From Bradyrhizobium septentrionale (lineage in GTDB: Bacteria > Pseudomonadota > Alphaproteobacteria > Rhizobiales > Xanthobacteraceae), in NCBI RefSeq assembly GCF_011516645.4, contig NZ_CP088284.1:248001-312000 (forward strand): a stretch of DNA of 64,000 nucleotides. Direction: 5' to 3'. This document shows positions 1 through 64,000 of this stretch, in pieces. Numbering within the stretch: position 1 is the first letter of the stretch; every line of letters begins with the position of its first letter. The notes beneath the pieces are model-generated. The model had not been told where the DNA came from, ran no database searches, and saw only the letters and a program-made list of their open reading frames with translations. The position numbers were made by a program, and so were the translations under genes.

Positions 1-1189
1 TGATAAACATATAGGGCAGCTGGCTGCCAAGCTTGTAGTTGAGCTCGGCCGCCTTGCCTTCCTGGGTGTTACCGAAATATTTCGGCTTCTGCACAGAATT
101 TGCCGAGAAGAAAGCGGCATTGTCAGAGCCCTTGCGCATGGTCAGCGCGATGAAGCCCTGCTCGGCAAGTTCGAACTCGCGCCGGTCCGAGATGAGAACC
201 TCCGTCGGTACCTTGGTCTGCAATTGCCCCATCGCCTCATAGGTATGCAGATTGAGGTCCTCAACTGCGCCGCCCGATCGGGGGCCGATGATGTTCGGGC
301 ACCAGCGATATTTGGCGAAGCTTTCGGTTAAGCGCGTCGCGAAGGCAAAAGCAGCATTCCCCCAGAGGTAGTTGTCAGTTTCGCCGCCGGAGCCCTCTTG
401 GTAATTGAATGCCTTCACCGGGACCGTCTCGGGACCATAGGGCAAGCGCAGCAGGAAGCGCGGCAGCGTCAGGCCGAAATAGCGAGCGTCCTCGCTTTCG
501 CGGAACGATGTCCACTTGGCGTATTTTGGTCCCTCGAAGACCGATTGCAGGTCCTTTAGACCCGCGATCTCCTCATGACGTTCGACGCCGAACATGTCCG
601 GCGCAGCGGCAGCAATGACAGGCGCATGCGACATGGCGGCCACCGCGCTCATGTACCGCATCAGCTTAGCGTCCTGACTGCCACTGCCAAACTCGTAGGC
701 TGATATCATGGCTGCGACAGGCTCGCCGCCGAACTGACCGTACTCTGCGGTGTAGACGTGCTTGTACAGGCCGGACTTGACGATCTCCGGGCTGTCCTCG
801 AAGTCGGTGAGCAGTTCATCCTTGCTGACGCTGAGGAGTTCTATCTTGATGTTCTGACGGAAATCGGTGCGGTCGACCATGAACTTTAGACCGCGCCAGA
901 CCGACTCGAGCCCTTGGAACTCGACCGTATGCAGCACGTGGTCGAGCTGAGCCGAGATCTTGCTGTCGATCTCGGCGATCATCCGATCGACGAGCGCGTT
1001 GTTGACCTGCTCGTCGGCCCGGCTCGGTTTGAGGAGCTCGGCGAGGAAGGCTGCGACGCCCCGGCGGGCGAGATCGTACCCCTCGTCGCGCGGGGTGATC
1101 TTGGTTTCGACGAGGACTTGATCCAGCAGCGACAAATCGGTGGCCATGGTGGCGACTTCGGTCGACTGCTCCACGCTTGTATCGGTCAT
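1..1189 (-). CDS. tssC: T6SS contractile sheath large subunit TssC (partial)
   Basis: This is the large subunit of the T6SS tail sheath (VipB/ImpC/EvpB family), which polymerises with TssB around the Hcp tube and contracts to fire the spike; it acts in the cytoplasm on the baseplate. I translated about 396 codons from ATG at 1187-1189 to the window edge; the C-terminal part lies outside. Family-typical stretches are visible, such as QLDHVLHTVEFQGLESVWRG near residue 80, SAYEFG, ARYFGLTLPRFLLRLPYG and the R-rich core. It follows tssB by 37 bases on the same strand, so the two should be co-transcribed and made in matching amounts. The recognition is strong; only the missing end is open. Confidence 0.95.
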   Translation of the reverse strand, partial: MTDTSVEQSTEVATMATDLSLLDQVLVETKITPRDEGYDLARRGVAAFLAELLKPSRADEQVNNALVDRMIAEIDSKISAQLDHVLHTVEFQGLESVWRGLKFMVDRTDFRQNIKIELLSVSKDELLTDFEDSPEIVKSGLYKHVYTAEYGQFGGEPVAAMISAYEFGSGSQDAKLMRYMSAVAAMSHAPVIAAAAPDMFGVERHEEIAGLKDLQSVFEGPKYAKWTSFRESEDARYFGLTLPRFLLRLPYGPETVPVKAFNYQEGSGGETDNYLWGNAAFAFATRLTESFAKYRWCPNIIGPRSGGAVEDLNLHTYEAMGQLQTKVPTEVLISDRREFELAEQGFIALTMRKGSDNAAFFSANSVQKPKYFGNTQEGKAAELNYKLGSQLPYMFI

Positions 1190-1226
1190 AGCGCCATCGC
1201 TCCTCAAAAACGGCTCGTCGATCCGC

Positions 1227-1724
1227 TCACTCGCCCTCGCCGTTGCTGGTGAGCTCGCTCAAGAGCCGCGGCCGCGCGCCGTGGTCTTCGAGCAGATTCT
1301 GGATGGCTTTGCGGAAACTCGGCACGTTGCCCAGCGGACTCTTCAGCGCGATCAGGGCCGCGCGCAATTCGGTCAATGCACGCAATTCGGGGATTTGCCG
1401 TGCGACACGCTCGGGTTCGAAGTCGTTCAGACTCTCAAACCGCAGCGACACGGACAGCTTGCCGGCTTCGGGTTGGTCGTCGAGCCTATTCTCAGCAGAA
1501 ATATGGAGAGTCAGTTCCTGGCTTTTGACAACGTCGTTAAAATTGTCTTTGTCGATATTGACCATCTCGCGCTCCTCAATCGGGCGGTCATCGGTCCGTC
1601 CGGTGAAGTCGCCCAAAACCAACAATTTGAGCGGCAGTTCGACTTCCTCTTTCAGGTTGCCGGTTGCAGGCTTGAAGCGGATATTGATGCGCTCCTTTGG
1701 AGCGACCGAGCTTTCCTGTGCCAT
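1227..1724 (-). CDS. tssB: T6SS contractile sheath small subunit TssB
   Basis: The 165-residue product is the small sheath subunit (VipA/ImpB) that pairs with TssC to form the contractile T6SS sheath. The N-terminus carries the family pattern RINIRFKPATG followed by ELPLKLLVLGDFTGR, and the middle has the LSVSLRFESLNDFEP segment; the C-terminus is the helix that docks on TssC. The length matches the family. It lies between tssA (28 bases upstream) and tssC (37 bases downstream), the usual order. Nothing appears broken. Confidence 0.96.
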   Translation of the reverse strand: MAQESSVAPKERINIRFKPATGNLKEEVELPLKLLVLGDFTGRTDDRPIEEREMVNIDKDNFNDVVKSQELTLHISAENRLDDQPEAGKLSVSLRFESLNDFEPERVARQIPELRALTELRAALIALKSPLGNVPSFRKAIQNLLEDHGARPRLLSELTSNGEGE

Positions 1725-1752
1725 ATGAGTTCCTGTTAAGACGTTGTCCGGA

Positions 1753-3366
1753 CTAGATCAGCTGGCGACCAAGTTGGCTCGCGCGTGCGATGTCGATGCC
1801 TGCGACCCGCATTCGGATTTGCTCAAGCGCCACACGGCGGCTGGGCTCGTCGATCATCTGCTGCGAGTCGAAATGGGTCATCGCGCGGAAGCGCAGTTCG
1901 GCGGCGTCGAGTGCAAGCGTGGGCTCCCAGCTTTCGAGCTTGCGCTCGGCGATCATCTCTTCCATGTGCTCGAGCAGTGGGATAGCCGTCGTCACGAAGC
2001 CCGTTTCGACGCAGAAACGTGCTTGCGCAAGCTGGCCCACGAACCGCGCGCGTTCCCCAGCCGCGCCATTCAGCGCACGCGACAGCTTCTCGAGTGCGGC
2101 CTGCGGCTGCCCGCCGCCAACGAGCCTGTGTGCCTCGGCAACAGCTTCGTCGACAGGATCATGGCTCCTCGACACGTCCGCACCACCCACGGCGGCCCAG
2201 GCTCGCGTTTCGTCGTCCGCGAATGGCCGGCCGTCGTTGAACCGAAACTCCAATATCTGCGGATAGCGTGTGACCAGCAGAGCTACGCTTGCGCGCACCG
2301 CCGTGGCCGCCGACCCAAAGAGCGGCCCCATTTGTTCCAGCGCTTTGGCGGCATGCCGGTGAACGTCGAGCCAGAACGGTGCCGTCCAGACGATCTCTTC
2401 GGCCAAGTCTACGACATCGGCGCGCTGACCGGCCGCAATCTTGGCTTCTAACGCTGCAATAGTGTCCGCAGGCGGAAATATCGTCGTGCGCCCCCCTGTA
2501 TCGGGCGGCAGCGCGTCGAAGCGCATCCAGGCGCCGAAGCGATTGAGCAGATAGACCTTCGGGTCTGTGGGCGATGTGACGCGCCTTACGGCCGCAGCCT
2601 GTCGCAGCATATCCGGCAAGCCGTCGATAAGGCGGGCCGAGTCGCCATCGGAACTAGCCGGTAGCAATGCCTCCGGTGCTCCTGATTGAGCAGGTTCAAC
2701 CGGCGGAGTGGATACGGCCGGTGCGGCCGCGGTCTCATCGGCACCTTGTGCCGCCTCAGTCGCATGTTCTGCCGCCGCGGCGATTGCGCGCTTGGCCTTG
2801 TCGTAATGCGGCTTCAGCGCCCTCAATAGCTCGCCCAAAGCGACTTGCTTATTGATCACCTTCTCGCGCAATTGACGATCGAGATCATCAAGCGCCTCAT
2901 AGGCGGCGAGCACGGCCGGATATTCGGTTTCGACGGGCGCATTCTCTACCACCTCCGGTCCAACGCGACCAACGAGCCAATCGATCGCTCCGACCCGCGC
3001 CCGTTCCCGCTTGATCGGCGGAAAGAGTCCATCCCAATGCGCGTCCACCATTCCGCGCAAAACGCCTAAGCCGACGGCAAGGCCCTGGTATCTTCCAGTC
3101 CGAAACAAACCATAGGTCGCCCAACACGCGACCAAAATGTCCTTTGACTGCTTGGCCAGGATGTGGAGCGACAATGTGTTGACCTTGCTCCAATCAACCG
3201 CAGCTGGTCCGTCGGCCTCCATGCGCCGCACCTCGGCTTCGAGCCGTTCGAATTCGATCGCATCACGGACACTTATGCCGGCGGGCGCGGAGCCTGGCAC
3301 AGGCGCAGCACCGTGGCGCGCACGCGAATTGATGTCATCTCGAACCATCACCCAAGAGTCAATCAC
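1753..3366 (-). CDS. tssA: T6SS baseplate/cap protein TssA
   Basis: This 537-residue protein has the ImpA-type N-terminal domain of TssA (about residues 35-170, with the LVACWATYGLFRTGRYQGLAVG-type core cut by DGLFPP) and a variable alanine-rich linker (about 195-225) before a C-terminal helical domain. TssA primes and caps sheath growth at the T6SS baseplate. The annotated start is GTG, which overlaps the stop of the upstream 98-aa gene as GTGA, so translation is probably coupled; an internal ATG six codons later (MVRDD) is an alternative. Its place directly before tssB and tssC supports the call. Confidence 0.92.
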   Translation of the reverse strand: MIDSWVMVRDDINSRARHGAAPVPGSAPAGISVRDAIEFERLEAEVRRMEADGPAAVDWSKVNTLSLHILAKQSKDILVACWATYGLFRTGRYQGLAVGLGVLRGMVDAHWDGLFPPIKRERARVGAIDWLVGRVGPEVVENAPVETEYPAVLAAYEALDDLDRQLREKVINKQVALGELLRALKPHYDKAKRAIAAAAEHATEAAQGADETAAAPAVSTPPVEPAQSGAPEALLPASSDGDSARLIDGLPDMLRQAAAVRRVTSPTDPKVYLLNRFGAWMRFDALPPDTGGRTTIFPPADTIAALEAKIAAGQRADVVDLAEEIVWTAPFWLDVHRHAAKALEQMGPLFGSAATAVRASVALLVTRYPQILEFRFNDGRPFADDETRAWAAVGGADVSRSHDPVDEAVAEAHRLVGGGQPQAALEKLSRALNGAAGERARFVGQLAQARFCVETGFVTTAIPLLEHMEEMIAERKLESWEPTLALDAAELRFRAMTHFDSQQMIDEPSRRVALEQIRMRVAGIDIARASQLGRQLI

Positions 3367-3659
3367 AATGACACCACCATGGGCGACCGCGTATTGCGAC
3401 GGATCGCGACATTTGGACTGTCACCGTCGTACCCCCCCCCCGCGTACGATAAGCCGAGGGCAACACTCTTGTAAGTCACCACCGCTCCTCCTTGCACAGG
3501 CGTACTGGATGACGTTCCTGTTTCACCTCCTTCAAGCCTTATGCCAATTGCAATGACTTGATTTGCAAAAGCGATTTTCTCAATCGGAGGCATCACGTCC
3601 CCGACAGCATGTTGCAAACCCGACATCGGAGGCGGTGGCTGTTGGGTCGGCTCAGTCAT
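3363..3659 (-). CDS. Unknown 98-aa protein upstream of tssA, with a G10 tract
   Basis: I do not recognise this protein. I chose the ATG at 3657-3659 (MTEPTQQPPPP), preceded by a GAGG-like ribosome site; an upstream start would add 17 residues. The N-terminus is proline-rich, followed by a short region PIEKIAFANQVIAIGIRLEG and a glycine/tyrosine-rich end. It is the first visible gene of the T6SS cluster and its stop overlaps the tssA start by four bases. A run of ten identical bases (C on the plus strand, 3432-3441) sits inside it about 20 codons before the end, so slippage would alter its C-terminus and the coupling to tssA. Confidence 0.6.
   Translation of the reverse strand: MTEPTQQPPPPMSGLQHAVGDVMPPIEKIAFANQVIAIGIRLEGGETGTSSSTPVQGGAVVTYKSVALGLSYAGGGYDGDSPNVAIRRNTRSPMVVSL
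3432..3441 (-). repeat. Homopolymer of ten G in the gene before tssA
   Basis: Ten consecutive C on the plus strand are G on the coding strand and encode part of a glycine run (AGGGYDG). Such tracts are prone to slipped-strand changes. It is also a place where a base-calling error is plausible. Confidence 0.8.
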
Positions 3660-4259
3660 TGGCTCATTGGCCTCAAGGAGCCTTGGGCTCAGGCAAACCG
3701 CGCCGCGCACGCTGGGCTCGCGAAACTTCGAAAGAAGATGAGGCGAGGAGTTTCAACCCGGCACGTCGACAGATCGTTGTTGGAATATCTCATGTCGGGC
3801 GCGACCTTAAGCGCACTTCCGACTTGAGATGCAGCCCGTATTGGATGATGGCTCAAGTGTCTTCTCGCGTAAATCGGAGCAAATGATGAGCGATGGCGAG
3901 TCCTGGACAATCAAAGACCTCCCAATCCGGAGTTGATGGGACTGAGCGCAAGGACGAGCCCCTTGTTGAAGCGGGTTCTTCGGCGGTCGAGGCTCACCGA
4001 GGCATCAGGCCGGTCCGGGAGCGGATGCGCTCTGAACCGCAGGATTTGGGGGCGTCTTCAGTTGGCGTGGATCGTGGTGCGCCAAGCCGCGAAAGACATG
4101 AGGCGCGTTTCGGTAACGAGCCCCGGTCGGGTCATCGATCACCGCTTGGGCCGTCCGCGCGCGACCCAGATGTCAGATCTGGCGCTGACAGCGAACACGA
4201 CGTCCGAGCACTTTTAACTGCACTGGTGAGAACAGCGGTGACCCGCCGCAGGCTCCCAT

Positions 4260-5730
4260 GCTGCACCCATACCGACGACAAGGAACGCCTCAATGACTTC
4301 AAGGTGTCTGCGACTGCGGGCGTGCCTGTCGCAGGTCGACTCAAGCCGCGGACCGCCACGTCCATTGCGACCACTATTCGCAGCTTCTCTTGCTGGCTCT
4401 ACGACGAAACAAGCCGGGCATTATTGTTCGGCCTCACGACCGCTCGCTGGACGAAGATGCCGAGCTTTACAGTTTGAAAGGTGGTGGCAGAAAAGTCATG
4501 AATGCGCTGGCTCATCTTCGGAACTTCCTGTTGAGCGCCAGAGCGCCGGAAACCATGGGTCCACGGCTGGTTGCCTATCCCGAAGATGCGGCTCTCATCC
4601 AGAGGGCAGTCGAGGCGGCCGGAGCGGATTGCGAGAGGATATCCATGGCAGGGTTTCGAAACGCCGCGCGGTGTCAGCAGATCCGGTAGCATTCTTCGCG
4701 GGTTCAGTGTGTGGCTCCAGTCGCATGCCAAAAGCGCGATAGCAGGCCGCCTCGACGACCAGTCGCTGCGGGACGATGCCCAGAGGTACAGGCGCGTCAG
4801 AAAGTTCCACTCGGTGGGCGTCCAGTTGAAGCTGCTTTGGAAGTACAACTCGCTACGGGGGTCTCCAGCCATCAGCGACAACTTAGATCTGTTGGAACTG
4901 ATGGAGCGGGAGATGGAAGTTGACGGGCCACCGTCGGCCGCGGGGGACGTCGCCTCCAGCACTCTCTCCTGCAGGCAACTCCCGCGGCAACCATCAACGA
5001 CAACGATCTAGATCTGCTGGAGCGCGAGGTAGAAATAGACGGGCCGCGGGGGGAAGCAACCCCGCGGCCGAGCTCGCTGCGGGCGCCTCCCCCGGCGGCA
5101 GGCATCAGCGATGCCGGCTTAGAGCTGCGGAAGCAACTGGCGCTGCTGGAGCGGGAGATGGAGGCCGATGGGCCATCATCGGTCTCCTGGGAAGGTGATC
5201 CGCGGCTCACCTCATTCCAGGAACCGCTCGAAGAAGTGCTCGCCGTGTCGGGGACGCCATTGGAATTGCCATGATCGCCTCTGCCGTACCCCGATGGCAG
5301 TTTGAATTTTGAGACGGCCTTACGCGACGAAGTACGTAACGATGATCACGACACCGGGGCTTGGTGCGAGTTGGGCCAGCCGCAACAGTCATCTTATCCG
5401 GCAGCCGCGATACCGGCTCAGGCGCCGGCGTATGATTTCGGACATGTCGTCGCCTTGGGCTTCAATCACGGCCCGCAACGCGCCCCCGACGTCCTGATCG
5501 GCGCACTGAATAGAAGAGGAATGCTGCCGCAGTCATTCCAGCAGCCGACAGGTCTGATTATTCATGGTCAGCCCTATATGGCGGTGTTGGGGCCAGGGAT
5601 GAGGGAAGTGACCCCCAACAATCCGTTCAGCGCGAACATTATTCTGATGCCCCAATTTTATAGGCGGCTAAGTCGGCGGCGAGAGGCTAGGCGCGATTCT
5701 TCCACCTTACCACCTGCGGTACGCGCTTGA
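4260..5730 (+). pseudogene. Degenerate type III effector-like gene (NopD/BEL2-5-like) without protease domain
   Basis: Coding matter is spread over three frames. Two diverged copies of a helical repeat can be read, one at about 4360-4690 and one at about 4690-4850, both following the pattern I-R-x-F-S-x-W-L ... R..D.SL..DA..Y. Then come three acidic leucine repeats (4870-5200) and, after an in-frame TGA at 5272-5274, a module of about 75 residues at 5432-5665 (DFGHVVALGFNHG ... IHGQPY ... TPNNP) that is also present in the C48 protease gene at 5994-7304. At least two frameshifts (near 4390 and 4930-4980) and the stop make it nonfunctional as one protein. No protease domain follows, so it is truncated as well as frameshifted. 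The family link to rhizobial effectors is from domain resemblance. Confidence 0.6.
4870..5200 (+). repeat. Three acidic leucine-rich effector repeats
   Basis: Three related units read ISDNLDLLELMEREMEVDGP, INDNDLDLLEREVEIDGP and, with a 6-residue expansion, ISDAGLELRKQLALLEREME followed by ADGP. Each has D-L-x-L-L-E-like cores resembling plant EAR repressor motifs (LxLxL type). The first unit is in a different frame from the other two. Confidence 0.7.
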
Positions 5731-5993
5731 TCCACATACCGCACGATGTTCTTCATGGGCCAGCGGCAGTCACGGTGTCGATCCACCGTTCGGGCAGATC
5801 GACAGCGCTGAAAGGTTCGCTTTTAAGCCCGTCGCTCGGTGTCGAAGCGTCCGATTGGCTGGTCGATCACAGCCCGGCACCCACGATCCGGCGAGCGCGG
5901 GGTCGTGAGCGAGCCGACCCACGTCGTTCACGCGTCCTGGTACCCAACCAAGGTTCTGGTGCCGGCAAGCGACGCGCCAGCAGACCAAGCGCA

Positions 5994-7304
5994 TTACCGA
6001 GTTCGCCGTCGCGAATGCGCACGACCGCTCAGTCGATCCTGGAGTGCCTGCCGATCGGCGACGAGGTTGTCGAGGTGAAGCGGCTCGTCATCAGGCCGCT
6101 GCCCTTCCGCCAATCGTCTCGCCAGCGTCCGTGTGCCGTCCACCACAAAGACGCCGCAATCATAATTGTTCCCCTGCCGGTTCATGCGCGCGGTCTCGAG
6201 GCGAGCGCCCAGCCTGACTGCGAGTTCTCTTGCCCGGTCCGCGTGAGAACGCGTCGGCAAGGAGTCGTAGTGATAGGCAACGATCCCTTCCGGCTCGCGG
6301 CGATCAACGAGCAGCAGCGTCCAATGCGTACCGTCCCTGCTACTGACACCGCCATTGTTCACTGGCACGAACAGGAAGTTGGCGGTATCGTTACCATGCT
6401 CGTCATTGACGATCGCCAGCAAGGTTTCCTGCACGACGTTCGCGTCATCGGTCAAGCGCAGCAGATGAGCTTCCGCGGGCCGCAGAAACCGGGTGTGGGC
6501 GGCCAGATCCGGATTGTCCCTCTGCAATTCCCGCTCCAGGAGTGTGTAATCCGCCGTGATATGCTCGTCACCCAGCCACTGCGTGCGGCGGAGCGCCAGC
6601 GGACGCTGCACTGGGACGCCCGATCCGGAGGCCTGTTCATCCGGCTGATCCAGAGGGCCGGACGAGCTTTCGCGACGACTTTTGCCAATCCCTGACTTGA
6701 AACATGACCACAGCCCACAGCCTTTGGCACCCTTCGTCGGCATCGCAGACGTCGCAGCCTTGGTCGATGACGATGTTTTTCGCATATCTCCCGCGAAGCC
6801 TTCGATGCCCACTGCTGCGGGCTCGTGGGATTCGAAGCTAGATCCAGGGATGAGCGTAATATCAAGTCCTGCCGGATTATTTGGGGTCGGGTGCCTTGTT
6901 CCTTGCCCCAGCTTCGTCGTGTAAGGCCGACCATGGATGTAAAAATGTGTTCGCGACTGGAGCGGTGACGTCGGCAGGAGGCCTTTTCTGCTCAGTACAC
7001 CGATCAGGACATCGGAGGCTGATTGGCAACCATGGTCCCATGCCAAGCCGACGATATGCGTGAAGTCTTGCGCACGCGGGAAGTCCTCCGTTGGCACGCT
7101 GGCCTGTATCTCAACCGCGGGGCATGACAACTGGGCGGGCAGATCCAGGTGGCTCGAAGCGGTGCTGAACCCAGGAGATGCCGGTCGCTCAAGATGGCCG
7201 AAGGTCGGGGATGGTTCGGCGCTTGCAGACTGCGATGGCGACATCGGCTGTGTCCTCCCAAAAGGTCCCATCCCGCGCTTGGTTGAATCGAAGGCGCCCG
7301 GCAA
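5994..7304 (-). CDS. C48 (ULP1/XopD/NopD-like) cysteine protease effector
   Basis: The C-terminal half is a SUMO-protease (peptidase C48) domain. The catalytic residues are visible: His327 in GTHWTLLLVDRR, Asp347 in YHYDSLP, Gln377 in RQGNNYD and Cys383 in YDCGVFVVDG; the entry motif WLGDEHI is at about 243. Members of this family from rhizobia and Xanthomonas are type III secreted and cut SUMO from plant proteins in the nucleus; basic clusters (KSRRE, HSRRRTR) could serve as nuclear signals. Residues 80-152 form the module shared with the broken gene at 4260-5730. The start is uncertain: TTG at 7302-7304 or ATG (MGPFG) at 7269-7271; a stop lies five codons upstream. I saw no clear tts box. 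The gene converges on the broken paralogue. Confidence 0.75.
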   Translation of the reverse strand: MPGAFDSTKRGMGPFGRTQPMSPSQSASAEPSPTFGHLERPASPGFSTASSHLDLPAQLSCPAVEIQASVPTEDFPRAQDFTHIVGLAWDHGCQSASDVLIGVLSRKGLLPTSPLQSRTHFYIHGRPYTTKLGQGTRHPTPNNPAGLDITLIPGSSFESHEPAAVGIEGFAGDMRKTSSSTKAATSAMPTKGAKGCGLWSCFKSGIGKSRRESSSGPLDQPDEQASGSGVPVQRPLALRRTQWLGDEHITADYTLLERELQRDNPDLAAHTRFLRPAEAHLLRLTDDANVVQETLLAIVNDEHGNDTANFLFVPVNNGGVSSRDGTHWTLLLVDRREPEGIVAYHYDSLPTRSHADRARELAVRLGARLETARMNRQGNNYDCGVFVVDGTRTLARRLAEGQRPDDEPLHLDNLVADRQALQDRLSGRAHSRRRTR

Positions 7305-7903
7305 TAACCTCGAACGTCAGGCGCTGGAGCCCCGGATCGGAAACCACGCTGTGCCGAGCACTATCAGCCTCACACCTCGATCAAGGGACGGCACGGGCAT
7401 CGTGGCCGGAAGGACCCTCGAATTCGTTTCAACAAGAGAGACAAGGACTTCGGATCCGTCTCGCACGCCCTCCCCACGCTCATGATCCGCGAGCTGAACG
7501 GAGTTAGACAGGAACGCGACACGATCGATTAGATAATTTCCGTGCAACGCGACCGAGTCCTGATCGCGAGTCCGCGCGGGTGTACTCTGAAACGCCAAAC
7601 GCACACTTGAGCGCTACAAAATGCGAACGAACTGAACCCTTAGCGCGTCAGGTAGTCTCACAACCGCGCAGAATACAAAATACAGAAAGGAACTCGGTTG
7701 GCGCATGGGTTACAGTGCGTCCTTCAACGATCGGACATCATGTGATTGCTTGGCTTACCTACGAATCCTGCTCGTCCGGTGCGAGACGCAACAATTTTGC
7801 GGCACAGTCAACTACCAACCCGCGTAATTGATCTTGATGACAGAAACATGTCACCTTCCGCCGCTGAATATCGGCCGACCAAACGCACGAACAAGGAATC
7901 GGC
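7305..7903. other. About 600 bases without a recognisable gene
   Basis: A 95-codon open frame on the minus strand (7317-7604) ends just before the protease gene in another frame and resembles nothing I know; it might be an eroded effector N-terminus. I found no convincing tts box, terminator or repeat here. Confidence 0.4.
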
Positions 7904-8793
7904 ATGCAAGACCAATCACAGCAATCTGTTCCCGCGAGTGGCTCCGGTCCGCGCGCTGATTCCTTACTCACTGAAATGCTGCGTGCTCAGGTCTGCTCCA
8001 GCAGCGAAGTCTCGTTCCTCATGGAAGCGCATGACGGCCTCTCCGCCGCAATAGCCAAGCGCGTGAGTTCAAGGGTCTCTGGGCGTCGGGCCTGTCAATT
8101 GCCTGCTCGTTGGGCTGCCGCGACGCCAATGAAGCGTCCTGGAGCCAACTCGCCGACGTAGAACGAGCTTCCTGTGCTTGTTGTCGGGGATGGCGGCTTC
8201 GGGCACTTCAACAATGCTCGTCTATTGGCACGCACACTCCGTCAGCGTGGCGCTGCCGGGATTGCGCTGGAAGACAGCTTTTTCCCGAAGACGAACTCGC
8301 TTATTGGCGAGCGGCATCCCCTCGCCGATATCGACGAATTCTCCAGCCGCCCGCTTGCGTGCCGTGAAGGATACGGTCGCGGACGATTTGGTGCTTGTTG
8401 CCCGCATCGAAGCGTTGATTGTCGGGCATGAAATGGAAGAAGCCGTTTTGCGCACTCACGCTTGCGTGGATGCGGGAGCCAATGCGATCCTCATTCACTC
8501 GCGAAAGAGCGCCGCAGACGAGATCCTTGCGTTCACGCACGCCTGCCAGAACAGGTTGCCGGTCGTGATCGTTCCAACGAAATACTATCGAACATCGGTC
8601 TCTGCACGCATCGCGACGGTGATCTGGGCCAACCATTCCATGCGAGCGGCAATGCGGCAGGTCTGCGGCCGCAGCTGAGGGGAACACTGTCAGCATTGAG
8701 TCCGATATCGCGACACTCGACGAGGTCTTGAGGAACGACGAATTCGCAAGTGCAGAAGCGCGCTATCTTCGCCCTGCTGACTTAAGGCAATAG
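7904..8793 (+). pseudogene. Phosphoenolpyruvate mutase (phosphonate biosynthesis), frameshifted
   Basis: Pieces in all three frames assemble into a PEP mutase, the enzyme that makes phosphonopyruvate, the first step to nearly all C-P compounds. In order: FLMEAHDGLSAAIAK (about 8010-8055), KGLWASGLSIACSLG then CRDANEASWSQ (8060-8150), a gap, VVGDGGFGHFNNARLLARTL (8175-8245), GIALEDSFFPKTNSLIGERH and PLADIDEF (8255-8340), AVKDTVADDLVLVARIEAL then IVGHEMEEA (8360-8445), GANAILIHSRKSA and LPVVIVPTKYY (8480-8590), IWANHSMRAAM (8625-8655) and finally SDIATLDEVL (about 8700-8735) with a tail ending in TAG at 8791-8793. Several frame changes separate these, so it cannot give an active enzyme. The catalytic-loop motif EDSFFPKTNS is close to the usual EDKxFPKxNS. 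Confidence 0.85.
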
Positions 8794-9362
8794 CTTCTCT
8801 AACATACTCATTCTCGAAGGACCACCGCCATGCAACTGGCTGCCTTGCCATCATGCTCAAGCGCGCTTATCAGCAAGTCGCAGGTTTTCACTCCTGAAAT
8901 TGGGCATACCATCGACTGCCGCGACAGCTCATACGCGGCCGATCTGCCCATTGCCGCAATATCTCGGCCGATCTCCCCACCTCAACGACCATCCAGTCAC
9001 CGACGAAGGGTCACGAGCGCATTTCTCTCTCGGAGAAACCCCAACGCGGACGATGATCCGCGCTTCCGAAGATGTGGATCCGCTTTTCACGAAGCCCGTA
9101 GACCCCACACAGCAGCAGAACAACCGACATTGTGGGACCTTTGGAGAGCGCGTGGGGTTGGCTCAGCGGACAGTCTTGTTCACATCGTCGGGCGCCGCTG
9201 CGGCGAGGACTGCCGCCAAGACCCCTCGGTCTGAGGGAGTTGCCCATCCCCTCACAGGAGCTCTGCCGGGACCAGATTAACTACCGAAATCGCGGTGACG
9301 ATCCGTGTCGTTTACGCTTGGGAGTGAGGACGCGATATCAAACAACGACGAAGGGGAATGAA
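8794..9362 (+). other. Degenerate spacer between two phosphonate-type pseudogenes
   Basis: I could not assign any family in six frames. Position suggests that a third pathway gene may once have stood here, but no motif supports it. A good ribosome site (AAGGGGAA) lies at the end, before the next ATG. Confidence 0.4.
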
Positions 9363-10157
9363 ATGACCACCGATGCTCCGAAGAAAGCCGTCATTCTGGC
9401 CGCGGGCTTCGGCTCCCGTTTGCGGCCGCTGACCGATCTGCGGCCCAAGCCGCTTGTCGAGGTCAATGAAACGCCGATACTCCATAACGCGCTGCGAAAC
9501 TTGGAAGCGGTGGCGTGGAAGAAGTCACAATTGTATGGGCTACCGCAAGGACGCTATTCAATATGCCTGCGGCAGCCGCTTTGGCGAGCTCGAAATCAAC
9601 TCTGTCGAATCGTCCGGGTTCGACCGCAAGCAGCGCCTATTCTCTTTGGCTGGCGCGCGACGCGCTTTTTTCCGGAGACTGCTTCATTGTCGAAGGGTGA
9701 CGTCTTCTTTGAAGAGGATGCGTTGCGCTACTTAATGATGAGCCAAGCAACCGACGTGGCTGCAGTTGCTCCCTTCAATGAATCGATGGAAGGTTCGGCG
9801 GTCTTGTTGTCGGATAGCGGCGTCATCACGAGTTTCCGCATGAAACAGACCGCAGCTAACCTTGTCGCGGATGGCCCAAGACGTTTCAAGACGATGAACC
9901 TGCTACGATTGTCAGCGACGACGCTGAGAGCAACGATCGTTCCAGCGCTAGATGATCTCATCGGATCTGGAGCTACGCAGGCCTACACAGAGGCGCTCCT
10001 TGCCAGCCTGGTGGAAAGACGAGGCTTACGGATTGCAGCGTCGCGCTGCGACGGTCTCAGGTGGTACGAAATCGACAGCACCGAAGATCTGCCTATCGCG
10101 GAGCGCATCTTCACAAGAGCGCCCGCCTTCGATCGCGCCGGGCTACAGAATAGGCGG
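9363..10157 (+). pseudogene. Sugar-/phosphonate-type nucleotidyltransferase, frameshifted
   Basis: The start has the nucleotidyltransferase signature KAVILAAGFGSRLRPLTDLR followed by PKPLVEVNETPIL. After a frame change near 9500 the protein continues as VTIVWATARTLF / YRKDAIQYACGSRFGELEIN, then SLWLARDALFSGDCFIVEG, and after a further change near 9695 GDVFFEEDALRYLMMSQATD to the end. The order and spacing fit LicC/PntC-like cytidylyltransferases, which activate phosphocholine or aminoethylphosphonate. Next to a PEP mutase remnant, a CTP:phosphonate role is a reasonable inference. The 3' end is cut by the IS21 element starting at 10161. Confidence 0.75.
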
Positions 10158-10274
10158 AGGTGTCATTCGGCCTGCAATATTGACCCCCTAAGCCGGGGGA
10201 TCGGCGTCCAAAATTGACCCCCTGTAGGTTGGTCTGTTGCGCTGCCTGCTTTGGAATGAAGCAGGTGGTCGGGG

Positions 10275-11774
10275 ATGCTGGTCGTGGAGACGATTGCGCG
10301 GATTCGGCGCGAGCACTTCATCAAGGGCAAGACGATCAAGGAGATCGCCCGCGACCTGAAGGTGTCGCGGAACACGGTCCGGAAGGTGCTGAGGTCCGGA
10401 GGGACCTCCTTCGAGTACGAGCGGCAGGTGCAGCCACGACCAAAGCTGGGGCGGTGGGCATCGGAGCTCGATAGGCTGCTGGCGGCGAACGCGACCAAAC
10501 CGGCTCGTGAACAGCTGACGCTGATCCGGATCTTCGAAGAGCTGCGCGGGAGCGGCTACGACGGCGGTTACGATGCCGTGCGGCGTTACGCCAGGCGGTG
10601 GAGCAAAGAACGCGGGCAATCGACCGCGGCCGCTTATGTCCCGCTGAGCTTTGCCCCCGGCGAAGCCTACCAGTTCGACTGGAGCCACGAGGTGGTCTTG
10701 CTGAGCGGCACCACGGTGATGGTGAAGGCCGCCCATGTCCGGCTCTGTCACAGCCGCATGCTGTTCGTGCGGGCCTATCCGCGGGAGACGCAGGAGATGG
10801 TGTTCGACGCCCACGACCGGGCGTTCGCCCTGTTCAAAGGCACCTGCACCCGCGGCATCTACGACAACATGAAGACCGCCGTAGAGACGATCTTCGTCGG
10901 TAAAGGGCGTCTCTACAATCGCCGCTTCCTGCAGATGTGCAGCCACTATCTGGTCGATCCGGTCGCCTGCACGCCAGCGTCGGGCTGGGAGAAGGGGCAG
11001 GTCGAGAACCAGGTCGGGCTGGTCAGGGAACGCTTCTTCACGCCGCGGCTGCGGTTCAAAAACCTCGACGAGTTAAACGTCTGGCTGCTCGACAAATGCA
11101 TCGCCTACGCCAAGGCTCATCGCCATCCGGAGCTGGTCGATCAGACGATCTGGGAAGTGTTCGAAGCCGAACGCCCCAAACTCGTTCCCTATGCCGGCCG
11201 CTTCGACGGCTTCCATGCGGTGACGGCATCGGTCTCGAAGACCTGCCTGGTGCGCTTCGACAATAACAAATACTCGGTCGCAGCCAGCGCAGTCGGACGA
11301 CCGGTCGAGGTTCAAGCCTATGCCGATCGCATTGTGATCCGTCAGGATGGACGCATCGTTGCCGAGCACCCGCGATCCTTTGGCCGCGGCGATACCGTCT
11401 ACGACCCCTGGCATTATGTGCCGGTGCTCGCCCGCAAACCCGGCGCCTTGCGCAACGGTGCTCCCTTCAAAGACTGGGTGCTGCCGGCCGCGATCGAGCG
11501 GATCCGGCGCAAGCTTGCCAGCACCGACGATGGCAATCGGCAGATGGTCGACATCCTCAACGCGGTGCTGACTGACGGTCTGCCCGCGGTGGAAGCAGCC
11601 TGTGCTGAAGCGCTCAGTCACAGCGTCCATTCCGCCGATGTCGTGCTCAATATCCTGGCCCGTCAACGTGAACCCGCCCCACCGGCCAACATCATGACGC
11701 CGGCCGCACTGACGCTCCGTCATGCGCCGATCGCCGATTGTGCCCGCTACGACAACCTCCGGAGGACCATCTGA
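10275..11774 (+). CDS. istA: IS21-family transposase IstA
   Basis: The 499-residue product starts with a helix-turn-helix ([19 protein letters not shown], about residues 20-38), then a retroviral-integrase-type core with the DDE residues in [19 protein letters not shown] and [10 protein letters not shown]. It cuts and joins the IS ends. Its TGA overlaps the istB ATG as TGATG, the usual arrangement in this family. It looks intact. Confidence 0.96.
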
Positions 11775-12805
11775 TGGAACGAACCCAAATCTTCGACCTC
11801 ATGGGCGAACTCAAGCTCTACGGCATGAAGGCTGCCTTCGACGAGATCATGGCAACTGCCGTCAAACGCCAGCACGAACCTCAGCGCATTGTCGGCGACC
11901 TGCTCAACGCCGAGATCAACGAGAAGCAAGCCAGGTCGATCAAATACCAGCTCACCATTGCCAAGCTGCCGCTTGCCAAGGACATTGCCGACTTCCAGTT
12001 CGACGGCACGCCGATCAATCAGACTCTCGTCAATGATCTCGCTGGCGGCGGCTTCATCGCCCAACAACGCAACGTCGTGCTGGTTGGCGGCACCGGCACA
12101 GGCAAGACCCACCTGGCCATTGCCATCGCCAGAAGCTGCATCCGATCCGGGGCTCGCGGCCGCTTCTTCAACGTAGTCGACCTCGTCAATCGCCTCGAGA
12201 CCGAGACCCGCAACGGACGGCAAGGACGGCTCGCCGAGCATCTGACCCGGATGGACTTCATCGTGCTGGATGAACTCGGCTATTTGCCCTTCGCCCAGTC
12301 CGGTGGCCAGCTTCTCTTCCACCTCGTCAGCCGGCTCTATGAGCGCGCCTCTGTCATCGTGACCACCAATCTCGCCTTCGGCGAATGGCCGAGCGTGTTC
12401 GGCGACGCCAAAATGACCACCGCGCTGCTCGACCGGTTGACCCATCACTGCGACATTGTCGAGACCGGCAACGATAGCTGGCGGTTCAAGAGCCGAGACG
12501 ACGATCACGCCACCCGCGCTCGTCTCGCCTCCGCTATCCCGGCCAGCTCCGACGAGACGAGCGCTACCAGCAAAGCCCGCCGCGCAAAGGGGTCAAAATT
12601 GGACGCCGATGAGGGGCGCATTGCCTCATCGAAAATGTTACCGAACAATTCCGCTGATGACTGGGGCGGCGTTACCGAATCAGGTCGGTGGCGCCAATGG
12701 CGAGCGGGATCAGCATGGGCGCAAGGCGCGAGGTGTTGGCCGTGGTGGCGAGGCGCTACCGTGCGGCTGGACGAGTTGAGAAGGGACGGATCCTTGACGA
12801 GTTGA
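11774..12805 (+). CDS. istB: IS21 helper ATPase IstB with replaced C-terminal tail
   Basis: IstB is the AAA+ ATPase that selects targets for IstA. Walker A is [12 protein letters not shown] (about residue 110) and Walker B is [12 protein letters not shown] (about 165). The original gene ended inside the right IS21 end: joining 12616 to 14378 restores the reading DADEGSNLNAD followed by TGA at 14401-14403. The rve-type IS now replaces those last residues with about 63 foreign codons to 12805. The ATPase domain is whole, so activity may survive. Confidence 0.88.
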
Positions 12806-14377
12806 CAGCGACGACGGGTTGGCACCGCAAGCACGCGGTGCGAGCACTGTCGGTTGCCGGAAGGGACAGGCCCAGGCCACCACTGGACGAAGGGGCAACG
12901 AGCCCAACCGAACCAGCGACAAGTCGGCGACGCAAATACGCCAGCGTGCGCGACGCGCTGATCGCGCTGTGGGAAGCCTCCGATCGCGTCTGCGGTAAGC
13001 GCCTCGTATCGATGATCCCAGTGCTGTTGCCCGCACTCGAGCGGCATGGCCGGCTGAAGCCAACGAGCGCAGAGCGTGCGCTGCTGACAACTCTGAGCGC
13101 GGCGACGATCGATCGGATGTTGATCGACGTTAAAATTGCGGCTGCTGGGGGGCGCCGGCGGCGAGTCGGATTCTACTCGGCGATTCGACGCGAGGTGCCG
13201 ATCCGCACTTTCAATGACTGGGCAAACCCGCCGCCAGGCTTTTGCGAGATCGACATGGTCGCGCACGGTGGGACCAGCGTCGCCGGCTCGTTTATCCAGA
13301 CTTTGACCATGGTGGACATCGCAACAGGATGGACGGAATGCCTGCCCCTGGTGACACGCGATGGCAGCCTCGTCGTGGAAGCGATGAAGCGAGCGCAGGG
13401 CCTGTTCCCGTGGGTGATCTGTGGCGCCGACTTCGATAACGACAGCGCGTTCATGAACGACGTCGTCGTTCCATGGTGCCGAGCACAGAAGATCGAGGTA
13501 ACGCGGTCACGTGCCTACAAAAAGAACGATCAGGCTTTCGTGGAGCAGAAGAACGGTGCGGTGGTCCGGCGGCTCGTCGGATACGGGCGCTTCGACGGGG
13601 TCGAGACGGCCCGCGTGATGGCACGTCTCTACGCGGCGGCGCGCCTGCTGGTGAACTTCTTCCAGCCGTCATTCAAGCTCAAAGAGAAGCGCCGCGAGGG
13701 TGCCAAGATCATCAAACGCTATCATCCGCCTGCCACACCATACGAACGTGCACTGGGGCACCCGAAACTCCCATCAGCGGTCAAGCGCCGTCTGCGCCAC
13801 ACGTATCGGACTCTCGATCCCATACAATTGCTTGCCACGATCCGCACGGCGCAGGAAGAGCTCGGCGAACGGATCGGCAAGCGCGGTCTTGCGAAGGTTC
13901 CCACCGTATCGCCGGCTGATCCGCTCTCGTTTGCCCGATCGCTCGGCACGGCGGCAAAAACCGCCGAAGTGCGGGCCACGCACCGCCGGCCGAAACAGCG
14001 ATACAAAACGCGTATTCGCATGCCCTCGAAGCTCGATCCCCATCTCGCGATCATCGAGAACTGGCTCGCCGTCGAGCCACAGCTCACTGCACTGGCCATC
14101 GTGGGCAGGCTCGCCACGATCGATCCCTCGATGTTCAGCGACAAGCAGCATTCGATCGTTCAGCGCCTGCTTCGGTCCCTCCGGCGGAAGGTGGCGGAGA
14201 CAGCCATCGTATCCATGCCCGTGGATGAAATACGGCCCGAGGCTGTGGACGGCGCTGCGTGTGATGAGCACTCCGCCCCGCCCACAGCCTCTCCACCGAG
14301 CTGGCCGCGGCTCGAGACCGGTCTGGGGCAGTTCGTAGACCTTCATCCCGGGTAACATTACTTCCTGAGGCAATACG
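12617..14377 (+). mobile_element. rve-type insertion sequence (ISNCY-like) inside IS21
   Basis: The ends match as inverted repeats: the left begins CGCATTGCCTCA and continues to ATGTTACC, and the right read backwards begins CGTATTGCCTCA and also continues to ATGTTACC. The flanking AGGGG is repeated on both sides, giving a 5-base duplication (6 if GAGGGG is counted). A second copy with the same left end and an internal deletion is at 21798-22784. Confidence 0.85.
12688..14355 (+). CDS. Integrase-core (rve) transposase
   Basis: The 555-residue protein has an N-terminal helix-turn-helix-like region and a DDE integrase core: [20 protein letters not shown] and [13 protein letters not shown] carry the three acids. 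The C-terminal part has conserved [10 protein letters not shown]. The best fit is the rhizobial transposases usually filed as unclassified (ISNCY). A start further inside (MGARREVL) is possible. It looks complete. Confidence 0.85.
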
Positions 14378-14405
14378 AGGGGTCAAATTTGAACGCCGAT
14401 TGACA

Positions 14406-14952
14406 GATAGCCCTCATACTGGAGGCGCTCGGCCGCGGTGAGCAGTTTAGGATCGATTGTCGTTGCCCCGATCGCGCTGCGGATCTGGCGCATCGATTTG
14501 CGGACGGCATCGAGGAAGGCCCGACTGGCGTTCTCCATCAGATGCCACCGATCCGCGACTTGTACCGCCTGCGGCAGGGCCTTTGCCGCAGCTTCGCCAT
14601 ATCCCCCACCACGGTCACGGGCAATGATCGTGATAGTGGGATGAGCAGCCAGCCAGACTTGGGCGGTCGCGGGCTCACGATCCGGCAGCAGCGTAACGAT
14701 CCGGCGCCTTTCCAGATTGCAGATGATGCTGGCGTATCGGTGATTGCGCCGCCAGGCCCAATCATCGATGCCTATCACCCTGAGCGGGTCGGCCGGCGGG
14801 CGGCTGCGGCGTCGGACCACGCGCAGGAGCGTGTCTTTGCTCACCGGTAGCATCAGCCGCTTTGCGAAGCCTGCTGCTGGTCGACCGCCAAGCGCCAGGC
14901 CGAGGTGGTGGACGATAGAGTCCAGTCTCGCCGTGCGTCGCGCCGATGGAGC
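14406..14952 (-). pseudogene. ISL3-family transposase, central part (truncated)
   Basis: The reading SARRTARLDSIVHHLGLALG leads into IGIDDWAWRRNHRYASIICN and VADRWHLMENASRAFLDAVR, the DDE core of ISL3 transposases. The upstream (N-terminal) part lies on the other side of the IS3 element, at 16226-16538; removing IS3 joins the frame as EGVLAPSARR. The C-terminal end is cut off by the IS21 end at 14405. Confidence 0.88.
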
Positions 14953-15015
14953 TGACCTGCCACTGAATATTTCCTCCAGAAGGAGTTAGAGTCCGCCCCG
15001 AAGAAGGACGGACAG

Positions 15016-15282
15016 ATGAAGCGAGCACGGTTCACGGAAGAGCAGATTATCGCGGTGTTGAAGGAGCATGAGGCCGGGGCTAAGACGGCTGACCTGGCTC
15101 GCAAGCACGGCATCTCCGAAGCGACGATCTACAATTGGAAGGCCAAATTTGGTGGCATGGATGTCTCCGAGGCCAAGCGGCTGAGGGCATTGGAGGAGGA
15201 GAACGCGAAGCTGAAGAAGCTTTTGGCCGAGCAGATGCTCGATGCGGCCGCGCGTCGCGAGCTCCTTTCAAAAAAATGGTAG
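15016..15282 (+). CDS. IS3 transposase OrfA
   Basis: This 88-residue DNA-binding subunit has the helix-turn-helix [20 protein letters not shown] and a leucine-zipper-like tail. A run of seven A at 15269-15275, just before its stop, can shift ribosomes by -1 into OrfB to give the OrfAB transposase. Confidence 0.93.
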
Positions 15283-16193
15283 GGCCCGCCGCCAAGCGCG
15301 CTGCGGTCGCGCATCTGCAGGCCATTATGAGCCTGTCGGAACGGCGGGCCTGCTCGATCGTGGGCGCGGATCGGAAGATGATCCGCTATCGCTCCAGCCG
15401 TCCTCCGGACGCGGCTCTTCGTGGCCGGCTGCGTGACCTCGCCAACGAGCGGCGACGTTTTGGCTACCGCCGCCTGTTCGTCCTGCTGCGCCGGGAGGGC
15501 GAGCCGTCGGGGATCAATCGGATCTACCGGCTCTATCGCGAGGAAGGGCTTACCGTCCGCAAGCGGCGGGCTCGCCGCAAGGCCGTGGGGACCCGTGCCC
15601 CGATCCTGGTCGAGACGAGGCCCAACGCGCGCTGGTCACTGGATTTCGTCCACGACCAGTTCGCCAACGGTCGACACTTCCGCATCCTCAACATCGTCGA
15701 CGACGTCACCAAGGAATGTCTGGGCGCCATTCCGGAGACGTCGATCTCGGGGCGGCGCGTAGCCCGCGAACTGACGGCGATCGTCGAGCGACGCGGCAAG
15801 CCAGGAATGATCGTGTCCGACCATGGCACCGAGTTCACCTGCAACGCCATGCTCGCCTGGTGCAAGGACGCAGCCATCGACTGGCACTTCATCGCACCGG
15901 GAAAGCCGATGCAGAACGGCTTCGTCGAGAGTTTCAACGGCCGGATGCGCGACGAGTTGCTCAACAAGACCCTGTTCGTCGATCTCGACGACGCCCGCGC
16001 CAAGATCGCCAACTGGGTTGCCGACTACAATCTCCAGCGGCCTCACTCGTCGCTGAAATACCTCACCCCCGCGGCCTATGCCGCTCACCTCACCTCACCG
16101 CAACGGACGATCGGCTACGCAACCCCGACCAGCTTCGCCGATCGTCCGTTGCTCCACCCGCGCCACTTGGCGTACAAAACCCCGAGACTCTAA
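15276..16193 (+). CDS. IS3 transposase OrfB (read as OrfAB by -1 frameshift)
   Basis: The catalytic subunit has the DDE acids in [19 protein letters not shown] and [18 protein letters not shown], with the usual [13 protein letters not shown] end. Reading begins after the A7 slippery run; the ATG at 15276 is in the same frame. Intact. Confidence 0.94.
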
Positions 16194-16225
16194 CTGCCGC
16201 TGGATGAACGTTCAGGGGCAGGTCA

Positions 16226-16538
16226 GAGCCAGTACGCCTTCGGCGAAGCGCTCGGTAAAGACTTGGCGCCCGCACAGGACAGCGTCGCAGCGGAAGCGGC
16301 GAGCGATCACCAGGAGCTCTACAATCCGCCCCGAGAGCGGAAGATCCGTCACTCGCCGTCGATAGCGGCTATGGACGCGTCGGGAAACCGTTCCGCACGA
16401 CGGACACAGACCAACACTTCCGGACGCTCGGACCACAACAACGGCCTTATCACCCTCGTAGTACGCACTCTCTACAACAAACCCACGCGGCACCAGACTG
16501 GAGCGCTTGCTGCATGGCGCTGATTCTCCCCCAATCAA
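16226..16538 (-). pseudogene. ISL3-family transposase, N-terminal part
   Basis: This holds the zinc-finger-like start of an ISL3 transposase: GLCPSCGTVSRRVHSRYRRR and later RRFRCDAVLCGRQVF with paired cysteines. TTG at 16536-16538 is the likely start. It is separated from its core domain at 14406-14952 by the IS3 element. Confidence 0.88.
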
Positions 16539-16657
16539 AACGCCAGAGATCCCCCAAACTGCATCAAAAGTGATGGTGTGGAACGGCCCTTCGAACCGGC
16601 ATCAAAAGTGCCTAACGTGGTCGCTTCGAGAGGCGCCACAAGGGAAGGACCGTTCCA

Positions 16658-16907
16658 ATGGAGAAGATTATCACAGTAGGTTTGGATTTGGCTAAGTCGA
16701 TCTTCCAAGTGCACGGGATCGGCAACGACGGGAGAGTATTGGTTCGCCGCATGTTGCGACGATCGCAGGTGCTGCCATTCTTTCGAGCGCTCTCCTCTTG
16801 CCTGGTCGGCATGGAGGCTTGTGCGAGTGCACATCATTGGGCGCGCGAAATCGCGGCCCTGGGGCATTCGGTCCGCATGATGCCACCGGCCTATGTGAAG
16901 CCTTATG
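16658..16907 (+). CDS. IS110 transposase, 5' exon
   Basis: The first 83 codons and one base of an IS110-family (DEDD, RuvC-like) transposase, with the start ITVGLDLAKSIFQVHG and the conserved VGMEACASAHHWAREI. It breaks in the codon after VKPY exactly at a group II intron 5' end. Joining to 20744 gives YVKRNKTDMADAEAI with no frame change, for a 343-residue protein. It can be expressed only if both introns leave the RNA. Confidence 0.93.
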
Positions 16908-17397
16908 GTGCGCCCCGACGGCGCGCATTACCAGTGGAGGAAGGATCCACCCAGAGAATTGTCGATTGATCTGGTAGCTGACGAGCGGTTTGGACGAGCA
17001 ATCGGACGGATCGAAGCCTCGTGACAAAGGTCGCTTTTGGCGGCCGAGCAATCCAGCGGGCCGTAACGTGAGTGAAGCCTGAGCACGCCTCGAAAGTTAC
17101 GATGTGAATGCCGACCCGATCGTATGGCGGGGAAGGCCGCGCTGACAGGGAAGCAATCGACGCATGCACCTGTCCGGTTCACCGGGGTAATGGGCACGGC
17201 ACGCCGGAAAGGTAGTGCGGGTAATCGGGGGAGACCCGTCTTGGTCGAAGGTCGCGCCTTCAGCATCGAGTAGTCGATGGACCGGACGGGAGTCGGACAG
17301 GGTCGTAGTACTGATGAAACCGGGTAATTCCGGCGGAGGAAAGGACCCTGACTTCAGGTGCGCTTTTGAAGATGGCGAGGGAATGGGTCGATTGGCG

Positions 17398-18714
17398 ATG
17401 AGCCTACAAACGCCCGATAAGATCAGGAGCCTTCAGAGAAAGCTTTATCGCAAGGCGAAGGCGGAGCCTGCCTTCCGTTTCTATGTGCTGTACGACAAGA
17501 TCTGCCGCGAGGACATTCTGAGCCATGCCTACAAGCTGGCCCGCGCCAACGCGGGTGCGCCAGGAGTGGACGGAACAACTTTCGAGCAAATCGACGCGTC
17601 GGGACTCGAAGCATGGTTGGCCGGCCTGCGCGATGAACTCGTCACGAAGACTTACCGGCCCGATCCGGTGCGGCGGGTGATGATCCCGAAGCCCGGCGGC
17701 GGCGAACGTCCACTCGGTATCCCAACAATCCGGGACCGGGTCGTCCAAGCTGCCGCAAAGATCGTGCTGGAACCGATCTTCGAGGCGGATTTTGAGGACG
17801 GTGCTTATGGATATCGCCCGCGTCGTAACGCGGTCGATGCAGTCAAGGAAGTGCACCGGCTTGTGTGCCGGGGCTACACGGACGTTGTTGACGCCGATCT
17901 GTCGAAATACTTCGACACGATCCCGCATTCGGACCTCCTCAAATCGGTGGCCCGACGCATCGTTGACCGGAATGTGCTGCGGCTGATTAAGTTATGGCTG
18001 CGAGTACCGGTCGAGGAGCGGGATAGCGACGGGAAACGGTGCATGAGCGGCGGTAAGAGCAACAAGCGTGGCACGCCACAGGGCGGTGTCATCAGTCCGC
18101 TGCTCTCCGTCATCTACATGAACCGGTTCCTGAAGCATTGGCGTCTCAGCGGTCGGCGTGAAGCATTCCATGCCCAGGTTATCTCCTATGCCGACGACTT
18201 CGTCATTCTCAGCCGCGGCCACGCGGAGGAAGCATTGACGTGGACGAAAGCGGTGATGACCAAGCTTGGGTTGACGCTCAACGAGACTAAAACCTCGGTG
18301 AAGAATGCCCGATTGGAAAGCTTTGACTTCCTTGGGTACACGCTCGGACCCCGCCGCTTCCGCAATGGGGGACGGTGGTATCTTGGCGCGGCTCCGTCCA
18401 AGAAAAGCGTGCTGCGGATCAAGAGGAAGGTCAGCGTACTGCTGACGCCGGGCAACAAGGGCGCTTGGCCCGAAGTACAAGCACGACTGAACCGCCTTCT
18501 GCGCGGCTGGTCCGCTTACTTCAGCTATGGCTCTCTTGCTACGGCTCATCAGGCCGTTGATCGACACGTCTTCGACCGCGTGCTCGCCTTTCTGCGCAGA
18601 CGACATAAGACGCCAGGACGTGGCGTCAGACGGTTCTCTGATCGGATCCATGGGAACCCTGGCGTACTTGTGCTGAACCGCGTGCGCAAAGTGTCGCCGA
18701 CGTGCGCCTTGTGA
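17398..18714 (+). CDS. ltrA: Group II intron reverse transcriptase-maturase (copy 1)
   Basis: I start at ATG 17398 (MSLQTPDKIR); an earlier start would read through intron leader. The 438-residue product has RT blocks: GAPGVDGTTF, PLGIPTIRDRVVQ, VDADLSKYFDTIPH, GTPQGGVISPLLSVIYM and the active-site SYADDFVIL, then a maturase (domain X) region with LRGWSAYFSYG. No HNH endonuclease domain follows, so mobility would depend on the RT-only route. It helps the intron RNA fold, splice and reverse-splice. Confidence 0.95.
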   Translation: MSLQTPDKIRSLQRKLYRKAKAEPAFRFYVLYDKICREDILSHAYKLARANAGAPGVDGTTFEQIDASGLEAWLAGLRDELVTKTYRPDPVRRVMIPKPGGGERPLGIPTIRDRVVQAAAKIVLEPIFEADFEDGAYGYRPRRNAVDAVKEVHRLVCRGYTDVVDADLSKYFDTIPHSDLLKSVARRIVDRNVLRLIKLWLRVPVEERDSDGKRCMSGGKSNKRGTPQGGVISPLLSVIYMNRFLKHWRLSGRREAFHAQVISYADDFVILSRGHAEEALTWTKAVMTKLGLTLNETKTSVKNARLESFDFLGYTLGPRRFRNGGRWYLGAAPSKKSVLRIKRKVSVLLTPGNKGAWPEVQARLNRLLRGWSAYFSYGSLATAHQAVDRHVFDRVLAFLRRRHKTPGRGVRRFSDRIHGNPGVLVLNRVRKVSPTCAL

Positions 18715-18729
18715 CAAAACCTGTCGGAA

Positions 18730-18761
18730 AGCCGGATGCGGGAAAACTGCACGTCCGGTTT
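18730..18761 (+). ncRNA. Group II intron domain V (copy 1)
   Basis: A 32-base hairpin beginning AGCCGGATGC and ending ACGTCCGGTTT has the AGC triad and a GAAAA-type loop, the catalytic core of the ribozyme. Domain VI follows to 18825. Confidence 0.85.
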
Positions 18762-19315
18762 GATGAGCGGGGAGAGGAAACGGAACGCGCAACAAGCGCA
18801 TCACCGCGCCTCTCCTCGACTCTACGTGCGCCCCGACGGCGCGCATTACCAGTGGAGGAAGGATCCACCCAGAGAATTGTCGATTGATCTGGTAGCTGAC
18901 GAGCGGTTTGGACGAGCAATCGGACGGATCGAAGCCTCGTGACAAAGGTCGCTTTTGGCGGCCGAGCAATCCAGCGGGCCGTAACGTGAGTGAAGCCTGA
19001 GCACGCCTCGAAAGTTACGATGTGAATGCCGACCCGATCGTATGGCGGGGAAGGCCGCGCTGACAGGGAAGCAATCGACGCATGCACCGGTCCGGTTCAC
19101 CGGGGTAATGGGCACGGCACGCCGGAAAGGTAGTGCGGGTAATCGGGGGAGACCCGTCTTGGTCGAAGGTCGCGCCTTCAGCATCGAGTAGTCGATGGAC
19201 CGGACGGGAGTCGGACAGGGTCGTAGTACTGATGAAACCGGGTAATTCCGGCGGAGGAAAGGACCCTGACTTCAGGTGCGCTTTTGAAGATGGCGAGGGA
19301 ATGGGTCGATTGGCG

Positions 19316-20632
19316 ATGAGCCTACAAACGCCCGATAAGATCAGGAGCCTTCAGAGAAAGCTTTATTGCAAGGCGAAGGCGGAGCCTGCCTTCCGTTTCT
19401 ATGTGCTGTACGACAAGATCTGCCGCGAGGACATTCTGAGCCATGCCTACAAGCTGGCCCGCGCCAACGCGGGTGCGCCAGGAGTGGACGGAACAACTTT
19501 CGAGCAAATCGACGCGTCGGGACTCGAAGCATGGTTGGCCGGCCTGCGCGATGAACTCGTCACGAAGACTTACCGGCCCGATCCGGTGCGGCGGGTGATG
19601 ATCCCGAAGCCCGGCGGCGGCGAACGTCCACTCGGTATCCCAACAATCCGGGACCGGGTCGTCCAAGCTGCCGCAAAGATCGTGCTGGAACCGATCTTCG
19701 AGGCGGATTTTGAGGACGGTGCTTATGGATATCGCCCGCGTCGTAACGCGGTCGATGCAGTCAAGGAAGTGCACCGGCTTGTGTGCCGGGGCTACACGGA
19801 CGTTGTTGACGCCGATCTGTCGAAATACTTCGACACGATCCCGCATTCGGACCTCCTCAAATCGGTGGCCCGACGCATCGTTGACCGGAATGTGCTGCGG
19901 CTGATTAAGTTATGGCTGCGAGTACCGGTCGAGGAGCGGGATAGCGACGGGAAACGGTGCATGAGCGGCGGTAAGAGCAACAAGCGTGGCACGCCACAGG
20001 GCGGTGTCATCAGTCCGCTGCTCTCCGTCATCTACATGAACCGGTTCCTGAAGCATTGGCGTCTCAGCGGTCGGCGTGAAGCATTCCATGCCCAGGTTAT
20101 CTCCTATGCCGACGACTTCGTCATTCTCAGCCGCGGCCACGCGGAGGAAGCATTGACGTGGACGAAAGCGGTGATGACCAAGCTTGGGTTGACGCTCAAC
20201 GAGACTAAAACCTCGGTGAAGAATGCCCGATTGGAAAGCTTTGACTTCCTTGGGTACACGCTCGGACCCCGCCGCTTCCGCAATGGGGGACGGTGGTATC
20301 TTGGCGCGGCTCCGTCCAAGAAAAGCGTGCTGCGGATCAAGAGGAAGGTCAGCGTACTGCTGACGCCGGGCAACAAGGGCGCTTGGCCCGAAGTACAAGC
20401 ACGACTGAACCGCCTTCTGCGCGGCTGGTCCGCTTACTTCAGCTATGGCTCTCTTGCTACGGCTCATCAGGCCGTTGATCGACACGTCTTCGACCGCGTG
20501 CTCGCCTTTCTGCGCAGACGACATAAGACGCCAGGACGTGGCGTCAGACGGTTCTCTGATCGGATCCATGGGAACCCTGGCGTACTTGTGCTGAACCGCG
20601 TGCGCAAAGTGTCGCCGACGTGCGCCTTGTGA
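19316..20632 (+). CDS. ltrA: Group II intron reverse transcriptase-maturase (copy 2)
   Basis: Same protein as at 17398-18714 with one change, Arg18 to Cys (19367). All RT blocks, including SYADDFVIL, and the maturase region are kept, so both copies appear able to make active protein. Confidence 0.95.
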   Translation: MSLQTPDKIRSLQRKLYCKAKAEPAFRFYVLYDKICREDILSHAYKLARANAGAPGVDGTTFEQIDASGLEAWLAGLRDELVTKTYRPDPVRRVMIPKPGGGERPLGIPTIRDRVVQAAAKIVLEPIFEADFEDGAYGYRPRRNAVDAVKEVHRLVCRGYTDVVDADLSKYFDTIPHSDLLKSVARRIVDRNVLRLIKLWLRVPVEERDSDGKRCMSGGKSNKRGTPQGGVISPLLSVIYMNRFLKHWRLSGRREAFHAQVISYADDFVILSRGHAEEALTWTKAVMTKLGLTLNETKTSVKNARLESFDFLGYTLGPRRFRNGGRWYLGAAPSKKSVLRIKRKVSVLLTPGNKGAWPEVQARLNRLLRGWSAYFSYGSLATAHQAVDRHVFDRVLAFLRRRHKTPGRGVRRFSDRIHGNPGVLVLNRVRKVSPTCAL

Positions 20633-20647
20633 CAAAACCTGTCGGAA

Positions 20648-20679
20648 AGCCGGATGCGGGAAAACTGCACGTCCGGTTT
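20648..20679 (+). ncRNA. Group II intron domain V (copy 2)
   Basis: Identical to the domain V hairpin of copy 1, 1918 bases downstream. Confidence 0.85.
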
Positions 20680-20743
20680 GATGAGCGGGGAGAGGAAACG
20701 GAACGCGCAACAAGCGCATCACCGCGCCTCTCCTCGACTCTAC

Positions 20744-21525
20744 TCAAACGAAATAAGACCGACATGGCTGATGCAGAAGCCATTTGTGAGGCTGTCACCC
20801 GTCCGACGATGCGGTTCGTACCGATGAAGACTGCCGAACAACAAGCCGCCGGTATGATTCTGCGGGCGCGAGAGCTGCTGATCAGACAGCGGAGCCAGAC
20901 TGCCAATGCTCTGCGCGCTCACATGGCCGAGTTGGGTATTATTGCGGGGACGGGCATGGCAAGCATCGCGAAACTTCTGGGATTGCTCCGGGAGGGGGAA
21001 GACGACAGGATCCCCGCCACCGCCCGCTTTGCCCTGATCCATTTCGCTGAACAGATTGAGCTACTTACAAACCGCATAGAGAAGCTCGATAGAGAGATTT
21101 TGGTTGCCGTCAGAACGGATCCCGATGCGAGGCGTCTGATGAGCATTCCCGGTGTTGGTCCTCTCATCGCCGCTACCGTTCGGACATCGGTCTTGGATGC
21201 TCGTGGCTTTGCCACTGCACGAGATTTTGCGGCTTGGATGGGTCTGACGCCGAGGGCACAATCGAGCGGTGGGAAAGAAAGGCTCGGCGCGATATCGAAG
21301 CGGGGAAATCGGCAACTACGGACGCTCTTAATCGTCGGTGCAACTTCTATCATCAAGCTTGCCAAACGAGGCTTGAAAGTCCCGCTCTGGGTTCGGACCA
21401 TGCTGCAACGCCGGCCGGTCAAGGTCGTATCAGTGGCGTTAGCCAACAAGATTGCGCGCACCATCTGGGCGTTGCTAGTCAAGGGCGGCATCTATCAGGC
21501 ACCGGCCGCAATGCTGAAATCTTAA
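20744..21525 (+). CDS. IS110 transposase, 3' exon
   Basis: This continues the gene started at 16658: VKRNKTDMADAEAICEAVTR, then LMSIPGVGPLIAATVRTSVL and FAAWMGLTPRAQSSGGKERL, the Transposase_20 domain with the conserved serine-containing PxxxSSGGK motif. It ends at 21525. The reading is intact apart from the introns. Confidence 0.93.
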
Positions 21526-21797
21526 TCTTAAGAGCTCATCGGCAGAAAAGGAAAGCCGCCGAGGAGGCAGGGTGCAATCTGGATGAACACTGAATGACGA
21601 CATTCCCGGTAGCAATCAGACCGCCTGACTCACCGCGCTTCGAGCGCGCAAAATTGATTGGGCGATTGCTTCCGCGGACATCATCGTGGCCAGCGGCCAG
21701 GTGCCGCGTCACAGGCCGAACATATGACCGCACCGCCATTCCTTGTTCAATCAGAGAAAGACCTTGCAGCCCGGGCCGTTCCACATATGAGTCAGAG
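21526..21797 (+). other. Spacer after IS110
   Basis: No gene is visible. It may include the right end of the IS110 element and host or other-element sequence before the deleted rve-type IS. Confidence 0.4.
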
Positions 21798-22784
21798 CGC
21801 ATTGCCTCATCGAAAATGTTACCGAACAATTCCGCTGATGACTGGGGCGGCGTTACCGAATCAGGTCGGTGGCGCCAATGGCGAGCGGGATCAGCATGGG
21901 CGCAAGGCGCGAGGTGTTGGCCGCGGTGGCGAGGCGCTACCGTGCGGCTGGACGAGTGGAGAAGGGACGGATCCTTGACGAGTTGACAGCAACGACGGGT
22001 TGGCACCGCAAGCACGCGGTGCGAGCACTGTCGGTTGCCGGAAGGGACAGGCCCAGACCACCACTGGACGAAGGGGCAACGAGCCCAACCGAACCAGCGA
22101 CAAGTCGGCGACGCAAATACGCCAGCGTGCGCGACGCGCTGATCGCGCTGTGGGAAGCCTCCGATCGCGTCTGCGGTAAGCGCCTCGTACGGGCGCTTCG
22201 ACGGGGTCGAGACGGCCCGCGTGATGGCACGTCTCTACGCGGCGGCGCGCCTGCTGGTGAACTTCTTCCAGCCGTCATTCAAGCTCAAAGAGAAGCGCCG
22301 CGAGGGTGCCAAGATCATCAAACGCTATCATCCGCCTGCCACACCATACGAACGCGCACTGGGGCACCCGAAACTCCCATCAGCCGTCAAGCGCCGTCTG
22401 CGCCAGACGTATCGGACTCTCGATCCCATACAATTGCTTGCCACGATCCGCACGGCGCAGGAAGAGCTCGGCGAACGGATCGGCAAGCGCGGTCTTGCGA
22501 AGGTTCCCACCGTATCGCCGGCTGATCCGCTCTCGTTTGCCCGATCGCTCGGCACGGCGGCAAAAACCGCCGAAGTGCGGGGCACGCACCGCCGGCCGAA
22601 ACGGCGATACAAAAAGCGTATTCGCATGCCCTCGAAGCTCGATCCCCATCTCGCGATCATCGAGAACTGGCTCGCCGTCGAGCCACAGCTCACTGCACTG
22701 GCCATCGTGGGCAGGCTCGCCACGATCGATCCTTCGATGTTCAGCGACAAGCAGCATTCGATCGTTCAGCGCCTGCTTCGGTCC
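21798..22784 (+). mobile_element. Deleted, truncated copy of the rve-type IS
   Basis: The left end is the same as that of the copy at 12617. An internal deletion of about 570 bases joins AAGCGCCTCGTA to CGGGCGCTTCG, removing the first two DDE acids and shifting the frame. The right part stops at 22784, where another transposase remnant begins. It cannot make transposase. Confidence 0.9.
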
Positions 22785-23251
22785 ATGAACAGATCTGTAA
22801 GCAGCAAAGCAACTTCGACAACGAAGTCCGCCAGTTGGCAAAGTCGGATGAGACGACGCGCCGCCTGATGACTGTTCCTGGCGTTGGCGTGGTGACCGCC
22901 TTGACCTTCCGCCATACGATCGATGACCCATCGCGATTCCGATCAGCATCGAGCGTCGGCGCCTATCTAGGTCTTACACCTCGGCGCAATCAATCTGGCG
23001 AAACTGACATCAATGGCAAAAGATCACGATGGGGCGACCGTCTTCTTCGAACTTACCTGTTCGAGGCCGCGACCGTCCTGCTTTATCGAACGAAGAAGTG
23101 GTCGTCCCTTAAGGCCTGGGGAATGAAGCTCGCCAAGAGGATTGGCATGAGGAAGGCGAAGGTCGCCATCGCGCGCAAGATCGCCGTTGTTCTGCACTGC
23201 ATCTGGGTCGACGGCACATCGTTTGACTGGGGCCAAGCAAAGGAAGCCTGA
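22785..23251 (+). pseudogene. IS110-family transposase, C-terminal remnant
   Basis: The Transposase_20 domain is readable: [40 protein letters not shown] and [15 protein letters not shown], to the end at 23251. The N-terminal half is missing, replaced by the truncated IS at its left. Confidence 0.88.
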
Positions 23252-23442
23252 TCCGATTTTGTAAAGTTCCTGGTCCGGTCTGCCGGACTGGCGATGTCCC
23301 GCTGGGACGGTGTTGTGGCGACCTCGTTCATTCGGCTGGTGGCGCTCGACTGTACTCCGCTGCAGACGTTGAGGCGTCCGACCCGGACATCATCATGAGG
23401 CGCTGCGCGACCTCGGAAAGGACCATGACCCCGGCGAAGACA

Positions 23443-23784
23443 TCAACCAGCCCGTACTGTCCAATGCCTGGCCAGTAGAGCATGTATCAGCCGCGCCCGC
23501 GCCGTCTCCGCAACCCCGACCAGCTCCGACGGCGCGGGCGCTACCACCTTGCCGTTGGAGAGTTCGAAAATGTGAGCTTGACAACAAACCGCAATTAAAG
23601 GGCCGAATGACACCGCTCTCCATGCGTTCGGAAGTTCGGTCCGAATGTCGACGACCGCCAGCGTGACGTCGCTACCTTCGACGCGGTCGGCAGTCACCCG
23701 TCGGACGGACGGATGCGACTCGATGAGACGCAGGGCCCGTCGAACGGGTATCGGAATGTCGTCCTTTGCGGAGATTTCTGCCAT
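23443..23784 (-). pseudogene. Possible E2-like protein, N-terminal fragment
   Basis: From ATG 23782-23784 the product starts MAEISAKDDIPIPVRRALRL and then DVTLAVVDIRTELPNAWRA. This resembles the start of prokaryotic E2-like (ubiquitin-conjugating-type) domains joined to E1/ThiF proteins, but the part that would hold the active cysteine is absent: after NAWRA the reading changes character and ends at 23443. It begins five bases after the metallo-beta-lactamase gene stops, so they were probably one operon. The family call is tentative. Confidence 0.35.
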
Positions 23785-23788
23785 CCGC

Positions 23789-24936
23789 TCATCCGTGAGC
23801 GAGCGGCTGGCTGCCGATGCCGGTGCCGGCGGCGACGCTGACAGCGATCGCCGCACGCTTGATTCGCGGTCCGGCCGAGCTGACCTCGATCACCAGCGGG
23901 TCATCGCCGGGGCCGTCGGCGACACATTTGAATTCGCCCTTCACCGGATCGAGGATGTGGAGATATTCGCGCTTTGCACGGATGCAGGGCGGATCGTGTT
24001 CGTCGTCCTTGATCGTCTTGCTGCTGGCGACGATCAGCGCGCCGTCGAGCGGCTGGCCGAGGGCGCTGCGAGCGGGCCCGGAAACTTTGGCGCCTTCGCC
24101 TTTCTCTGACCAACTGTCGTAGGACAGCCTGTGCCAGGAACAATGGTGGGGAGCGATCAGGACGTCGTATTGAAGGCGCTCAGGCCACTTCTTGTTGCGC
24201 TCCCAAACGCGGTCCCAGACCGCAACTTCGGCGTCGCCGCCGAGAAGGAAGCGGCCGCGCGTGACCTTGGAGACCTTCAGATCGAGCCGCATGATGACGC
24301 TGGAATTGTTCTTGGTGAGGACTTCCTCCTCCTCCTTGTCGGAGGCCAGCATCGGTGCCAGCAGGCGCGCCTCGAAGGAGGTGTCGTTCGCGCCGCAGAT
24401 CTTCGAGAAGACCTCGTCGACCTTCACTAGAATCTCCGTCAGATCGTCGGTCTTGCCATCGACGTCCTCGCCGAGGATCAGAATTCGGTTCCCGTCTTCG
24501 GCACTGCGGTGCTTCTTGAAACGGTTGGCGCGACGGCGCGCTTCGTCCCGCCAAGCCTCGGCGTCTTCGCAGAGGACATGATCTTCGTCTTTCGCCCTCG
24601 CCCGGCGGAACACGATCGGCGACGACCATATCTCGCGGATGATGATCTTGTCGTCGGCCTTCACCCAGCCTGAAGGATCGCCGAGGTGGAAGTGCTTGGA
24701 GAGGCCTCGGATGTGATCGGCGTCCGGATGAGTGTTGAGGAAGGCATCGACAAAGAGCCGGCCTTTTTCGTCCCGATCGAGCTTTTTCCGGAGCTGCTTA
24801 GCGACGTCGGGGTGTCGTCGTCCTCGTCATCTGCGGCCTGGCGGATGTTGATGTCGCACAGGATGCGCCTTCCCGACTCGGTCTCGAACAAGACCATGTC
24901 GCCGTTGTCGACGTTGAAAAGCGTTGCTTTGAAGGC
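23789..24936 (-). pseudogene. Metallo-beta-lactamase-fold hydrolase, frameshifted and 5'-fused to a transposase
   Basis: Reading from about 24936: KATLFNVDNGDMVLFETESG, CDINIRQAADDEDDDTP, then after a lost base near 24812 DVAKQLRKKLD ... AFLNTHPDADHIRGLSKHF. The THPDADH motif is the metal-binding signature of the fold (HxHxDH type). Further on are LGGDAEVAVWDRV and YDVLIAPHHCSWHRLS with another conserved His pair, as in ComEC-like hydrolases. The open part to 23789 begins at MKADDKIIIRE (24664). The frameshift lies in a four-base run (GGGG on the plus strand). The original start is gone, replaced by IS110 sequence. Confidence 0.7.
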
Positions 24937-25629
24937 GACGCCGCGCATGGCCTGCACGGCCTCTACGAATGGCATCATCGACCATTGTGGCGCCAGCTCC
25001 TCCATCCGCTTGGTCAAGCAGTCCACACGGGCCTCAGCGTCGGTCACGGCAAGAATGTAGTCCTGCAGAACGATTTGGCCCGCCGGGTGATCGAAGCGCA
25101 CCGTAGTGAGCCAGCGACGATAAGCCAGAGTCCACCCCTTCTTCCCGGCATAGATGCGCCCATGTCGCAGCAGATATCCTTGGAGATGTTGCCGCGCCTT
25201 GCCGAGCACACGCATCGCCGTGGCGCGGGCTCTCACCAAGTCGCGCATGGCCTCATGCGCCGCATCCGGAACCCACACGGCCGTCAGCTCGCCGCTCCGG
25301 TGCAACTTGGCCAGCATCGCCGCGTCGCGCCGGTCCGTCTTGACCCGATCCCCAGCCTTCATCGGGATCAGCGAGGGGGCCACCACGATGCAGTTGTGCC
25401 CCAGTCCCGTCAGTTGTCGATGCAGGCCATATCCGCAGGGTCCGGCTTCGTAACAAAAACTTACCTGTCGGTCACCCTTGCCAAGCTTCTTCGCCAGCTT
25501 GTCGATTTGATCGGCGCGATTAGGGATGATCCCCAAGTTACGAACTTCCCCGCCGCGCATCGCTTCGGCCACTGCAACCGAAATCGTCGCCTTGTGCACA
25601 TCCAGCCCCACGAAAATGCTATCGTTCAT
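24931..25629 (-). pseudogene. IS110-family transposase, N-terminal part
   Basis: The DEDD catalytic domain is present: DSIFVGLDVHKATISVAVAE, CYEAGPCGYGLHRQLTGLG and KTDRRDAAMLAKLHRSGELT. It stops at VQAMRGVA, just where the C-terminal Transposase_20 domain should begin, and the frame continues without a break into the metallo-beta-lactamase gene (FKATLFNVDNG), giving a 322-codon chimeric open frame to 24661. Confidence 0.92.
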
Positions 25630-25775
25630 CAGGCCCGCTCCCCATGCTTGAGGCTCGGCGCCGGACCATCCGGCGCAACCCTCGATAGGAGCTTGCCGCG
25701 GGGCGGGCCGCCCGTCACCTCAGAGGGCGAACATAGGGTCTAGGTCCTGTGCGAAGGGGACTTGCGGCGCAGCGC

Positions 25776-26267
25776 TCACAGCCAATCGCGATTCTTGACG
25801 AGAAGCTCGTCGAGCTCAAGATCAAAGAAGTCAATTTCTGCACGCTCTGGGGTTGACGGATCATTGAAGTGTAGCGTATATCCACTCACGCCGGTCAGTA
25901 CCGCTACATGCTTAGCCCCCGCTGCTAGAGTTACCGCAGCCCAGATCGGCCCTCGCCTCAGCAACGTCTCGGCGAGAAAATCGCGCGTAAATCCGCCATA
26001 TGGCTGTACGAGCCTCTCCAATCCTTCGATCGAAGCCAAATAATGAAAACAGTCTCGGTCGAGGCCTGCGTCGGCCCGCCAAAGCGTAGGCAAACCCAGG
26101 CGAGGCCCCGGGCGAAAGTAATAGGACACCATACAAGCGGAAGCATACCAACAAGCCCAACTCCCCCACGGCCGCATAATTCCGTGGTGATCTCGTCGCA
26201 TGATCGGTTGACCATCATAGCCACGCTCTTGGCCGACAAGCGGAACCCTCAATTGTATGTTTAGCAC
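25776..26267 (-). CDS. Papain-like cysteine protease (C39/C70-type)
   Basis: I start at GTG 26265-26267 (VLNIQLRVPLVGQERG); the longer frame upstream is rich in unrelated residues. The 163-residue product has the papain-like triad: Cys in MRPWGSWACWYASACMVSYY (probably the Cys of ACWYA), His in AAGAKHVAVLTGVSG and Asp/Asn in LHFNDPSTPE. The size and order resemble the AvrRpt2/C70 and Peptidase_C39-like families, some of which are plant- or bacterium-directed effectors. No signal peptide is seen. It stands alone between an IS110 fragment and an IS4 remnant, so its partners are unknown. Confidence 0.65.
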   Translation of the reverse strand: MLNIQLRVPLVGQERGYDGQPIMRRDHHGIMRPWGSWACWYASACMVSYYFRPGPRLGLPTLWRADAGLDRDCFHYLASIEGLERLVQPYGGFTRDFLAETLLRRGPIWAAVTLAAGAKHVAVLTGVSGYTLHFNDPSTPERAEIDFFDLELDELLVKNRDWL

Positions 26268-26630
26268 TGCACAGCTCCATAAGTTTAAGGCGAGCCAAGC
26301 AAATAGCGCGCCAAGGGCCCGCGAACAATTACGAGAAAAATAGTCTCTTCGCTGGTAGTGATGGGGTTGTCTAATCGCTGCTGAAAACGTCAAGGAAATA
26401 ATCTCCTTGAGGGACTGCCGGGTGCTCTGATCGCACCGAGGATTCCGCCGGCCAAGCGCGGCGGCCGGCCGCGGAATGTCGATGTCCGCGAGGTTCTTAA
26501 CGCGATCTGTACGCATACGACGAAGCTTACGATTACCCACATCTTTTGAGGTGCGCTGAGCCGAAAAACTTGAGTCGCCAGAATCGCTTGTAATTCTTTG
26601 ATGGGCACCTGATTCGAGAAGAGGTGCTCT
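26268..26630. other. Spacer before the IS4 remnant
   Basis: No gene is visible. A GCGGCCGGCCGC palindrome is present near 26459, and the left end of the IS4 element is probably near 26550. Confidence 0.4.
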
Positions 26631-27436
26631 ATGGGACTGACTTCACGCGCCCGGGATGAGAAGGCGCATCGGTTGGCGTCTGACGTTGTGACTTGGTTTG
26701 ACCGTGAAGCTGCGCTTTGCGAATTCCAGGACGCTCGACTTGGCGAGAGATTTCGTATGCTGCTGAAGCAGATTGGTGGAGACATCGGACAGAGCATCCC
26801 GATGGTTTGCCAAGACTGGGCGAATACCAAGGCGGCCTATCGTTTCTTCTCCAATGAACGAGTAGGCGAGGCCGATATCCTGTCCTGGTCATTTTAAAGC
26901 GACACGGGAACGTATCGCGGCTGCGAAGGGGCCTGTTCTTGTCCTGCATGATGCGACCGAATTCAGCTATCAAAGGGAGCGCCCGGATCTGATCGGGATG
27001 ATTAAGCGCATCCCCAAAAGCAACTCTCGAAGATTGGACGGGAACCCCCAAACGTACACGACATGCGGAATATTGATGCATTCGAGCCTTGCGGTGACCC
27101 TCGAGGGGCTTCCACTGGGGCTCAGCGCTGTGAAGTTCTGGACCAGAAAGAAATTCAGAGGGGTCGCTGCGCTCAGGCGCGAGGTCAACCTGACACGGAT
27201 CCCCATTGAAACCAAGGAGAGCATTCGGTGGTTGGAGAACCTCAAACAATCCACCGAGCTTTTCGAGAAGCCACCGCAGTGCATCCATACCGGTGATCGT
27301 GAGGCCGATATTTATGAATTGTTTTGCGCCGCCCAAGAGGTTGGAACGCATTTCTTGGTAAGGACCTGTGTCAATCGCCTGGCAGGCGATGACGATCATA
27401 CCGTTGCAACGATTGAGCCGGTCCCGATTGTCTGAA
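26631..27436 (+). pseudogene. IS4-family (Tn5-like) transposase, broken
   Basis: The first frame has ASDVVTWFDREAALCEFQD, ARLGERFRMLLKQIGGDIGQ and WANTKAAYRFFSNERV, typical of Tn5-like transposases, and stops at 26897. The next frame takes over as GHFKATRERIAAAKGPVLVL then HDATEFSYQ and IHTGDREADIYELF, to 27436. A frameshift at about 26885 and loss of the C-terminal catalytic Glu region make it dead. Confidence 0.88.
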
Positions 27437-27475
27437 CAGAATCTCCGCATCAATAAGTGGAGCCTCTGCCGGGGT

Positions 27476-27690
27476 TTAGGCTGCCGTACGGAGCGGCAGC
27501 GAGGTGAAGTAGGCTTGATCCGGTGTGCCGCCGTCAAGGCTCGAATGTGGACGGCGGCAATTGTAGAAGTCGAGGTATCGGCCGATCGAGGTACGAGCTT
27601 CGCTGACGTTCTCGTAGGCCCGCAGATAAACCTCCTCGTACTTGACGCTGCGCCACAGCCGCTCGACGGTAAGCGCGAATTTCTCCGCAC
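27476..27690 (-). pseudogene. IS3-family OrfB, C-terminal fragment
   Basis: The reading VERLWRSVKYEEVYLRAYEN, then SIGRYLDFYNCRRPHSSLDG and a stop at 27476-27478 is the last 65-70 residues of an IS3 (IS2/IS51-type) transposase. The remainder is absent. Confidence 0.88.
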
Positions 27691-27750
27691 CTTTTGCTTT
27701 TGAGAGTCCTGATGCATGAGGTGTCCACCAAAATAGGTGGACACCTTGTG

Positions 27751-28131
27751 ATGAGCGACGATGATCAGAAACTGCGGGTCAGGCTTGTCGGCCGGAACGG
27801 TCGCCGGCGCTACGAGGCGGCATCGAAAGAGCGTCTTGTCGCGGCCTGCCTTGAGCCTGGGGTTTCGGTATCGAGGCTTGCACTCGAACATGGGGTCAAC
27901 GCGAACCTCCTTCGGAAGTGGATCAAGAAGCACAGCGCGACCAGGTCGCTGCCGCCGTCCTCACGCCCGGCGTTCATCCCGGTTCAGCTTGAGGGGAAGT
28001 CCGAGCGGGACCTGTCGCGAAAAGACAGCGTGGCGACGGTTGATTTGCCGGCTTACGATGAAGTGCGTGGTTCGGAACCCAAAGGGACTCCAGCTTTTTG
28101 TTCTCCGGCCAAAGTGAGCGTGCAAAGATAA
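27751..28131 (+). pseudogene. IS66 TnpA, truncated
   Basis: From ATG 27751 (MSDDDQKLRVRLVGRNGRRR) the helix-turn-helix region with LEHGVNANLLRKWIKKH is clear. After about residue 110 the sequence departs from the family. A short inverted pair GTGTCCACC/GGTGGACAC lies just upstream. Confidence 0.82.
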
Positions 28132-28179
28132 CGCCAAAACGACATATCTCGCTCGGCTGGTTGCTCACCGGTTGTCGTG

Positions 28180-28482
28180 CTATAAGGGCCGAGCAGTTCG
28201 GACAACATCCTTGCCCATCCCAAGGCGCTCGGCAGGCGGGAAGTGGGAGTTATCATTCGCCAAACTGAAGAGTTGGCGCAGCTCCCCTTCCATCCATAGC
28301 TCGGATTTTTTGTCGATCGCGTCCCGAACAAATTGCCGCAGGGCCGGCAAGCCGGACTGCAAGCCGCGCAGTTTATGAAGCAACAGATCCGCATGGAGCA
28401 TGCGGAAATGGAGGTCGTCCGGCATCACGGCGACAGCCTCTTCGACGGCCGAAAGCGCCTTCGCCCAATCCCCGGCCTTCAA
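28180..28482 (-). CDS. Unknown protein with TPR-like helices (partial)
   Basis: The product reads AGDWAKALSAVEEAVAVMPD then LHFRMLHADLLLHKL and WMEGELRQLFSLANDNSHFP, a pattern like tetratricopeptide helices. The start used is TTG; a stop precedes the frame a few codons upstream, and the end changes frame near 28220. It may be the tail of a larger protein. No function can be named. Confidence 0.35.
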   Translation of the reverse strand: MKAGDWAKALSAVEEAVAVMPDDLHFRMLHADLLLHKLRGLQSGLPALRQFVRDAIDKKSELWMEGELRQLFSLANDNSHFPPAERLGMGKDVVRTARPL

Positions 28483-28617
28483 CGCGGGCGGCCAAGGGTC
28501 CTGACCGCGTCGTTTGGTTGTTCACTGCATCTAATCTCCGCAATGCGGTGCGGCAGTTCATTGGTGACAAAATCGCTGAGCAGGCCAAGCGAGCGTTTTC
28601 GCTGCCGGCCAGCAATG

Positions 28618-29253
28618 CTAACGCACTTGTACGAAAATAGCCCCTGCGCCGGGTGCGGCGACTGCTCGCGAGTGGAAATGGAGAAATTCGCGGTGAGCTG
28701 AACGGGTGGGTTGGGTATTCATCTGGTCTGCCTCCGGGGCGCATATACTCAGCAGCGCGTTGCAATAAAGCGCGAACGACAGCGCGTCGGGGATCGGCGG
28801 TGGGGCACGCCCCACCGTGTCCAGGCCGAGGGGCGCGCGCATGGTCGCATTCTGCCGACAGGCCTGCGCCATCATCGATGGCGACAGCCTGATACCATTG
28901 AGGAAGTCCAGCAGGTCTTGCTCCACTGGCGCCAAGGCAATCTCGGAATCGAGCCTCGCAGCCAATCGTTCGTGAAACTTGACCAATGCCTGGCTTGCGG
29001 GCTCGAGCCTCCGGCCGCGCAGTGAACTGGGGTACGGCGCGATCTCCAACTGCGGTTGACCCTGCTTGCCCTTCTCTTTAATTACAGGCTCACCCCCAAC
29101 GTCATAAAGCGCGCATGCCTTGTGTGGATCTGGCTGGGCCGTCCTTTCAATTTGGAACTGAAAACGAAGCTTGGCATCACGCGAGACTTTCGATGATTGG
29201 AGCCGCTCCGATGCGGCCGCAAAGAGCCCGTCACCGCGATAGAGTTCCACCAC
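28618..29253 (-). CDS. Unknown 211-aa protein
   Basis: The frame opens with GTG at 29251-29253. It contains RDAKLRFQFQIERTAQPDPH, CALYDVGGEPVIKEKGKQG, KFHERLAARLDSEIALAPVE and DLLDFLNGIRLSPSMMAQAC, with no signal peptide or membrane segment. I do not recognise it with confidence. Size and composition made me consider a type III secretion accessory protein, without a firm motif. Codon use is plausible for coding. It lies between an IS630 remnant and a TPR-like fragment. Confidence 0.4.
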   Translation of the reverse strand: MVELYRGDGLFAAASERLQSSKVSRDAKLRFQFQIERTAQPDPHKACALYDVGGEPVIKEKGKQGQPQLEIAPYPSSLRGRRLEPASQALVKFHERLAARLDSEIALAPVEQDLLDFLNGIRLSPSMMAQACRQNATMRAPLGLDTVGRAPPPIPDALSFALYCNALLSICAPEADQMNTQPTRSAHREFLHFHSRAVAAPGAGAIFVQVR

Positions 29254-29396
29254 GATACAGATCGAATTCTAAGCCGAATAGCGGCTTCCGTAAGCTGCAA
29301 ATTCTTGTAGTTGACCGCCCTTCGGGCCGAATCGCTCCAGATCAACGTCCTCTCGATCAGAGCGTGTGTCTGCATCTTGCCGCTTGCTGAAACCGT

Positions 29397-29862
29397 TCAC
29401 CAGGTTCGCAAGGTCTTGCTCAGCAAAACGAGCGAGCCGGCGACGCGACGTTGGTACTTTGCCCATTGGGCTCGTCGGCGAGCTACCTCGGGGCGATCGC
29501 GTTCGCCAGCCGCCACGCTTTTTTGAAGCTGAGCTTCTCGGCATGCACGAAGTCCCACACCGATAGTCGATCTTCAGGTCGCGACCGGCAAGCTCGGCAA
29601 GAGACTGCGTTTGGTGAAATCGCCGTCCCTGATCCGCTGCGACAGCCAGACTGCGTGGTCTCCCGAAACCGCCTTCGGCTTGTGACCGCCCATCTGGCCA
29701 GGCTCAACGCTGCCGCTCTCCTCGACCCGCTGCATCCAGCCGATGGCAGTACTGATCGCCACCCCAAACTGCTTGGCGGCACGATTGCGCGACATCCCGC
29801 GCTCGATGGCGGCCACGACACGCACGGAGATCCAGAGAATAAGGCTTGCCTATCCATGCTGG
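29397..29862 (-). pseudogene. IS630-family first-frame transposase protein, frameshifted
   Basis: In shifting frames: KPYSLDLR, VVAAIERGMSRNRAAKQFGV then STAIGWMQRVEESG, VWLSQRIRDGDFT, DYRSVWDFVHAEKLSFKK and VAAGERDRPEVARRRAQWAK to a stop at 29397-29399. At least three frame changes. The DDE part of the transposase is absent. Confidence 0.85.
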
Positions 29863-29982
29863 CCATGCTGGCGTCCAATCCAGCCAGCATGGTAAATCAG
29901 AAACACGCTGATTTTTGGATTGTCTTCGGGCGGGGTTACTTTCCCAAAAGCCCAATGCGGCCCATTGATGGACCTCGTGCAT

Positions 29983-31149
29983 TCAGCGCTGACGCTCACG
30001 CTCTGTCGCGCGTTCACCAGTCTGAGCTATTCGGATCTCCTTATCTCGTTCCGATGGATGACGATCTCGAACCGGTTCCATGACTGCTGCCCGCGAAAAC
30101 GAATGCCCGTTCTCAAGATGCTGGGCGATGCGCTCCCTGGCGAAAGCCATAATGTTCTGGCGAGCATTCTCATCGTTCGGCAGAGCGCGTTCGATAAGCT
30201 TGTTGATGACGGCGATCTGGGATTGGGCAGCGAGCAGGTCGGAATCATGCGCGGCCGCCGGTCGGTCTGCACGGCGTGCCTCCACCGTCACACTCCACCT
30301 GTTGCGCCACATCTGCCGCCGCTCAATGCTAGCGAGTCCTGTGGCGGCGTCTATGGATTTGATTGCCCTGATGACGGGTTCGACGCCATCCCTGCGCAAA
30401 GAGATGCGGTCGCCAGGCCTGCCGCCGCTATTTGCGACGTTCGTTTCAAGCCCGACGCCCCACACCTGATGTCGCCGGCCATCATCCAGTTCAATGGCTA
30501 CATAGGTTGATGGCTCGGCGTCGGCGCGGTTGCGGTAGGGGCCATAGCCGACCTCCATAAGACGTCCGGAAACGCCCTTGTCGTAATCGAGCCTATCCGC
30601 CTGCAGCGGCCTGTCGGAGGCGGAGCGAGCCTCTGCATCGTTGGCCCGGGCCCGGGCTCGATCCCATGCGACTCGCCGGTCAGCGAGCGCCTGGCGATCA
30701 GGCTCGCTTGGCTGATAGCCTTTGACATCCATCCCGCGCGCGCCAGCCTCGAGCCAGGCCTCGCGTCGGAACTCGACAGAACCACGGACGTGAAGTGCCT
30801 CCCAGTGGCGATATTGTGCCACGCTGACCATGTCCCGGATCACTTCTGCGGCAGCTATGCGGGTGACCAGGCGATCGTCAGTGGCCTTGAACGCGAGGTA
30901 CTCTTTCCGCTCATCGGCATAGAGCCGGGCTTCGCGGTCGGATCCATCCTTTTGGGGTTCACTGGCCACCACGTAATATTTCCGACGGATGCGGTCCGGA
31001 AACGCAACTTCCGTGACCTCCGCGGATGAAGGCGTGTTGGGGGCTGTTGCTGTGGACTCGGCGTCCCCCTTGCCTCGGGTGAAAGCGCGCCCCGCGCGAC
31101 GTTGCCGCTCCAGGCTGAAATCCCCGCTGTGGTCACGCGTGTCGTTCAT
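29983..31149 (-). CDS. LPD7-domain protein of conjugation cluster
   Basis: The 388-residue product has the LPD7 pattern found in conjugative relaxase-associated proteins: RKYYVVASEP, DDRLVTRIAAAEVIRDMVSV, HWEALHVRGSVEFRREAWLE and GMDVKGYQPSEPDRQALADR. A later part (YVAIELDDGRRHQVWGVGLE) resembles the plasmid primase/relaxase tail region. It overlaps the end of traG by 17 bases, so it belongs to the same operon. Usually a relaxase is encoded next to such a protein; here the cluster ends in an IS630 remnant, so the relaxase appears lost or lies elsewhere. Confidence 0.7.
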   Translation of the reverse strand: MNDTRDHSGDFSLERQRRAGRAFTRGKGDAESTATAPNTPSSAEVTEVAFPDRIRRKYYVVASEPQKDGSDREARLYADERKEYLAFKATDDRLVTRIAAAEVIRDMVSVAQYRHWEALHVRGSVEFRREAWLEAGARGMDVKGYQPSEPDRQALADRRVAWDRARARANDAEARSASDRPLQADRLDYDKGVSGRLMEVGYGPYRNRADAEPSTYVAIELDDGRRHQVWGVGLETNVANSGGRPGDRISLRRDGVEPVIRAIKSIDAATGLASIERRQMWRNRWSVTVEARRADRPAAAHDSDLLAAQSQIAVINKLIERALPNDENARQNIMAFARERIAQHLENGHSFSRAAVMEPVRDRHPSERDKEIRIAQTGERATERERQR

Positions 31150-33079
31150 GCTGTCGTCCGTTCTGCTTGCGGCTGGACCGTCGCGCCGGCGGGACGGCTT
31201 GGGCGTCGATGTAGTTCTGGACCCAGGCTTTCAGGTCGTCCTCAGAGAGTCCTTCGAGGTCGACGTCCACGTCCCCGAAATCAAAGCTGGCATTGGTTGG
31301 AATTGTGGAGGGGTCGGCTACCTCTTCGTCAGTCAACGGGCGGGACCGAAATACCGCGCGTAGCTCCGCAACCTCGGAGCGCAGCTCCTTGATCTCGGCG
31401 TCAAGCAGCGCGGTCGAGCGGCCGCCCGGCAGCTGCTGGACCGGTGCGGGTAGCAGGCGTGTGAGGAACGCCTTGTCTTCGTAATAGACGATCTTGTCGG
31501 CGACGACCGGGGGAAGGCCTGTGCCGAGGATGAAGGCCTTGGATCTTGGAAGAAGCTTCAGCTCCTGCGGCAGCATCAGGGCGCGCCGTTGTTCAGAGAC
31601 CGTCTCGCTGGTCGAGCGCATCGCGAGCCCTTTTGGCCCGCTGCGGCTCCGCGCTTTCACGGTGTCGTACCCGATGCGTTCGGAAAGCTCATTTGCTACG
31701 TCCTGTTCTTTCGGCGCGAACACCACCTCGACGGCATGGTTGGTCATGAAATTGCGGGCAGCGTCGACCCCGTAAATCGAGCGTAGCTGGGCCGGACTCT
31801 GGACCACGGTCAGGAGGCGGATGCCGTAACCGGCGATGAACGCGACGGATTTCGCGAGTACGTTGACATTGCCCAGCGCCGGAAATTCATCGAGCAGCAG
31901 CAGCACCTTGCGATTGAGTTTGGGATTTTGTTCCGGCAGCTCGCGGGTATTGAGATCGACCACCTGCTGAAAGAACAAGTTCAGAAGCGGCGCCATGCGG
32001 TCGAGATTGTCAGGGGTCACGCCGAGATAGATCGACATCGGTTTTTGCCGCAGCTGCCGCAGATCGAAATCGTTGGTCGATGTGGCGGCATCGATGCGCG
32101 GGTTGAGCCAAAGCCCGAGCCTCGCCGTGACGGTCTTGCGCACGGAGTTCATGGTGTTTTCAGAAGCCGCGAGGAAGTCGTTCAAGGCCGTGATGCAATT
32201 CCGCGACAGTGGCGAAGGGCCGGACTTGCGCGCAGCGACAATTTTGTCGAAATGTGTCTTGAGGTCGGGGGCAGCGGACAGCTGGTGCAGGATTTCTCCG
32301 ATCGTCAATGGCAAGCCCGGCGTTTCCGCGACATAGCCGCCGATCGCCACAAAGGCCGAGCGGGCCGCCTCGAACCAGAACGGATCGCCTCGGCTTTCGG
32401 CCGGAAACAGCATCACCGCGATGCGTTGCAGATCGTCATAGAGATCCGCGGGATCGCCGCGCACATAACCAAGCGGATTGTAGCGCGCGGTGCGACCGTT
32501 CTCCTCGAGCGGATCGAACAAGTAGACCTCCTGCCCGTGAGCTGCGCGAAATCCCGCAGACCGATCCCAGTTTTCCTTCTTTACATCGAGAACGACCACC
32601 GAATCTGGCCAATTCAATAGGTTTGGAATGACATAGCCGACACCCTTCCCCGCCCTGGTCGGAGCGTAGACCAGGACGTGTTCCGACCCGCCGAAGCAGA
32701 GCAGTGCACCGTCCTTACGGCCGAGTAGCACGCCTTCCTTGGATCGCAGGCCAGCGGCCTTGATCTCTCGCTCGGACGCGAAACGCGCGCTGCCGTAAAG
32801 CGGGAGAGGACGGTGCCGGAAGAGTGCGCCGAGCAGGCCAAAGACCACAACCACCCCGGTGAGAGTCGACAGAGTCAGCCAGCGGTCGAAACGTGTGTCA
32901 GCGCCGTAACGCGGCCAGCCCGTCGCTATCTCCGACCAATGCAGTCCTCCATCGTGAAGCCGGAGCCCCAGCAGCAGAACGTTCGAGGCGACCAGCAGGA
33001 ACAGCGCGCAGCCCGCGAGCGCGACTGCCAGGCCCTGCGCGGCCCTAATTGTTCTGGTCGCGTTTGCGAACGGGGTCAT
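31133..33079 (-). CDS. traG: Type IV coupling protein TraG/VirD4
   Basis: This 648-residue inner-membrane ATPase brings the relaxase-DNA complex to the type IV secretion channel. Two N-terminal membrane segments are visible (about residues 14-37 and 68-87). Walker A is APTRAGKGVGYVIP (139-152) and Walker B is VLLLLDEFPALG (about 395). The TraG signature AVEVVFAPKEQDVANELSER is present. It starts inside the last 35 bases of virB11 and overlaps the LPD7 gene downstream. Intact. Confidence 0.95.
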   Translation of the reverse strand: MTPFANATRTIRAAQGLAVALAGCALFLLVASNVLLLGLRLHDGGLHWSEIATGWPRYGADTRFDRWLTLSTLTGVVVVFGLLGALFRHRPLPLYGSARFASEREIKAAGLRSKEGVLLGRKDGALLCFGGSEHVLVYAPTRAGKGVGYVIPNLLNWPDSVVVLDVKKENWDRSAGFRAAHGQEVYLFDPLEENGRTARYNPLGYVRGDPADLYDDLQRIAVMLFPAESRGDPFWFEAARSAFVAIGGYVAETPGLPLTIGEILHQLSAAPDLKTHFDKIVAARKSGPSPLSRNCITALNDFLAASENTMNSVRKTVTARLGLWLNPRIDAATSTNDFDLRQLRQKPMSIYLGVTPDNLDRMAPLLNLFFQQVVDLNTRELPEQNPKLNRKVLLLLDEFPALGNVNVLAKSVAFIAGYGIRLLTVVQSPAQLRSIYGVDAARNFMTNHAVEVVFAPKEQDVANELSERIGYDTVKARSRSGPKGLAMRSTSETVSEQRRALMLPQELKLLPRSKAFILGTGLPPVVADKIVYYEDKAFLTRLLPAPVQQLPGGRSTALLDAEIKELRSEVAELRAVFRSRPLTDEEVADPSTIPTNASFDFGDVDVDLEGLSEDDLKAWVQNYIDAQAVPPARRSSRKQNGRQHERHA

Positions 33080-34076
33080 AATAAATCTCCGAAATGCGGT
33101 AGCGGCCGTCCCGCTTCTGCATCTGGATGACGACGTCGACGAGAAGCAGCAGCAGCGAGCGGATATCGTCGCGATGAAGGTCGCGGCCTTCCGCGCTTTC
33201 CTTGACCAACAACGTCAGCTGCTCGAAGGCGAGCCGGGCGCTATCGGCATGAACCGTTGTGATCGATCCTGGATGGCCGGAATTCACATTCCTCAGATAG
33301 AAGAATGCGGTTCCATCGCGCAGCTCCTGCAACAGAATGCGATCCGGCCGCATCCGCAGGCAGGACTCGAGGAGCTCGCGCGGTCCAATTTTAGCAACGC
33401 CCTGCCCGTCCTTGGCATAGATCAGCCGCACGCAATTCTGATGCGGGATGACAAGCTCGGCGGTGTCCTCAATGGTGATGAGCCGCTCGTGCGCGGGGAT
33501 CGCCGCGATCAACGCCTTGGATAGCGTGGTCTTTCCCGAGCCAGTTGCCCCGGAAATGATGACGTTGCGGCGAGTTTCGACGGCAAGCTGGAGGAAGTCG
33601 CGCCAGGCGCCGGCTTCTTTCAGAGTCAGAAGCCGATGCTCATCCGCGGCGAGTTCGTCATTGGCGATGCGGACCTCGTCGAACAGCTTTGCCCGCTCAA
33701 AGGCAGCCAGTGTCATCGTCAAACACGACGGTTTGCGGATTGTGAGACTGACCGTGCCGGCCGGCACAGCAGGGGGGACGACGATTTGACAGCGCTCCTC
33801 GCCAATCAGCGTGGTCGACACCACCGGATGCTCCGGTCCGATGTCCTGACGGGTGTGACCGGCGGCCGCGGTCGCCAGGTGTGAGAGGTAGGCATGTGTC
33901 AGCGCTGGCGCTTCGTGCCGGGTCCAGCCGCCAGCACCTTCCACGAAAATCTCGCCGGGACGGTTGACGACGATTTCGGTCAGGGATTTGTCTGCCAGAA
34001 ATGGAGCCAGCGGCTCCAGATAGCGCGCCAGCACGAGCCGGCTGCCATCCCGTTCGATGGAGTGTACGGCGCTCAC
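33045..34076 (-). CDS. virB11: T4SS traffic ATPase VirB11
   Basis: The start I prefer is GTG at 34074-34076 (VSAVHSIERDG), overlapping the virB10 stop as GTGA; this gives 343 residues. VirB11 is a hexameric ATPase at the channel base. Walker A is ISGATGSGKTTLSKAL, with the Asp box TIEDTAELVI, Walker B RPDRILLQELRD and His box SGHPGSITTVHADS. Because virB10 is frameshifted, the same frame is open upstream to 35219, which would give a fusion protein. Confidence 0.93.
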   Translation of the reverse strand: MSAVHSIERDGSRLVLARYLEPLAPFLADKSLTEIVVNRPGEIFVEGAGGWTRHEAPALTHAYLSHLATAAAGHTRQDIGPEHPVVSTTLIGEERCQIVVPPAVPAGTVSLTIRKPSCLTMTLAAFERAKLFDEVRIANDELAADEHRLLTLKEAGAWRDFLQLAVETRRNVIISGATGSGKTTLSKALIAAIPAHERLITIEDTAELVIPHQNCVRLIYAKDGQGVAKIGPRELLESCLRMRPDRILLQELRDGTAFFYLRNVNSGHPGSITTVHADSARLAFEQLTLLVKESAEGRDLHRDDIRSLLLLLVDVVIQMQKRDGRYRISEIYYDPVRKRDQNN

Positions 34077-35219
34077 TTTGTCACCACGGCCGGGGCCACG
34101 AGGCCTCCGGGAACGGTGCGGTCCAATATCTGCGTGCGGGTATCGACCCGCCGCAATTGATAGACGGAGGAGAAATCGACATCGCGGGCGACAAAGATAT
34201 TGACCAGTTCGCCCTGGTTTTTGTTGAGCGTCGGTGGAATGTTGATCGACTGCTCGAACGGCGATTGCCGCGGCGGTGTTAGTAGCGCCGGTGGTGTTGT
34301 TGATCTGGATGGAGCTGTCCTGCAGCTGCTGACGCCCGATCGAGGAGGCATCATTGACAATCGACAGCAGGAGCGCCGAACCGAACCGTTCAAAGAAGTG
34401 AGTGTCGATGTCGCCGTCGAAGCCGGCGCGGCCCAGCGCATCGGTGGCCGGCGAGGCCAATGCCGCAATGACGCCAGTCGGTGTCTTGGCGCGGGTCCAC
34501 AGCACGAACAGGCGTTTTGAGCCGCGTCGCACGTTGCCACGATATTCACCAACCACTTGCGTGCCCTTTTCCATCAGCACCACGTTGCCCGAATCCGACA
34601 TCACGTCGCGCACCACGACGCAGGAGACGAAACCGGCCACGTCCGAGGACATCGCCGTCTCCAGCACGCATGGGATCGAGGTGCCTTGCGTGACCAGCAG
34701 ATTGCGGTTAGGCAGCCGCGCCGCGCGCACGCCCTCGATCGGCGTTGGCCTCAGCTTGTCGGCGAGGTCGTTGCGTGGCTCGCCCCGCCCGAACCCATAG
34801 GGATCGGTAACGACACTTCCGGTTACGCTGTCGTGGGCTGCGCGCCCCGCCGAGATCGGTCGGTTATAGGCCAGCACTGGTGCGCGCCGGGCACTTTCCA
34901 GAAGCTGGTCGGAAGCGGGCGCGGGGGCGGCTGGCGTGGCTGCGACCGGCGCGGTTCCAATCGAGGCTGTGGCGATCGGTGCGGCTGGCGCTTCCGGGAT
35001 GGGCTCGAACGCCGCCGCCTGGCGGATCACCAGCTTGCGGGCGGAATCGCTGACCGGCTTATCACCTTTCCAGGTGCCCCAAATGATCAGAGCGGCAAAC
35101 GCGGTGAGCGCCAGCGCGCCGAAGCCGCGTTTGAGCATTGCCGCTCGACCATTGTCCCCTCCTCCCACCGGCGTAATGCCTCGGTCGCCGGCGATCGTCT
35201 CATCGTGATGTTCGGTCAT
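34073..35219 (-). pseudogene. virB10: T4SS channel protein VirB10, frameshifted near its end
   Basis: VirB10 spans both membranes of the secretion channel. One N-terminal membrane segment (FGALALTAFAALIIWGTW, about residues 32-49), a proline/alanine-rich periplasmic linker and the beta-barrel domain (VTQGTSIPCVLETAMSSDVA; VLMEKGTQVVGEYRGNV; GFDGDIDTHFFERFGSALLL) are clear. After TNTAAAIA (about 34262) the true end, FEQSINIPPTLNKNQGELVN then a C-terminus PAVVTK with stop at 34073-34075, is in another frame: one base appears lost. Unless this is a base-calling error, the C-terminal antenna-side strand region is wrong and the frame runs on into virB11. Confidence 0.88.
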
Positions 35220-35230
35220 GTCGCGCTCGC

Positions 35231-36082
35231 CTATCGTGGCCTTGGGGTTGGTATTGATTTCTTCGGCCGCCGCTCGATCGAGGGGCTTGTGGTATTGGTG
35301 CCCGGGTTAATCCCCACGGGATCGAAGGCCTCGTTGAAAATGCAGAGCACGGTGTCGCCTTTGCGCAGCTGAAATTCCCGGGCCGTGGCGTGAACAACCA
35401 CGAGCTCGCCGCGGACATCCTTGGGCACCAGGCTTTCCGAGCCGTCGGAGTTGATCAGATAGATCGCGGGGATTTCGCGGTTGCCCGCAAAGCGGAACGT
35501 GGTCTCTTTGCCGTCGTCGAAAACGGCTTCGGGCTCGAGGTCGACTGAGCCCTGCGCTGAAAAGCGCCAGTTGCGCGCACCATAAGCATGGTGGAGATCG
35601 AAGGTCTGCTCGATCAGCGCGCCTTCCCTCTCGGCGCCGCGGGCGGCCGCCTCAGCGCGCCGGCGCTCTATCTCGTCGCCGGGATAGGCGAAGCGGACGA
35701 CGAAGTAACTGTCCGCCAGTGTCGTCTCGGCGATCGATAATTCGAATTGATAAGACCGCTTGCGGCCATCGGGGCGCGTGGTGACGACCTGCAGGTTGGT
35801 TGGTGGATGTTTTTCCCGCGGCTTGAGGAACAGGATTGAGCCTGCCGGTGCGACCTCCCATGCAATCGCATCGCCGATCGCGACATGCGCAACCTCCTCA
35901 TCATCGGCGAACAGAACCTGGGTCGATGCCCGAATCACGCCGTTGACCCGGACCACGTTGGCTGGATCGTAGGTCACGGTTCGCACGCGCGCATCATGTT
36001 GTCCGGGTGACGGCTGTTGCAACGCAAAAGCCGGCTCCGCGAATCCCAGGACAAAGGTCATCAAGAGAACGAAAGACTTCAT
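35231..36082 (-). CDS. virB9: T4SS outer-membrane channel protein VirB9
   Basis: ATG at 36080-36082 gives MKSFVLLMTFVLGFAEPAFA, a clear signal peptide cut after AFA, then 263 residues. Conserved parts include YDPANVVRVNGVIRASTQVL, the VVTTRPDGRKRSYQFEL strand pair and NWRFSAQGSVDLEPEAVFDD GKETTFRFAGN (read as two blocks). With VirB7 and VirB10 it forms the outer-membrane core. The start overlaps the virB8 stop by four bases (ATGA). Confidence 0.94.
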   Translation of the reverse strand: MKSFVLLMTFVLGFAEPAFALQQPSPGQHDARVRTVTYDPANVVRVNGVIRASTQVLFADDEEVAHVAIGDAIAWEVAPAGSILFLKPREKHPPTNLQVVTTRPDGRKRSYQFELSIAETTLADSYFVVRFAYPGDEIERRRAEAAARGAEREGALIEQTFDLHHAYGARNWRFSAQGSVDLEPEAVFDDGKETTFRFAGNREIPAIYLINSDGSESLVPKDVRGELVVVHATAREFQLRKGDTVLCIFNEAFDPVGINPGTNTTSPSIERRPKKSIPTPRPR

Positions 36083-36750
36083 GGCACGACCTCCGGATCG
36101 GCGCGATATTCCGAGACCAGAAAGCCGAGGGGGTTGATGAGACGGTCGGCGGAGGACATTGGCGCGTTGGCATAGGAAAACGTCAGGGTGGAGATCCAGT
36201 GGGTGATGCGGGTTTCCTCGCCCTTGCGGCTCTCCTTCATGAAACGCACAGAGGCCACATTGTCGGCCAGGAGCGAGATCGCCTTGATCCGTACTGTGGC
36301 GACCCCGAAACGGCCCTGAACGGCCTGGGGGCTTTCGGGATTGGAGCCGCGGTACCATGCCGCGAAGCGGGCCTGTTCGCCCTGCCCCGAGAGCAGCGAA
36401 ATCGTCCGAAAATTGGCTTCTGCCTCCGGGTAGCTGTAACCTTCACGCGCCCGAACGTAACGTCCAAGAAAATACTTGGTGACGGCTTCGTCATAACGCG
36501 CCGGCGTCGAACTGAGGGCGGAGACGGTGTCCACAATGCCGGTGGCATTGTCGACCCGGATCACGAACGGCTCGACCGTCTTTAGCGGCGCCAGTGCCGC
36601 GACCGCACTGAGCGAGGCGATCGCCAATGCGCAGGCGCCCGCGGCAATCACCCATGCCGTTCTGCGCGAGCGATGGGCCGCCAGCAACAGATCCTGCTCC
36701 CATCGACGCGCATTGTCGAAATAGGCTTTCAGCTCATCGTGCCCGACCAT
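36079..36750 (-). CDS. virB8: T4SS inner-membrane protein VirB8
   Basis: ATG at 36748-36750 (MVGHDELKAYFDNARRWEQD) gives 223 residues with one membrane segment near residues 32-54 and the NTF2-like periplasmic domain (VEPFVIRVDNATGIVDTV; YSYPEAEANFRTISLLS; ITHWISTLTFSYAN). VirB8 nucleates the channel. The long upstream frame extension overlaps virB7 and is not needed. Confidence 0.94.
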   Translation of the reverse strand: MVGHDELKAYFDNARRWEQDLLLAAHRSRRTAWVIAAGACALAIASLSAVAALAPLKTVEPFVIRVDNATGIVDTVSALSSTPARYDEAVTKYFLGRYVRAREGYSYPEAEANFRTISLLSGQGEQARFAAWYRGSNPESPQAVQGRFGVATVRIKAISLLADNVASVRFMKESRKGEETRITHWISTLTFSYANAPMSSADRLINPLGFLVSEYRADPEVVP

Positions 36751-36751
36751 C

Positions 36752-37051
36752 TCATGCCTCCTTGCCGCAAGCGCGGTAAGAGGCTGCAATGGCGGCCTGG
36801 TGGTCTGATGCAGCCAGTTGCGTGGAGGGCGCTGCCGGGGCGATCTCACCCTTGCGGATGTCTGGTGCCGGTGCGGACGGCGGAATAGGCGGCTCCGGCG
36901 TCGCCAATGGCGTACCCGTCTCCCAATCCCACAGCGAACGATTGAGCGGCCGCCGAGCCTGGCCATCACATGATGGCGGTCCCTTTGACCAGCTCGCGCA
37001 GCCGCCAAGCTGAACTGCGATTAGGCAGATGATGAATAGTCGACGCCACAT
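36752..37051 (-). CDS. virB7: VirB7-like lipoprotein
   Basis: The 99-residue product has a lipoprotein signal with the lipobox LGGC (Cys about residue 18) after MWRRLFIICLIAVQ, then a proline-rich part (TPEPPIPPSAPAPDI). In this position it should be the VirB7/TrbH-type lipoprotein that anchors VirB9. It ends one base before the virB8 start. Confidence 0.75.
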   Translation of the reverse strand: MWRRLFIICLIAVQLGGCASWSKGPPSCDGQARRPLNRSLWDWETGTPLATPEPPIPPSAPAPDIRKGEIAPAAPSTQLAASDHQAAIAASYRACGKEA

Positions 37052-37101
37052 CGTTCTGATGCCCCTGTTTGTCGTTGTCGCCTGTTGCCGGCGATGATTG
37101 T

Positions 37102-38088
37102 CTACGTCGCGGCGGTCCCCTGCGATCGGGTGCGCTGCATACTGCCGCCCTGCCGGCTCGCTCTTAGTGCGGCGAGACCCCGGCTGGCTGACCAGCGCGC
37201 GCCGGCATAAGCGCCGCCGGCTGCGGCCGTCGCGTTGGCAATCATTGGGCTCGTGACCAGCCGGCTTGCGAGCGAAGCGCCACCCCCGGCGAGGCCGCCT
37301 GCGATGACCGGCAGTTGAAGCGCGATGTATCCGGACAGACCGAGCACCGCGCTGATGGCGACCGCAGCTACCACCATCTCGCCGGCCGTGCCGGCGTTTG
37401 CAGCGAACCTGTCGATGAAGCCGCTGACGGTGGTCAACATCAGCCCGACCAGAGCGACCACCAGCACCAGCAGGATCACGAAATTCGCGACCTGCCGAAG
37501 CCAGGCCTCCGTGAACGGGCGCGTGGCCTCAAATAGTCCAAGCGCAATGAAGAGCGGCCCAAGCGCGATCACGACGCCCAGACCAACTTTGGCATAGAGC
37601 AGGATGGCAAATTGTAAGAAGGAACCAACCGCGACAAAGACCAGAAGAATGGCGGCAATCAGCGCTGGCGCGATGTTGGTCAGTCCGGCCTGTTTGTAGA
37701 TCCTATTTGCTACGTCAATTCCTTTGGTCAGAAGCTGATCTAACGGAACCCCCGAATTGGTATTCAGTCCAGCACCAGCCAACGCATTGCCAATCTCCTT
37801 CGGCAAGGAATCAAAGAACAGCCCCGTGACGTATTGCTGAAACGCGCTTGAGTTGGTCGCTAGCAGCACCACGACTACGATCCGCATTGCCCGCCAGGCA
37901 AACTCCATGATTGGCTCGGAGATTGCGCCCCGCATCACCGCAAAGCCGTAGAGGATGACATAGAGCATCACGGCCGTGCGAAGAGGACCATCAATGTAGG
38001 AGGCAAGATTCGATACCGAGGTCGACACGAACGTCGTGATCGGCTGCTCGAACTCCTTCAGAAAACTGTCAAAGACGTTTATGGCCAT
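37102..38088 (-). CDS. virB6: T4SS polytopic membrane protein VirB6/TrbL
   Basis: From ATG 38086-38088 (MAINVFDSFLKEFEQPITTF) the 328-residue product has about six to seven hydrophobic segments, e.g. VMLYVILYGFAVMRGAI, IAAILLVFVAVGSFLQFAI and VVIALGPLFIALGLFEATRP, matching VirB6/TrbL. A glycine/alanine-rich tail follows. It forms the inner-membrane part of the channel. Confidence 0.92.
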   Translation of the reverse strand: MAINVFDSFLKEFEQPITTFVSTSVSNLASYIDGPLRTAVMLYVILYGFAVMRGAISEPIMEFAWRAMRIVVVVLLATNSSAFQQYVTGLFFDSLPKEIGNALAGAGLNTNSGVPLDQLLTKGIDVANRIYKQAGLTNIAPALIAAILLVFVAVGSFLQFAILLYAKVGLGVVIALGPLFIALGLFEATRPFTEAWLRQVANFVILLVLVVALVGLMLTTVSGFIDRFAANAGTAGEMVVAAVAISAVLGLSGYIALQLPVIAGGLAGGGASLASRLVTSPMIANATAAAGGAYAGARWSASRGLAALRASRQGGSMQRTRSQGTAAT

Positions 38089-38099
38089 CGCGGCGATCC

Positions 38100-38345
38100 T
38101 TACTTTAGGGCGTCTTCCATCTCTTGGACGGTAATCTTGTTGCGAGCCTCGTTCGCATTGATACAGTTCGGCGTCTTTGCGAACTCCCCGGGATTGTCGC
38201 CGCACGTGTTGAGAGCCGCCGCAAGCTCGTCCCGATGGTCGAGATACCAGCCGACCGTATTTATGCGCTGACTCTGGTCGACCTCGTTGCAGCCCGTAAG
38301 CACAGCGGCGAAAGACAGTGCAACTATGGACGTGTTCAATTTCAT
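38100..38345 (-). CDS. eexN: EexN-family entry-exclusion lipoprotein
   Basis: The 81-residue product has a lipoprotein signal with lipobox LTGC (Cys about residue 19) and the EexN pattern TVGWYLDHRDELAAALNTCG plus NPGEF and NCINANEA, with conserved cysteines. Such proteins block redundant entry of the same element. It sits between virB5 and virB6, overlapping virB5 by four bases. Confidence 0.85.
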   Translation of the reverse strand: MKLNTSIVALSFAAVLTGCNEVDQSQRINTVGWYLDHRDELAAALNTCGDNPGEFAKTPNCINANEARNKITVQEMEDALK

Positions 38346-39064
38346 TGCAGAGCCGCCTTCATTTCATCAACCAGTTGTTCTTGCTTCTCGCGTTCCCGCT
38401 GGCCATCCATGTCGGCGCGGGCCTGCTGGATCATCGCAAGACCCTGCATCCGAAGCACATCGTTCTGCAGCAATGCCTGTTCGGCCTGCAGCCGCGCCGA
38501 CAGATCGAGAGTCTCCTTGACGTCGGTTGCCGAGCTGATGCGTGTTCGTAATTCTTCGAGCGCATCGATACGCTGCGAGGCGGTGTCGTAGACCGCCTGG
38601 CCCATGGAGTGCTTGGCGCCAGTCTGCCGTGCGATCCGGTCCAGCTCGCTCTGGTAATACGAATTGCCACTATTGCCTGCATAGGTGCGGTTCTGTGAAA
38701 GATAGTGGTTCATCGCGTCAGCGAAGTTGCCGCCACCCTGCCCCGCCACGAGACGTTCGATGTCAGAGAATTGTTGGGGCAGCACTTTCCGGAACTGGGG
38801 CGTGTTTAGAAGCGCGCCAATGTCGTTGGCGTTGGTCCGCTTGTTGAAACTGTCATAGAGCTGCTTGGCCTGGTTCAGTTGATCCTGCGCCACCTTGAGC
38901 TGCGACGTCAGGGTATCGACCTGCTTCTTCAGTTCCGTCAGTTGCTCGAATTGCCGTGCATAGACGCTCGGATCGAACACAATCTCCGCTGCTGCGGGAA
39001 ATGCCGTCAGGAGGGCCACGATAGACACGCAGGTGAAGATTGCCGGGATACGCTGAACCATCAT
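38342..39064 (-). CDS. virB5: T4SS pilus-tip protein VirB5/TrbJ
   Basis: ATG at 39062-39064 overlaps the virB4 stop. A signal peptide (IPAIFTCVSIVALLTAFPAAA) is followed by EIVFDPSVYARQFEQLTELK, a coiled-coil-like QVDTLTSQLKVAQDQLNQAK and NSYYQSELDRIARQTG, typical of VirB5/TrbJ minor pilins. 240 residues, intact. Confidence 0.9.
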   Translation of the reverse strand: MMVQRIPAIFTCVSIVALLTAFPAAAEIVFDPSVYARQFEQLTELKKQVDTLTSQLKVAQDQLNQAKQLYDSFNKRTNANDIGALLNTPQFRKVLPQQFSDIERLVAGQGGGNFADAMNHYLSQNRTYAGNSGNSYYQSELDRIARQTGAKHSMGQAVYDTASQRIDALEELRTRISSATDVKETLDLSARLQAEQALLQNDVLRMQGLAMIQQARADMDGQREREKQEQLVDEMKAALQ

Positions 39065-41427
39065 CGGACGGCCCTCCGCTCCGCTTGAAATACGGGCAGC
39101 CATTGGGCTGGATCGTCGCCGACCTCCGCCCGGACGCGATCGAGCAGCTCGACAGTTTCCGTCCGTCCCGACAACACGGCGAGCGCATCATCGAACCCGC
39201 CGAGGTCTAGCTCCGCCACCACCGAGTTGTGGCCTTGTTTGACCAGGAACCGCCGGCTTTCGGGCGCGAGCTCCTCCTTGATCAGGCGGAATTCGGTGTC
39301 GGTCAGATGGAAGCCGTCGACATAGTCCGAGCGCATTCCCCGCGCGTTCGGCAGAAAAATCTGGGTCGGGCATTGCTCGACAATGGTGTGTGCGATCGGG
39401 GAGGCCAGCGCGTCGCGCGGCGACTGCGTGCCGAACACCATGACGCCGTTCTGTTTGCGGATGGTTTTGAGCTTGTTGTTGGCGAGATCCCGAAATGCTT
39501 CGTCGCCAAGCGCCTTCCAGAACTCGTCGATGTCGATGATCAGGCGCCGGCCGTCGATCAGGCGCTCGACCCGATAGAACAGATACATCATGAGCGGCGT
39601 GCGAACGGTCGGATGATCAAGCAGATCGGTCATGTCGAAACCGATGAACCGGGCGTCTAGCCCGATTGCATCTTGCTCGCCATCCAGCACCCAGCCGAAA
39701 GGAGCGCCTCGGCACCATCGCTCCAAGCGAGCGCCGATTCCTTCGCGATCCTGCTGGCCCAGAAAAGCCCGCAGCGCTCCGAACGAGCGCTCCGCCTGCC
39801 GCAAGTGAGCAAGGGCTCGCAATCCGGAATCGATCCGCTCCTCCTCGATCACGGTCAGCGGACGGTTGTCTGGCGTTACGAGCTTCCGGACAAGCTCGCC
39901 CAGGAACGAAAGATTGGCTGGCGTCAGCTCCAGCGCCTTGAGCGGCGCGCAGCCGGTCTCAACGCCGTTGCGGAGTGTCAGATAAGTGCCGCCGGCGGCG
40001 CGAACGAATATCTCCGCACCGCGGTCCTTGTCGAAGAAGACGTAAGTGGCGCCGAGCCGCTCGGCCTGCGACAGCAGGAAATTCTGCACGACGGTTTTGC
40101 CGGACCCCGAGGGGCCACAGATGAAGGTATTGCCGAGGTCGCCGTGATGGAACGAGAAATAAAACGGCGAGCCGGATGCGGTTTTGAGCATCGCAACCGC
40201 TGGCCCCCAGTGGTTGCCGGCAGGCTGTCCTGTGGGATAGGTGTGGAATGGGGAGAATGCCGCGAAATTGCGTGAGCTGATCGCCCCAGTTCGTGCGCGA
40301 TATTTGAACAGCCCGGGAAGCTGCGCCCAATAAGCCGCTTCAAGGCCGAGATCTTCGCGCGCCACCACGGCGCCCGCGTCGGCCAGAGTGCGCCGCGCCA
40401 CGCTCATGTGATCCTGCAGCTGTGAAGGCGTCGCGGCATAAATCTGCAGCGACAGGTGATGGTCCCCAAGTGCGAACCTGTTGGATTCGAGATCGTCGAG
40501 CGCGTCACCGAGCTCGTCGATCTGTGAGGCCGCCGGATCCTGAGCCGAGACCAGCTGGTTCTGCTTGCGTGTCAGGACCGTCTTGGCGTCGGCTTTCGAC
40601 AAAAACGCGAAGGATTGCGTGACGACAAGTTCGAAAGGCGCGGAAAGCAGCGCGTTCAACAGGCCTGGCCGGGTGGACGCCGGATATTCCTTGAGTCCGA
40701 ACATGCCAGCGAAGCGCGAGCCGCCGGCGCTGCGGATTTCAATGGCTTCACGGCCGAAGATAACACGATTTGAGTAGAGTGCGGGGCCGATCGGCCCTTG
40801 CGGCAACGGCATTGGCATCCACTCGCCGGAGGCCACGGCGTGGAGTAGCTCCATTGGCTCTGAGAAGGTGATGCCGTCGCGCTCGGCCAATCCGAGAGCA
40901 TGAGCGCCGTAGCGCTCCAATGCCGCGACCATATCCCGCGTCGCATCGTTGAGCCGCTTCAAGGCGTCGCTGTCGACCTCGATGGAAGCCGCAGCGCTCC
41001 GGCCAAGCCGCCTGAAGAACGCAGCTGCGGCATCGGCGGGGGCGCGAGCAGGATGCCAAACCAGCGTCAGATAGAGATCATTACGAAATAGCGCTGCCTT
41101 GCGAAGCTGCTCGCGATATTGCGCGTCGAGCGAAGCTGCAAAGATCGATCGGAATGCCCCGTCTGGATAGTCTGACGTCCGGCGCCGCACCAGATGAGTC
41201 CAGAGCGCCAGCCGCGGATCCGCAACATTGCGTAGAGTGAGATTCAGCTTGGCGTGAAGGTCATTCAGGTCCGCCGTCTCGGCGGTCTCGAACGAGGTAC
41301 CGTCGAGCCGGATCACCGTGAGCAGCGCTCGCGTCGTGAGACTAATCACCGTATCCGTGACGTGCCGGCCGAACGGCAGGTAGACATCTGGCCCGATCTC
41401 CCGGGTTTTGAGCGCCGTGTTACGCAT
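39061..41427 (-). CDS. virB4: T4SS ATPase VirB4
   Basis: ATG at 41425-41427 (MRNTALKTREIGPDVYLPFG) gives 788 residues; the longer frame upstream overlaps virB3. Walker A is FICGPSGSGKTVVQNFLLSQ, Walker B LIIDIDEFWKALG, and the C-terminal motif MVFGTQSPRDALASPIAHT is conserved. VirB4 powers pilus assembly and substrate passage. Intact. Confidence 0.95.
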   Translation of the reverse strand: MRNTALKTREIGPDVYLPFGRHVTDTVISLTTRALLTVIRLDGTSFETAETADLNDLHAKLNLTLRNVADPRLALWTHLVRRRTSDYPDGAFRSIFAASLDAQYREQLRKAALFRNDLYLTLVWHPARAPADAAAAFFRRLGRSAAASIEVDSDALKRLNDATRDMVAALERYGAHALGLAERDGITFSEPMELLHAVASGEWMPMPLPQGPIGPALYSNRVIFGREAIEIRSAGGSRFAGMFGLKEYPASTRPGLLNALLSAPFELVVTQSFAFLSKADAKTVLTRKQNQLVSAQDPAASQIDELGDALDDLESNRFALGDHHLSLQIYAATPSQLQDHMSVARRTLADAGAVVAREDLGLEAAYWAQLPGLFKYRARTGAISSRNFAAFSPFHTYPTGQPAGNHWGPAVAMLKTASGSPFYFSFHHGDLGNTFICGPSGSGKTVVQNFLLSQAERLGATYVFFDKDRGAEIFVRAAGGTYLTLRNGVETGCAPLKALELTPANLSFLGELVRKLVTPDNRPLTVIEEERIDSGLRALAHLRQAERSFGALRAFLGQQDREGIGARLERWCRGAPFGWVLDGEQDAIGLDARFIGFDMTDLLDHPTVRTPLMMYLFYRVERLIDGRRLIIDIDEFWKALGDEAFRDLANNKLKTIRKQNGVMVFGTQSPRDALASPIAHTIVEQCPTQIFLPNARGMRSDYVDGFHLTDTEFRLIKEELAPESRRFLVKQGHNSVVAELDLGGFDDALAVLSGRTETVELLDRVRAEVGDDPAQWLPVFQAERRAVR

Positions 41428-41761
41428 AGCCGAGGTCTCGTGCTTGATATCGCCGAACGAGCTTGAGGGGTGTGCAGGATGATCCGCCCCAGAATAACGC
41501 GTTACGCGTGCGTCCACGGGTTTCGATCCAGGCGAGCAGAATTCGGAACATATTGGGGTCATGCCGACAGATGATGCGGCAAAGACCATGGATCGGAATC
41601 GCGACCAGGCCGTAGATGATGCTTCCGGCCGCCAGGAATAGGATGCAGGAAAACATGACGTTGAGCGCCATGGCTTCCATGGTGACGCCGGCGATCATGG
41701 CCGGGCGCGTGCAGGCGAGGAACAAGGTGTCCTCCGTGAGACGCGCGGCTTCGATCATCAT
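41420..41761 (-). CDS. virB3: T4SS membrane protein VirB3
   Basis: The 113-residue protein has the family start (LACTRPAMIAGVTMEAMALN) and a hydrophobic hairpin VMFSCILFLAAGSIIYGLVA, then RHDPNMFRILLAWIETRGRT. It overlaps both virB2 upstream and virB4 downstream by a few bases. Confidence 0.93.
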   Translation of the reverse strand: MMIEAARLTEDTLFLACTRPAMIAGVTMEAMALNVMFSCILFLAAGSIIYGLVAIPIHGLCRIICRHDPNMFRILLAWIETRGRTRNALFWGGSSCTPLKLVRRYQARDLGYA

Positions 41762-42054
41762 CGACCTCCGGTCAAGGTCGAGACCACCTCGGAGGCGCCG
41801 AACGTGATGGCGACACCGAGCACGACATAGGCGGCCTTGCGCAGATCGAGATAGCCGAACATCCAGGCGATGCCGACGATGATGACGGCAAGCGTGGCCA
41901 GCAGGCGCGCGACGTTGCCAGTCAACATGTTGACGATATTTTGCAGCACGCCCTCGATGTTTGCCGTCTGCGCCAGCGCCGGCTCAACCAAGGTGATGCT
42001 GAGTACGGCCCCCATGCAAAGCAGGGCAGCAGAGTGTTTAAGAGGAGAAGTCAT
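41758..42054 (-). CDS. virB2: T4SS major pilin VirB2/TrbC
   Basis: The 98-residue propilin has a signal peptide ending ALA and two hydrophobic helices (LLATLAVIIVGIAWMFGYLD; AAYVVLGVAITFGASEVVST) with a short basic loop, the VirB2/TrbC pattern. Confidence 0.93.
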   Translation of the reverse strand: MTSPLKHSAALLCMGAVLSITLVEPALAQTANIEGVLQNIVNMLTGNVARLLATLAVIIVGIAWMFGYLDLRKAAYVVLGVAITFGASEVVSTLTGGR

Positions 42055-42131
42055 GGCACGGCTCCGATTGGCACTGCAGCCGGACCAGCCCGGACCGCGG
42101 TGATGAGTTGAGGGCAGAACAGAAGAATCCC

Positions 42132-42701
42132 TTATCGTTCATAGACGAAGGCTGATGTGCCGAGACCTGAGCGGTAGACGTCCCAGTTCGGGCGCTCCCT
42201 GACGGAGCGAGCTGGCATGTTGCTTGTCGGCATGTCAGCGTTGGAAATGTCGGCAGCATCGGCCGGCAGGGTACGGGGCTCGGGCGTTGTTCGGGGAGCT
42301 TTGGCTGCAAAGCTCGCAACAACCCTGGCAATAGCCTGATCGCGGCCCGCGGCGTTCACCCTTGCTGCTTGCAATCGGGCCTCGAACAATCTGCCAAGGC
42401 CCGCGATATGCTTGCAGGCGTCGAAGGTCGTGGTAGCCGTCAACCCGGCCTGCTTGGTTTCATCTGCATCAAGTTGCGCGAGACCGGTCTGGACCGACTG
42501 GCCGGCGGTAATGGCCTCAGTCGCGAGCTGGATCGCTTCGTCACGGTCACTTGCCTGAATAGGAATCGGTTTCCGCCCCTGAATTGTGATGAGCAGCGGC
42601 TCGAACGAGCTCGCTTGCCGCACAATTGCCGTTAGCGGCCGCAAGAGGTTCGGCGTCGGCGCGCACTGTTCGACCAGAGCTGAGAATGCAGCTGGATCCA
42701 T
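42132..42701 (-). CDS. virB1: VirB1-like lytic transglycosylase homologue lacking the catalytic Glu
   Basis: The 189-residue product aligns in order with VirB1: LTAIVRQASSFEPLLITIQG, then a GLAQLDADE block and FDACKHIAGLGRLFEARLQA. In VirB1 enzymes the first block has Glu where Ala stands here (QAS for the usual ESxF-type), so the muramidase acid is missing. No signal peptide is visible. The proline/alanine-rich end is family-like. It lies 38 bases after traI and 77 before virB2. Confidence 0.7.
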   Translation of the reverse strand: MDPAAFSALVEQCAPTPNLLRPLTAIVRQASSFEPLLITIQGRKPIPIQASDRDEAIQLATEAITAGQSVQTGLAQLDADETKQAGLTATTTFDACKHIAGLGRLFEARLQAARVNAAGRDQAIARVVASFAAKAPRTTPEPRTLPADAADISNADMPTSNMPARSVRERPNWDVYRSGLGTSAFVYER

Positions 42702-42739
42702 TGTTGATGACTTTGTTTCGGGAGTTGAAGACGCGGACG

Positions 42740-43375
42740 CTATGCCGCGAGCGGAAGGCTTGACGGCGCTTCAATTGCACGCCCCGAAATCTTCCCGGCC
42801 GCTCGGATTGCGCCGAGAGCGTCATTGGTGACAGGCAACAGTCCAGCCACTGCTTTGGTCGTCCCGATTTGACGGGGGGCGCCGAGGCGGTCGAGACGCC
42901 ATCCGGCCCGGCGCAGGATGCGCTCCATGCGCAGATCAGTGACGGTCGCGATCGCCTGCAGGTCGAGCTGCTGGCCCCATTCAATCATTGCCGCAAAGAG
43001 CAGGTACGTTGCTTCCCGCAAGCCGTTCTCAGCTGTCACCGCGACGTGTTTGGTATCAACGCAAAAGCGCGAGCTCTCCCAGATCTTGACTGCATTCGGT
43101 GCCGCGTGGCCATCCAGCAACACCGGGAACGTATCCGCCAGCATGTTGCGTCCAGTAGTGGGCAGCAGGCGCACGCAACCGACCAGCTCGCGCTGCTCGA
43201 GCGCCAATAGATAAGTCGGCTTGAATGAGTCGTACTGATCGATCTCCAATCCGCCCGCGACAGAGACATCCCAGTCGAGCCGCTCCTTGAACACGCGCCC
43301 TCGCAGACGATGCATTCCTGTCGCCAGTTCAAAATCGCGCAGAAGCGCCGCACGCGAGCGCACAATGACCTTCAT
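42740..43375 (-). CDS. traI: Acyl-homoserine-lactone synthase (LuxI/TraI type)
   Basis: The 211-residue enzyme makes an AHL signal from acyl-ACP and S-adenosylmethionine. The conserved residues are visible: R and F/W in HRLRGRVFKERLDWDV, D-x-x-D in GLEIDQYDSFKPTYLLAL, R in GCVRLLPTTGRNML, and E/R in WESSRFCVD. A strong ribosome site AGGAGG lies just upstream. It is the first gene of the conjugation operon and faces away from a luxR gene; a lux-box-like palindrome is 66 bases upstream. Confidence 0.95.
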   Translation of the reverse strand: MKVIVRSRAALLRDFELATGMHRLRGRVFKERLDWDVSVAGGLEIDQYDSFKPTYLLALEQRELVGCVRLLPTTGRNMLADTFPVLLDGHAAPNAVKIWESSRFCVDTKHVAVTAENGLREATYLLFAAMIEWGQQLDLQAIATVTDLRMERILRRAGWRLDRLGAPRQIGTTKAVAGLLPVTNDALGAIRAAGKISGRAIEAPSSLPLAA

Positions 43376-43440
43376 TCTTAACCTCCTGCTTACGAATCAC
43401 AGCTTCGAGATCAAGAAAGCAGGCACGATCACAGCGTTGC

Positions 43441-43456
43441 GCTGTCAGTTCTGACA
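43441..43456. promoter_or_regulatory. lux-box-like palindrome upstream of traI
   Basis: CTGTCAGTTCTGACAG is a 7-base inverted repeat around TT, close to lux/tra box sites. It lies 66 bases before the traI start and 126 bases before the luxR start, so the LuxR protein may control the traI-virB operon and perhaps itself. Confidence 0.7.
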
Positions 43457-43581
43457 GGGCGTTTTGGAATTGTTCTTGCCGCAAAGCTGCCGCAACGTCG
43501 CAATACACGCCCACACGCAGCGCGCGAAGCAAGCGCGTTGTTCGCTTTAGGGAACTCAGAACAGTTCAAAAAAGGGGCGCA

Positions 43582-44307
43582 ATGAAAGGTGTCAAACGAG
43601 CATGCGATGAATTTGTCGATTGTCTTCACTCTGCCCATACGGAAGATGATTTTCGGCGAGTCGCGGAACGAACTGCGCATGCATTGGGTTTCCGCTGGTT
43701 CGCCTATTTTGGCCACCGTGCGAACGGCCCCAAACTGATCTCTTCCTATCCGAAGAGTTGGACAAGTCACTATTTTCGCGAAGGGTACGACAACATCGAT
43801 CCCGTTCTTCAGGAACCGCGAAACACAAGCCGGATGCTGCTGTGGGATGGCCGTGAGGCGCGAAGCGCAAAGTCGCCGAGAGAACGCCGACTATTTGACG
43901 ATGCGCTCAGCTTCAAGATCAGGACCGGTCTGACGGTTCGCATGCCCGCAAGCCAAAACCAGGTCGCGGCCTTTACGCTCGCGGTGGACGACCGCAGCCT
44001 TGGGCTCGAGCGTTTCATCGAGACCTCACAAGACATGTTGCAAACGGTGGGTCTCAACTTCCATGCCCACGTGAGTGCCAAGATCGGACGTACGTCATCA
44101 GGCGGGATAGGAAGCCCACTAACCCAGCGCGAGCGGCAGTGTCTCGCGTGGATCTCTGACGGCAAGACGATGCAGGACATTGCGGAGCTTCTTGACGTCA
44201 CGCCGCGAGGCGTGAAGTTTCATCTGGACAATGCCAGGCGAAATCTTGCCGCACTAACCCTTCCACACGCTGTGGCCCTCGCGCTTCGGCAGGGATTGCT
44301 CCCGTAA
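43582..44307 (+). CDS. LuxR-family quorum-sensing regulator
   Basis: The 241-residue product has an autoinducer-binding domain (about 10-160, with FRWFAYFGHR, SWTSHYFREGYDNIDPVL and the G-x-x-V-type TGLTVRMPA) and a C-terminal LuxR helix-turn-helix (LTQRERQCLAWISDGKTMQD then IAELLDVTPRGVKFHLDNA). It should bind the signal made by the neighbouring synthase. TraR-type naming is possible but not proven. Confidence 0.93.
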   Translation: MKGVKRACDEFVDCLHSAHTEDDFRRVAERTAHALGFRWFAYFGHRANGPKLISSYPKSWTSHYFREGYDNIDPVLQEPRNTSRMLLWDGREARSAKSPRERRLFDDALSFKIRTGLTVRMPASQNQVAAFTLAVDDRSLGLERFIETSQDMLQTVGLNFHAHVSAKIGRTSSGGIGSPLTQRERQCLAWISDGKTMQDIAELLDVTPRGVKFHLDNARRNLAALTLPHAVALALRQGLLP

Positions 44308-44707
44308 TGCATAGAACAGCCGTGAGGGTTGGCAAGCATGGCTCAAGATCGGCGGTTAACCCGAGTGAGCGTGCCAAAGAGGTGCAGCGGCCTCATCAAG
44401 TGAGTTCGGCGCGCATCATTTGCGGTATTCAGCTAAAAGCGGATCGCTGCTCGCAGTGTCTTCGAGCAGGATGGGCGTCGCCCTGCGGGCCGGGCTGTTG
44501 GCTGCGCTGAAGCCCCGCAAGCGGGTCGTCCCCCTTGCGGGCTGCCTTATGCCAAGTGCTCGATTATGCCGAGCACTCGGCTTTATCGCGTCGATTCGTT
44601 AGTGAATCGAGCAATTTCCTGTGCACGACTCGGGATAATCCAGGGTCTTTCTCGAATAATCCAAGAGCTTTCCCGGTTGGCCATCCTGGCCACGGGAGAG
44701 AACAACA
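44308..44707. repeat. Spacer with three hairpins between luxR and the recombinase genes
   Basis: No gene is seen. Hairpins: CCCGCAAG/CTTGCGGG (44514-44541), GTGCTCG/CGAGCAC (44556-44576) and TCGATTC/GAATCGA (44591-44610). The first may end luxR transcription; the others could belong to a recombination site of the recombinase genes to the right. Confidence 0.5.
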
Positions 44708-44978
44708 ATGCATTTCCAATCCGAGATCGATGCTAACTCATGGTTGCACAGCTATGATTGCTACTTGCGTGACGTCGCCGGTGCGGCGGCGGCGACGCGG
44801 ATACGATACTGGCGCGTCGTACGCCGGTTCGTTGCCGCCTGTTTTGATAACACTGACCAATGGGCCACGCTGTCGGTTCAGCAGATCACTGGCTTCATCT
44901 GCGAGGAAGCGGCATCGAAGAAGGGGTGTGGCCGCGGAGTGCCGGTGACCGCGGTTCGGTCATTCCTACGGTTTCTAG
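44708..44978 (+). pseudogene. Tyrosine recombinase, 5' part (split by IS1380)
   Basis: The SAM-like core-binding domain reads WLHSYDCYLRDVAGAAAATR and VTAVRSFLRFLA, up to the duplicated CTAG. Joining to 46615 restores RFLAWRGIVPSGL and an uninterrupted 305-residue recombinase ending at 47261. The open frame itself continues to 45028 through IS sequence. Confidence 0.88.
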
Positions 44979-46610
44979 CCCGTCTTATTCGTCAGAGTGC
45001 GCCTGAGAGGCTGGCGAGCGTGGTGTAAAGCGCTGATGCGGCGTAGGATTCGGTTGCGAAGCCAACCCCATCACCTCAACCGCGAACGCCACGCCCGCCA
45101 TGACCGACGATACGATTCTGCCCTTCTCGTTTCCAGCCGTTCACGCCAAGAAAGTCACAGCTGCCTTCGATGGCGGTCGGCTGACCTCGAACGGGGGCGT
45201 GATGCTTCTGGCGATGGCCGAGCGGCGTCTCGGCTTGGCCGACAATTTGGCCCGGGTGTTCCCGGATCGGCGCGATCCGACGCGGGTCGTGCACAGCCTT
45301 GTCGATATGTTCCGCGCGCGCATGTTCGCGATCTGCTGCGGCTACGAGGACGCCGACGACCTCGATCATCTGCGGTCCGATCCCGCATTCAAGCTGGCCT
45401 GCGGACGGCTGCCGGACACGGGTCGCGATCTGTGTTCCCAACCGACGCTGTCGCGGCTGGAGAATGCTCCGCGCCTGCGCGACGTGATCCGACTGACCTA
45501 CACTTTGGTCGACGCATGGATGGATAGCTACCCGCGCGAGCCGGCATCCGTCACGCTCGACATCGATGATACCTGCGATGTCGTCCACGGCCATCAGCAG
45601 CTCTCGCTGTTCAACGCTCATTATGACGAACGCTGCTTCCTGCCGATCCACGTCTACGACACGGAGAAGAGCCGGCCCGTGGCGGTCGTGTTGCGGCCCG
45701 GCAAGACGCCGGGCGGCGTCGAGGTGCGTGCCCATCTGCGCCGCCTGATCCGGCATATCCGGACGCGGTGGCACAACACGCGAATTACGTTCCGTGGCGA
45801 CGGGCACTATGCCCGGCCGGAGGCCATGGCGTGGTGCGAGACCAACGGCATCGACTACATCTTCGGTCTGTCCGGCACCAAGCCGCTCGCCAGAAAACTC
45901 GACGAGGCCGCCGACGACATCCGCACGCGACGCGCCATCGAGAACCTGCCGGTTCTGCGTGGCTATACCGAGACGCGCCACAAGGCCAAGTCCTGGGATC
46001 GCGAACGGCGTACCGTCGCCCGTATTGAGGCGACGATGCTCGGCCTCGACATCCGTTTCGTCGTCACCAGCCTCGATGTCGGCTCGGCCGAGTGGATCTA
46101 CGACAGCCTGTATTGCGCGCGCGGCCAAGCCGAGAATCTGATCAAGCTGCATAAGACACAGCTCGCCTCCGATCGCACCAGCTGCCGTTCGGCGCTCGCC
46201 AATCAAGTCCGCCTCGTTCTCCACACCGCCGCTTATTGGCTGATGCTGACCGTGCGCGACGCGATTCCCAAAGCCCGGGAATTGGCCACAGCCGAGTTCG
46301 CGACGCTGCGTCTTCGTCTCTTGAAACTCGCTGCCCGTGTCGTCGAGACCACGAGCCGCATTCGCCTTGCGTTTGCCGCGGCATGTCCCGAAGCCGACCT
46401 GATCCGCGGCTTGCCAGGCGCGCTGCTGCCGCTCGGTCCTTGACCGGCGGGGCATCCGCCCCCCGTTCGCCCAACCTACACCTCAAGCGCGTTGCAAAGT
46501 ACGGGTCGGTCAGGCGGTGAAAAGCCGAAGGCAATCCCGCGCGCCTCGTCAGAGCAGATGTGCGGCCACATCAAGCGGACTAAAAAACGCACTCTCACGA
46601 ATAGGACGGG
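44979..46610 (+). mobile_element. IS1380-family element
   Basis: Inverted ends CCCGTCTTATTCGTCAGAG and, read backwards on the right, CCCGTCCTATTCGTGAGAG bound 1632 bases, flanked by the direct repeat CTAG (44975-44978 and 46611-46614). Complete and probably recent. Confidence 0.93.
45100..46443 (+). CDS. IS1380-family transposase
   Basis: The 447-residue DDE transposase has VTLDIDDTCDVVHGHQQLS, ITFRGDGHYARPEAMAWCE and CARGQAENLIKLHKTQLAS holding the three acids. The start ATG follows the left end by about 120 bases. Intact. Confidence 0.96.
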   Translation: MTDDTILPFSFPAVHAKKVTAAFDGGRLTSNGGVMLLAMAERRLGLADNLARVFPDRRDPTRVVHSLVDMFRARMFAICCGYEDADDLDHLRSDPAFKLACGRLPDTGRDLCSQPTLSRLENAPRLRDVIRLTYTLVDAWMDSYPREPASVTLDIDDTCDVVHGHQQLSLFNAHYDERCFLPIHVYDTEKSRPVAVVLRPGKTPGGVEVRAHLRRLIRHIRTRWHNTRITFRGDGHYARPEAMAWCETNGIDYIFGLSGTKPLARKLDEAADDIRTRRAIENLPVLRGYTETRHKAKSWDRERRTVARIEATMLGLDIRFVVTSLDVGSAEWIYDSLYCARGQAENLIKLHKTQLASDRTSCRSALANQVRLVLHTAAYWLMLTVRDAIPKARELATAEFATLRLRLLKLAARVVETTSRIRLAFAAACPEADLIRGLPGALLPLGP

Positions 46611-46614
46611 CTAG

Positions 46615-47261
46615 CTTGGCGCGGCATCGTACCAAGCGGGCTCGATCGCGCGATTCCGAGGACGCGGCTGGCGGCGCATGCGAGCTTACCGCGGCGCCTA
46701 TCAGCCGACGACATTTCGCGCTTACTCGACGCGGTTATGACCAGCAAAGCGCCGTGCCGCGATCGGGCAATACTACTCCTGGCCGTGCAGTTGGGGTTGC
46801 GCTGCGCCGAGATCATTGCAATGGAGATCGACGATATCGATTGGCGAGCCGGTGTCATTCGTACCCGCATTCGCAAGTCACACCGCGAGAGGGCGATGCC
46901 CTTACCTCAGGATGTAGGGACGGCGCTTGCAGCGTATATTGAACAGGAGCGCCCCTCTGGGTCGGGTCGCGGCTTGTTCATAGGCGTCAACAATCCGCCC
47001 AGCCGCCTCAGTAATACCACTGCGATCACCCAGATCGTCAAGCGCAACCTGAGGCGTGCTGGGATTCCGCTCGGTCGGCTTAGCGGCGCGCATATGCTGC
47101 GCCATACGGCAGCGAGCCGATTGATCAACGGCGGTGCAAGCTTCAGCGAGGTTGCCGACCTGCTAGGCCACCAACGCCTCCAAACCACTGCCATCTACGC
47201 CAAGCTCGACCTCGCCACACTATCGCGCGTCTCGATGCCATGGATCGGAGGTGCGCGATGA
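46615..47261 (+). pseudogene. Tyrosine recombinase, 3' part
   Basis: The catalytic domain of the gene begun at 44708: SLPRRLSADDISRLLDAV, Arg in LGLRCAEIIAMEIDDIDW, HMLRHTAASRLINGGA (H-x-x-R), the second His in LLGHQRLQTTAIYAKLD and the Tyr in the same block. All active-site residues are present. Expression from an ATG at 46737 would give a catalytic fragment only. Confidence 0.9.
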
Positions 47262-47797
47262 CCGGTCCGCTGGAATTCGAGCGACACGTCGATGACTATC
47301 TGGCGATCCGCAAGGCTGTCGGCCTGACAAACACGAGACATGGGCGTGGGCTACGAGATTTCATCGCTTACGCCAAGAACATCGGCGCGACCGATGGATC
47401 TCCAATTCGAGCGGCGACTGCGGTCTCATGGGCATGGGATCACGCGCCTGCGACGTGCGGCATCAGGGGGCGAGGCGATCGGCTTATCCTCGTCCGGGGC
47501 TTTCTCAATTATCTGGCTGCGATCATTCCGGGAACAGAAGTGCCGGGCTCGCGCGTCATCGCCGCAGGTCGGCGGCGTCGGCCGTATGTGTTCTCCGACG
47601 AGGAGACGACGACTCTTATAAACTCGGCCAGACGGTCACACTCGCGTGTACCGATTCGACCAATCGTGCTGTCAACAATGCTTGGTCTGCTCGGAAGCAC
47701 CGGGATCCGCGTAGGCGAAGCGTGTCGTTTGACCATGGCGGACGTGCGCCTCGACTCTGACGAAGAGCCCGAGGTATTCAGGGAGGCGGCGGAATAG
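47258..47797 (+). pseudogene. Second tyrosine recombinase, 3'-truncated
   Basis: Starts with ATG overlapping the previous stop (ATGA). It has the core-binding domain (PLEFERHVDDYLAIRKAVGL) and the first active-site Arg region (LLGSTGIRVGEACRLTMADV), but after SDEEP the family sequence stops, so the H-x-x-R and Tyr are missing. The overlap of two recombinases is typical of RIT (recombinase-in-trio) elements; the third member is not visible. Confidence 0.85.
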
Positions 47798-47829
47798 AGG
47801 AACGCGCCTTTTCTGCCGAACGATCCAAC

Positions 47830-47860
47830 GCCGCCGGCCCAGCCGGCGGCGGCTTTGTTT
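47830..47860 (+). terminator. Hairpin with T-rich tail before the accessory cluster
   Basis: A perfect 9-base stem GCCGCCGGC/GCCGGCGGC with loop CCA is followed by GGCTTTGTTT. It lies 29 bases before the next ATG, so it can insulate or attenuate the cluster. Confidence 0.6.
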
Positions 47861-47888
47861 CCACGCACACGCAAATGAGGAGGACACG

Positions 47889-48365
47889 ATGTCCGCGCAC
47901 ACGATCTTCGACAACGCACCCATCGGCTCGATCGTCACGTGGTCCGACGGAACGCCGCAGCCGCCGGCGCGCTTCAGGAAGAAGCTCGCCGCGTGGCAGT
48001 CCAGCAACAGCAGGGGCCGCCTGATCCGAAAGCAGGGCGGACGAGGTGTCGGCAATATCTCGCTGTCGGCCTGTTTCACCCTGCACGAGGTCGACTATGG
48101 CGCCGGCGGCGTCATCGCGATCCGCGTCCACCGGACGTTTTCGCTGGAATCGAAGCTCCACTTCACGGTCGTCGAACGTCCGGCCATCGGCTCGGTCCGC
48201 GTGCTCGACCGCTCCGGCGACGACGCCGAACTCGTCCATCTCGCCACGAATGAGGCCGACGCGAAGGTGTGGCTGACGCGCCACGGCTATCCGCACGCAG
48301 TGCTGGAAGACGTGACGGCCGACGAGGCAGGCGCCGACATCATTGAGGGGAGGACCGCGGCATGA
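47889..48365 (+). CDS. Unknown 158-aa protein of the accessory cluster
   Basis: A good ribosome site (GAGGAGG) precedes the ATG. The protein reads MSAHTIFDNAPIGSIVTWSD, PARFRKKLAAWQSSNSRGRL and FTLHEVDYGAGGVIAIRVHR, with no membrane segment or known catalytic motif. It overlaps the next gene by four bases. Such genes travel with ArdC and DUF736 genes on alphaproteobacterial plasmids and ICEs, but its role is unknown. Confidence 0.75.
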   Translation: MSAHTIFDNAPIGSIVTWSDGTPQPPARFRKKLAAWQSSNSRGRLIRKQGGRGVGNISLSACFTLHEVDYGAGGVIAIRVHRTFSLESKLHFTVVERPAIGSVRVLDRSGDDAELVHLATNEADAKVWLTRHGYPHAVLEDVTADEAGADIIEGRTAA

Positions 48366-49288
48366 ATGCACCATCTCCCGCTTCCGACGAAGCCCCTGAT
48401 ACCCCGGGCATCTCTTTTGGCCGCAGCGGTGACGGCCTTCTCGTCGCGTTTGTCGGCGAGACGGCCTTTGCGATGGCACCGGCCCCCGACGGACGGCATT
48501 ATCTCGAGACGGGCTGGCGAATCTCCCGCCCGATGGGCGAATGGACGCGCGGCGATTTCTACGGACATTCCGGCGAGCTCGCCGACGAGACGGCGTTTCG
48601 CAACGCTGTGCTCGAAAACGCCGAGCATCAGCGCGAGCGCAGGATGCTCGGCCGGGTCGAAGAGCATTCGCGCGCCGACACGCCTTGGGGCGCCTCGCAG
48701 GGCGTGACCGTCTACGCCGAAGGCGTCACGGCGCATTCCACGGCTGGGCACGGCGGTTTCAAGCTCTCGGCCGAGCAAAACCGCAAGGTCCACCCCCTGC
48801 TGCGGTCGAAGGGCGGCTGGTACGAGGAAGATGCCGCATGGGCGATCGTGGCGATCACCTTCCCGCATCTTTTCACGGCGTTCGAACGGCGTTGCGCCGA
48901 GAAAACGATCAAGCACAGTTGGCCGGGCGCCTGGGAAACGATCTTCGGCGCGATCCTCAAGCCGGGCGAGTCCTACGAAAAGGACCGTCGCGCCTTTGAG
49001 CAGGCGCACGCGCGGGACTGGATCGTCATATCGGTTATTACCTCAAAGCGCGCGGCCGGCTTCGTCGAAACTGTCGCCACGCCGGGCGGCAAGCGCGGGC
49101 CGGGGACTGAGGAGCGTCGCTTCCTCGTCCCTTCCGACGAATATCAGGTCAGCCGCTTCGGCTTCGTGATCGATGAGGCGCGCCACCAGGTCTACGGCGG
49201 CCCCTCCGACTTCGCTGTCTCTCTCCCGGACGACTACATGCCGGACGAGTCCGCCTCCCCCTTGTGGCCTGTGGGGACGGAGCGATGA
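48362..49288 (+). CDS. DUF7007-domain protein
   Basis: The 308-residue product has conserved blocks LETGWRISRPMGEWTRGDF, WGASQGVTVYAEGVTAHSTA, GHGGFKLSAEQNRKVHPLLR and GGWYEEDAAWAIVAITFPHL followed by a C-terminal SRFGFVIDEARHQVYGGP. These match the DUF7007 family from mobile elements; the function is not known. Translation is coupled to both neighbours by ATGA overlaps. Confidence 0.75.
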   Translation: MNAPSPASDEAPDTPGISFGRSGDGLLVAFVGETAFAMAPAPDGRHYLETGWRISRPMGEWTRGDFYGHSGELADETAFRNAVLENAEHQRERRMLGRVEEHSRADTPWGASQGVTVYAEGVTAHSTAGHGGFKLSAEQNRKVHPLLRSKGGWYEEDAAWAIVAITFPHLFTAFERRCAEKTIKHSWPGAWETIFGAILKPGESYEKDRRAFEQAHARDWIVISVITSKRAAGFVETVATPGGKRGPGTEERRFLVPSDEYQVSRFGFVIDEARHQVYGGPSDFAVSLPDDYMPDESASPLWPVGTER

Positions 49289-49650
49289 TCGAACCTCAAG
49301 ACCGACGCCTCCTCACGCGCATGGAAGCCGCGCAAGCCGAGACGCAGCGCCATCTTGGCGTCATCGAACGCCAGATCGCGGCACGCGCCGACGGCTGACG
49401 ATCACCGACCGGGCGAAGCGCCGGCAGCACGGCCGGAGCGCATCGAGCTGGACGAATGCAGATGAGCGGCTGTTTCAGCAGCATGTCGCGGAGCTCGCCT
49501 TGGCCCGTCGCGGCGAGATCGACTCTCTCACGCGCAAGCTCGATCGGCAGGAGACGGGATCGCCGAGTTTCGGACGCGTCATCGCGTTTCCGCTGCGTGG
49601 CGGTGAGAGGCGAAGGACCCACCGATTGGAACGTGAGCGGCGCGCGCGAA
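49285..49650 (+). pseudogene. Small charged protein, frameshifted
   Basis: From ATG 49285 the reading MIEPQDRRLLTRMEAAQAET and GVIERQIAARADG ends at TGA 49396-49398 (37 residues). The next frame goes on as ITDRAKRRQHGRSASSWTNA and LFQQHVAELALARRGEIDSL, which looks like the same helical, charged protein. One base seems lost near 49395. Function unknown. Confidence 0.5.
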
Positions 49651-49994
49651 CACTTCATGTCGAGGCGGAGAGTTCAGCGGGTTTGGTCCAACCTCTCACG
49701 GTTTCGGCGGCGTGCTGACCCTTGGCCGTCACTCCCTCGGTTTGTGCTGCGGTCTGAACCGGCCGCGATCCGCTTCAAGGGCAAGTCGCGAGGCGATCGG
49801 CGGCCGCCGTCTCGCGATGGGGGCCGCGTTCTTCGCAGGCCTGAAGGCCCGCTCGCCCGCAACCCACCCATGCTCGCCTTGGCAGCCACCGCCCCCTGAA
49901 GCCGCCCGCTGAAGCCGGTTCTGGTCGACCGCACCCGAGGGAGCGACGGACAAGGGCCCGATCGCGTCCCAAGGCGAAACCGAGAAAGGATCTC
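49651..49994 (+). other. Leader region before the 193-aa gene
   Basis: No gene is supported. The GC-rich leader includes GCGATGGG and a GAGAAAGGA ribosome site before the next ATG. Confidence 0.4.
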
Positions 49995-50576
49995 ATGATG
50001 ACCAAGACCGCCCGCTCCCCCCGCTCCTCCGCCCGTGTCATCCCGCTCCGCCGCGGCACGACGCTCGAAATGGTCCGCCTCGTCTGCCCCGACTCCGCAC
50101 AGACACTGCGCATCTCCGAGAGCTTCGGCCTTGCGGTCCTCGACAGCGACGGCATCCGCGACTTGCACGAGCGGCTCGTTATCGAGACCGCCGACGCACT
50201 CAAGGATGGCCTGAGTGAACGCGCCATGCAGATTCACCTGCAACGGATCGTCGGTGCTTATGTCGGGTCGGCCCACGGCGCCGGCCAGTTCTACACCCGA
50301 GCTGTCACCGAAGCGCGAGATGCGACCGCCAAGCTCGCCAACGACAGCCGCGATGAGGACCTCGATGGTCCGGTCGGCTTCGATAGCCAGGCACAGCGCA
50401 AGCGTGAATTCGCCGCCGACATGGGCGCGCAAGCTCACGCGCTTCGCGTGGCCGCCGTCGCCGCCTACGAACAGGTCGTCGGCGAGACCTGGAAGCCTTT
50501 CGAGCGTCCCGTCGACAACACGACCGATACCGTCGGCCGGAAAGCGGCCAAGGCGCAGATGTCGGCGTTCGACTGA
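49995..50576 (+). CDS. Unknown 193-aa protein of the accessory cluster
   Basis: The start used is the first of two adjacent ATG codons. Recognisable stretches are LRRGTTLEMVRLVCPDSAQT, HERLVIETADALKDGLSERA, YVGSAHGAGQFYTRAVTEAR and AAYEQVVGETWKPFERPVDN. No known motif; soluble, helical. Two terminators follow, so it is the last gene of its transcript. Confidence 0.75.
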   Translation: MMTKTARSPRSSARVIPLRRGTTLEMVRLVCPDSAQTLRISESFGLAVLDSDGIRDLHERLVIETADALKDGLSERAMQIHLQRIVGAYVGSAHGAGQFYTRAVTEARDATAKLANDSRDEDLDGPVGFDSQAQRKREFAADMGAQAHALRVAAVAAYEQVVGETWKPFERPVDNTTDTVGRKAAKAQMSAFD

Positions 50577-50581
50577 CCGCC

Positions 50582-50605
50582 GGCGCGGGGCCTCGGCCCC
50601 GCGCC
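50582..50605 (+). terminator. GC-rich hairpin after the 193-aa gene
   Basis: GGCGCGGGGCC pairs with GGCCCCGCGCC across two bases; a weak T tract follows. Confidence 0.55.
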
Positions 50606-50627
50606 TCTTCCACTGCCGCCACCTGAT

Positions 50628-50656
50628 GGGCCGGTCCGCGAGACCGGCCCTTTTTT
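50628..50656 (+). terminator. Rho-independent terminator
   Basis: GGGCCGGTC and GACCGGCCC form a 9-base stem around CGCGA, followed by six T. A textbook terminator. Confidence 0.9.
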
Positions 50657-50832
50657 GTGTCGCCGCTGCAACAAAGGAAGCCGCCTCCGGTGCCCCTCGC
50701 CGTCGCGGGCCCCTCCCGGGCCGTGGTCCTGCGCCGGACCCGATGTCCGCGCAATGGCTTCGCCGTCCTTCGCGCTGCTTCGGCCCTTCGGGTGCGCGGA
50801 CTTCGAGCCCGGCGGTGGCGGACCCCGCGAGG

Positions 50833-50851
50833 GGCCGCGATGGGCGCGGCC
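50833..50851 (+). promoter_or_regulatory. Leader hairpin with ATGGG loop before ardC
   Basis: GGCCGCGATGGGCGCGGCC folds as a 7-base stem (GGCCGCG/CGCGGCC) with loop ATGGG. It ends 21 bases before the ardC ATG, just ahead of the ribosome site CGGAGG. The same hairpin precedes the DUF736 gene. Confidence 0.65.
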
Positions 50852-50872
50852 TCCCGAACGGAGGTTATTATA

Positions 50873-51798
50873 ATGAGCAGGAACAGGGAAAAGTCGCGAG
50901 GCGACCTGTACGCCCGCATCACGGACCGCATCATCGCCGAGCTCGAACGCGGTGTGCGCCCCTGGGTTCAACCCTGGACCGCCGCGAATATAGCGGACCG
51001 CATCACCCGACCGCTGCGACACAACGGCCAGCCCTATACGGGCATCAACGTCTTGCTGCTTTGGTCAGAAGCCATCGCGCGCGGCTTCTGCTCGCCGATC
51101 TGGATGACGTTCAAGCAGGCCAGCGAACTTGGCGCGCATGTCCGTAAGGGTGAGACCGGCAGCACTGTGGTGTATGCAAGCCGCTTCACCAAAACGGAGA
51201 CCGACGCTCACGGCGACGAATCGAACGGGATATCCCCTTCCTCAAAGCCTACACCGTCTTCTGCGTCGATCAAATCGATGGCTTGCCCGCGCATTACTAC
51301 GGTCGGCCGCCCGTCGTCACATCAACGATCGAGCGCAACGCGCACGCCGACGCTTTCTTTGCCAACACCGGGGCGATTGTTCGGCACGGCGGCTCGATGG
51401 CGTTTTACGCGCCTTCGTCCGATCATATTCAGATGCCGCCGATCGAAAGTTTCCGCGACGTGGCCTCCTATGTTGCCGTCAGAGCCCATGAGACCGTGCA
51501 TTGGACCGCTCCCGCTCACCGCGTCAATCGCGATCTCAGCCGTTACGGCAAGGATCGGAGCGAACGCGCGCGCGAAGAATTGATTGCGGAACTCGGCAGC
51601 TGCTTCCTCTGCGCGGATCTCGGGATCTCTCCCGAACTCGACCCGCGGCCGGATCATGCGAGCTATGTCAAGTCGTGGTTGGAGGTCTTGTCGAATGAGA
51701 AGCGCTTTATCTTCTCGGCTGCCGCGCATGCGCAACGCGCCGTCGCTTATCTGCACGACTTGCAGCCCAAAGCAGCTGACGTCGAGGAGGCAGCATGA
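50873..51798 (+). pseudogene. ardC: ArdC-type antirestriction protein, frameshifted
   Basis: ArdC proteins bind single-stranded DNA and shield incoming DNA from restriction. The N-terminal domain is clear: DLYARITDRIIAELERGVRP, TGINVLLLWSEAIARGF and TFKQASELGAHVRKGETGST. After about 51222 a frame change is needed to continue as ERDIPFLKAYTVFCVDQIDG and the metalloprotease-like part with RAHETVHWTAP (HExxH) and AREELIAELGSCFLCADLGI. As read, the product stops being ArdC in mid-protein. A base-calling error is the alternative. Confidence 0.85.
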
Positions 51799-51938
51799 TG
51801 AGCGCACAGCGTGATTGGGGCCGGCGCGTACCGGCCCGCACTTATCCGGCGATCAGCGCAGGGACCGCGGCCCCTTTGCTTGGCCGCCACGTCGAGGCCC
51901 CTTTATTCCTCATGCTGCGCGACCTGACAGGGATCTAG
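51798..51938 (+). CDS. Possible small protein after ardC
   Basis: A 46-codon frame (MSAQRDWGRRVPARTYPAIS) begins at the second of two ATG codons at the ardC stop, which suggests coupling. No family is recognised. Confidence 0.3.
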   Translation: MSAQRDWGRRVPARTYPAISAGTAAPLLGRHVEAPLFLMLRDLTGI

Positions 51939-52219
51939 CTTCCTTCGAGGGCGGCCGCCGTTCTGGCTTTGCACAGGTCGTCGGCTTTGCCGAGCAAATC
52001 TCGTTCGCGGCCTGCGGGTTCACTTTGCGGGTCGCGTGATTCTTGACGGCTGAGCAGCGTGCTTACCTTCCGGGTTCGGGCCTCGACCAGCAAGCTTGAG
52101 GAATTGTCAGATGTGCGGTGAGCGGTGATCGGGTTCTTTCCTCGGTCAAGGTTTCGATGATCGCAGTTCGTGTTCTTGGCCGTTTCTTCTGGCACACCCA
52201 CGTCGTCCTTGATTGGCAT
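51935..52219 (-). CDS. Possible 94-aa protein
   Basis: The frame reads [20 protein letters not shown] and [20 protein letters not shown], and ends [17 protein letters not shown]. The charged, helical end looks protein-like, but I know no relative. It would be convergent to the ardC cluster. Confidence 0.3.
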
Positions 52220-52417
52220 GTCTGACCGAAGGGCGGCGTCGCTTAAGCGCCGCCTCGCTCTTATCCCCGCAACAGCCGGTTACGACTTTCTTCCCCTGGA
52301 CCGCTGCGCGTCCATTCCTCGCGCAAGACAAGAAAGTCGTGCCCTGGCTGCCCTCTACTGCGTGCCGGCCCCTGCGGGGTGCGGGTCGACCGCCTCCGGT
52401 CTGTCGCCAGCCATCGA

Positions 52418-52436
52418 GGCCGCGATGGGCGTGGCC
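52418..52436 (+). promoter_or_regulatory. Leader hairpin with ATGGG loop before the DUF736 gene
   Basis: GGCCGCGATGGGCGTGGCC differs from the ardC leader hairpin by one base, which keeps the pairing as G-U in RNA. The loop is the same, and it ends 24 bases before the ATG. Confidence 0.65.
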
Positions 52437-52460
52437 CGGAAACTGAAAAAGGACACGACA

Positions 52461-52772
52461 ATGGCGACCATCGGCACCTTCACCTCGACCGGCAACGGCT
52501 TCACCGGCACGGTTCGCACCCTCGCCCTCAATGCCAAAGCCAAGCTGGTGCGGGTCGAGAACCCCTCCGACAAGGGACCACACTTCCGCATCTTCGCCGG
52601 TAATGTCGAGCTAGGAGCGGCTTGGCAGAAGACCGCCAGGGACACCGAGCGCGATTACCTCTCGGTCAAGCTGGACGACCCGAGCTTCCCGGCTCCAATC
52701 TATGCCACCCTGATTGAGGTGGAAGGCCAGGAAGGTCTTCAGCTCATCTGGTCCCGCCCCAGCCGGGACTGA
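52461..52772 (+). CDS. DUF736 family protein
   Basis: From ATG 52461 the 103-residue product reads [20 protein letters not shown], the diagnostic DUF736 start, then [20 protein letters not shown] and [20 protein letters not shown]. These small beta-rich proteins are common on alphaproteobacterial plasmids and ICEs; the role is unknown. The longer frame upstream is leader sequence. Confidence 0.93.
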
Positions 52773-52784
52773 GGGCCCTCGAGA

Positions 52785-52810
52785 GCGGCCTCGCCGAAAG
52801 GCGGGGCCGC
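52785..52810 (+). terminator. Hairpin after the DUF736 gene
   Basis: GCGGCCTCGCC pairs with GGCGGGGCCGC around a GAAA tetraloop. There is no T tract, so it may work as a stabilising 3' hairpin or weak terminator. Confidence 0.6.
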
Positions 52811-52967
52811 GTCTGCATTGACACCAGCAGATGTGCGCACGCTCAGGGCCTCAGGCGCGGGTATGGAGCCGTTTAGCTTATTGTTACGAGGGTATGAACC
52901 GACCAGTTTGAACCTCCTCCGAATGAGTGGACACCTGTAGTAGGCTCAGAGAGCCCGGAGGTGTCGG

Positions 52968-53245
52968 ATGCAAGAGCGTCAACGTCGGTCGTTTACCGAG
53001 GAGTACAAGCGGCAGGCCGCTGAACTCGTGGTATCGAGTGGCCGGTCGATCACGTCGGTCGGCAAGGAACTCGGTCTGCGTGATTCGGTGCTGCGGCGCT
53101 GGGTGGAGAAGCTCCGGCAGGAGCCGGCAGCGGCGGCGCGGCGCCCCACGACGCAAGCGACGCCGATGCCGGCGGACCAGGCTGCCGAGATCGCCCGGCT
53201 GCGCGAGGAGAATGAGCGGCTGCGCATGGAGCGGGACATTTTAAA
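52968..53245 (+). pseudogene. IS3 OrfA, interrupted by IS110
   Basis: The DNA-binding protein reads RSFTEEYKRQAAELVVSSGR, SVGKELGLRDSVLRRWVEKL and LREENERLRMERDILK. Its last codons (SIAIFAGTRT and stop at 57599-57601) are on the far side of the IS110. The A6G slippery site for OrfAB would be rebuilt by joining 53245 to 57568. Confidence 0.9.
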
Positions 53246-53484
53246 AAACTGTCCAGCGCCGTGGCGTGCCTGCGCGGGGTAGAAACAGCCTTGTGCTATC
53301 GTCTGAGGCCGGGAGGGTAGCGGCCGTCAGCTTATTGGAGGCACTGTCCCCGTTAAAAAACGTGGTCCATGGGTGCATGCGGACTTGAGAGTGGTGACGG
53401 CGCTCCGGCGGCGATCCCGATTAGGAAGATGACAAATTGGCATAACCCAGACCCTCCTGCCCATGATTGGACGGAGGACCCGCA
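53246..53484 (+). ncRNA. Possible IS110 bridge-RNA region
   Basis: IS110-group elements encode a bridge RNA between the left end and the transposase gene. This 239-base non-coding stretch is in that position; I did not fold it or find the target- and donor-binding loops, so this is by position only. Confidence 0.35.
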
Positions 53485-53696
53485 ATGCTCAAGACGACAA
53501 CTGCAGATCGCCCGGAATTGAAGCCAGTCAACGTCGGGGCGGCTGCCATCGACATCGGATCAAAGATGCACATGGCCGCCGTGAACCCGGCCTGCACCGA
53601 TGTCCCAGTGCGCACGTTCAGCACGTTCACACAGGACCTGCATAGTCTGGCGGACTGGTTCAAGACATGCGGTGTGACCAGCGTCGCGATGGAATC
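53485..53696 (+). pseudogene. IS110 transposase, 5' part
   Basis: ATG 53485 (MLKTTTADRPELKPVNVGAA) then AIDIGSKMHMAAVNP, the first DEDD acid, and VTSVAMES. It breaks in the duplicated ATGGAATC. Joining to 56409 gives SVAMESTGVYWIPVYE. Confidence 0.92.
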
Positions 53697-53809
53697 GTAA
53701 GCGCGCATTTTACTGCACAGGCTGCGCGCGCGGCTGGCCGCGGCGTCGCGTGGCGCCGGGGCCCAGCGGGATCATCGGAACGGCTTGATTGATCCTGAGC
53801 GTTTGACGG

Positions 53810-55411
53810 TCAGCCGCTGTCGTTGTCAGCTGGCAGGTTTTTTTGAGCGGTGCAATTGAACGGCAACAGATCTTCGATATCGGCGTCTGGCGCGCGTTGG
53901 GGCAATTCGGTGAGCGCGTGACGTAGCCATGCATAGGGATCGACGCCGCATGCCCGGCATGTCAGCACCAAACTGTAGATCACGGCGCTTGCCTTGGCGC
54001 CGGCAACGGTGTCGCTGAACAGCCAACTTTTTCGTCCGGTGCAAAACGGCCTGATGTCGCGCTCCAGAACATTGTTATCGATCGGGGCGAGACCGTCACT
54101 GGTGTAACGGGTCAGATAATCCCATTGGTTGCGTGCATAGGCGATCGCCTTGCCGGTCAAGCTTTCGGGTAGCACCTTCGGCGCCTGGTCGTCGAGCCAG
54201 GTCCGGAAGGCGGCCAATACCGGCAGGCTATGCTGCTGGCGCAGCCGCAAGGTGTATGCGGCGCGCGTTTCGCCGTCGGGCGGCGTCTGGCGCGCCACCC
54301 TCTCGACCTCGTACAACGCCTCGAAGAACTTGAGCGCCTGCAATGGCGGACCGCCAGGCTTTGTCCTGGCCTTGAGCGCATCGGTAAATTTCCTGCGCGC
54401 ATGCGCCATACAGCCGAGATGGGTCGCGCCTGTCAGCGTGCGCCAGGCGTCATAGCCGTCGCTCATCAACAAGCCGCGATAGCCGGCCAGGAAGGCCTGA
54501 GGATGTTGCTGGCCGCGACCGGGCTGGTAATCGAACAGCACGACCGGCTGCGCGCAGTCCTGGCCGCTGCGATAGGCCCACATGAAGGATTTGGCCTGCG
54601 CATCACGGCCGTCCTCTTTAAGAACCTGGACCCAGGTTTCGTCGCCGTGGACCAGGGGCTGCGACATGAGCTTTTGCTGTAGCGCGTCATAGACCCGATG
54701 CAGATGCAACTCGCTCGCCCGGATCACCCAGTTGCCCAGCGTCCCGCGGCTGATGCTGACGTCGGCGCGCCCCAGCGCGTCCGCCACACGGTACAGCGGC
54801 GTGCCGTCGACGTATTTGTTGGCGAGCACCAGCGCCAGCGTCGATGGCGTGGCGACGCTACCCGGCAGCGGCTGCGCCGGCATCGGCGCGGTCACAATCG
54901 GGGTGTTCAGCGCGGTGCGCTCGCAGTGACGGCAGGCATATTTGAACCGCACATGTTGCAGCACCGACGCCTTGACCTCGACGTGCAACTGCTCGGTGAC
55001 GGTCTCGCCCATCCGATGCATCCGATTATGGCAGCACGGACAGTCCTTTTGATCCTCACCCAGATCGTGTTCGACGCGTTGGCGCGGCAGATCGTCAGGC
55101 AGCGGCTTGCGGCCGCGTGCCTTCGGCGCCGGCTTTGGAGCCTCCGGCAATCCCGTGTCCGGCACGGCGACCGCCTCGACATCGTCGTCGTCCCGGCTTT
55201 CAGCGGCGGCCTGCTCGGCTTCGTTGAAGATGCGCTCCTTGAGCTTTTCGCTCTTCGGCGCATACCGGTGCAGGCGCTCCAGGCGCAACTGCTCCTCTAG
55301 ATGCAGCACGCGTTGTGCGAGTTTCTCGTTTTCGGCCTTCAGCGCCGCGATCTCGGCCGCGTGCGCCGCGATCAAGGCTTCCAGTTCGTGCGTCGTGGGC
55401 TTGCGACTCAT
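53810..55411 (-). CDS. tnpC: IS66 transposase TnpC
   Basis: The 533-residue transposase has an N-terminal coiled coil (AEIAALKAENEKLAQRVLHL), a zinc-finger-like CPCCHNRMHRMGE and C-x-x-C in YACRHCERT, and the DDE region LVHGDETWVQVL, LLMSDGYDAWRTLTGATH and APIDNNVLERDIRPFCTGRK. Confidence 0.96.
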   Translation of the reverse strand: MSRKPTTHELEALIAAHAAEIAALKAENEKLAQRVLHLEEQLRLERLHRYAPKSEKLKERIFNEAEQAAAESRDDDDVEAVAVPDTGLPEAPKPAPKARGRKPLPDDLPRQRVEHDLGEDQKDCPCCHNRMHRMGETVTEQLHVEVKASVLQHVRFKYACRHCERTALNTPIVTAPMPAQPLPGSVATPSTLALVLANKYVDGTPLYRVADALGRADVSISRGTLGNWVIRASELHLHRVYDALQQKLMSQPLVHGDETWVQVLKEDGRDAQAKSFMWAYRSGQDCAQPVVLFDYQPGRGQQHPQAFLAGYRGLLMSDGYDAWRTLTGATHLGCMAHARRKFTDALKARTKPGGPPLQALKFFEALYEVERVARQTPPDGETRAAYTLRLRQQHSLPVLAAFRTWLDDQAPKVLPESLTGKAIAYARNQWDYLTRYTSDGLAPIDNNVLERDIRPFCTGRKSWLFSDTVAGAKASAVIYSLVLTCRACGVDPYAWLRHALTELPQRAPDADIEDLLPFNCTAQKNLPADNDSG

Positions 55412-55536
55412 CGGAGTCTTGAATCGAAGTCATGCCGCCGCGTCAACCGGGCTCCCATGTCTTCGTCATGTCTTCGGCCGCGTCATCTGAGAACGGCCAT
55501 GCCGAAGCCCGATGACGCCGCCCGCATCGAACACGC

Positions 55537-55890
55537 TCAGCCCACGCTCTGATATTGCCGCACCGGATGACGACGCACCGCCGCGATGTTGATGCCGTCA
55601 AGCAGCCAGTGCAGCTCCTCCGTCGTCAGCGTCAGCACCGCCTCCTGACTTCGGGGCCAGTGGAATCTGTCGGCCTCCAGCCGCTTCAGCAGCATCCAAA
55701 ATCCTGACCGATCATAAATCAGCAGCTTGATCCGGTCGCGGCGACGATTGCAGAACGCGAACACCGCGCGCTGGAACGGATCCAGCCCCATCGACTGCTC
55801 GACCACGATCGCCAGGCTGTTGATGCCCGCCCGGAAGTCAATCGGTTCGCGGTGAAGGTAGACCCGAAGATCAGACGCCAGTCGGAACAT
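55537..55890 (-). CDS. tnpB: IS66 accessory protein TnpB
   Basis: From ATG 55888-55890 (MFRLASDLRVYLHREPIDFR) the 117-residue protein has the TnpB blocks GLDPFQRAVFAFCNRRRDRI and LLIYDRSGFWMLLKRLE. It overlaps the tnpA end by 20 bases. Confidence 0.95.
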   Translation of the reverse strand: MFRLASDLRVYLHREPIDFRAGINSLAIVVEQSMGLDPFQRAVFAFCNRRRDRIKLLIYDRSGFWMLLKRLEADRFHWPRSQEAVLTLTTEELHWLLDGINIAAVRRHPVRQYQSVG

Positions 55891-56317
55891 CGCAACGCCC
55901 CAGCGCTTCAATCACCGCCGACAGCAACTGCGCGTCGCCGCCTTCCAGCGAAAGCGTCACGCCGTTGGGCATCGATGCCGTCAGCCGCCCTGCACAGGAT
56001 CGCTCCGTCGCGCAAACCGCAATCGCGCCAGCAGATCGAGTTGGCGACGGCGACGGCGCGCGAACCGGAATAAAGGCTGGCGCAATCGGCGCCCGCGCCT
56101 CCGGCTGGCCATCCCCGTTCTGAAGTTGTCGCTTGGCCACCCACTTGCGCAGCAGGTTCGCGTTCACGCCGTGTTGCAGCGCAAGCCCCGCCAGCGACAC
56201 GCCAGACTGCAGACAGGCCTCGACCAGCCGCTGTTTGCTGGCCGGATCATAGCGACGCCGGCCATTGCGCAACACGCCGACCGTCTCAAGTCTCAAAGGT
56301 TCTTCTGGAGTGATCAT
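55871..56317 (-). CDS. tnpA: IS66 accessory protein TnpA
   Basis: The 148-residue protein carries the helix-turn-helix RRYDPASKQRLVEACLQSGV followed by LQHGVNANLLRKWVAKRQLQ and ends in the usual VIEALGRCDVPTGV. It is first in the IS66 operon. Confidence 0.94.
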   Translation of the reverse strand: MITPEEPLRLETVGVLRNGRRRYDPASKQRLVEACLQSGVSLAGLALQHGVNANLLRKWVAKRQLQNGDGQPEARAPIAPAFIPVRAPSPSPTRSAGAIAVCATERSCAGRLTASMPNGVTLSLEGGDAQLLSAVIEALGRCDVPTGV

Positions 56318-56408
56318 CGATCGTGTCCACCTCGCTCATGGTGGACACCTCATCCCATCCCCGCGCTCAACTGCATAGGTGCGTAGAAAGGAGCGCTTAC
56401 ATGGAATC

Positions 56409-57564
56409 CACTGGCGTCTATTGGATCCCGGTCTACGAGATTCTGGAGCAGCGCGGGTTCGAGGTCATTCTGGTCAACGCGCGGTATGCCAAGAATGTGC
56501 CCGGGCGCAAGACCGATGTCAGCGATGCTGCGTGGTTACGCCAGCTTCATTCCTATGGGCTGTTACGCGGCAGCTTCCGTCCCGATGCCGAGATTGCGAC
56601 CCTGCGCGCTTATCTGCGCCAGCGGGAGCGGCTGGTTGAATATGCTGCCGCCCATATCCAGCACATGCAGAAGGCTCTGATGGAGATGAACCTGCAGCTC
56701 CATCATGTCGTCTCGGATATCACCGGAGCGACTGGTATGCGGATTATCCGAGCCATTGTTGCAGGCGAGCGCAATCCCGACGTTCTGGCAACCTATCGAG
56801 ACGTGCGCTGCCATTCTTCAACGGAGACGATCCGCGCGGCGCTGATCGGCAACGACCGGGAGGAACATGTCTTCGCTCTGACCCAATCGCTGGAACTCTA
56901 CGACATCTACCAGGCGAAGATGCTGGACTGCGACCGCAAGCTCGAAGTCTTGATCGCCGCGCTTAGCAACAGAGAAGCAAAGCCGGTCGGAAAGCTATCC
57001 CAGCCACGCGTAAAGACCAAGCAGGTCAACACACCCACCTTCGATGTCAGGACCGCGCTGTACGGTGTGCTCGGCGTTGATCTGACTGAGATCCATGGGC
57101 TGGGTCCGTCACTCGCATTGAAGCTCGTCGGCGAGTGCGGCAAGGATCTGAGGGCGTGGCCAACCGCCAAGCACTTCACCTCTTGGCTCTGCCTCGCACC
57201 CGGCAACAAAATCTCCGGTGGCAAGGTACTATCTTCACGCACGCGGAGATCCTCCAGCCGGGCAGCCGCACTACTGCGATTGGCAGCCACAACCGTGGGG
57301 CGGAGCGATACGGCGCTCGGAGCATTCTATCGCCGGCTGTCCTCACGCGCGGGCAAGTCGAAGGCGGTGACGGCGACCGCCCGCAAGATTGCAGTTTTAT
57401 TCTACAACACACTCCGGCATGGCATGAGCTACAGGGATCCAGGTGCCGACCAATATGAGCGACAATATCGCAGCCGCGTCCTCGCTAACCTTCAGCGCCG
57501 GGCCAAATCGCTCGGCTTTGTCTTGCAGGCCATTCCGTGCAACGCCAATCAGGCTGTTTCTTAG
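56409..57564 (+). pseudogene. IS110 transposase, 3' part
   Basis: It continues from 53696: VYWIPVYEILEQRGFEVILV, GRKTDVSDAAWLRQLHSYGL, then the Transposase_20 domain EIHGLGPSLALKLVGECGKD and FTSWLCLAPGNKISGGKVLS, to a stop at 57562-57564. The remainder of the IS110 gene is intact. Confidence 0.93.
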
Positions 57565-57597
57565 GAAGTCGATCGCGATCTTTGCCGGAACCCGGAC

Positions 57598-58458
57598 ATG
57601 AGCTTCCGCTTCATTGAGGACCATCGCGACGCCTATCCGGTGCGGCTGATGTGCGCCGTGCTCGGGGTCTCGGCGGCCGGCTATTACGCTTGGCGTGAGC
57701 GCCCGGTAAACGCACGCGCAACCACCAATGCCGCGCTGCTGGCTGCGATCCGACAGGTCCATCAAGACAGTGGCGGACGCTATGGCAGTCCGCGGGTCCA
57801 TGCCGCTCTGCGGGTACAGGGACGTGGCGCCAGCCGTGGCCGGATCGAACGCTTGATGCATCGGCACGGCATCCGCGCCATCATGGCATCACCGCGTCGC
57901 GTTCGGACCACCGACAGCCGCCACGGCCTGCCGATCGCGCCGAACCTCATCGAACGTCATTTTGCAGCCGCGGCCCCAAACCGGATCTGGCTCGCCGATA
58001 TTACCTACATTCCGACTGCAGAGGGCTGGCTCTACCTGGCGGCCATCATGGACCTCTTCAGCCGCAAGATCGTCGGTTGGGCGATGCGGGATCACATGCA
58101 GGTCGAACTCGCCTCGTCCGCCTTGAAGATGGCAATCCAGCAGCAGCATCCGGAAGGCGGATTGATCCATCACTCCGATCGCGGCGTGCAGTACGCCTCA
58201 CAGGACTATCGCGCGATCCTGTCGGCCGCCGGCATCACGGCATCAATGAGCCGCAAAGCCGACTGCTACGACAATGCCCCGATGGAGAGCTTCTTCCATA
58301 CCCTGAAGACCGAGCTCGTTCATCATCGCCAATATGAGACCCGGGCCGAGGCCCAGCGCGATATCTTCGCCTTCATTGAGGGCTTCTACAATCGAACTCG
58401 ACTCCATTCCGCCATCGGGTACCTCGCCCCGATCGAGATGGAGCTAAAACCAGCTTAA
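57598..58458 (+). CDS. IS3 transposase OrfB
   Basis: The 286-residue DDE subunit reads MSFRFIEDHRDAYPVRLMCA, NRIWLADITYIPTAEGWLYL, IHHSDRGVQYASQDYRAIL and YDNAPMESFFHTLKTELVHH, ending with a normal HSAIGYLAPIEME. It is whole but cut from OrfA by the IS110. Confidence 0.95.
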   Translation: MSFRFIEDHRDAYPVRLMCAVLGVSAAGYYAWRERPVNARATTNAALLAAIRQVHQDSGGRYGSPRVHAALRVQGRGASRGRIERLMHRHGIRAIMASPRRVRTTDSRHGLPIAPNLIERHFAAAAPNRIWLADITYIPTAEGWLYLAAIMDLFSRKIVGWAMRDHMQVELASSALKMAIQQQHPEGGLIHHSDRGVQYASQDYRAILSAAGITASMSRKADCYDNAPMESFFHTLKTELVHHRQYETRAEAQRDIFAFIEGFYNRTRLHSAIGYLAPIEMELKPA

Positions 58459-58486
58459 CCCTGTCCACTTTTTCGGGGGAAGATCA

Positions 58487-58990
58487 GTTTGAAACTCGAG
58501 GCCAAAGTCGTAGTTGGACTACGATAACGAACATTAATCTAAGCGAGGAGAGTGAGCTTTATCGATCCCGCACCAGGAGCCCGATTAGCCCTGCGAGGCC
58601 TAGCTCCGCGACGAGATCCTGCGTCGCGTCGGGGTGGCGAGTTGCTCCGCGACCATCCGCCGAGCCGCCCAAACCCCAGCGAACGCTCGGTTGCTGGCCG
58701 AGCGAGAGCTATGTCTTGGGAGCGGCGCGAGCCAGCCGTTGCTTCGCCGAATCTGCGCTCGCCGCCGCGAGCAGGTCCGGCCAGCTGTCGGGCGGATTGC
58801 CGCGATTGAGCATCCTGCGAAGTCGCCCGTTAAGAAGCTTCCAGGCGACTGATCTGGAATCGTAATTTGGCTGGAATGACGTTCTGAGATTGCAAGGTTT
58901 TGGTGTTTTGTGCATCGGAAGCTTGCAATTTCGTTTTCGAGATTCCCTCGACGGGCGAAGCATGATTCCCTGTCCGCATCGGAGGGCACG
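58487..58990. other. About 500 bases between the IS nest and the IS5 transposase
   Basis: No gene can be supported. On the minus strand a short helical reading (AWKLLNGRLRRMLNRGNPPD) ends near 58709 and may be a fragment. The left end of the IS5 element should lie in 58860-58990. Confidence 0.4.
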
Positions 58991-60337
58991 ATGCGGCCGA
59001 AGAAGCACAAAACGACGGGAGCGAACGATTTTTTCCGGGCGCGGCTCGACCAGATCATCAATCTGAAGCACGAGCTGGTCCGGCTCACCGGCAAGATCGA
59101 TTGGGACTGGATCGACGGCGAGATCGCGCCGCTCTACAGCGAGAACGGCCGGCCGGGGATTGAGACCCGCTTCGTGATCGGGCTGTTGTTGCTCAAGCAC
59201 ATTTACGGGCTGTCCGATGAGGGGGTATGCGAACGCTGGGTCCACGACCCGTATTTCCAGTACTTCACTGGCGAAGAGTTCTTCCAGCACGCATTCCCGC
59301 ACGAGCGCTCGGACCTGAGCCATTGGCGCAAGCGGCTCGGCGACAGACTGGAACTGCTATTGGCCGAGAGCCTGCGGGTGGCGCACGACGTCGGCGCGTT
59401 ACGCGGCAAGGACCTTGAGCGGGTCACGGTCGACACCACGGTGCAGCCGAAGGCCATCACCTTTCCGACCGATGCCAAGCTGCTGCATGCGGCGATCCAG
59501 GGGCTCAACCGCCTAGCGAGGAAGCACGGAGTGCGGCTGCGGCAATCCTATTCTCGGATCGCCAAGGCCACCGCGATGATGGCGGGACGCTACGCCCATG
59601 CCAAACAGTTCAAGCGGCACCAGCGGCAGTTGCGCATCCTGCGCAGCCGCCTGGGCCGGATCATCCGCGACATCCGCCGCAAGATCGAAGGCCAGGATGC
59701 GCTCGAAGAGGCGTTCGCACTCCCGTTGAGCCGGGCCACGCAGATTCGCTCGCAGCAGCAGCGCCAGCGCGGCTGGAAGCTGTATTCCTTCCATGCCCCC
59801 GAGGTGGAGTGCATCGGCAAGGGCAAGGCCAGCGCGCCTTACGAGTTCGGCGTGAAGGCTTCCATCGTCACCAACAACCGGCCTGCTCCCGGCGGCCAGT
59901 TCGTGCTGCACGCCAAGGCGCTGCCCGATAACCCTTACGACGGTCACCCCCTGCGGGACGTCATCGACCGAACCGAGACACTCACCGGCTGCGCGATCGA
60001 GTGCGCCTTTGTCGACAAGGGATACCGCGGCCATGACGCACAGAACCCGCGCCGCGTCTTCATCTCCGGCCAGAAGCGCGGCGTCTTCGGCACTATCAAG
60101 CGCCAGCTGCGGCGCCGCTCCGCTATCGAGCCCGTGATCGGCCATTTGAAGGCTGACGGACACCTCGGCCGCTGCTACCTCAAAGGCCGCGCCGGCGATG
60201 CCGCCAACGTCATCCTCTCCGCCGTCGGTTACAACTTCCGCCGCATCCTCGCCTGGCTAAGGGCTCTTTGGTACCTCTTCCTGGCTGCCTTCTTCTCAGT
60301 CACCAGCCACCGCACACCACTCAAATCGGCTTCTTAA
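58991..60337 (+). CDS. IS5-family transposase
   Basis: The 448-residue DDE transposase has KIDWDWIDGEIAPLYSENGR, VTVDTTVQPKAITFPTDAKL, CAFVDKGYRGHDAQNPRRV and RRSAIEPVIGHLKADGHLGR. The start ATG has a GGAGGGCAC site upstream. Its 3' end overlaps the altered end of the yhaV toxin gene on the other strand. Confidence 0.95.
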   Translation: MRPKKHKTTGANDFFRARLDQIINLKHELVRLTGKIDWDWIDGEIAPLYSENGRPGIETRFVIGLLLLKHIYGLSDEGVCERWVHDPYFQYFTGEEFFQHAFPHERSDLSHWRKRLGDRLELLLAESLRVAHDVGALRGKDLERVTVDTTVQPKAITFPTDAKLLHAAIQGLNRLARKHGVRLRQSYSRIAKATAMMAGRYAHAKQFKRHQRQLRILRSRLGRIIRDIRRKIEGQDALEEAFALPLSRATQIRSQQQRQRGWKLYSFHAPEVECIGKGKASAPYEFGVKASIVTNNRPAPGGQFVLHAKALPDNPYDGHPLRDVIDRTETLTGCAIECAFVDKGYRGHDAQNPRRVFISGQKRGVFGTIKRQLRRRSAIEPVIGHLKADGHLGRCYLKGRAGDAANVILSAVGYNFRRILAWLRALWYLFLAAFFSVTSHRTPLKSAS

Positions 60338-60742
60338 CCGACGACTGCGAAACGCCGCGTAGGCGTCGTCGGCGCTCTCATAAGCGCGCAACGTCGTGTC
60401 GTCATTGACCCAGGCCAACACTATCACCTTCGCGTCCGCGGACTGCTGGTAGCGAAAGAACAGCCGGAACTGCTGTAGGAATTTTGCCCGGAACCAATGC
60501 TTGTACGCGTCGCCGAGCGTGCCGCCCTGGCGGTAGGCGTCGCGCGTCGGGTCGTTCGGAATGTCTTCGAACGCGACCTTGAGAACGGCTGCGAGTAGTT
60601 TTGTAGCGCGCTTCTTCTTGTATCCTTGCGGGTCTTTCTTCCGCGCTTTTTCGACGGCGCCGACCATCGCCTCAAGCTGGTCGAGAAACAACGGGTGCGC
60701 GTAGATCGTCCAGCCGTTGATTTCGAGCGTCTTGTGGCTCAC
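60296..60742 (-). CDS. yhaV: YhaV-type toxin with altered C-terminus
   Basis: The toxin is a ribosome-dependent mRNA interferase of type II pairs. GTG at 60740-60742 starts three bases after the antitoxin stop. The family pattern is clear: INGWTIYAHPLFLDQLEAM, GYKKKRATKLLAAVLKVAFE, YRQGGTLGDAYKHWFRAKFL and LFFRYQQSADAKVIVLAWVN. The end should continue past DAYAAFR with a short G-x-P-P-x-x-W tail, but here it reads SRRLRSRFEWCAVAGD from sequence shared with the IS5 3' end, so an insertion has replaced the tail. Confidence 0.88.
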   Translation of the reverse strand: MSHKTLEINGWTIYAHPLFLDQLEAMVGAVEKARKKDPQGYKKKRATKLLAAVLKVAFEDIPNDPTRDAYRQGGTLGDAYKHWFRAKFLQQFRLFFRYQQSADAKVIVLAWVNDDTTLRAYESADDAYAAFRSRRLRSRFEWCAVAGD

Positions 60743-60744
60743 GC

Positions 60745-61080
60745 CTAGTCGTCCGCAAGCGGCGCGTCGAGATCGACCTTAACGCCCTTGACCAGGTCCT
60801 TGCCGCGGGACACGAGTGAGCGCGGCACCGGCCGAATCCGCGACGGTTCATTCGCCATGTCGCGCGCGAGAAATGAGAGAAACTTGCCGATCACGGGATC
60901 GCCATCCTCGACCTGGGCCACCTTCTTCGCGATCACGACGGTGCCATCCGCAAGCCCGCGAAACACCACCTGATCGCGCTTGCCGAGCGCGAGCATTTTC
61001 CGGATTGCCGCGGGCACGGTCGTCTGGCCACGCTCAGTGATGGTGGCGGGAATTTCGAGAATTTCAGCCGTTTTCGCCAT
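60745..61080 (-). CDS. prlF: PrlF antitoxin
   Basis: From ATG 61078-61080 (MAKTAEILEIPATITERGQT) the 111-residue antitoxin has the SpoVT/AbrB swapped-hairpin DNA-binding domain (TVPAAIRKMLALGKRDQVVF) and a C-terminal part VEDGDPVIGKFLSFLARDMA typical of PrlF/SohA. It neutralises YhaV and represses its own operon. Confidence 0.93.
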   Translation of the reverse strand: MAKTAEILEIPATITERGQTTVPAAIRKMLALGKRDQVVFRGLADGTVVIAKKVAQVEDGDPVIGKFLSFLARDMANEPSRIRPVPRSLVSRGKDLVKGVKVDLDAPLADD

Positions 61081-61107
61081 GGCCGGCTCCGGGGGTTGCA
61101 CACTCTT

Positions 61108-61136
61108 CGATGTAATGCATTTGCATTGTATGTCAA
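61108..61136 (-). promoter_or_regulatory. prlF-yhaV promoter with operator-like inverted repeat
   Basis: On the minus strand a consensus -35 TTGACA (61131-61136) is followed by the inverted repeat AATGC-AAAT-GCATT (61114-61127) in the spacer and TACAT at about -10. The position suits autoregulation by PrlF. Confidence 0.55.
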
Positions 61137-61285
61137 GGCGCCACCGACGCTATCGAGACACAGCAGCAGCCAGGGCGCCCTAGGATGCCGGTGATGCACC
61201 GCGTGGTGCACATTTGGGATCTATTCGCCGGTGCAGCATCTAGCCTACGCTCGGTCGCCAGAATCTCGCGCGCGAAAGTCGCCCC

Positions 61286-61564
61286 ATGCAGAAGCCCCCG
61301 CTTGACCCGGATGTCGCCGACGAAGCACCGACCGCCTCCGTTCTGACTTGCTATGACGAAGAGCATCTGGTCACCTACCTGCGCCTGCTCGATGCCGAAG
61401 CCGCCGGCGCCGACTGGAAAGAGGTTGCGCGGATCGTGCTGCACCTTGATCCGGCCCAAGAGCCTGAGCGTGCTCGGCGCGCCTGGCAGACACACCTAGC
61501 TCGCGCTCGCTGGATGACTGAGTACGGCTATCGGCATTTGCTTCGCGGCGGGGCGCCGCATTGA
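61286..61564 (+). CDS. DUF2285-type small protein
   Basis: The 92-residue product reads SVLTCYDEEHLVTYLRLLDA, ADWKEVARIVLHLDPAQEPE and RARWMTEYGYRHLLRGGAPH, a pattern common in small DUF2285-like proteins of rhizobial mobile elements. It may bind DNA near transfer genes; the function is not known. Confidence 0.7.
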   Translation: MQKPPLDPDVADEAPTASVLTCYDEEHLVTYLRLLDAEAAGADWKEVARIVLHLDPAQEPERARRAWQTHLARARWMTEYGYRHLLRGGAPH

Positions 61565-61830
61565 TCGCGTCTGGGCCTGCCACCTGCTCGAGCAACGCGA
61601 AGTCAGCAAGGCCGCGGCCTCAATCAAGGGGATCAAGTCTGAGTTTGACGTTTCACGTTGGCAGCGGCTAATGCCGGTGCATCGTTCGGCATGCTCTTGT
61701 CTCGCCGTTTCCTGCGGCAGGCCTGCGGCGATCACGCGTTCGAGGATTGCGCGTCGCTCGCTCGGCCCCTCGTGGCGTCTCGCTATCCTTGAATTCCACA
61801 CCGAATTGTTTCAAGCATTCCGCCGGTGCG
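61565..61830. other. Spacer before the subtilisin-like protease gene end
   Basis: No gene is supported on either strand. Confidence 0.4.
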
Positions 61831-64000
61831 TCACGCCTGAAGACGCAGCCGCTGCCGCACTCTTTCGTAGAGCTGCACTTCGGCCTTCTGCAAGAGTTCG
61901 ATAACGACGGCGAATTGCTGCCGATCGACATGGGTGGCCCAGCCGCTTTCGCAGCGCACGACAAGATAGTAGCTATCCCCATAGTCCTCGATGCCACGTT
62001 TGAACGTGACGGTGGCGGATTGGACGGTCCCCTTCTCCCTCGCCTGGGGACCGGGAACGAGATTGCAATTGTATCTCCCGGCGAGCTCCGGAAATGGACC
62101 ATCGTCTTGCTCGCGCTTTCGATAGTGCTCGAAGATCAGATCAGGTTGGCAGCCCCGAATCAGCCGGAAGCTCATGCCGACACCTGCATAATCGGTTCGC
62201 GTGTGTCGCACCGGTGGATCAAACGCCAGCGTCACGCGAATGCAGCGTTCCCCATTTCCCGCTTGAAACGCTTCGGGAATTGGAATGCGATAGACGGCAA
62301 AATGGTCGAGGGCGAGCTCGTCTTCTGCGTAGAGCGTGACGCGCGCGTCGTCGGAGAAGGCCGCGCGTTCCAGATCGACGAGGCCGTGCCCGCAGATCGC
62401 GCGCGTCGCGTCCACACCAAGCAGCTGAAGCCGCTCCTGGGCTGGCTGCGGGATTTCCGCGGAACCCACGATGAGCGCGCGCACCAGATTGGCTGAGGCA
62501 TGCGGGAAGCGCGTCAGGATCTGAGCGGCGCTGAACGCAACTCGTGGGGCGGCATAGGATGTGCCCGAACCCGCCGTGAACAGGCGATCAAGATAGCTGT
62601 GATACAGCGTCAGGACGCCAGCGCTGCCGACATCCTCCCCGCCCCGCAGACGCGCGACGATGGGGTCGAAGATCAGCGTGCCGCCAATCTCGACCACGTC
62701 AGGCTTCGTGGCCCCGCCAGGCCCCGGTCCGATCCGGGAAAACGGCGCCGGCTCGTGCAGGAGCGTGATCGGGCGCACGCCCACATCCTCGGCCCGATCC
62801 GGATCGAGGCCCTCGCCATGCGCGAGCGCGCCGACGGTGATCACATTCAATGCGCCCGCGGGCTCGAAGAATCGATTGGCGTCCTCCAGAAGATAGCGCG
62901 GATATTCGGTCACCGCCTGTTCCAGGCGATTGCCGCCTCGCGGGCTGCGGTTTCCGGAGGAGACGATGATGACGACATCGAGCTCACGCGCCAGTTCATC
63001 GAGCGTGGCCGCCCACGTCCCCACCTTGCCGCCGTCGAAAACGCGTCGGCGATCGGCCAGGGCAACGACGAAGATCCGACAGCCGAAGCGCAGGTTCAGC
63101 GTCGTGATCGCCTCGCGCATCTGGGAGGGCACGAGGCGGCGATCGTCAAAGTCACCCCGGTCGTTCACGACCTTCGCCGCACAGATACGGGCGCCGCGTT
63201 GCAATGCGCCGGCGGCAAGCTGTGCGCGCAGGTCACCAAACACGGCGACGCCGGCGACCCGGGTGCCGTGACCCCAAACGTCCGCCGTGCCGAGATCGGC
63301 GGGAACGCCGATCGCGCCGGCGACAATATCCGCCAAGAACGGGTGATCGTTGACGCCGCTGTCGATGATGCCGATGAGCGGCGCGTCCTCGGCAAGCGCG
63401 TTCAGCGCGGGAGCATCGGCCAGCGTCAGGTCGAGCGCTTCCGCCGTCGTCACATCCGGCGCAGGTGGCAGATCGATCGTCGCCACCTCCTCGATTGTAA
63501 GCAGGGTGCGAATGAGTTCGCCCGTCAGGCGCGCGCGAAACATGCTGATCGAGGGACCGATGTAGCGATCCAAGACCTCACCGGCCCGGGCCTCGACGTA
63601 ACGGATGACCTCCTCGATCTTGCGTTCCCGCAGACGGCGCTCGCCGAGGTCCCAAAGCTCGATATCGACCAGGTAGGATGTTTGGGGCACAAAGTCGTTG
63701 AGGTCCGCAAACCCTTCCTCCTGAAAGCGCGAACCAATCCGGTCCCGGGGCTCGACTGACCCAATGCTCTCGATTCCTGCCACGAAATTGTTGTACGGCG
63801 CATGCTTCTGGCCGGGCGGCGCGCCGCGCTGGTAGGCATCGAGGCGGGCGCGGAAGTCCTGCATGTCTTCGTTCGAAGCGAACAGCACGAGCGTGCGGTC
63901 TGCATCGCTCGACAAGACCGTAAGCCCCAAACGCTCCCAGTCCTCCTCAAGGAGGGCGCCCGTCATTTGCACGCGCAGGATCAGAGAGGGATCGACGAAT
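61831..64000 (-). CDS. Subtilisin-like (S8) serine protease, IetS-like (5' end outside)
   Basis: The frame enters from the right edge (FVDPSLILRVQMTGALL) so the start is outside. Counting from the Met at 63972, the triad is Asp204 in LIGIIDSGVNDHP, His235 in VWGHGTRVAG and Ser472 in AGSGTSYAAPRVAF, with Asn341 in VSSGNRSPRG for the oxyanion hole. About 190 residues of helical N-terminal domain precede it and about 200 of beta-rich domain follow. No signal peptide is seen in the visible part, so it is probably cytoplasmic. The layout resembles IetS, the protease of the two-gene IetAS system (AAA+ ATPase plus protease) known from Agrobacterium plasmid incompatibility and from phage defence. The ATPase gene would lie to the right. 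Confidence 0.8.
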   Translation of the reverse strand, partial: FVDPSLILRVQMTGALLEEDWERLGLTVLSSDADRTLVLFASNEDMQDFRARLDAYQRGAPPGQKHAPYNNFVAGIESIGSVEPRDRIGSRFQEEGFADLNDFVPQTSYLVDIELWDLGERRLRERKIEEVIRYVEARAGEVLDRYIGPSISMFRARLTGELIRTLLTIEEVATIDLPPAPDVTTAEALDLTLADAPALNALAEDAPLIGIIDSGVNDHPFLADIVAGAIGVPADLGTADVWGHGTRVAGVAVFGDLRAQLAAGALQRGARICAAKVVNDRGDFDDRRLVPSQMREAITTLNLRFGCRIFVVALADRRRVFDGGKVGTWAATLDELARELDVVIIVSSGNRSPRGGNRLEQAVTEYPRYLLEDANRFFEPAGALNVITVGALAHGEGLDPDRAEDVGVRPITLLHEPAPFSRIGPGPGGATKPDVVEIGGTLIFDPIVARLRGGEDVGSAGVLTLYHSYLDRLFTAGSGTSYAAPRVAFSAAQILTRFPHASANLVRALIVGSAEIPQPAQERLQLLGVDATRAICGHGLVDLERAAFSDDARVTLYAEDELALDHFAVYRIPIPEAFQAGNGERCIRVTLAFDPPVRHTRTDYAGVGMSFRLIRGCQPDLIFEHYRKREQDDGPFPELAGRYNCNLVPGPQAREKGTVQSATVTFKRGIEDYGDSYYLVVRCESGWATHVDRQQFAVVIELLQKAEVQLYERVRQRLRLQA

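Follow-up and report, generated by a model that had tools for sequence, protein, structure and literature searches.

Does a group II intron shield the site that it occupies from a second copy of itself? The window analysed here, a stretch of 64,000 nucleotides from the soil bacterium Bradyrhizobium septentrionale, contains a natural test of this question: an IS110 transposase gene carries two complete group II introns of 1918 nt each in head-to-tail order, copy A at 16908..18825 and copy B at 18826..20743 (all features given are on the forward strand). Zero bases separate them at the exon-free junction CTCTAC/GTGCG (18825..18826). The units differ at exactly two positions, intron positions 264 (T in A, G in B) and 542 (C in A, T in B), the same count as in the preliminary description of two copies abutting at this point, and their comparison over the full 1918 nt ruled out a chance or low-complexity repeat. 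The repeat continues for 0 bases outside the units on either side, and the boundaries are without microhomology. Unit comparison, RNA-model matches and protein-family matches agree that two group II introns stand head to tail in the IS110 gene, and the tandem, read from the assembled sequence (4 contigs for 10.4 Mb), is confirmed as real.

In each unit the group-II-D1D4-4 model matched with 103.9 bits and RF00029 (domain V/VI) with 47.2 bits, the latter stopping exactly at the unit's last base (18727..18825 in copy A, ending at the junction, and 20645..20743 in copy B); both copies have a domain I core together with domains V-VI (RF02003, RF00029). An open RT-maturase frame was likewise found in both, at 17314..18714 in copy A (466 aa when counted from the annotated start in strain 162S2, L036; the longest listed ORF is 17215-18714) and, from the ORF list, at 19232..20632 in copy B, whose protein differs from that of A by one residue (R/C). 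The domain scan was run on the copy A protein, with B represented by its one-residue difference, and returned RVT_1 and GIIM (Pfam) and TIGR04416 above cut-off. No endonuclease domain was detected in the copy A protein (Pfam at E<=0.001 gave RVT_1 and GIIM only, and NCBIfam was likewise without one). The expectation of an intact RT-maturase and domain V in both copies was thus borne out by the open frames and RF00029 matches in both and by RVT_1 and GIIM in A, and the element is predicted to be a mobile, endonuclease-minus group II intron with an RT-maturase. Neither copy interrupts the body of the other, as in a nested twintron, since both are contiguous and complete and meet at their ends; nor is there a single ribozyme with D5-D6 ahead of D1-D4, as in a circularly permuted intron, since both introns are in normal order.

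The host gene is split into a 5' exon of 250 nt (16658..16907) and a 3' exon of 782 nt (20744..21525). NF033542 matched exon 2 with 237 bits, above the curated cut-off and alongside PF02371 and PF01548, and matched the short exon 1 partially, with 70 of 140 bits, below cut-off (E 2.5e-19). An uninterrupted IS110 copy in the same genome (L092), in which exon 1 abuts exon 2, specifies a 343-aa protein that contains both IS110 domains, and the two window exons sum to its ORF including the stop. These exon lengths uphold the earlier claim that the host frame is exactly restored if both introns leave.

To define how the intron recognizes its exons, we examined pairing with the flanks. IBS1 (-7 to -1, 16901..16907) pairs with EBS1 of copy A (intron 214-220, 17121..17127) at 6/7 positions including wobbles, and EBS1 covaries with the 5' flanks among relatives. 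IBS2 (-14 to -10, 16894..16898) pairs with EBS2 of copy A (intron 190-194, 17097..17101) at 5/5 positions including wobbles; support for both elements is moderate, with 3-5/5 pairs across 13 distinct flanks that belong to the same EBS1 family and weak pairing, judged by eye, in some distant relatives. EBS3 of copy A (intron 283, an A, at 17190) was assigned by covariation with the first base of the 3' exon, here a T with which it pairs: this pair is Watson-Crick in 36/37 copies, across A, T and G variants. Recognition of the flanking exons is thus seen through EBS1 and EBS3 covariation, with EBS2 weaker, and pairing of +1 with a single intron base away from EBS1 is of the IIB type. The exon 1/intron boundary is one of 23 among 127,958 window positions that score as high as 6/7 on EBS1 and 5/5 on EBS2, a ranking affected by the choice of the EBS2 position after inspection of the flanks of such sites. 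On the 3' side of the site, one position (+1) was seen to pair here.

Much of how the locus came about can be read from sequence, thanks to two alleles, a single-intron sister strain and an empty IS110 copy. Nine full copies of the intron were found in the genome, and the seven besides A and B are all single. Among the close copies read, 542C (17449, Arg) is confined to A and to an identical ectopic chromosomal copy (L001), while B (19367, Cys) and the other close copies read carry T; 264G of B (19089) is absent from the remaining eight full copies. On a plasmid of the sister strain B. septentrionale 162S2, the orthologous site holds one intron with the consensus alleles, B-like at 542 and A-like at 264. 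In an alignment of 34.8 kb, the window and that plasmid differ by 4 substitutions and a single 1-base gap, and A's 542C and B's 264G are two of these substitutions. This restriction of 542C to A and L001 within the close copies read makes it improbable that A is a mere duplicate of B. The alleles alone do not identify the resident, as the sister copy resembles B at one position and A at the other, and the same alleles could have been obtained by gene conversion, or by mutation in A and subsequent spread from A to L001.

The explanation that we consider probable, with considerable reserve, is that B is the older resident and that a ribonucleoprotein from a sister copy retrohomed between the 5' exon and B. 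B would first have occupied the IS110 site; an RNP of the L001 lineage would then have targeted the same site, and A would have inserted precisely where the 5' exon meets B, despite a mismatch at EBS3. In the occupied site IBS1 and IBS2 are kept at the 5' boundary, while +1, formerly T, becomes the intron's first G. A second insertion would be possible because the first leaves IBS2-IBS1 untouched at its 5' end and alters the 3' side, so the premise of the preliminary description, one intron per site from ordinary retrohoming, is too strong. Since no endonuclease domain is recognised in the protein, base pairing is probably the main basis of recognition, and the precise junction, lacking microhomology, points to the intron machinery. 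We infer this order of events, like the retrohoming step itself, from the pairing and the alleles. Counting against it, EBS3 of A cannot pair canonically with a G at +1. According to the available text of PMC3123198, homing of RmInt1 requires IBS2, U-15, IBS3 and G+4, and the compensated construct tested there did not invade a +1 G target; insertion at the 5' junction should therefore be inefficient, and 3' exon bases past +1 may also matter for homing. The sole EBS3 mismatch among the 37 copies is a natural copy with EBS3 A at a +1 G site (L051), which provides a precedent for this configuration.

Among the three routes proposed in the preliminary description, the best fit is insertion at an intron-exon junction, namely the 5' one. 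Integration of an intron circle was the second, and more generally the tandem could have arisen in one step from a multimeric template, with the RT circling an intron circle or lariat repeatedly or a dimer RNA being reverse spliced, so that a dimer filled or replaced the site and both base changes arose afterwards. Head-to-tail intron circles are known for Ll.LtrB, according to the text available in PMC6248898, and the six full copies found in Bacteroides oleiciplenus (see below) all lie in identical pairs, as expected for a dimer moving whole. We nevertheless regard such an origin as unlikely here: A and B differ at two sites and A's allele is common to L001, both of which make a circle the less simple source, and 162S2 has a single intron, so that a dimer must have found the site empty or replaced its occupant.

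The third route, unequal recombination or another DNA-level duplication between intron copies, followed by gene conversion of A towards L001, is very unlikely. Nine near-identical copies supply the homology, and one intron of 162S2 with mixed exons (L037) resembles, and is likely to be, the product of an exchange between two intron-bearing IS110s; however, recombination within introns swaps exons and by itself gives no exon-free junction, and the boundaries show zero microhomology. A reversed order, with B as the newcomer at A's 3' boundary, is geometrically possible, as the +1 T would stay, and the 162S2 copy is A-like at 264. The intron 3' end as a target pairs at just 1/7 positions with EBS1 and 1/5 with EBS2, and the 162S2 copy is B-like, not A-like, at 542, which makes this order highly improbable. 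Finally, an assembly artefact that counted one intron twice is very unlikely: the 1918-nt repeat is present in nine copies and the tandem is known from assembled sequence, but the assembly has four contigs, B carries 264G, an allele absent from every other full copy in this genome, and the allele of A recurs in just one other, distant copy.

The pairing rules give clear predictions for the RNA. B's own 5' splice site would be blind because the bases preceding B are the 3' end of A. Either A would be excised first and the exon handed to B, or A's 5' site would be joined directly to B's 3' site, a plausible event raised in the preliminary description; both routes would restore the IS110 frame. 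For RmInt1 excision, the available text of PMC3123198 reports IBS3 to be dispensable and EBS1-IBS1 to be the most critical pairing.

RmInt1 of Sinorhizobium meliloti resides in an insertion sequence. It is a group IIB intron and, like the Bradyrhizobium intron, a mobile RT-maturase intron of rhizobia with EBS1/2/3 recognition (PMC3123198, PMC4496777, in the text available), and it is described as likewise without an endonuclease domain (PMC8914252). The IS110 host and the direct tandem set the present introns apart, and the likeness is one of features. Prokaryotic twintrons of Thermosynechococcus, Trichodesmium and Methanosarcina likewise use one group II intron as the landing place of another, and sequential splicing has been demonstrated for that of Trichodesmium (PMC2882425, PMC4424553, PMC4649490, available text); these are nested, with the inner intron interrupting the outer, whereas here both introns are whole and the boundary is the site. 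A tandem splicing mechanism has been proposed for the adjoining fungal mitochondrial group II introns rnl-576/rnl-577 (PMC12308204, PMC8208691, available text), which are, in contrast, two distinct organellar introns with a one-nucleotide exon between them. At the A/B junction D5-D6 is also followed immediately by D1-D4, the domain order of circularly permuted group II introns (PMC8637638, available text), but here both introns are complete and known from DNA sequence.

We searched for comparable tandems elsewhere. Among the matches listed for 265 genomes of the genus, with two candidates scored per genome and places ordered by E-value, an 800-nt junction query was matched in full only in the source genome (G000). 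An 18-nt junction pattern (<=1 mismatch) occurred in 2/265, G000 and G141; the latter was rejected, with no domain V in the 90 bases upstream of the pattern and a genome without an intron match. In G087 and G006 a match ran 8 bases beyond the intron end into sequence that is no intron start. In a sample of the order, the junction was found in 1/397 genomes, the source genome. Among 248 plasmid records with a match, two from Microvirga ossetica covered >=80% of the junction query and proved to be single shortened introns whose pieces had been joined. Viral contigs gave 0 stretches with the pattern and no relative of the intron protein.

A GTDB-wide scan returned 7 stretches (L075-L081), a lower bound since the strict pattern misses tandems with other D5 or 5' ends. 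Two of them (L080, L081) are direct exon-free tandems from B. oleiciplenus, extended to three pairs (L080-L087) that comprise all six full copies found there, with two further partial matches at contig ends marking a candidate additional site. The pairs share the direct head-to-tail layout of A and B but differ in that they consist of identical copies of an unrelated 2417-nt intron (D1D4-7) in a draft assembly. Their 3' exon starts with GTGCA at 2/3 tandem sites, like the intron's own GTGTG, a point in favour of insertion at the 5' junction, and the intron's first base may be tolerated at +1; the AATAC start at the third site counts against this reading. Within the Bacteroides genus group, the full junction was found in 1/119 genomes, that of B. 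oleiciplenus only (up to five candidates scored per genome). The MAG contig L077 is intron only, with a complete 2082-base unit standing between a 128-base tail and 2031 bases of the following unit; the units differ at 119/2031 positions, no exon is visible, and a misassembly is possible. In L076 and L079, ~9 nt separate an intron from the 5' part of a second, different intron that comes after it. L075, with no D1 match past the junction, and L078, with no group II match at gathering score, were not counted. Among the matches listed from the open-licence PMC literature, we saw no account of bacterial group II introns in direct, exon-free tandem: PMC4496777, PMC5894124 and PMC8919778 do not mention 'tandem' in the text available, which in PMC8742464 and PMC8503264 denotes DNA repeats and in PMC3522654 intron/IS pairs. 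PMC7049729, a paper on a plant mitochondrial group II intron 'invading itself', may be relevant.

Comparison with 162S2 suggests that the second copy landed at the edge of the first, so that occupation of a site may not bar another insertion. We tentatively propose, as a possibility that we ourselves hold to be doubtful, that occupied homing sites are not immune: the intron would re-enter at its own 5' boundary, arrays would grow from the 5' side with the most upstream copy the youngest, tandems would be the rule where the first base is tolerated at +1, and the two members of a pair may be spliced and mobilised together as a composite unit. Arrays of this kind would provide ready raw material from which circularly permuted introns, and introns carrying additional D5-D6, could form. 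A reusable 5' boundary would explain tandem introns, give arrays a direction of growth and offer a simple source of rearranged and of alternatively spliced group II introns.

The genome comprises 10.4 Mb in four contigs, and the window lies on a contig of 456,902 bases. The preliminary description of two group II introns placed directly end to end and differing at two bases was borne out: copy A (16908-18825) and copy B (18826-20743) are abutting units of 1918 nt each, their sole differences are at intron positions 264 and 542, and the match between them stops at the unit boundaries at either end. Each is a complete group II intron, with an open RT-maturase frame and Rfam matches to D1 and to D5-D6, the second of which stops at the last base of the unit. 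In the copy A protein, RVT_1 and GIIM were identified, and the domain matches listed for it include no endonuclease domain. A nested twintron and a circularly permuted intron were both rejected for the A/B pair.

The sequences flanking the tandem are two parts of one IS110 transposase gene. Four copies of exon 2 were found in the genome, namely the window copy, L005 and L009, which carry a single intron each, and the uninterrupted L092, in which exon 1 is directly joined to exon 2 and whose product is 343 aa long and has both IS110 domains. Because exon 1 runs into exon 2 as an intact ORF in this natural copy, from which the frame was judged rather than from artificially joined flanks, the earlier claim that the host frame is restored if both introns leave holds.

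At least nine full intron copies are present in the genome, A and B plus seven that stand singly, as judged from the 40 candidates scored out of 84; their common allele state is 264T, 542T. A differs from it by 542C and B by 264G, and L009 has a private change at 537. L001, a chromosomal copy located outside IS110 (G000 C2:2247018-2248935) and directly upstream of the gene for an Rrf2-family regulator, is identical to A. In relatives with 82% identity or more and a readable base at the position, 542C was found only in L001 and A, and it reappears only in relatives below 79% identity. Since two singly changed copies would carry the same change by chance in only about 1 in 1918 x 3 cases by our estimate, a link between A and L001 through descent or conversion is probable, and A probably did not arise as a mere recent duplicate of B. 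The 264G allele is shared by B and L051, a relative in another genome, and position 264 has therefore changed more than once.

The orthologous region is carried by plasmid pBs162S2a of the sister strain Bradyrhizobium septentrionale 162S2, to which window positions 1-12616, 14377-18825 and 18826-36606 align (34.8 kb) with four substitutions (17449, 19089, 25986, 36561) and one 1-base gap (33821). Substitution 17449 is the allele of A and 19089 that of B, and the orthologous site holds one intron with 264T and 542T. In this comparison, the tandem is specific to the window's strain and is most simply regarded as recent, although 162S2 may have had the tandem and lost one copy. Four intron copies of 162S2 (L036-L039), a subset of those in that strain, were compared. 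One of them, L037 on pBs162S2b (3110-5027), has exons of two IS110 types, one on the 5' side and the other on the 3' side, and is likely the product of recombination between two intron-bearing IS110 copies. An insertion element at ~12617-14376 of the window is missing from the sister plasmid; it encodes a 555-aa protein (12688-14355) with an rve-like match just below the Pfam cut-off, and a rearranged partial copy lies at ~21869-22868.

The alignment of relatives revealed two stretches of high variability and a single variable base within D1. Intron positions 214-220 (EBS1) pair with the seven 5' exon bases nearest the intron and covary with them. Position 283 (EBS3) pairs with +1, the first base of the 3' exon, as A-T in 25, T-A in 2 and G-C in 9 of 37 copies, counted after four loci repeating the same places were dropped (26/27 by distinct exon context), the one mismatch being A-G in L051. 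Positions 190-194 are the likely, less firmly supported EBS2; across the 13 distinct flanks belonging to this intron's EBS1 family they form 3-5 of 5 pairs, with pairing that is poor by eye in some distant relatives. L001 is the only one of these flanks with 7/7 EBS1 and 5/5 EBS2 pairs.

The empty site offers 6/7 EBS1, 5/5 EBS2 and 1/1 EBS3 pairs and the exon 1|A boundary 6/7, 5/5 and 0/1, while the intron 3' end as a target offers 1/7 EBS1 and 1/5 EBS2 pairs. After an insertion, the 5' boundary thus still presents an almost complete target, whereas the 3' boundary presents none. Eleven EBS1 and EBS2 pairs are reached at 23 of 127,958 window positions, the exon 1|A site included. Of the routes offered in the preliminary description, insertion at an intron-exon junction, and specifically the 5' one, is favoured. 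A second retrohoming event at the exon 1|B boundary would yield exactly the observed A/B junction, with A as the newcomer and B as the resident. We consider it reasonably probable that A arrived in this way, given the pairing, the link between A and L001, and the likeness of the 162S2 copy to B at 542. Against this, the 162S2 copy resembles A at 264, so that the alleles alone do not name the resident. The same likeness would favour B as a newcomer inserted at A's 3' boundary, which we nevertheless regard as very unlikely, as no target is left there.

The cost of re-entry by A is the EBS3 mismatch at the occupied site. For RmInt1, IBS2, U-15, IBS3 and G+4 are named as needed for homing, and the compensated construct tested failed to invade a target with +1 G (PMC3123198), which argues for a rare event. 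In L051 (G090, C103), the EBS3 base is A and the site has G at +1, and position 264 is G as in copy B; this relative is a natural case of an occupied site of that kind.

RmInt1 excision is described as not needing IBS3, with EBS1-IBS1 critical (PMC3123198). By analogy, we infer a splicing scheme in which A would leave first and B, unable to start before A, would then splice; alternatively, A's 5' site might be joined directly to B's 3' site, which is predicted to have the better EBS3 pair.

In the order sample of 397 genomes, the junction pattern was found in this genome only, and among 265 genus genomes in two, one of which was not an intron end. A strict D5-to-5'-end pattern gave seven stretches over GTDB genome contigs, two of them from Bacteroides oleiciplenus. 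There, the six full copies found of an unrelated 2417-nt intron form three exon-free pairs, and two more partial matches sit at the ends of contigs; the pairs are to be viewed with caution, given the identity of the copies and the draft state of the assembly. The 3' exon begins with GTGCA at two of the three tandem sites, with AATAC at the third and with ATCAG at a broken fourth. As GTGCA is close to the intron's own GTGTG, the occupied site there resembles the empty one. L077 (1-4241), a MAG contig, is built entirely from head-to-tail group II intron units: a tail is followed by one full unit and the greater part of another, and these two units differ at 119/2031 positions (~6%). In Burkholderia aenigmatica and Pseudomonas veronii (L076, ~7241-7249; L079, ~4978-4986), ~9 nt separate a group II intron from the 5' portion of a different group II intron downstream of it.

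No report of a bacterial exon-free group II tandem was found in a literature search of largely open-access papers; the closest published arrangement found is a fungal mitochondrial intron pair that differs in having one nucleotide between its members (PMC12308204). The parts of the tandem are ordinary mobile group II introns and their arrangement is unusual.
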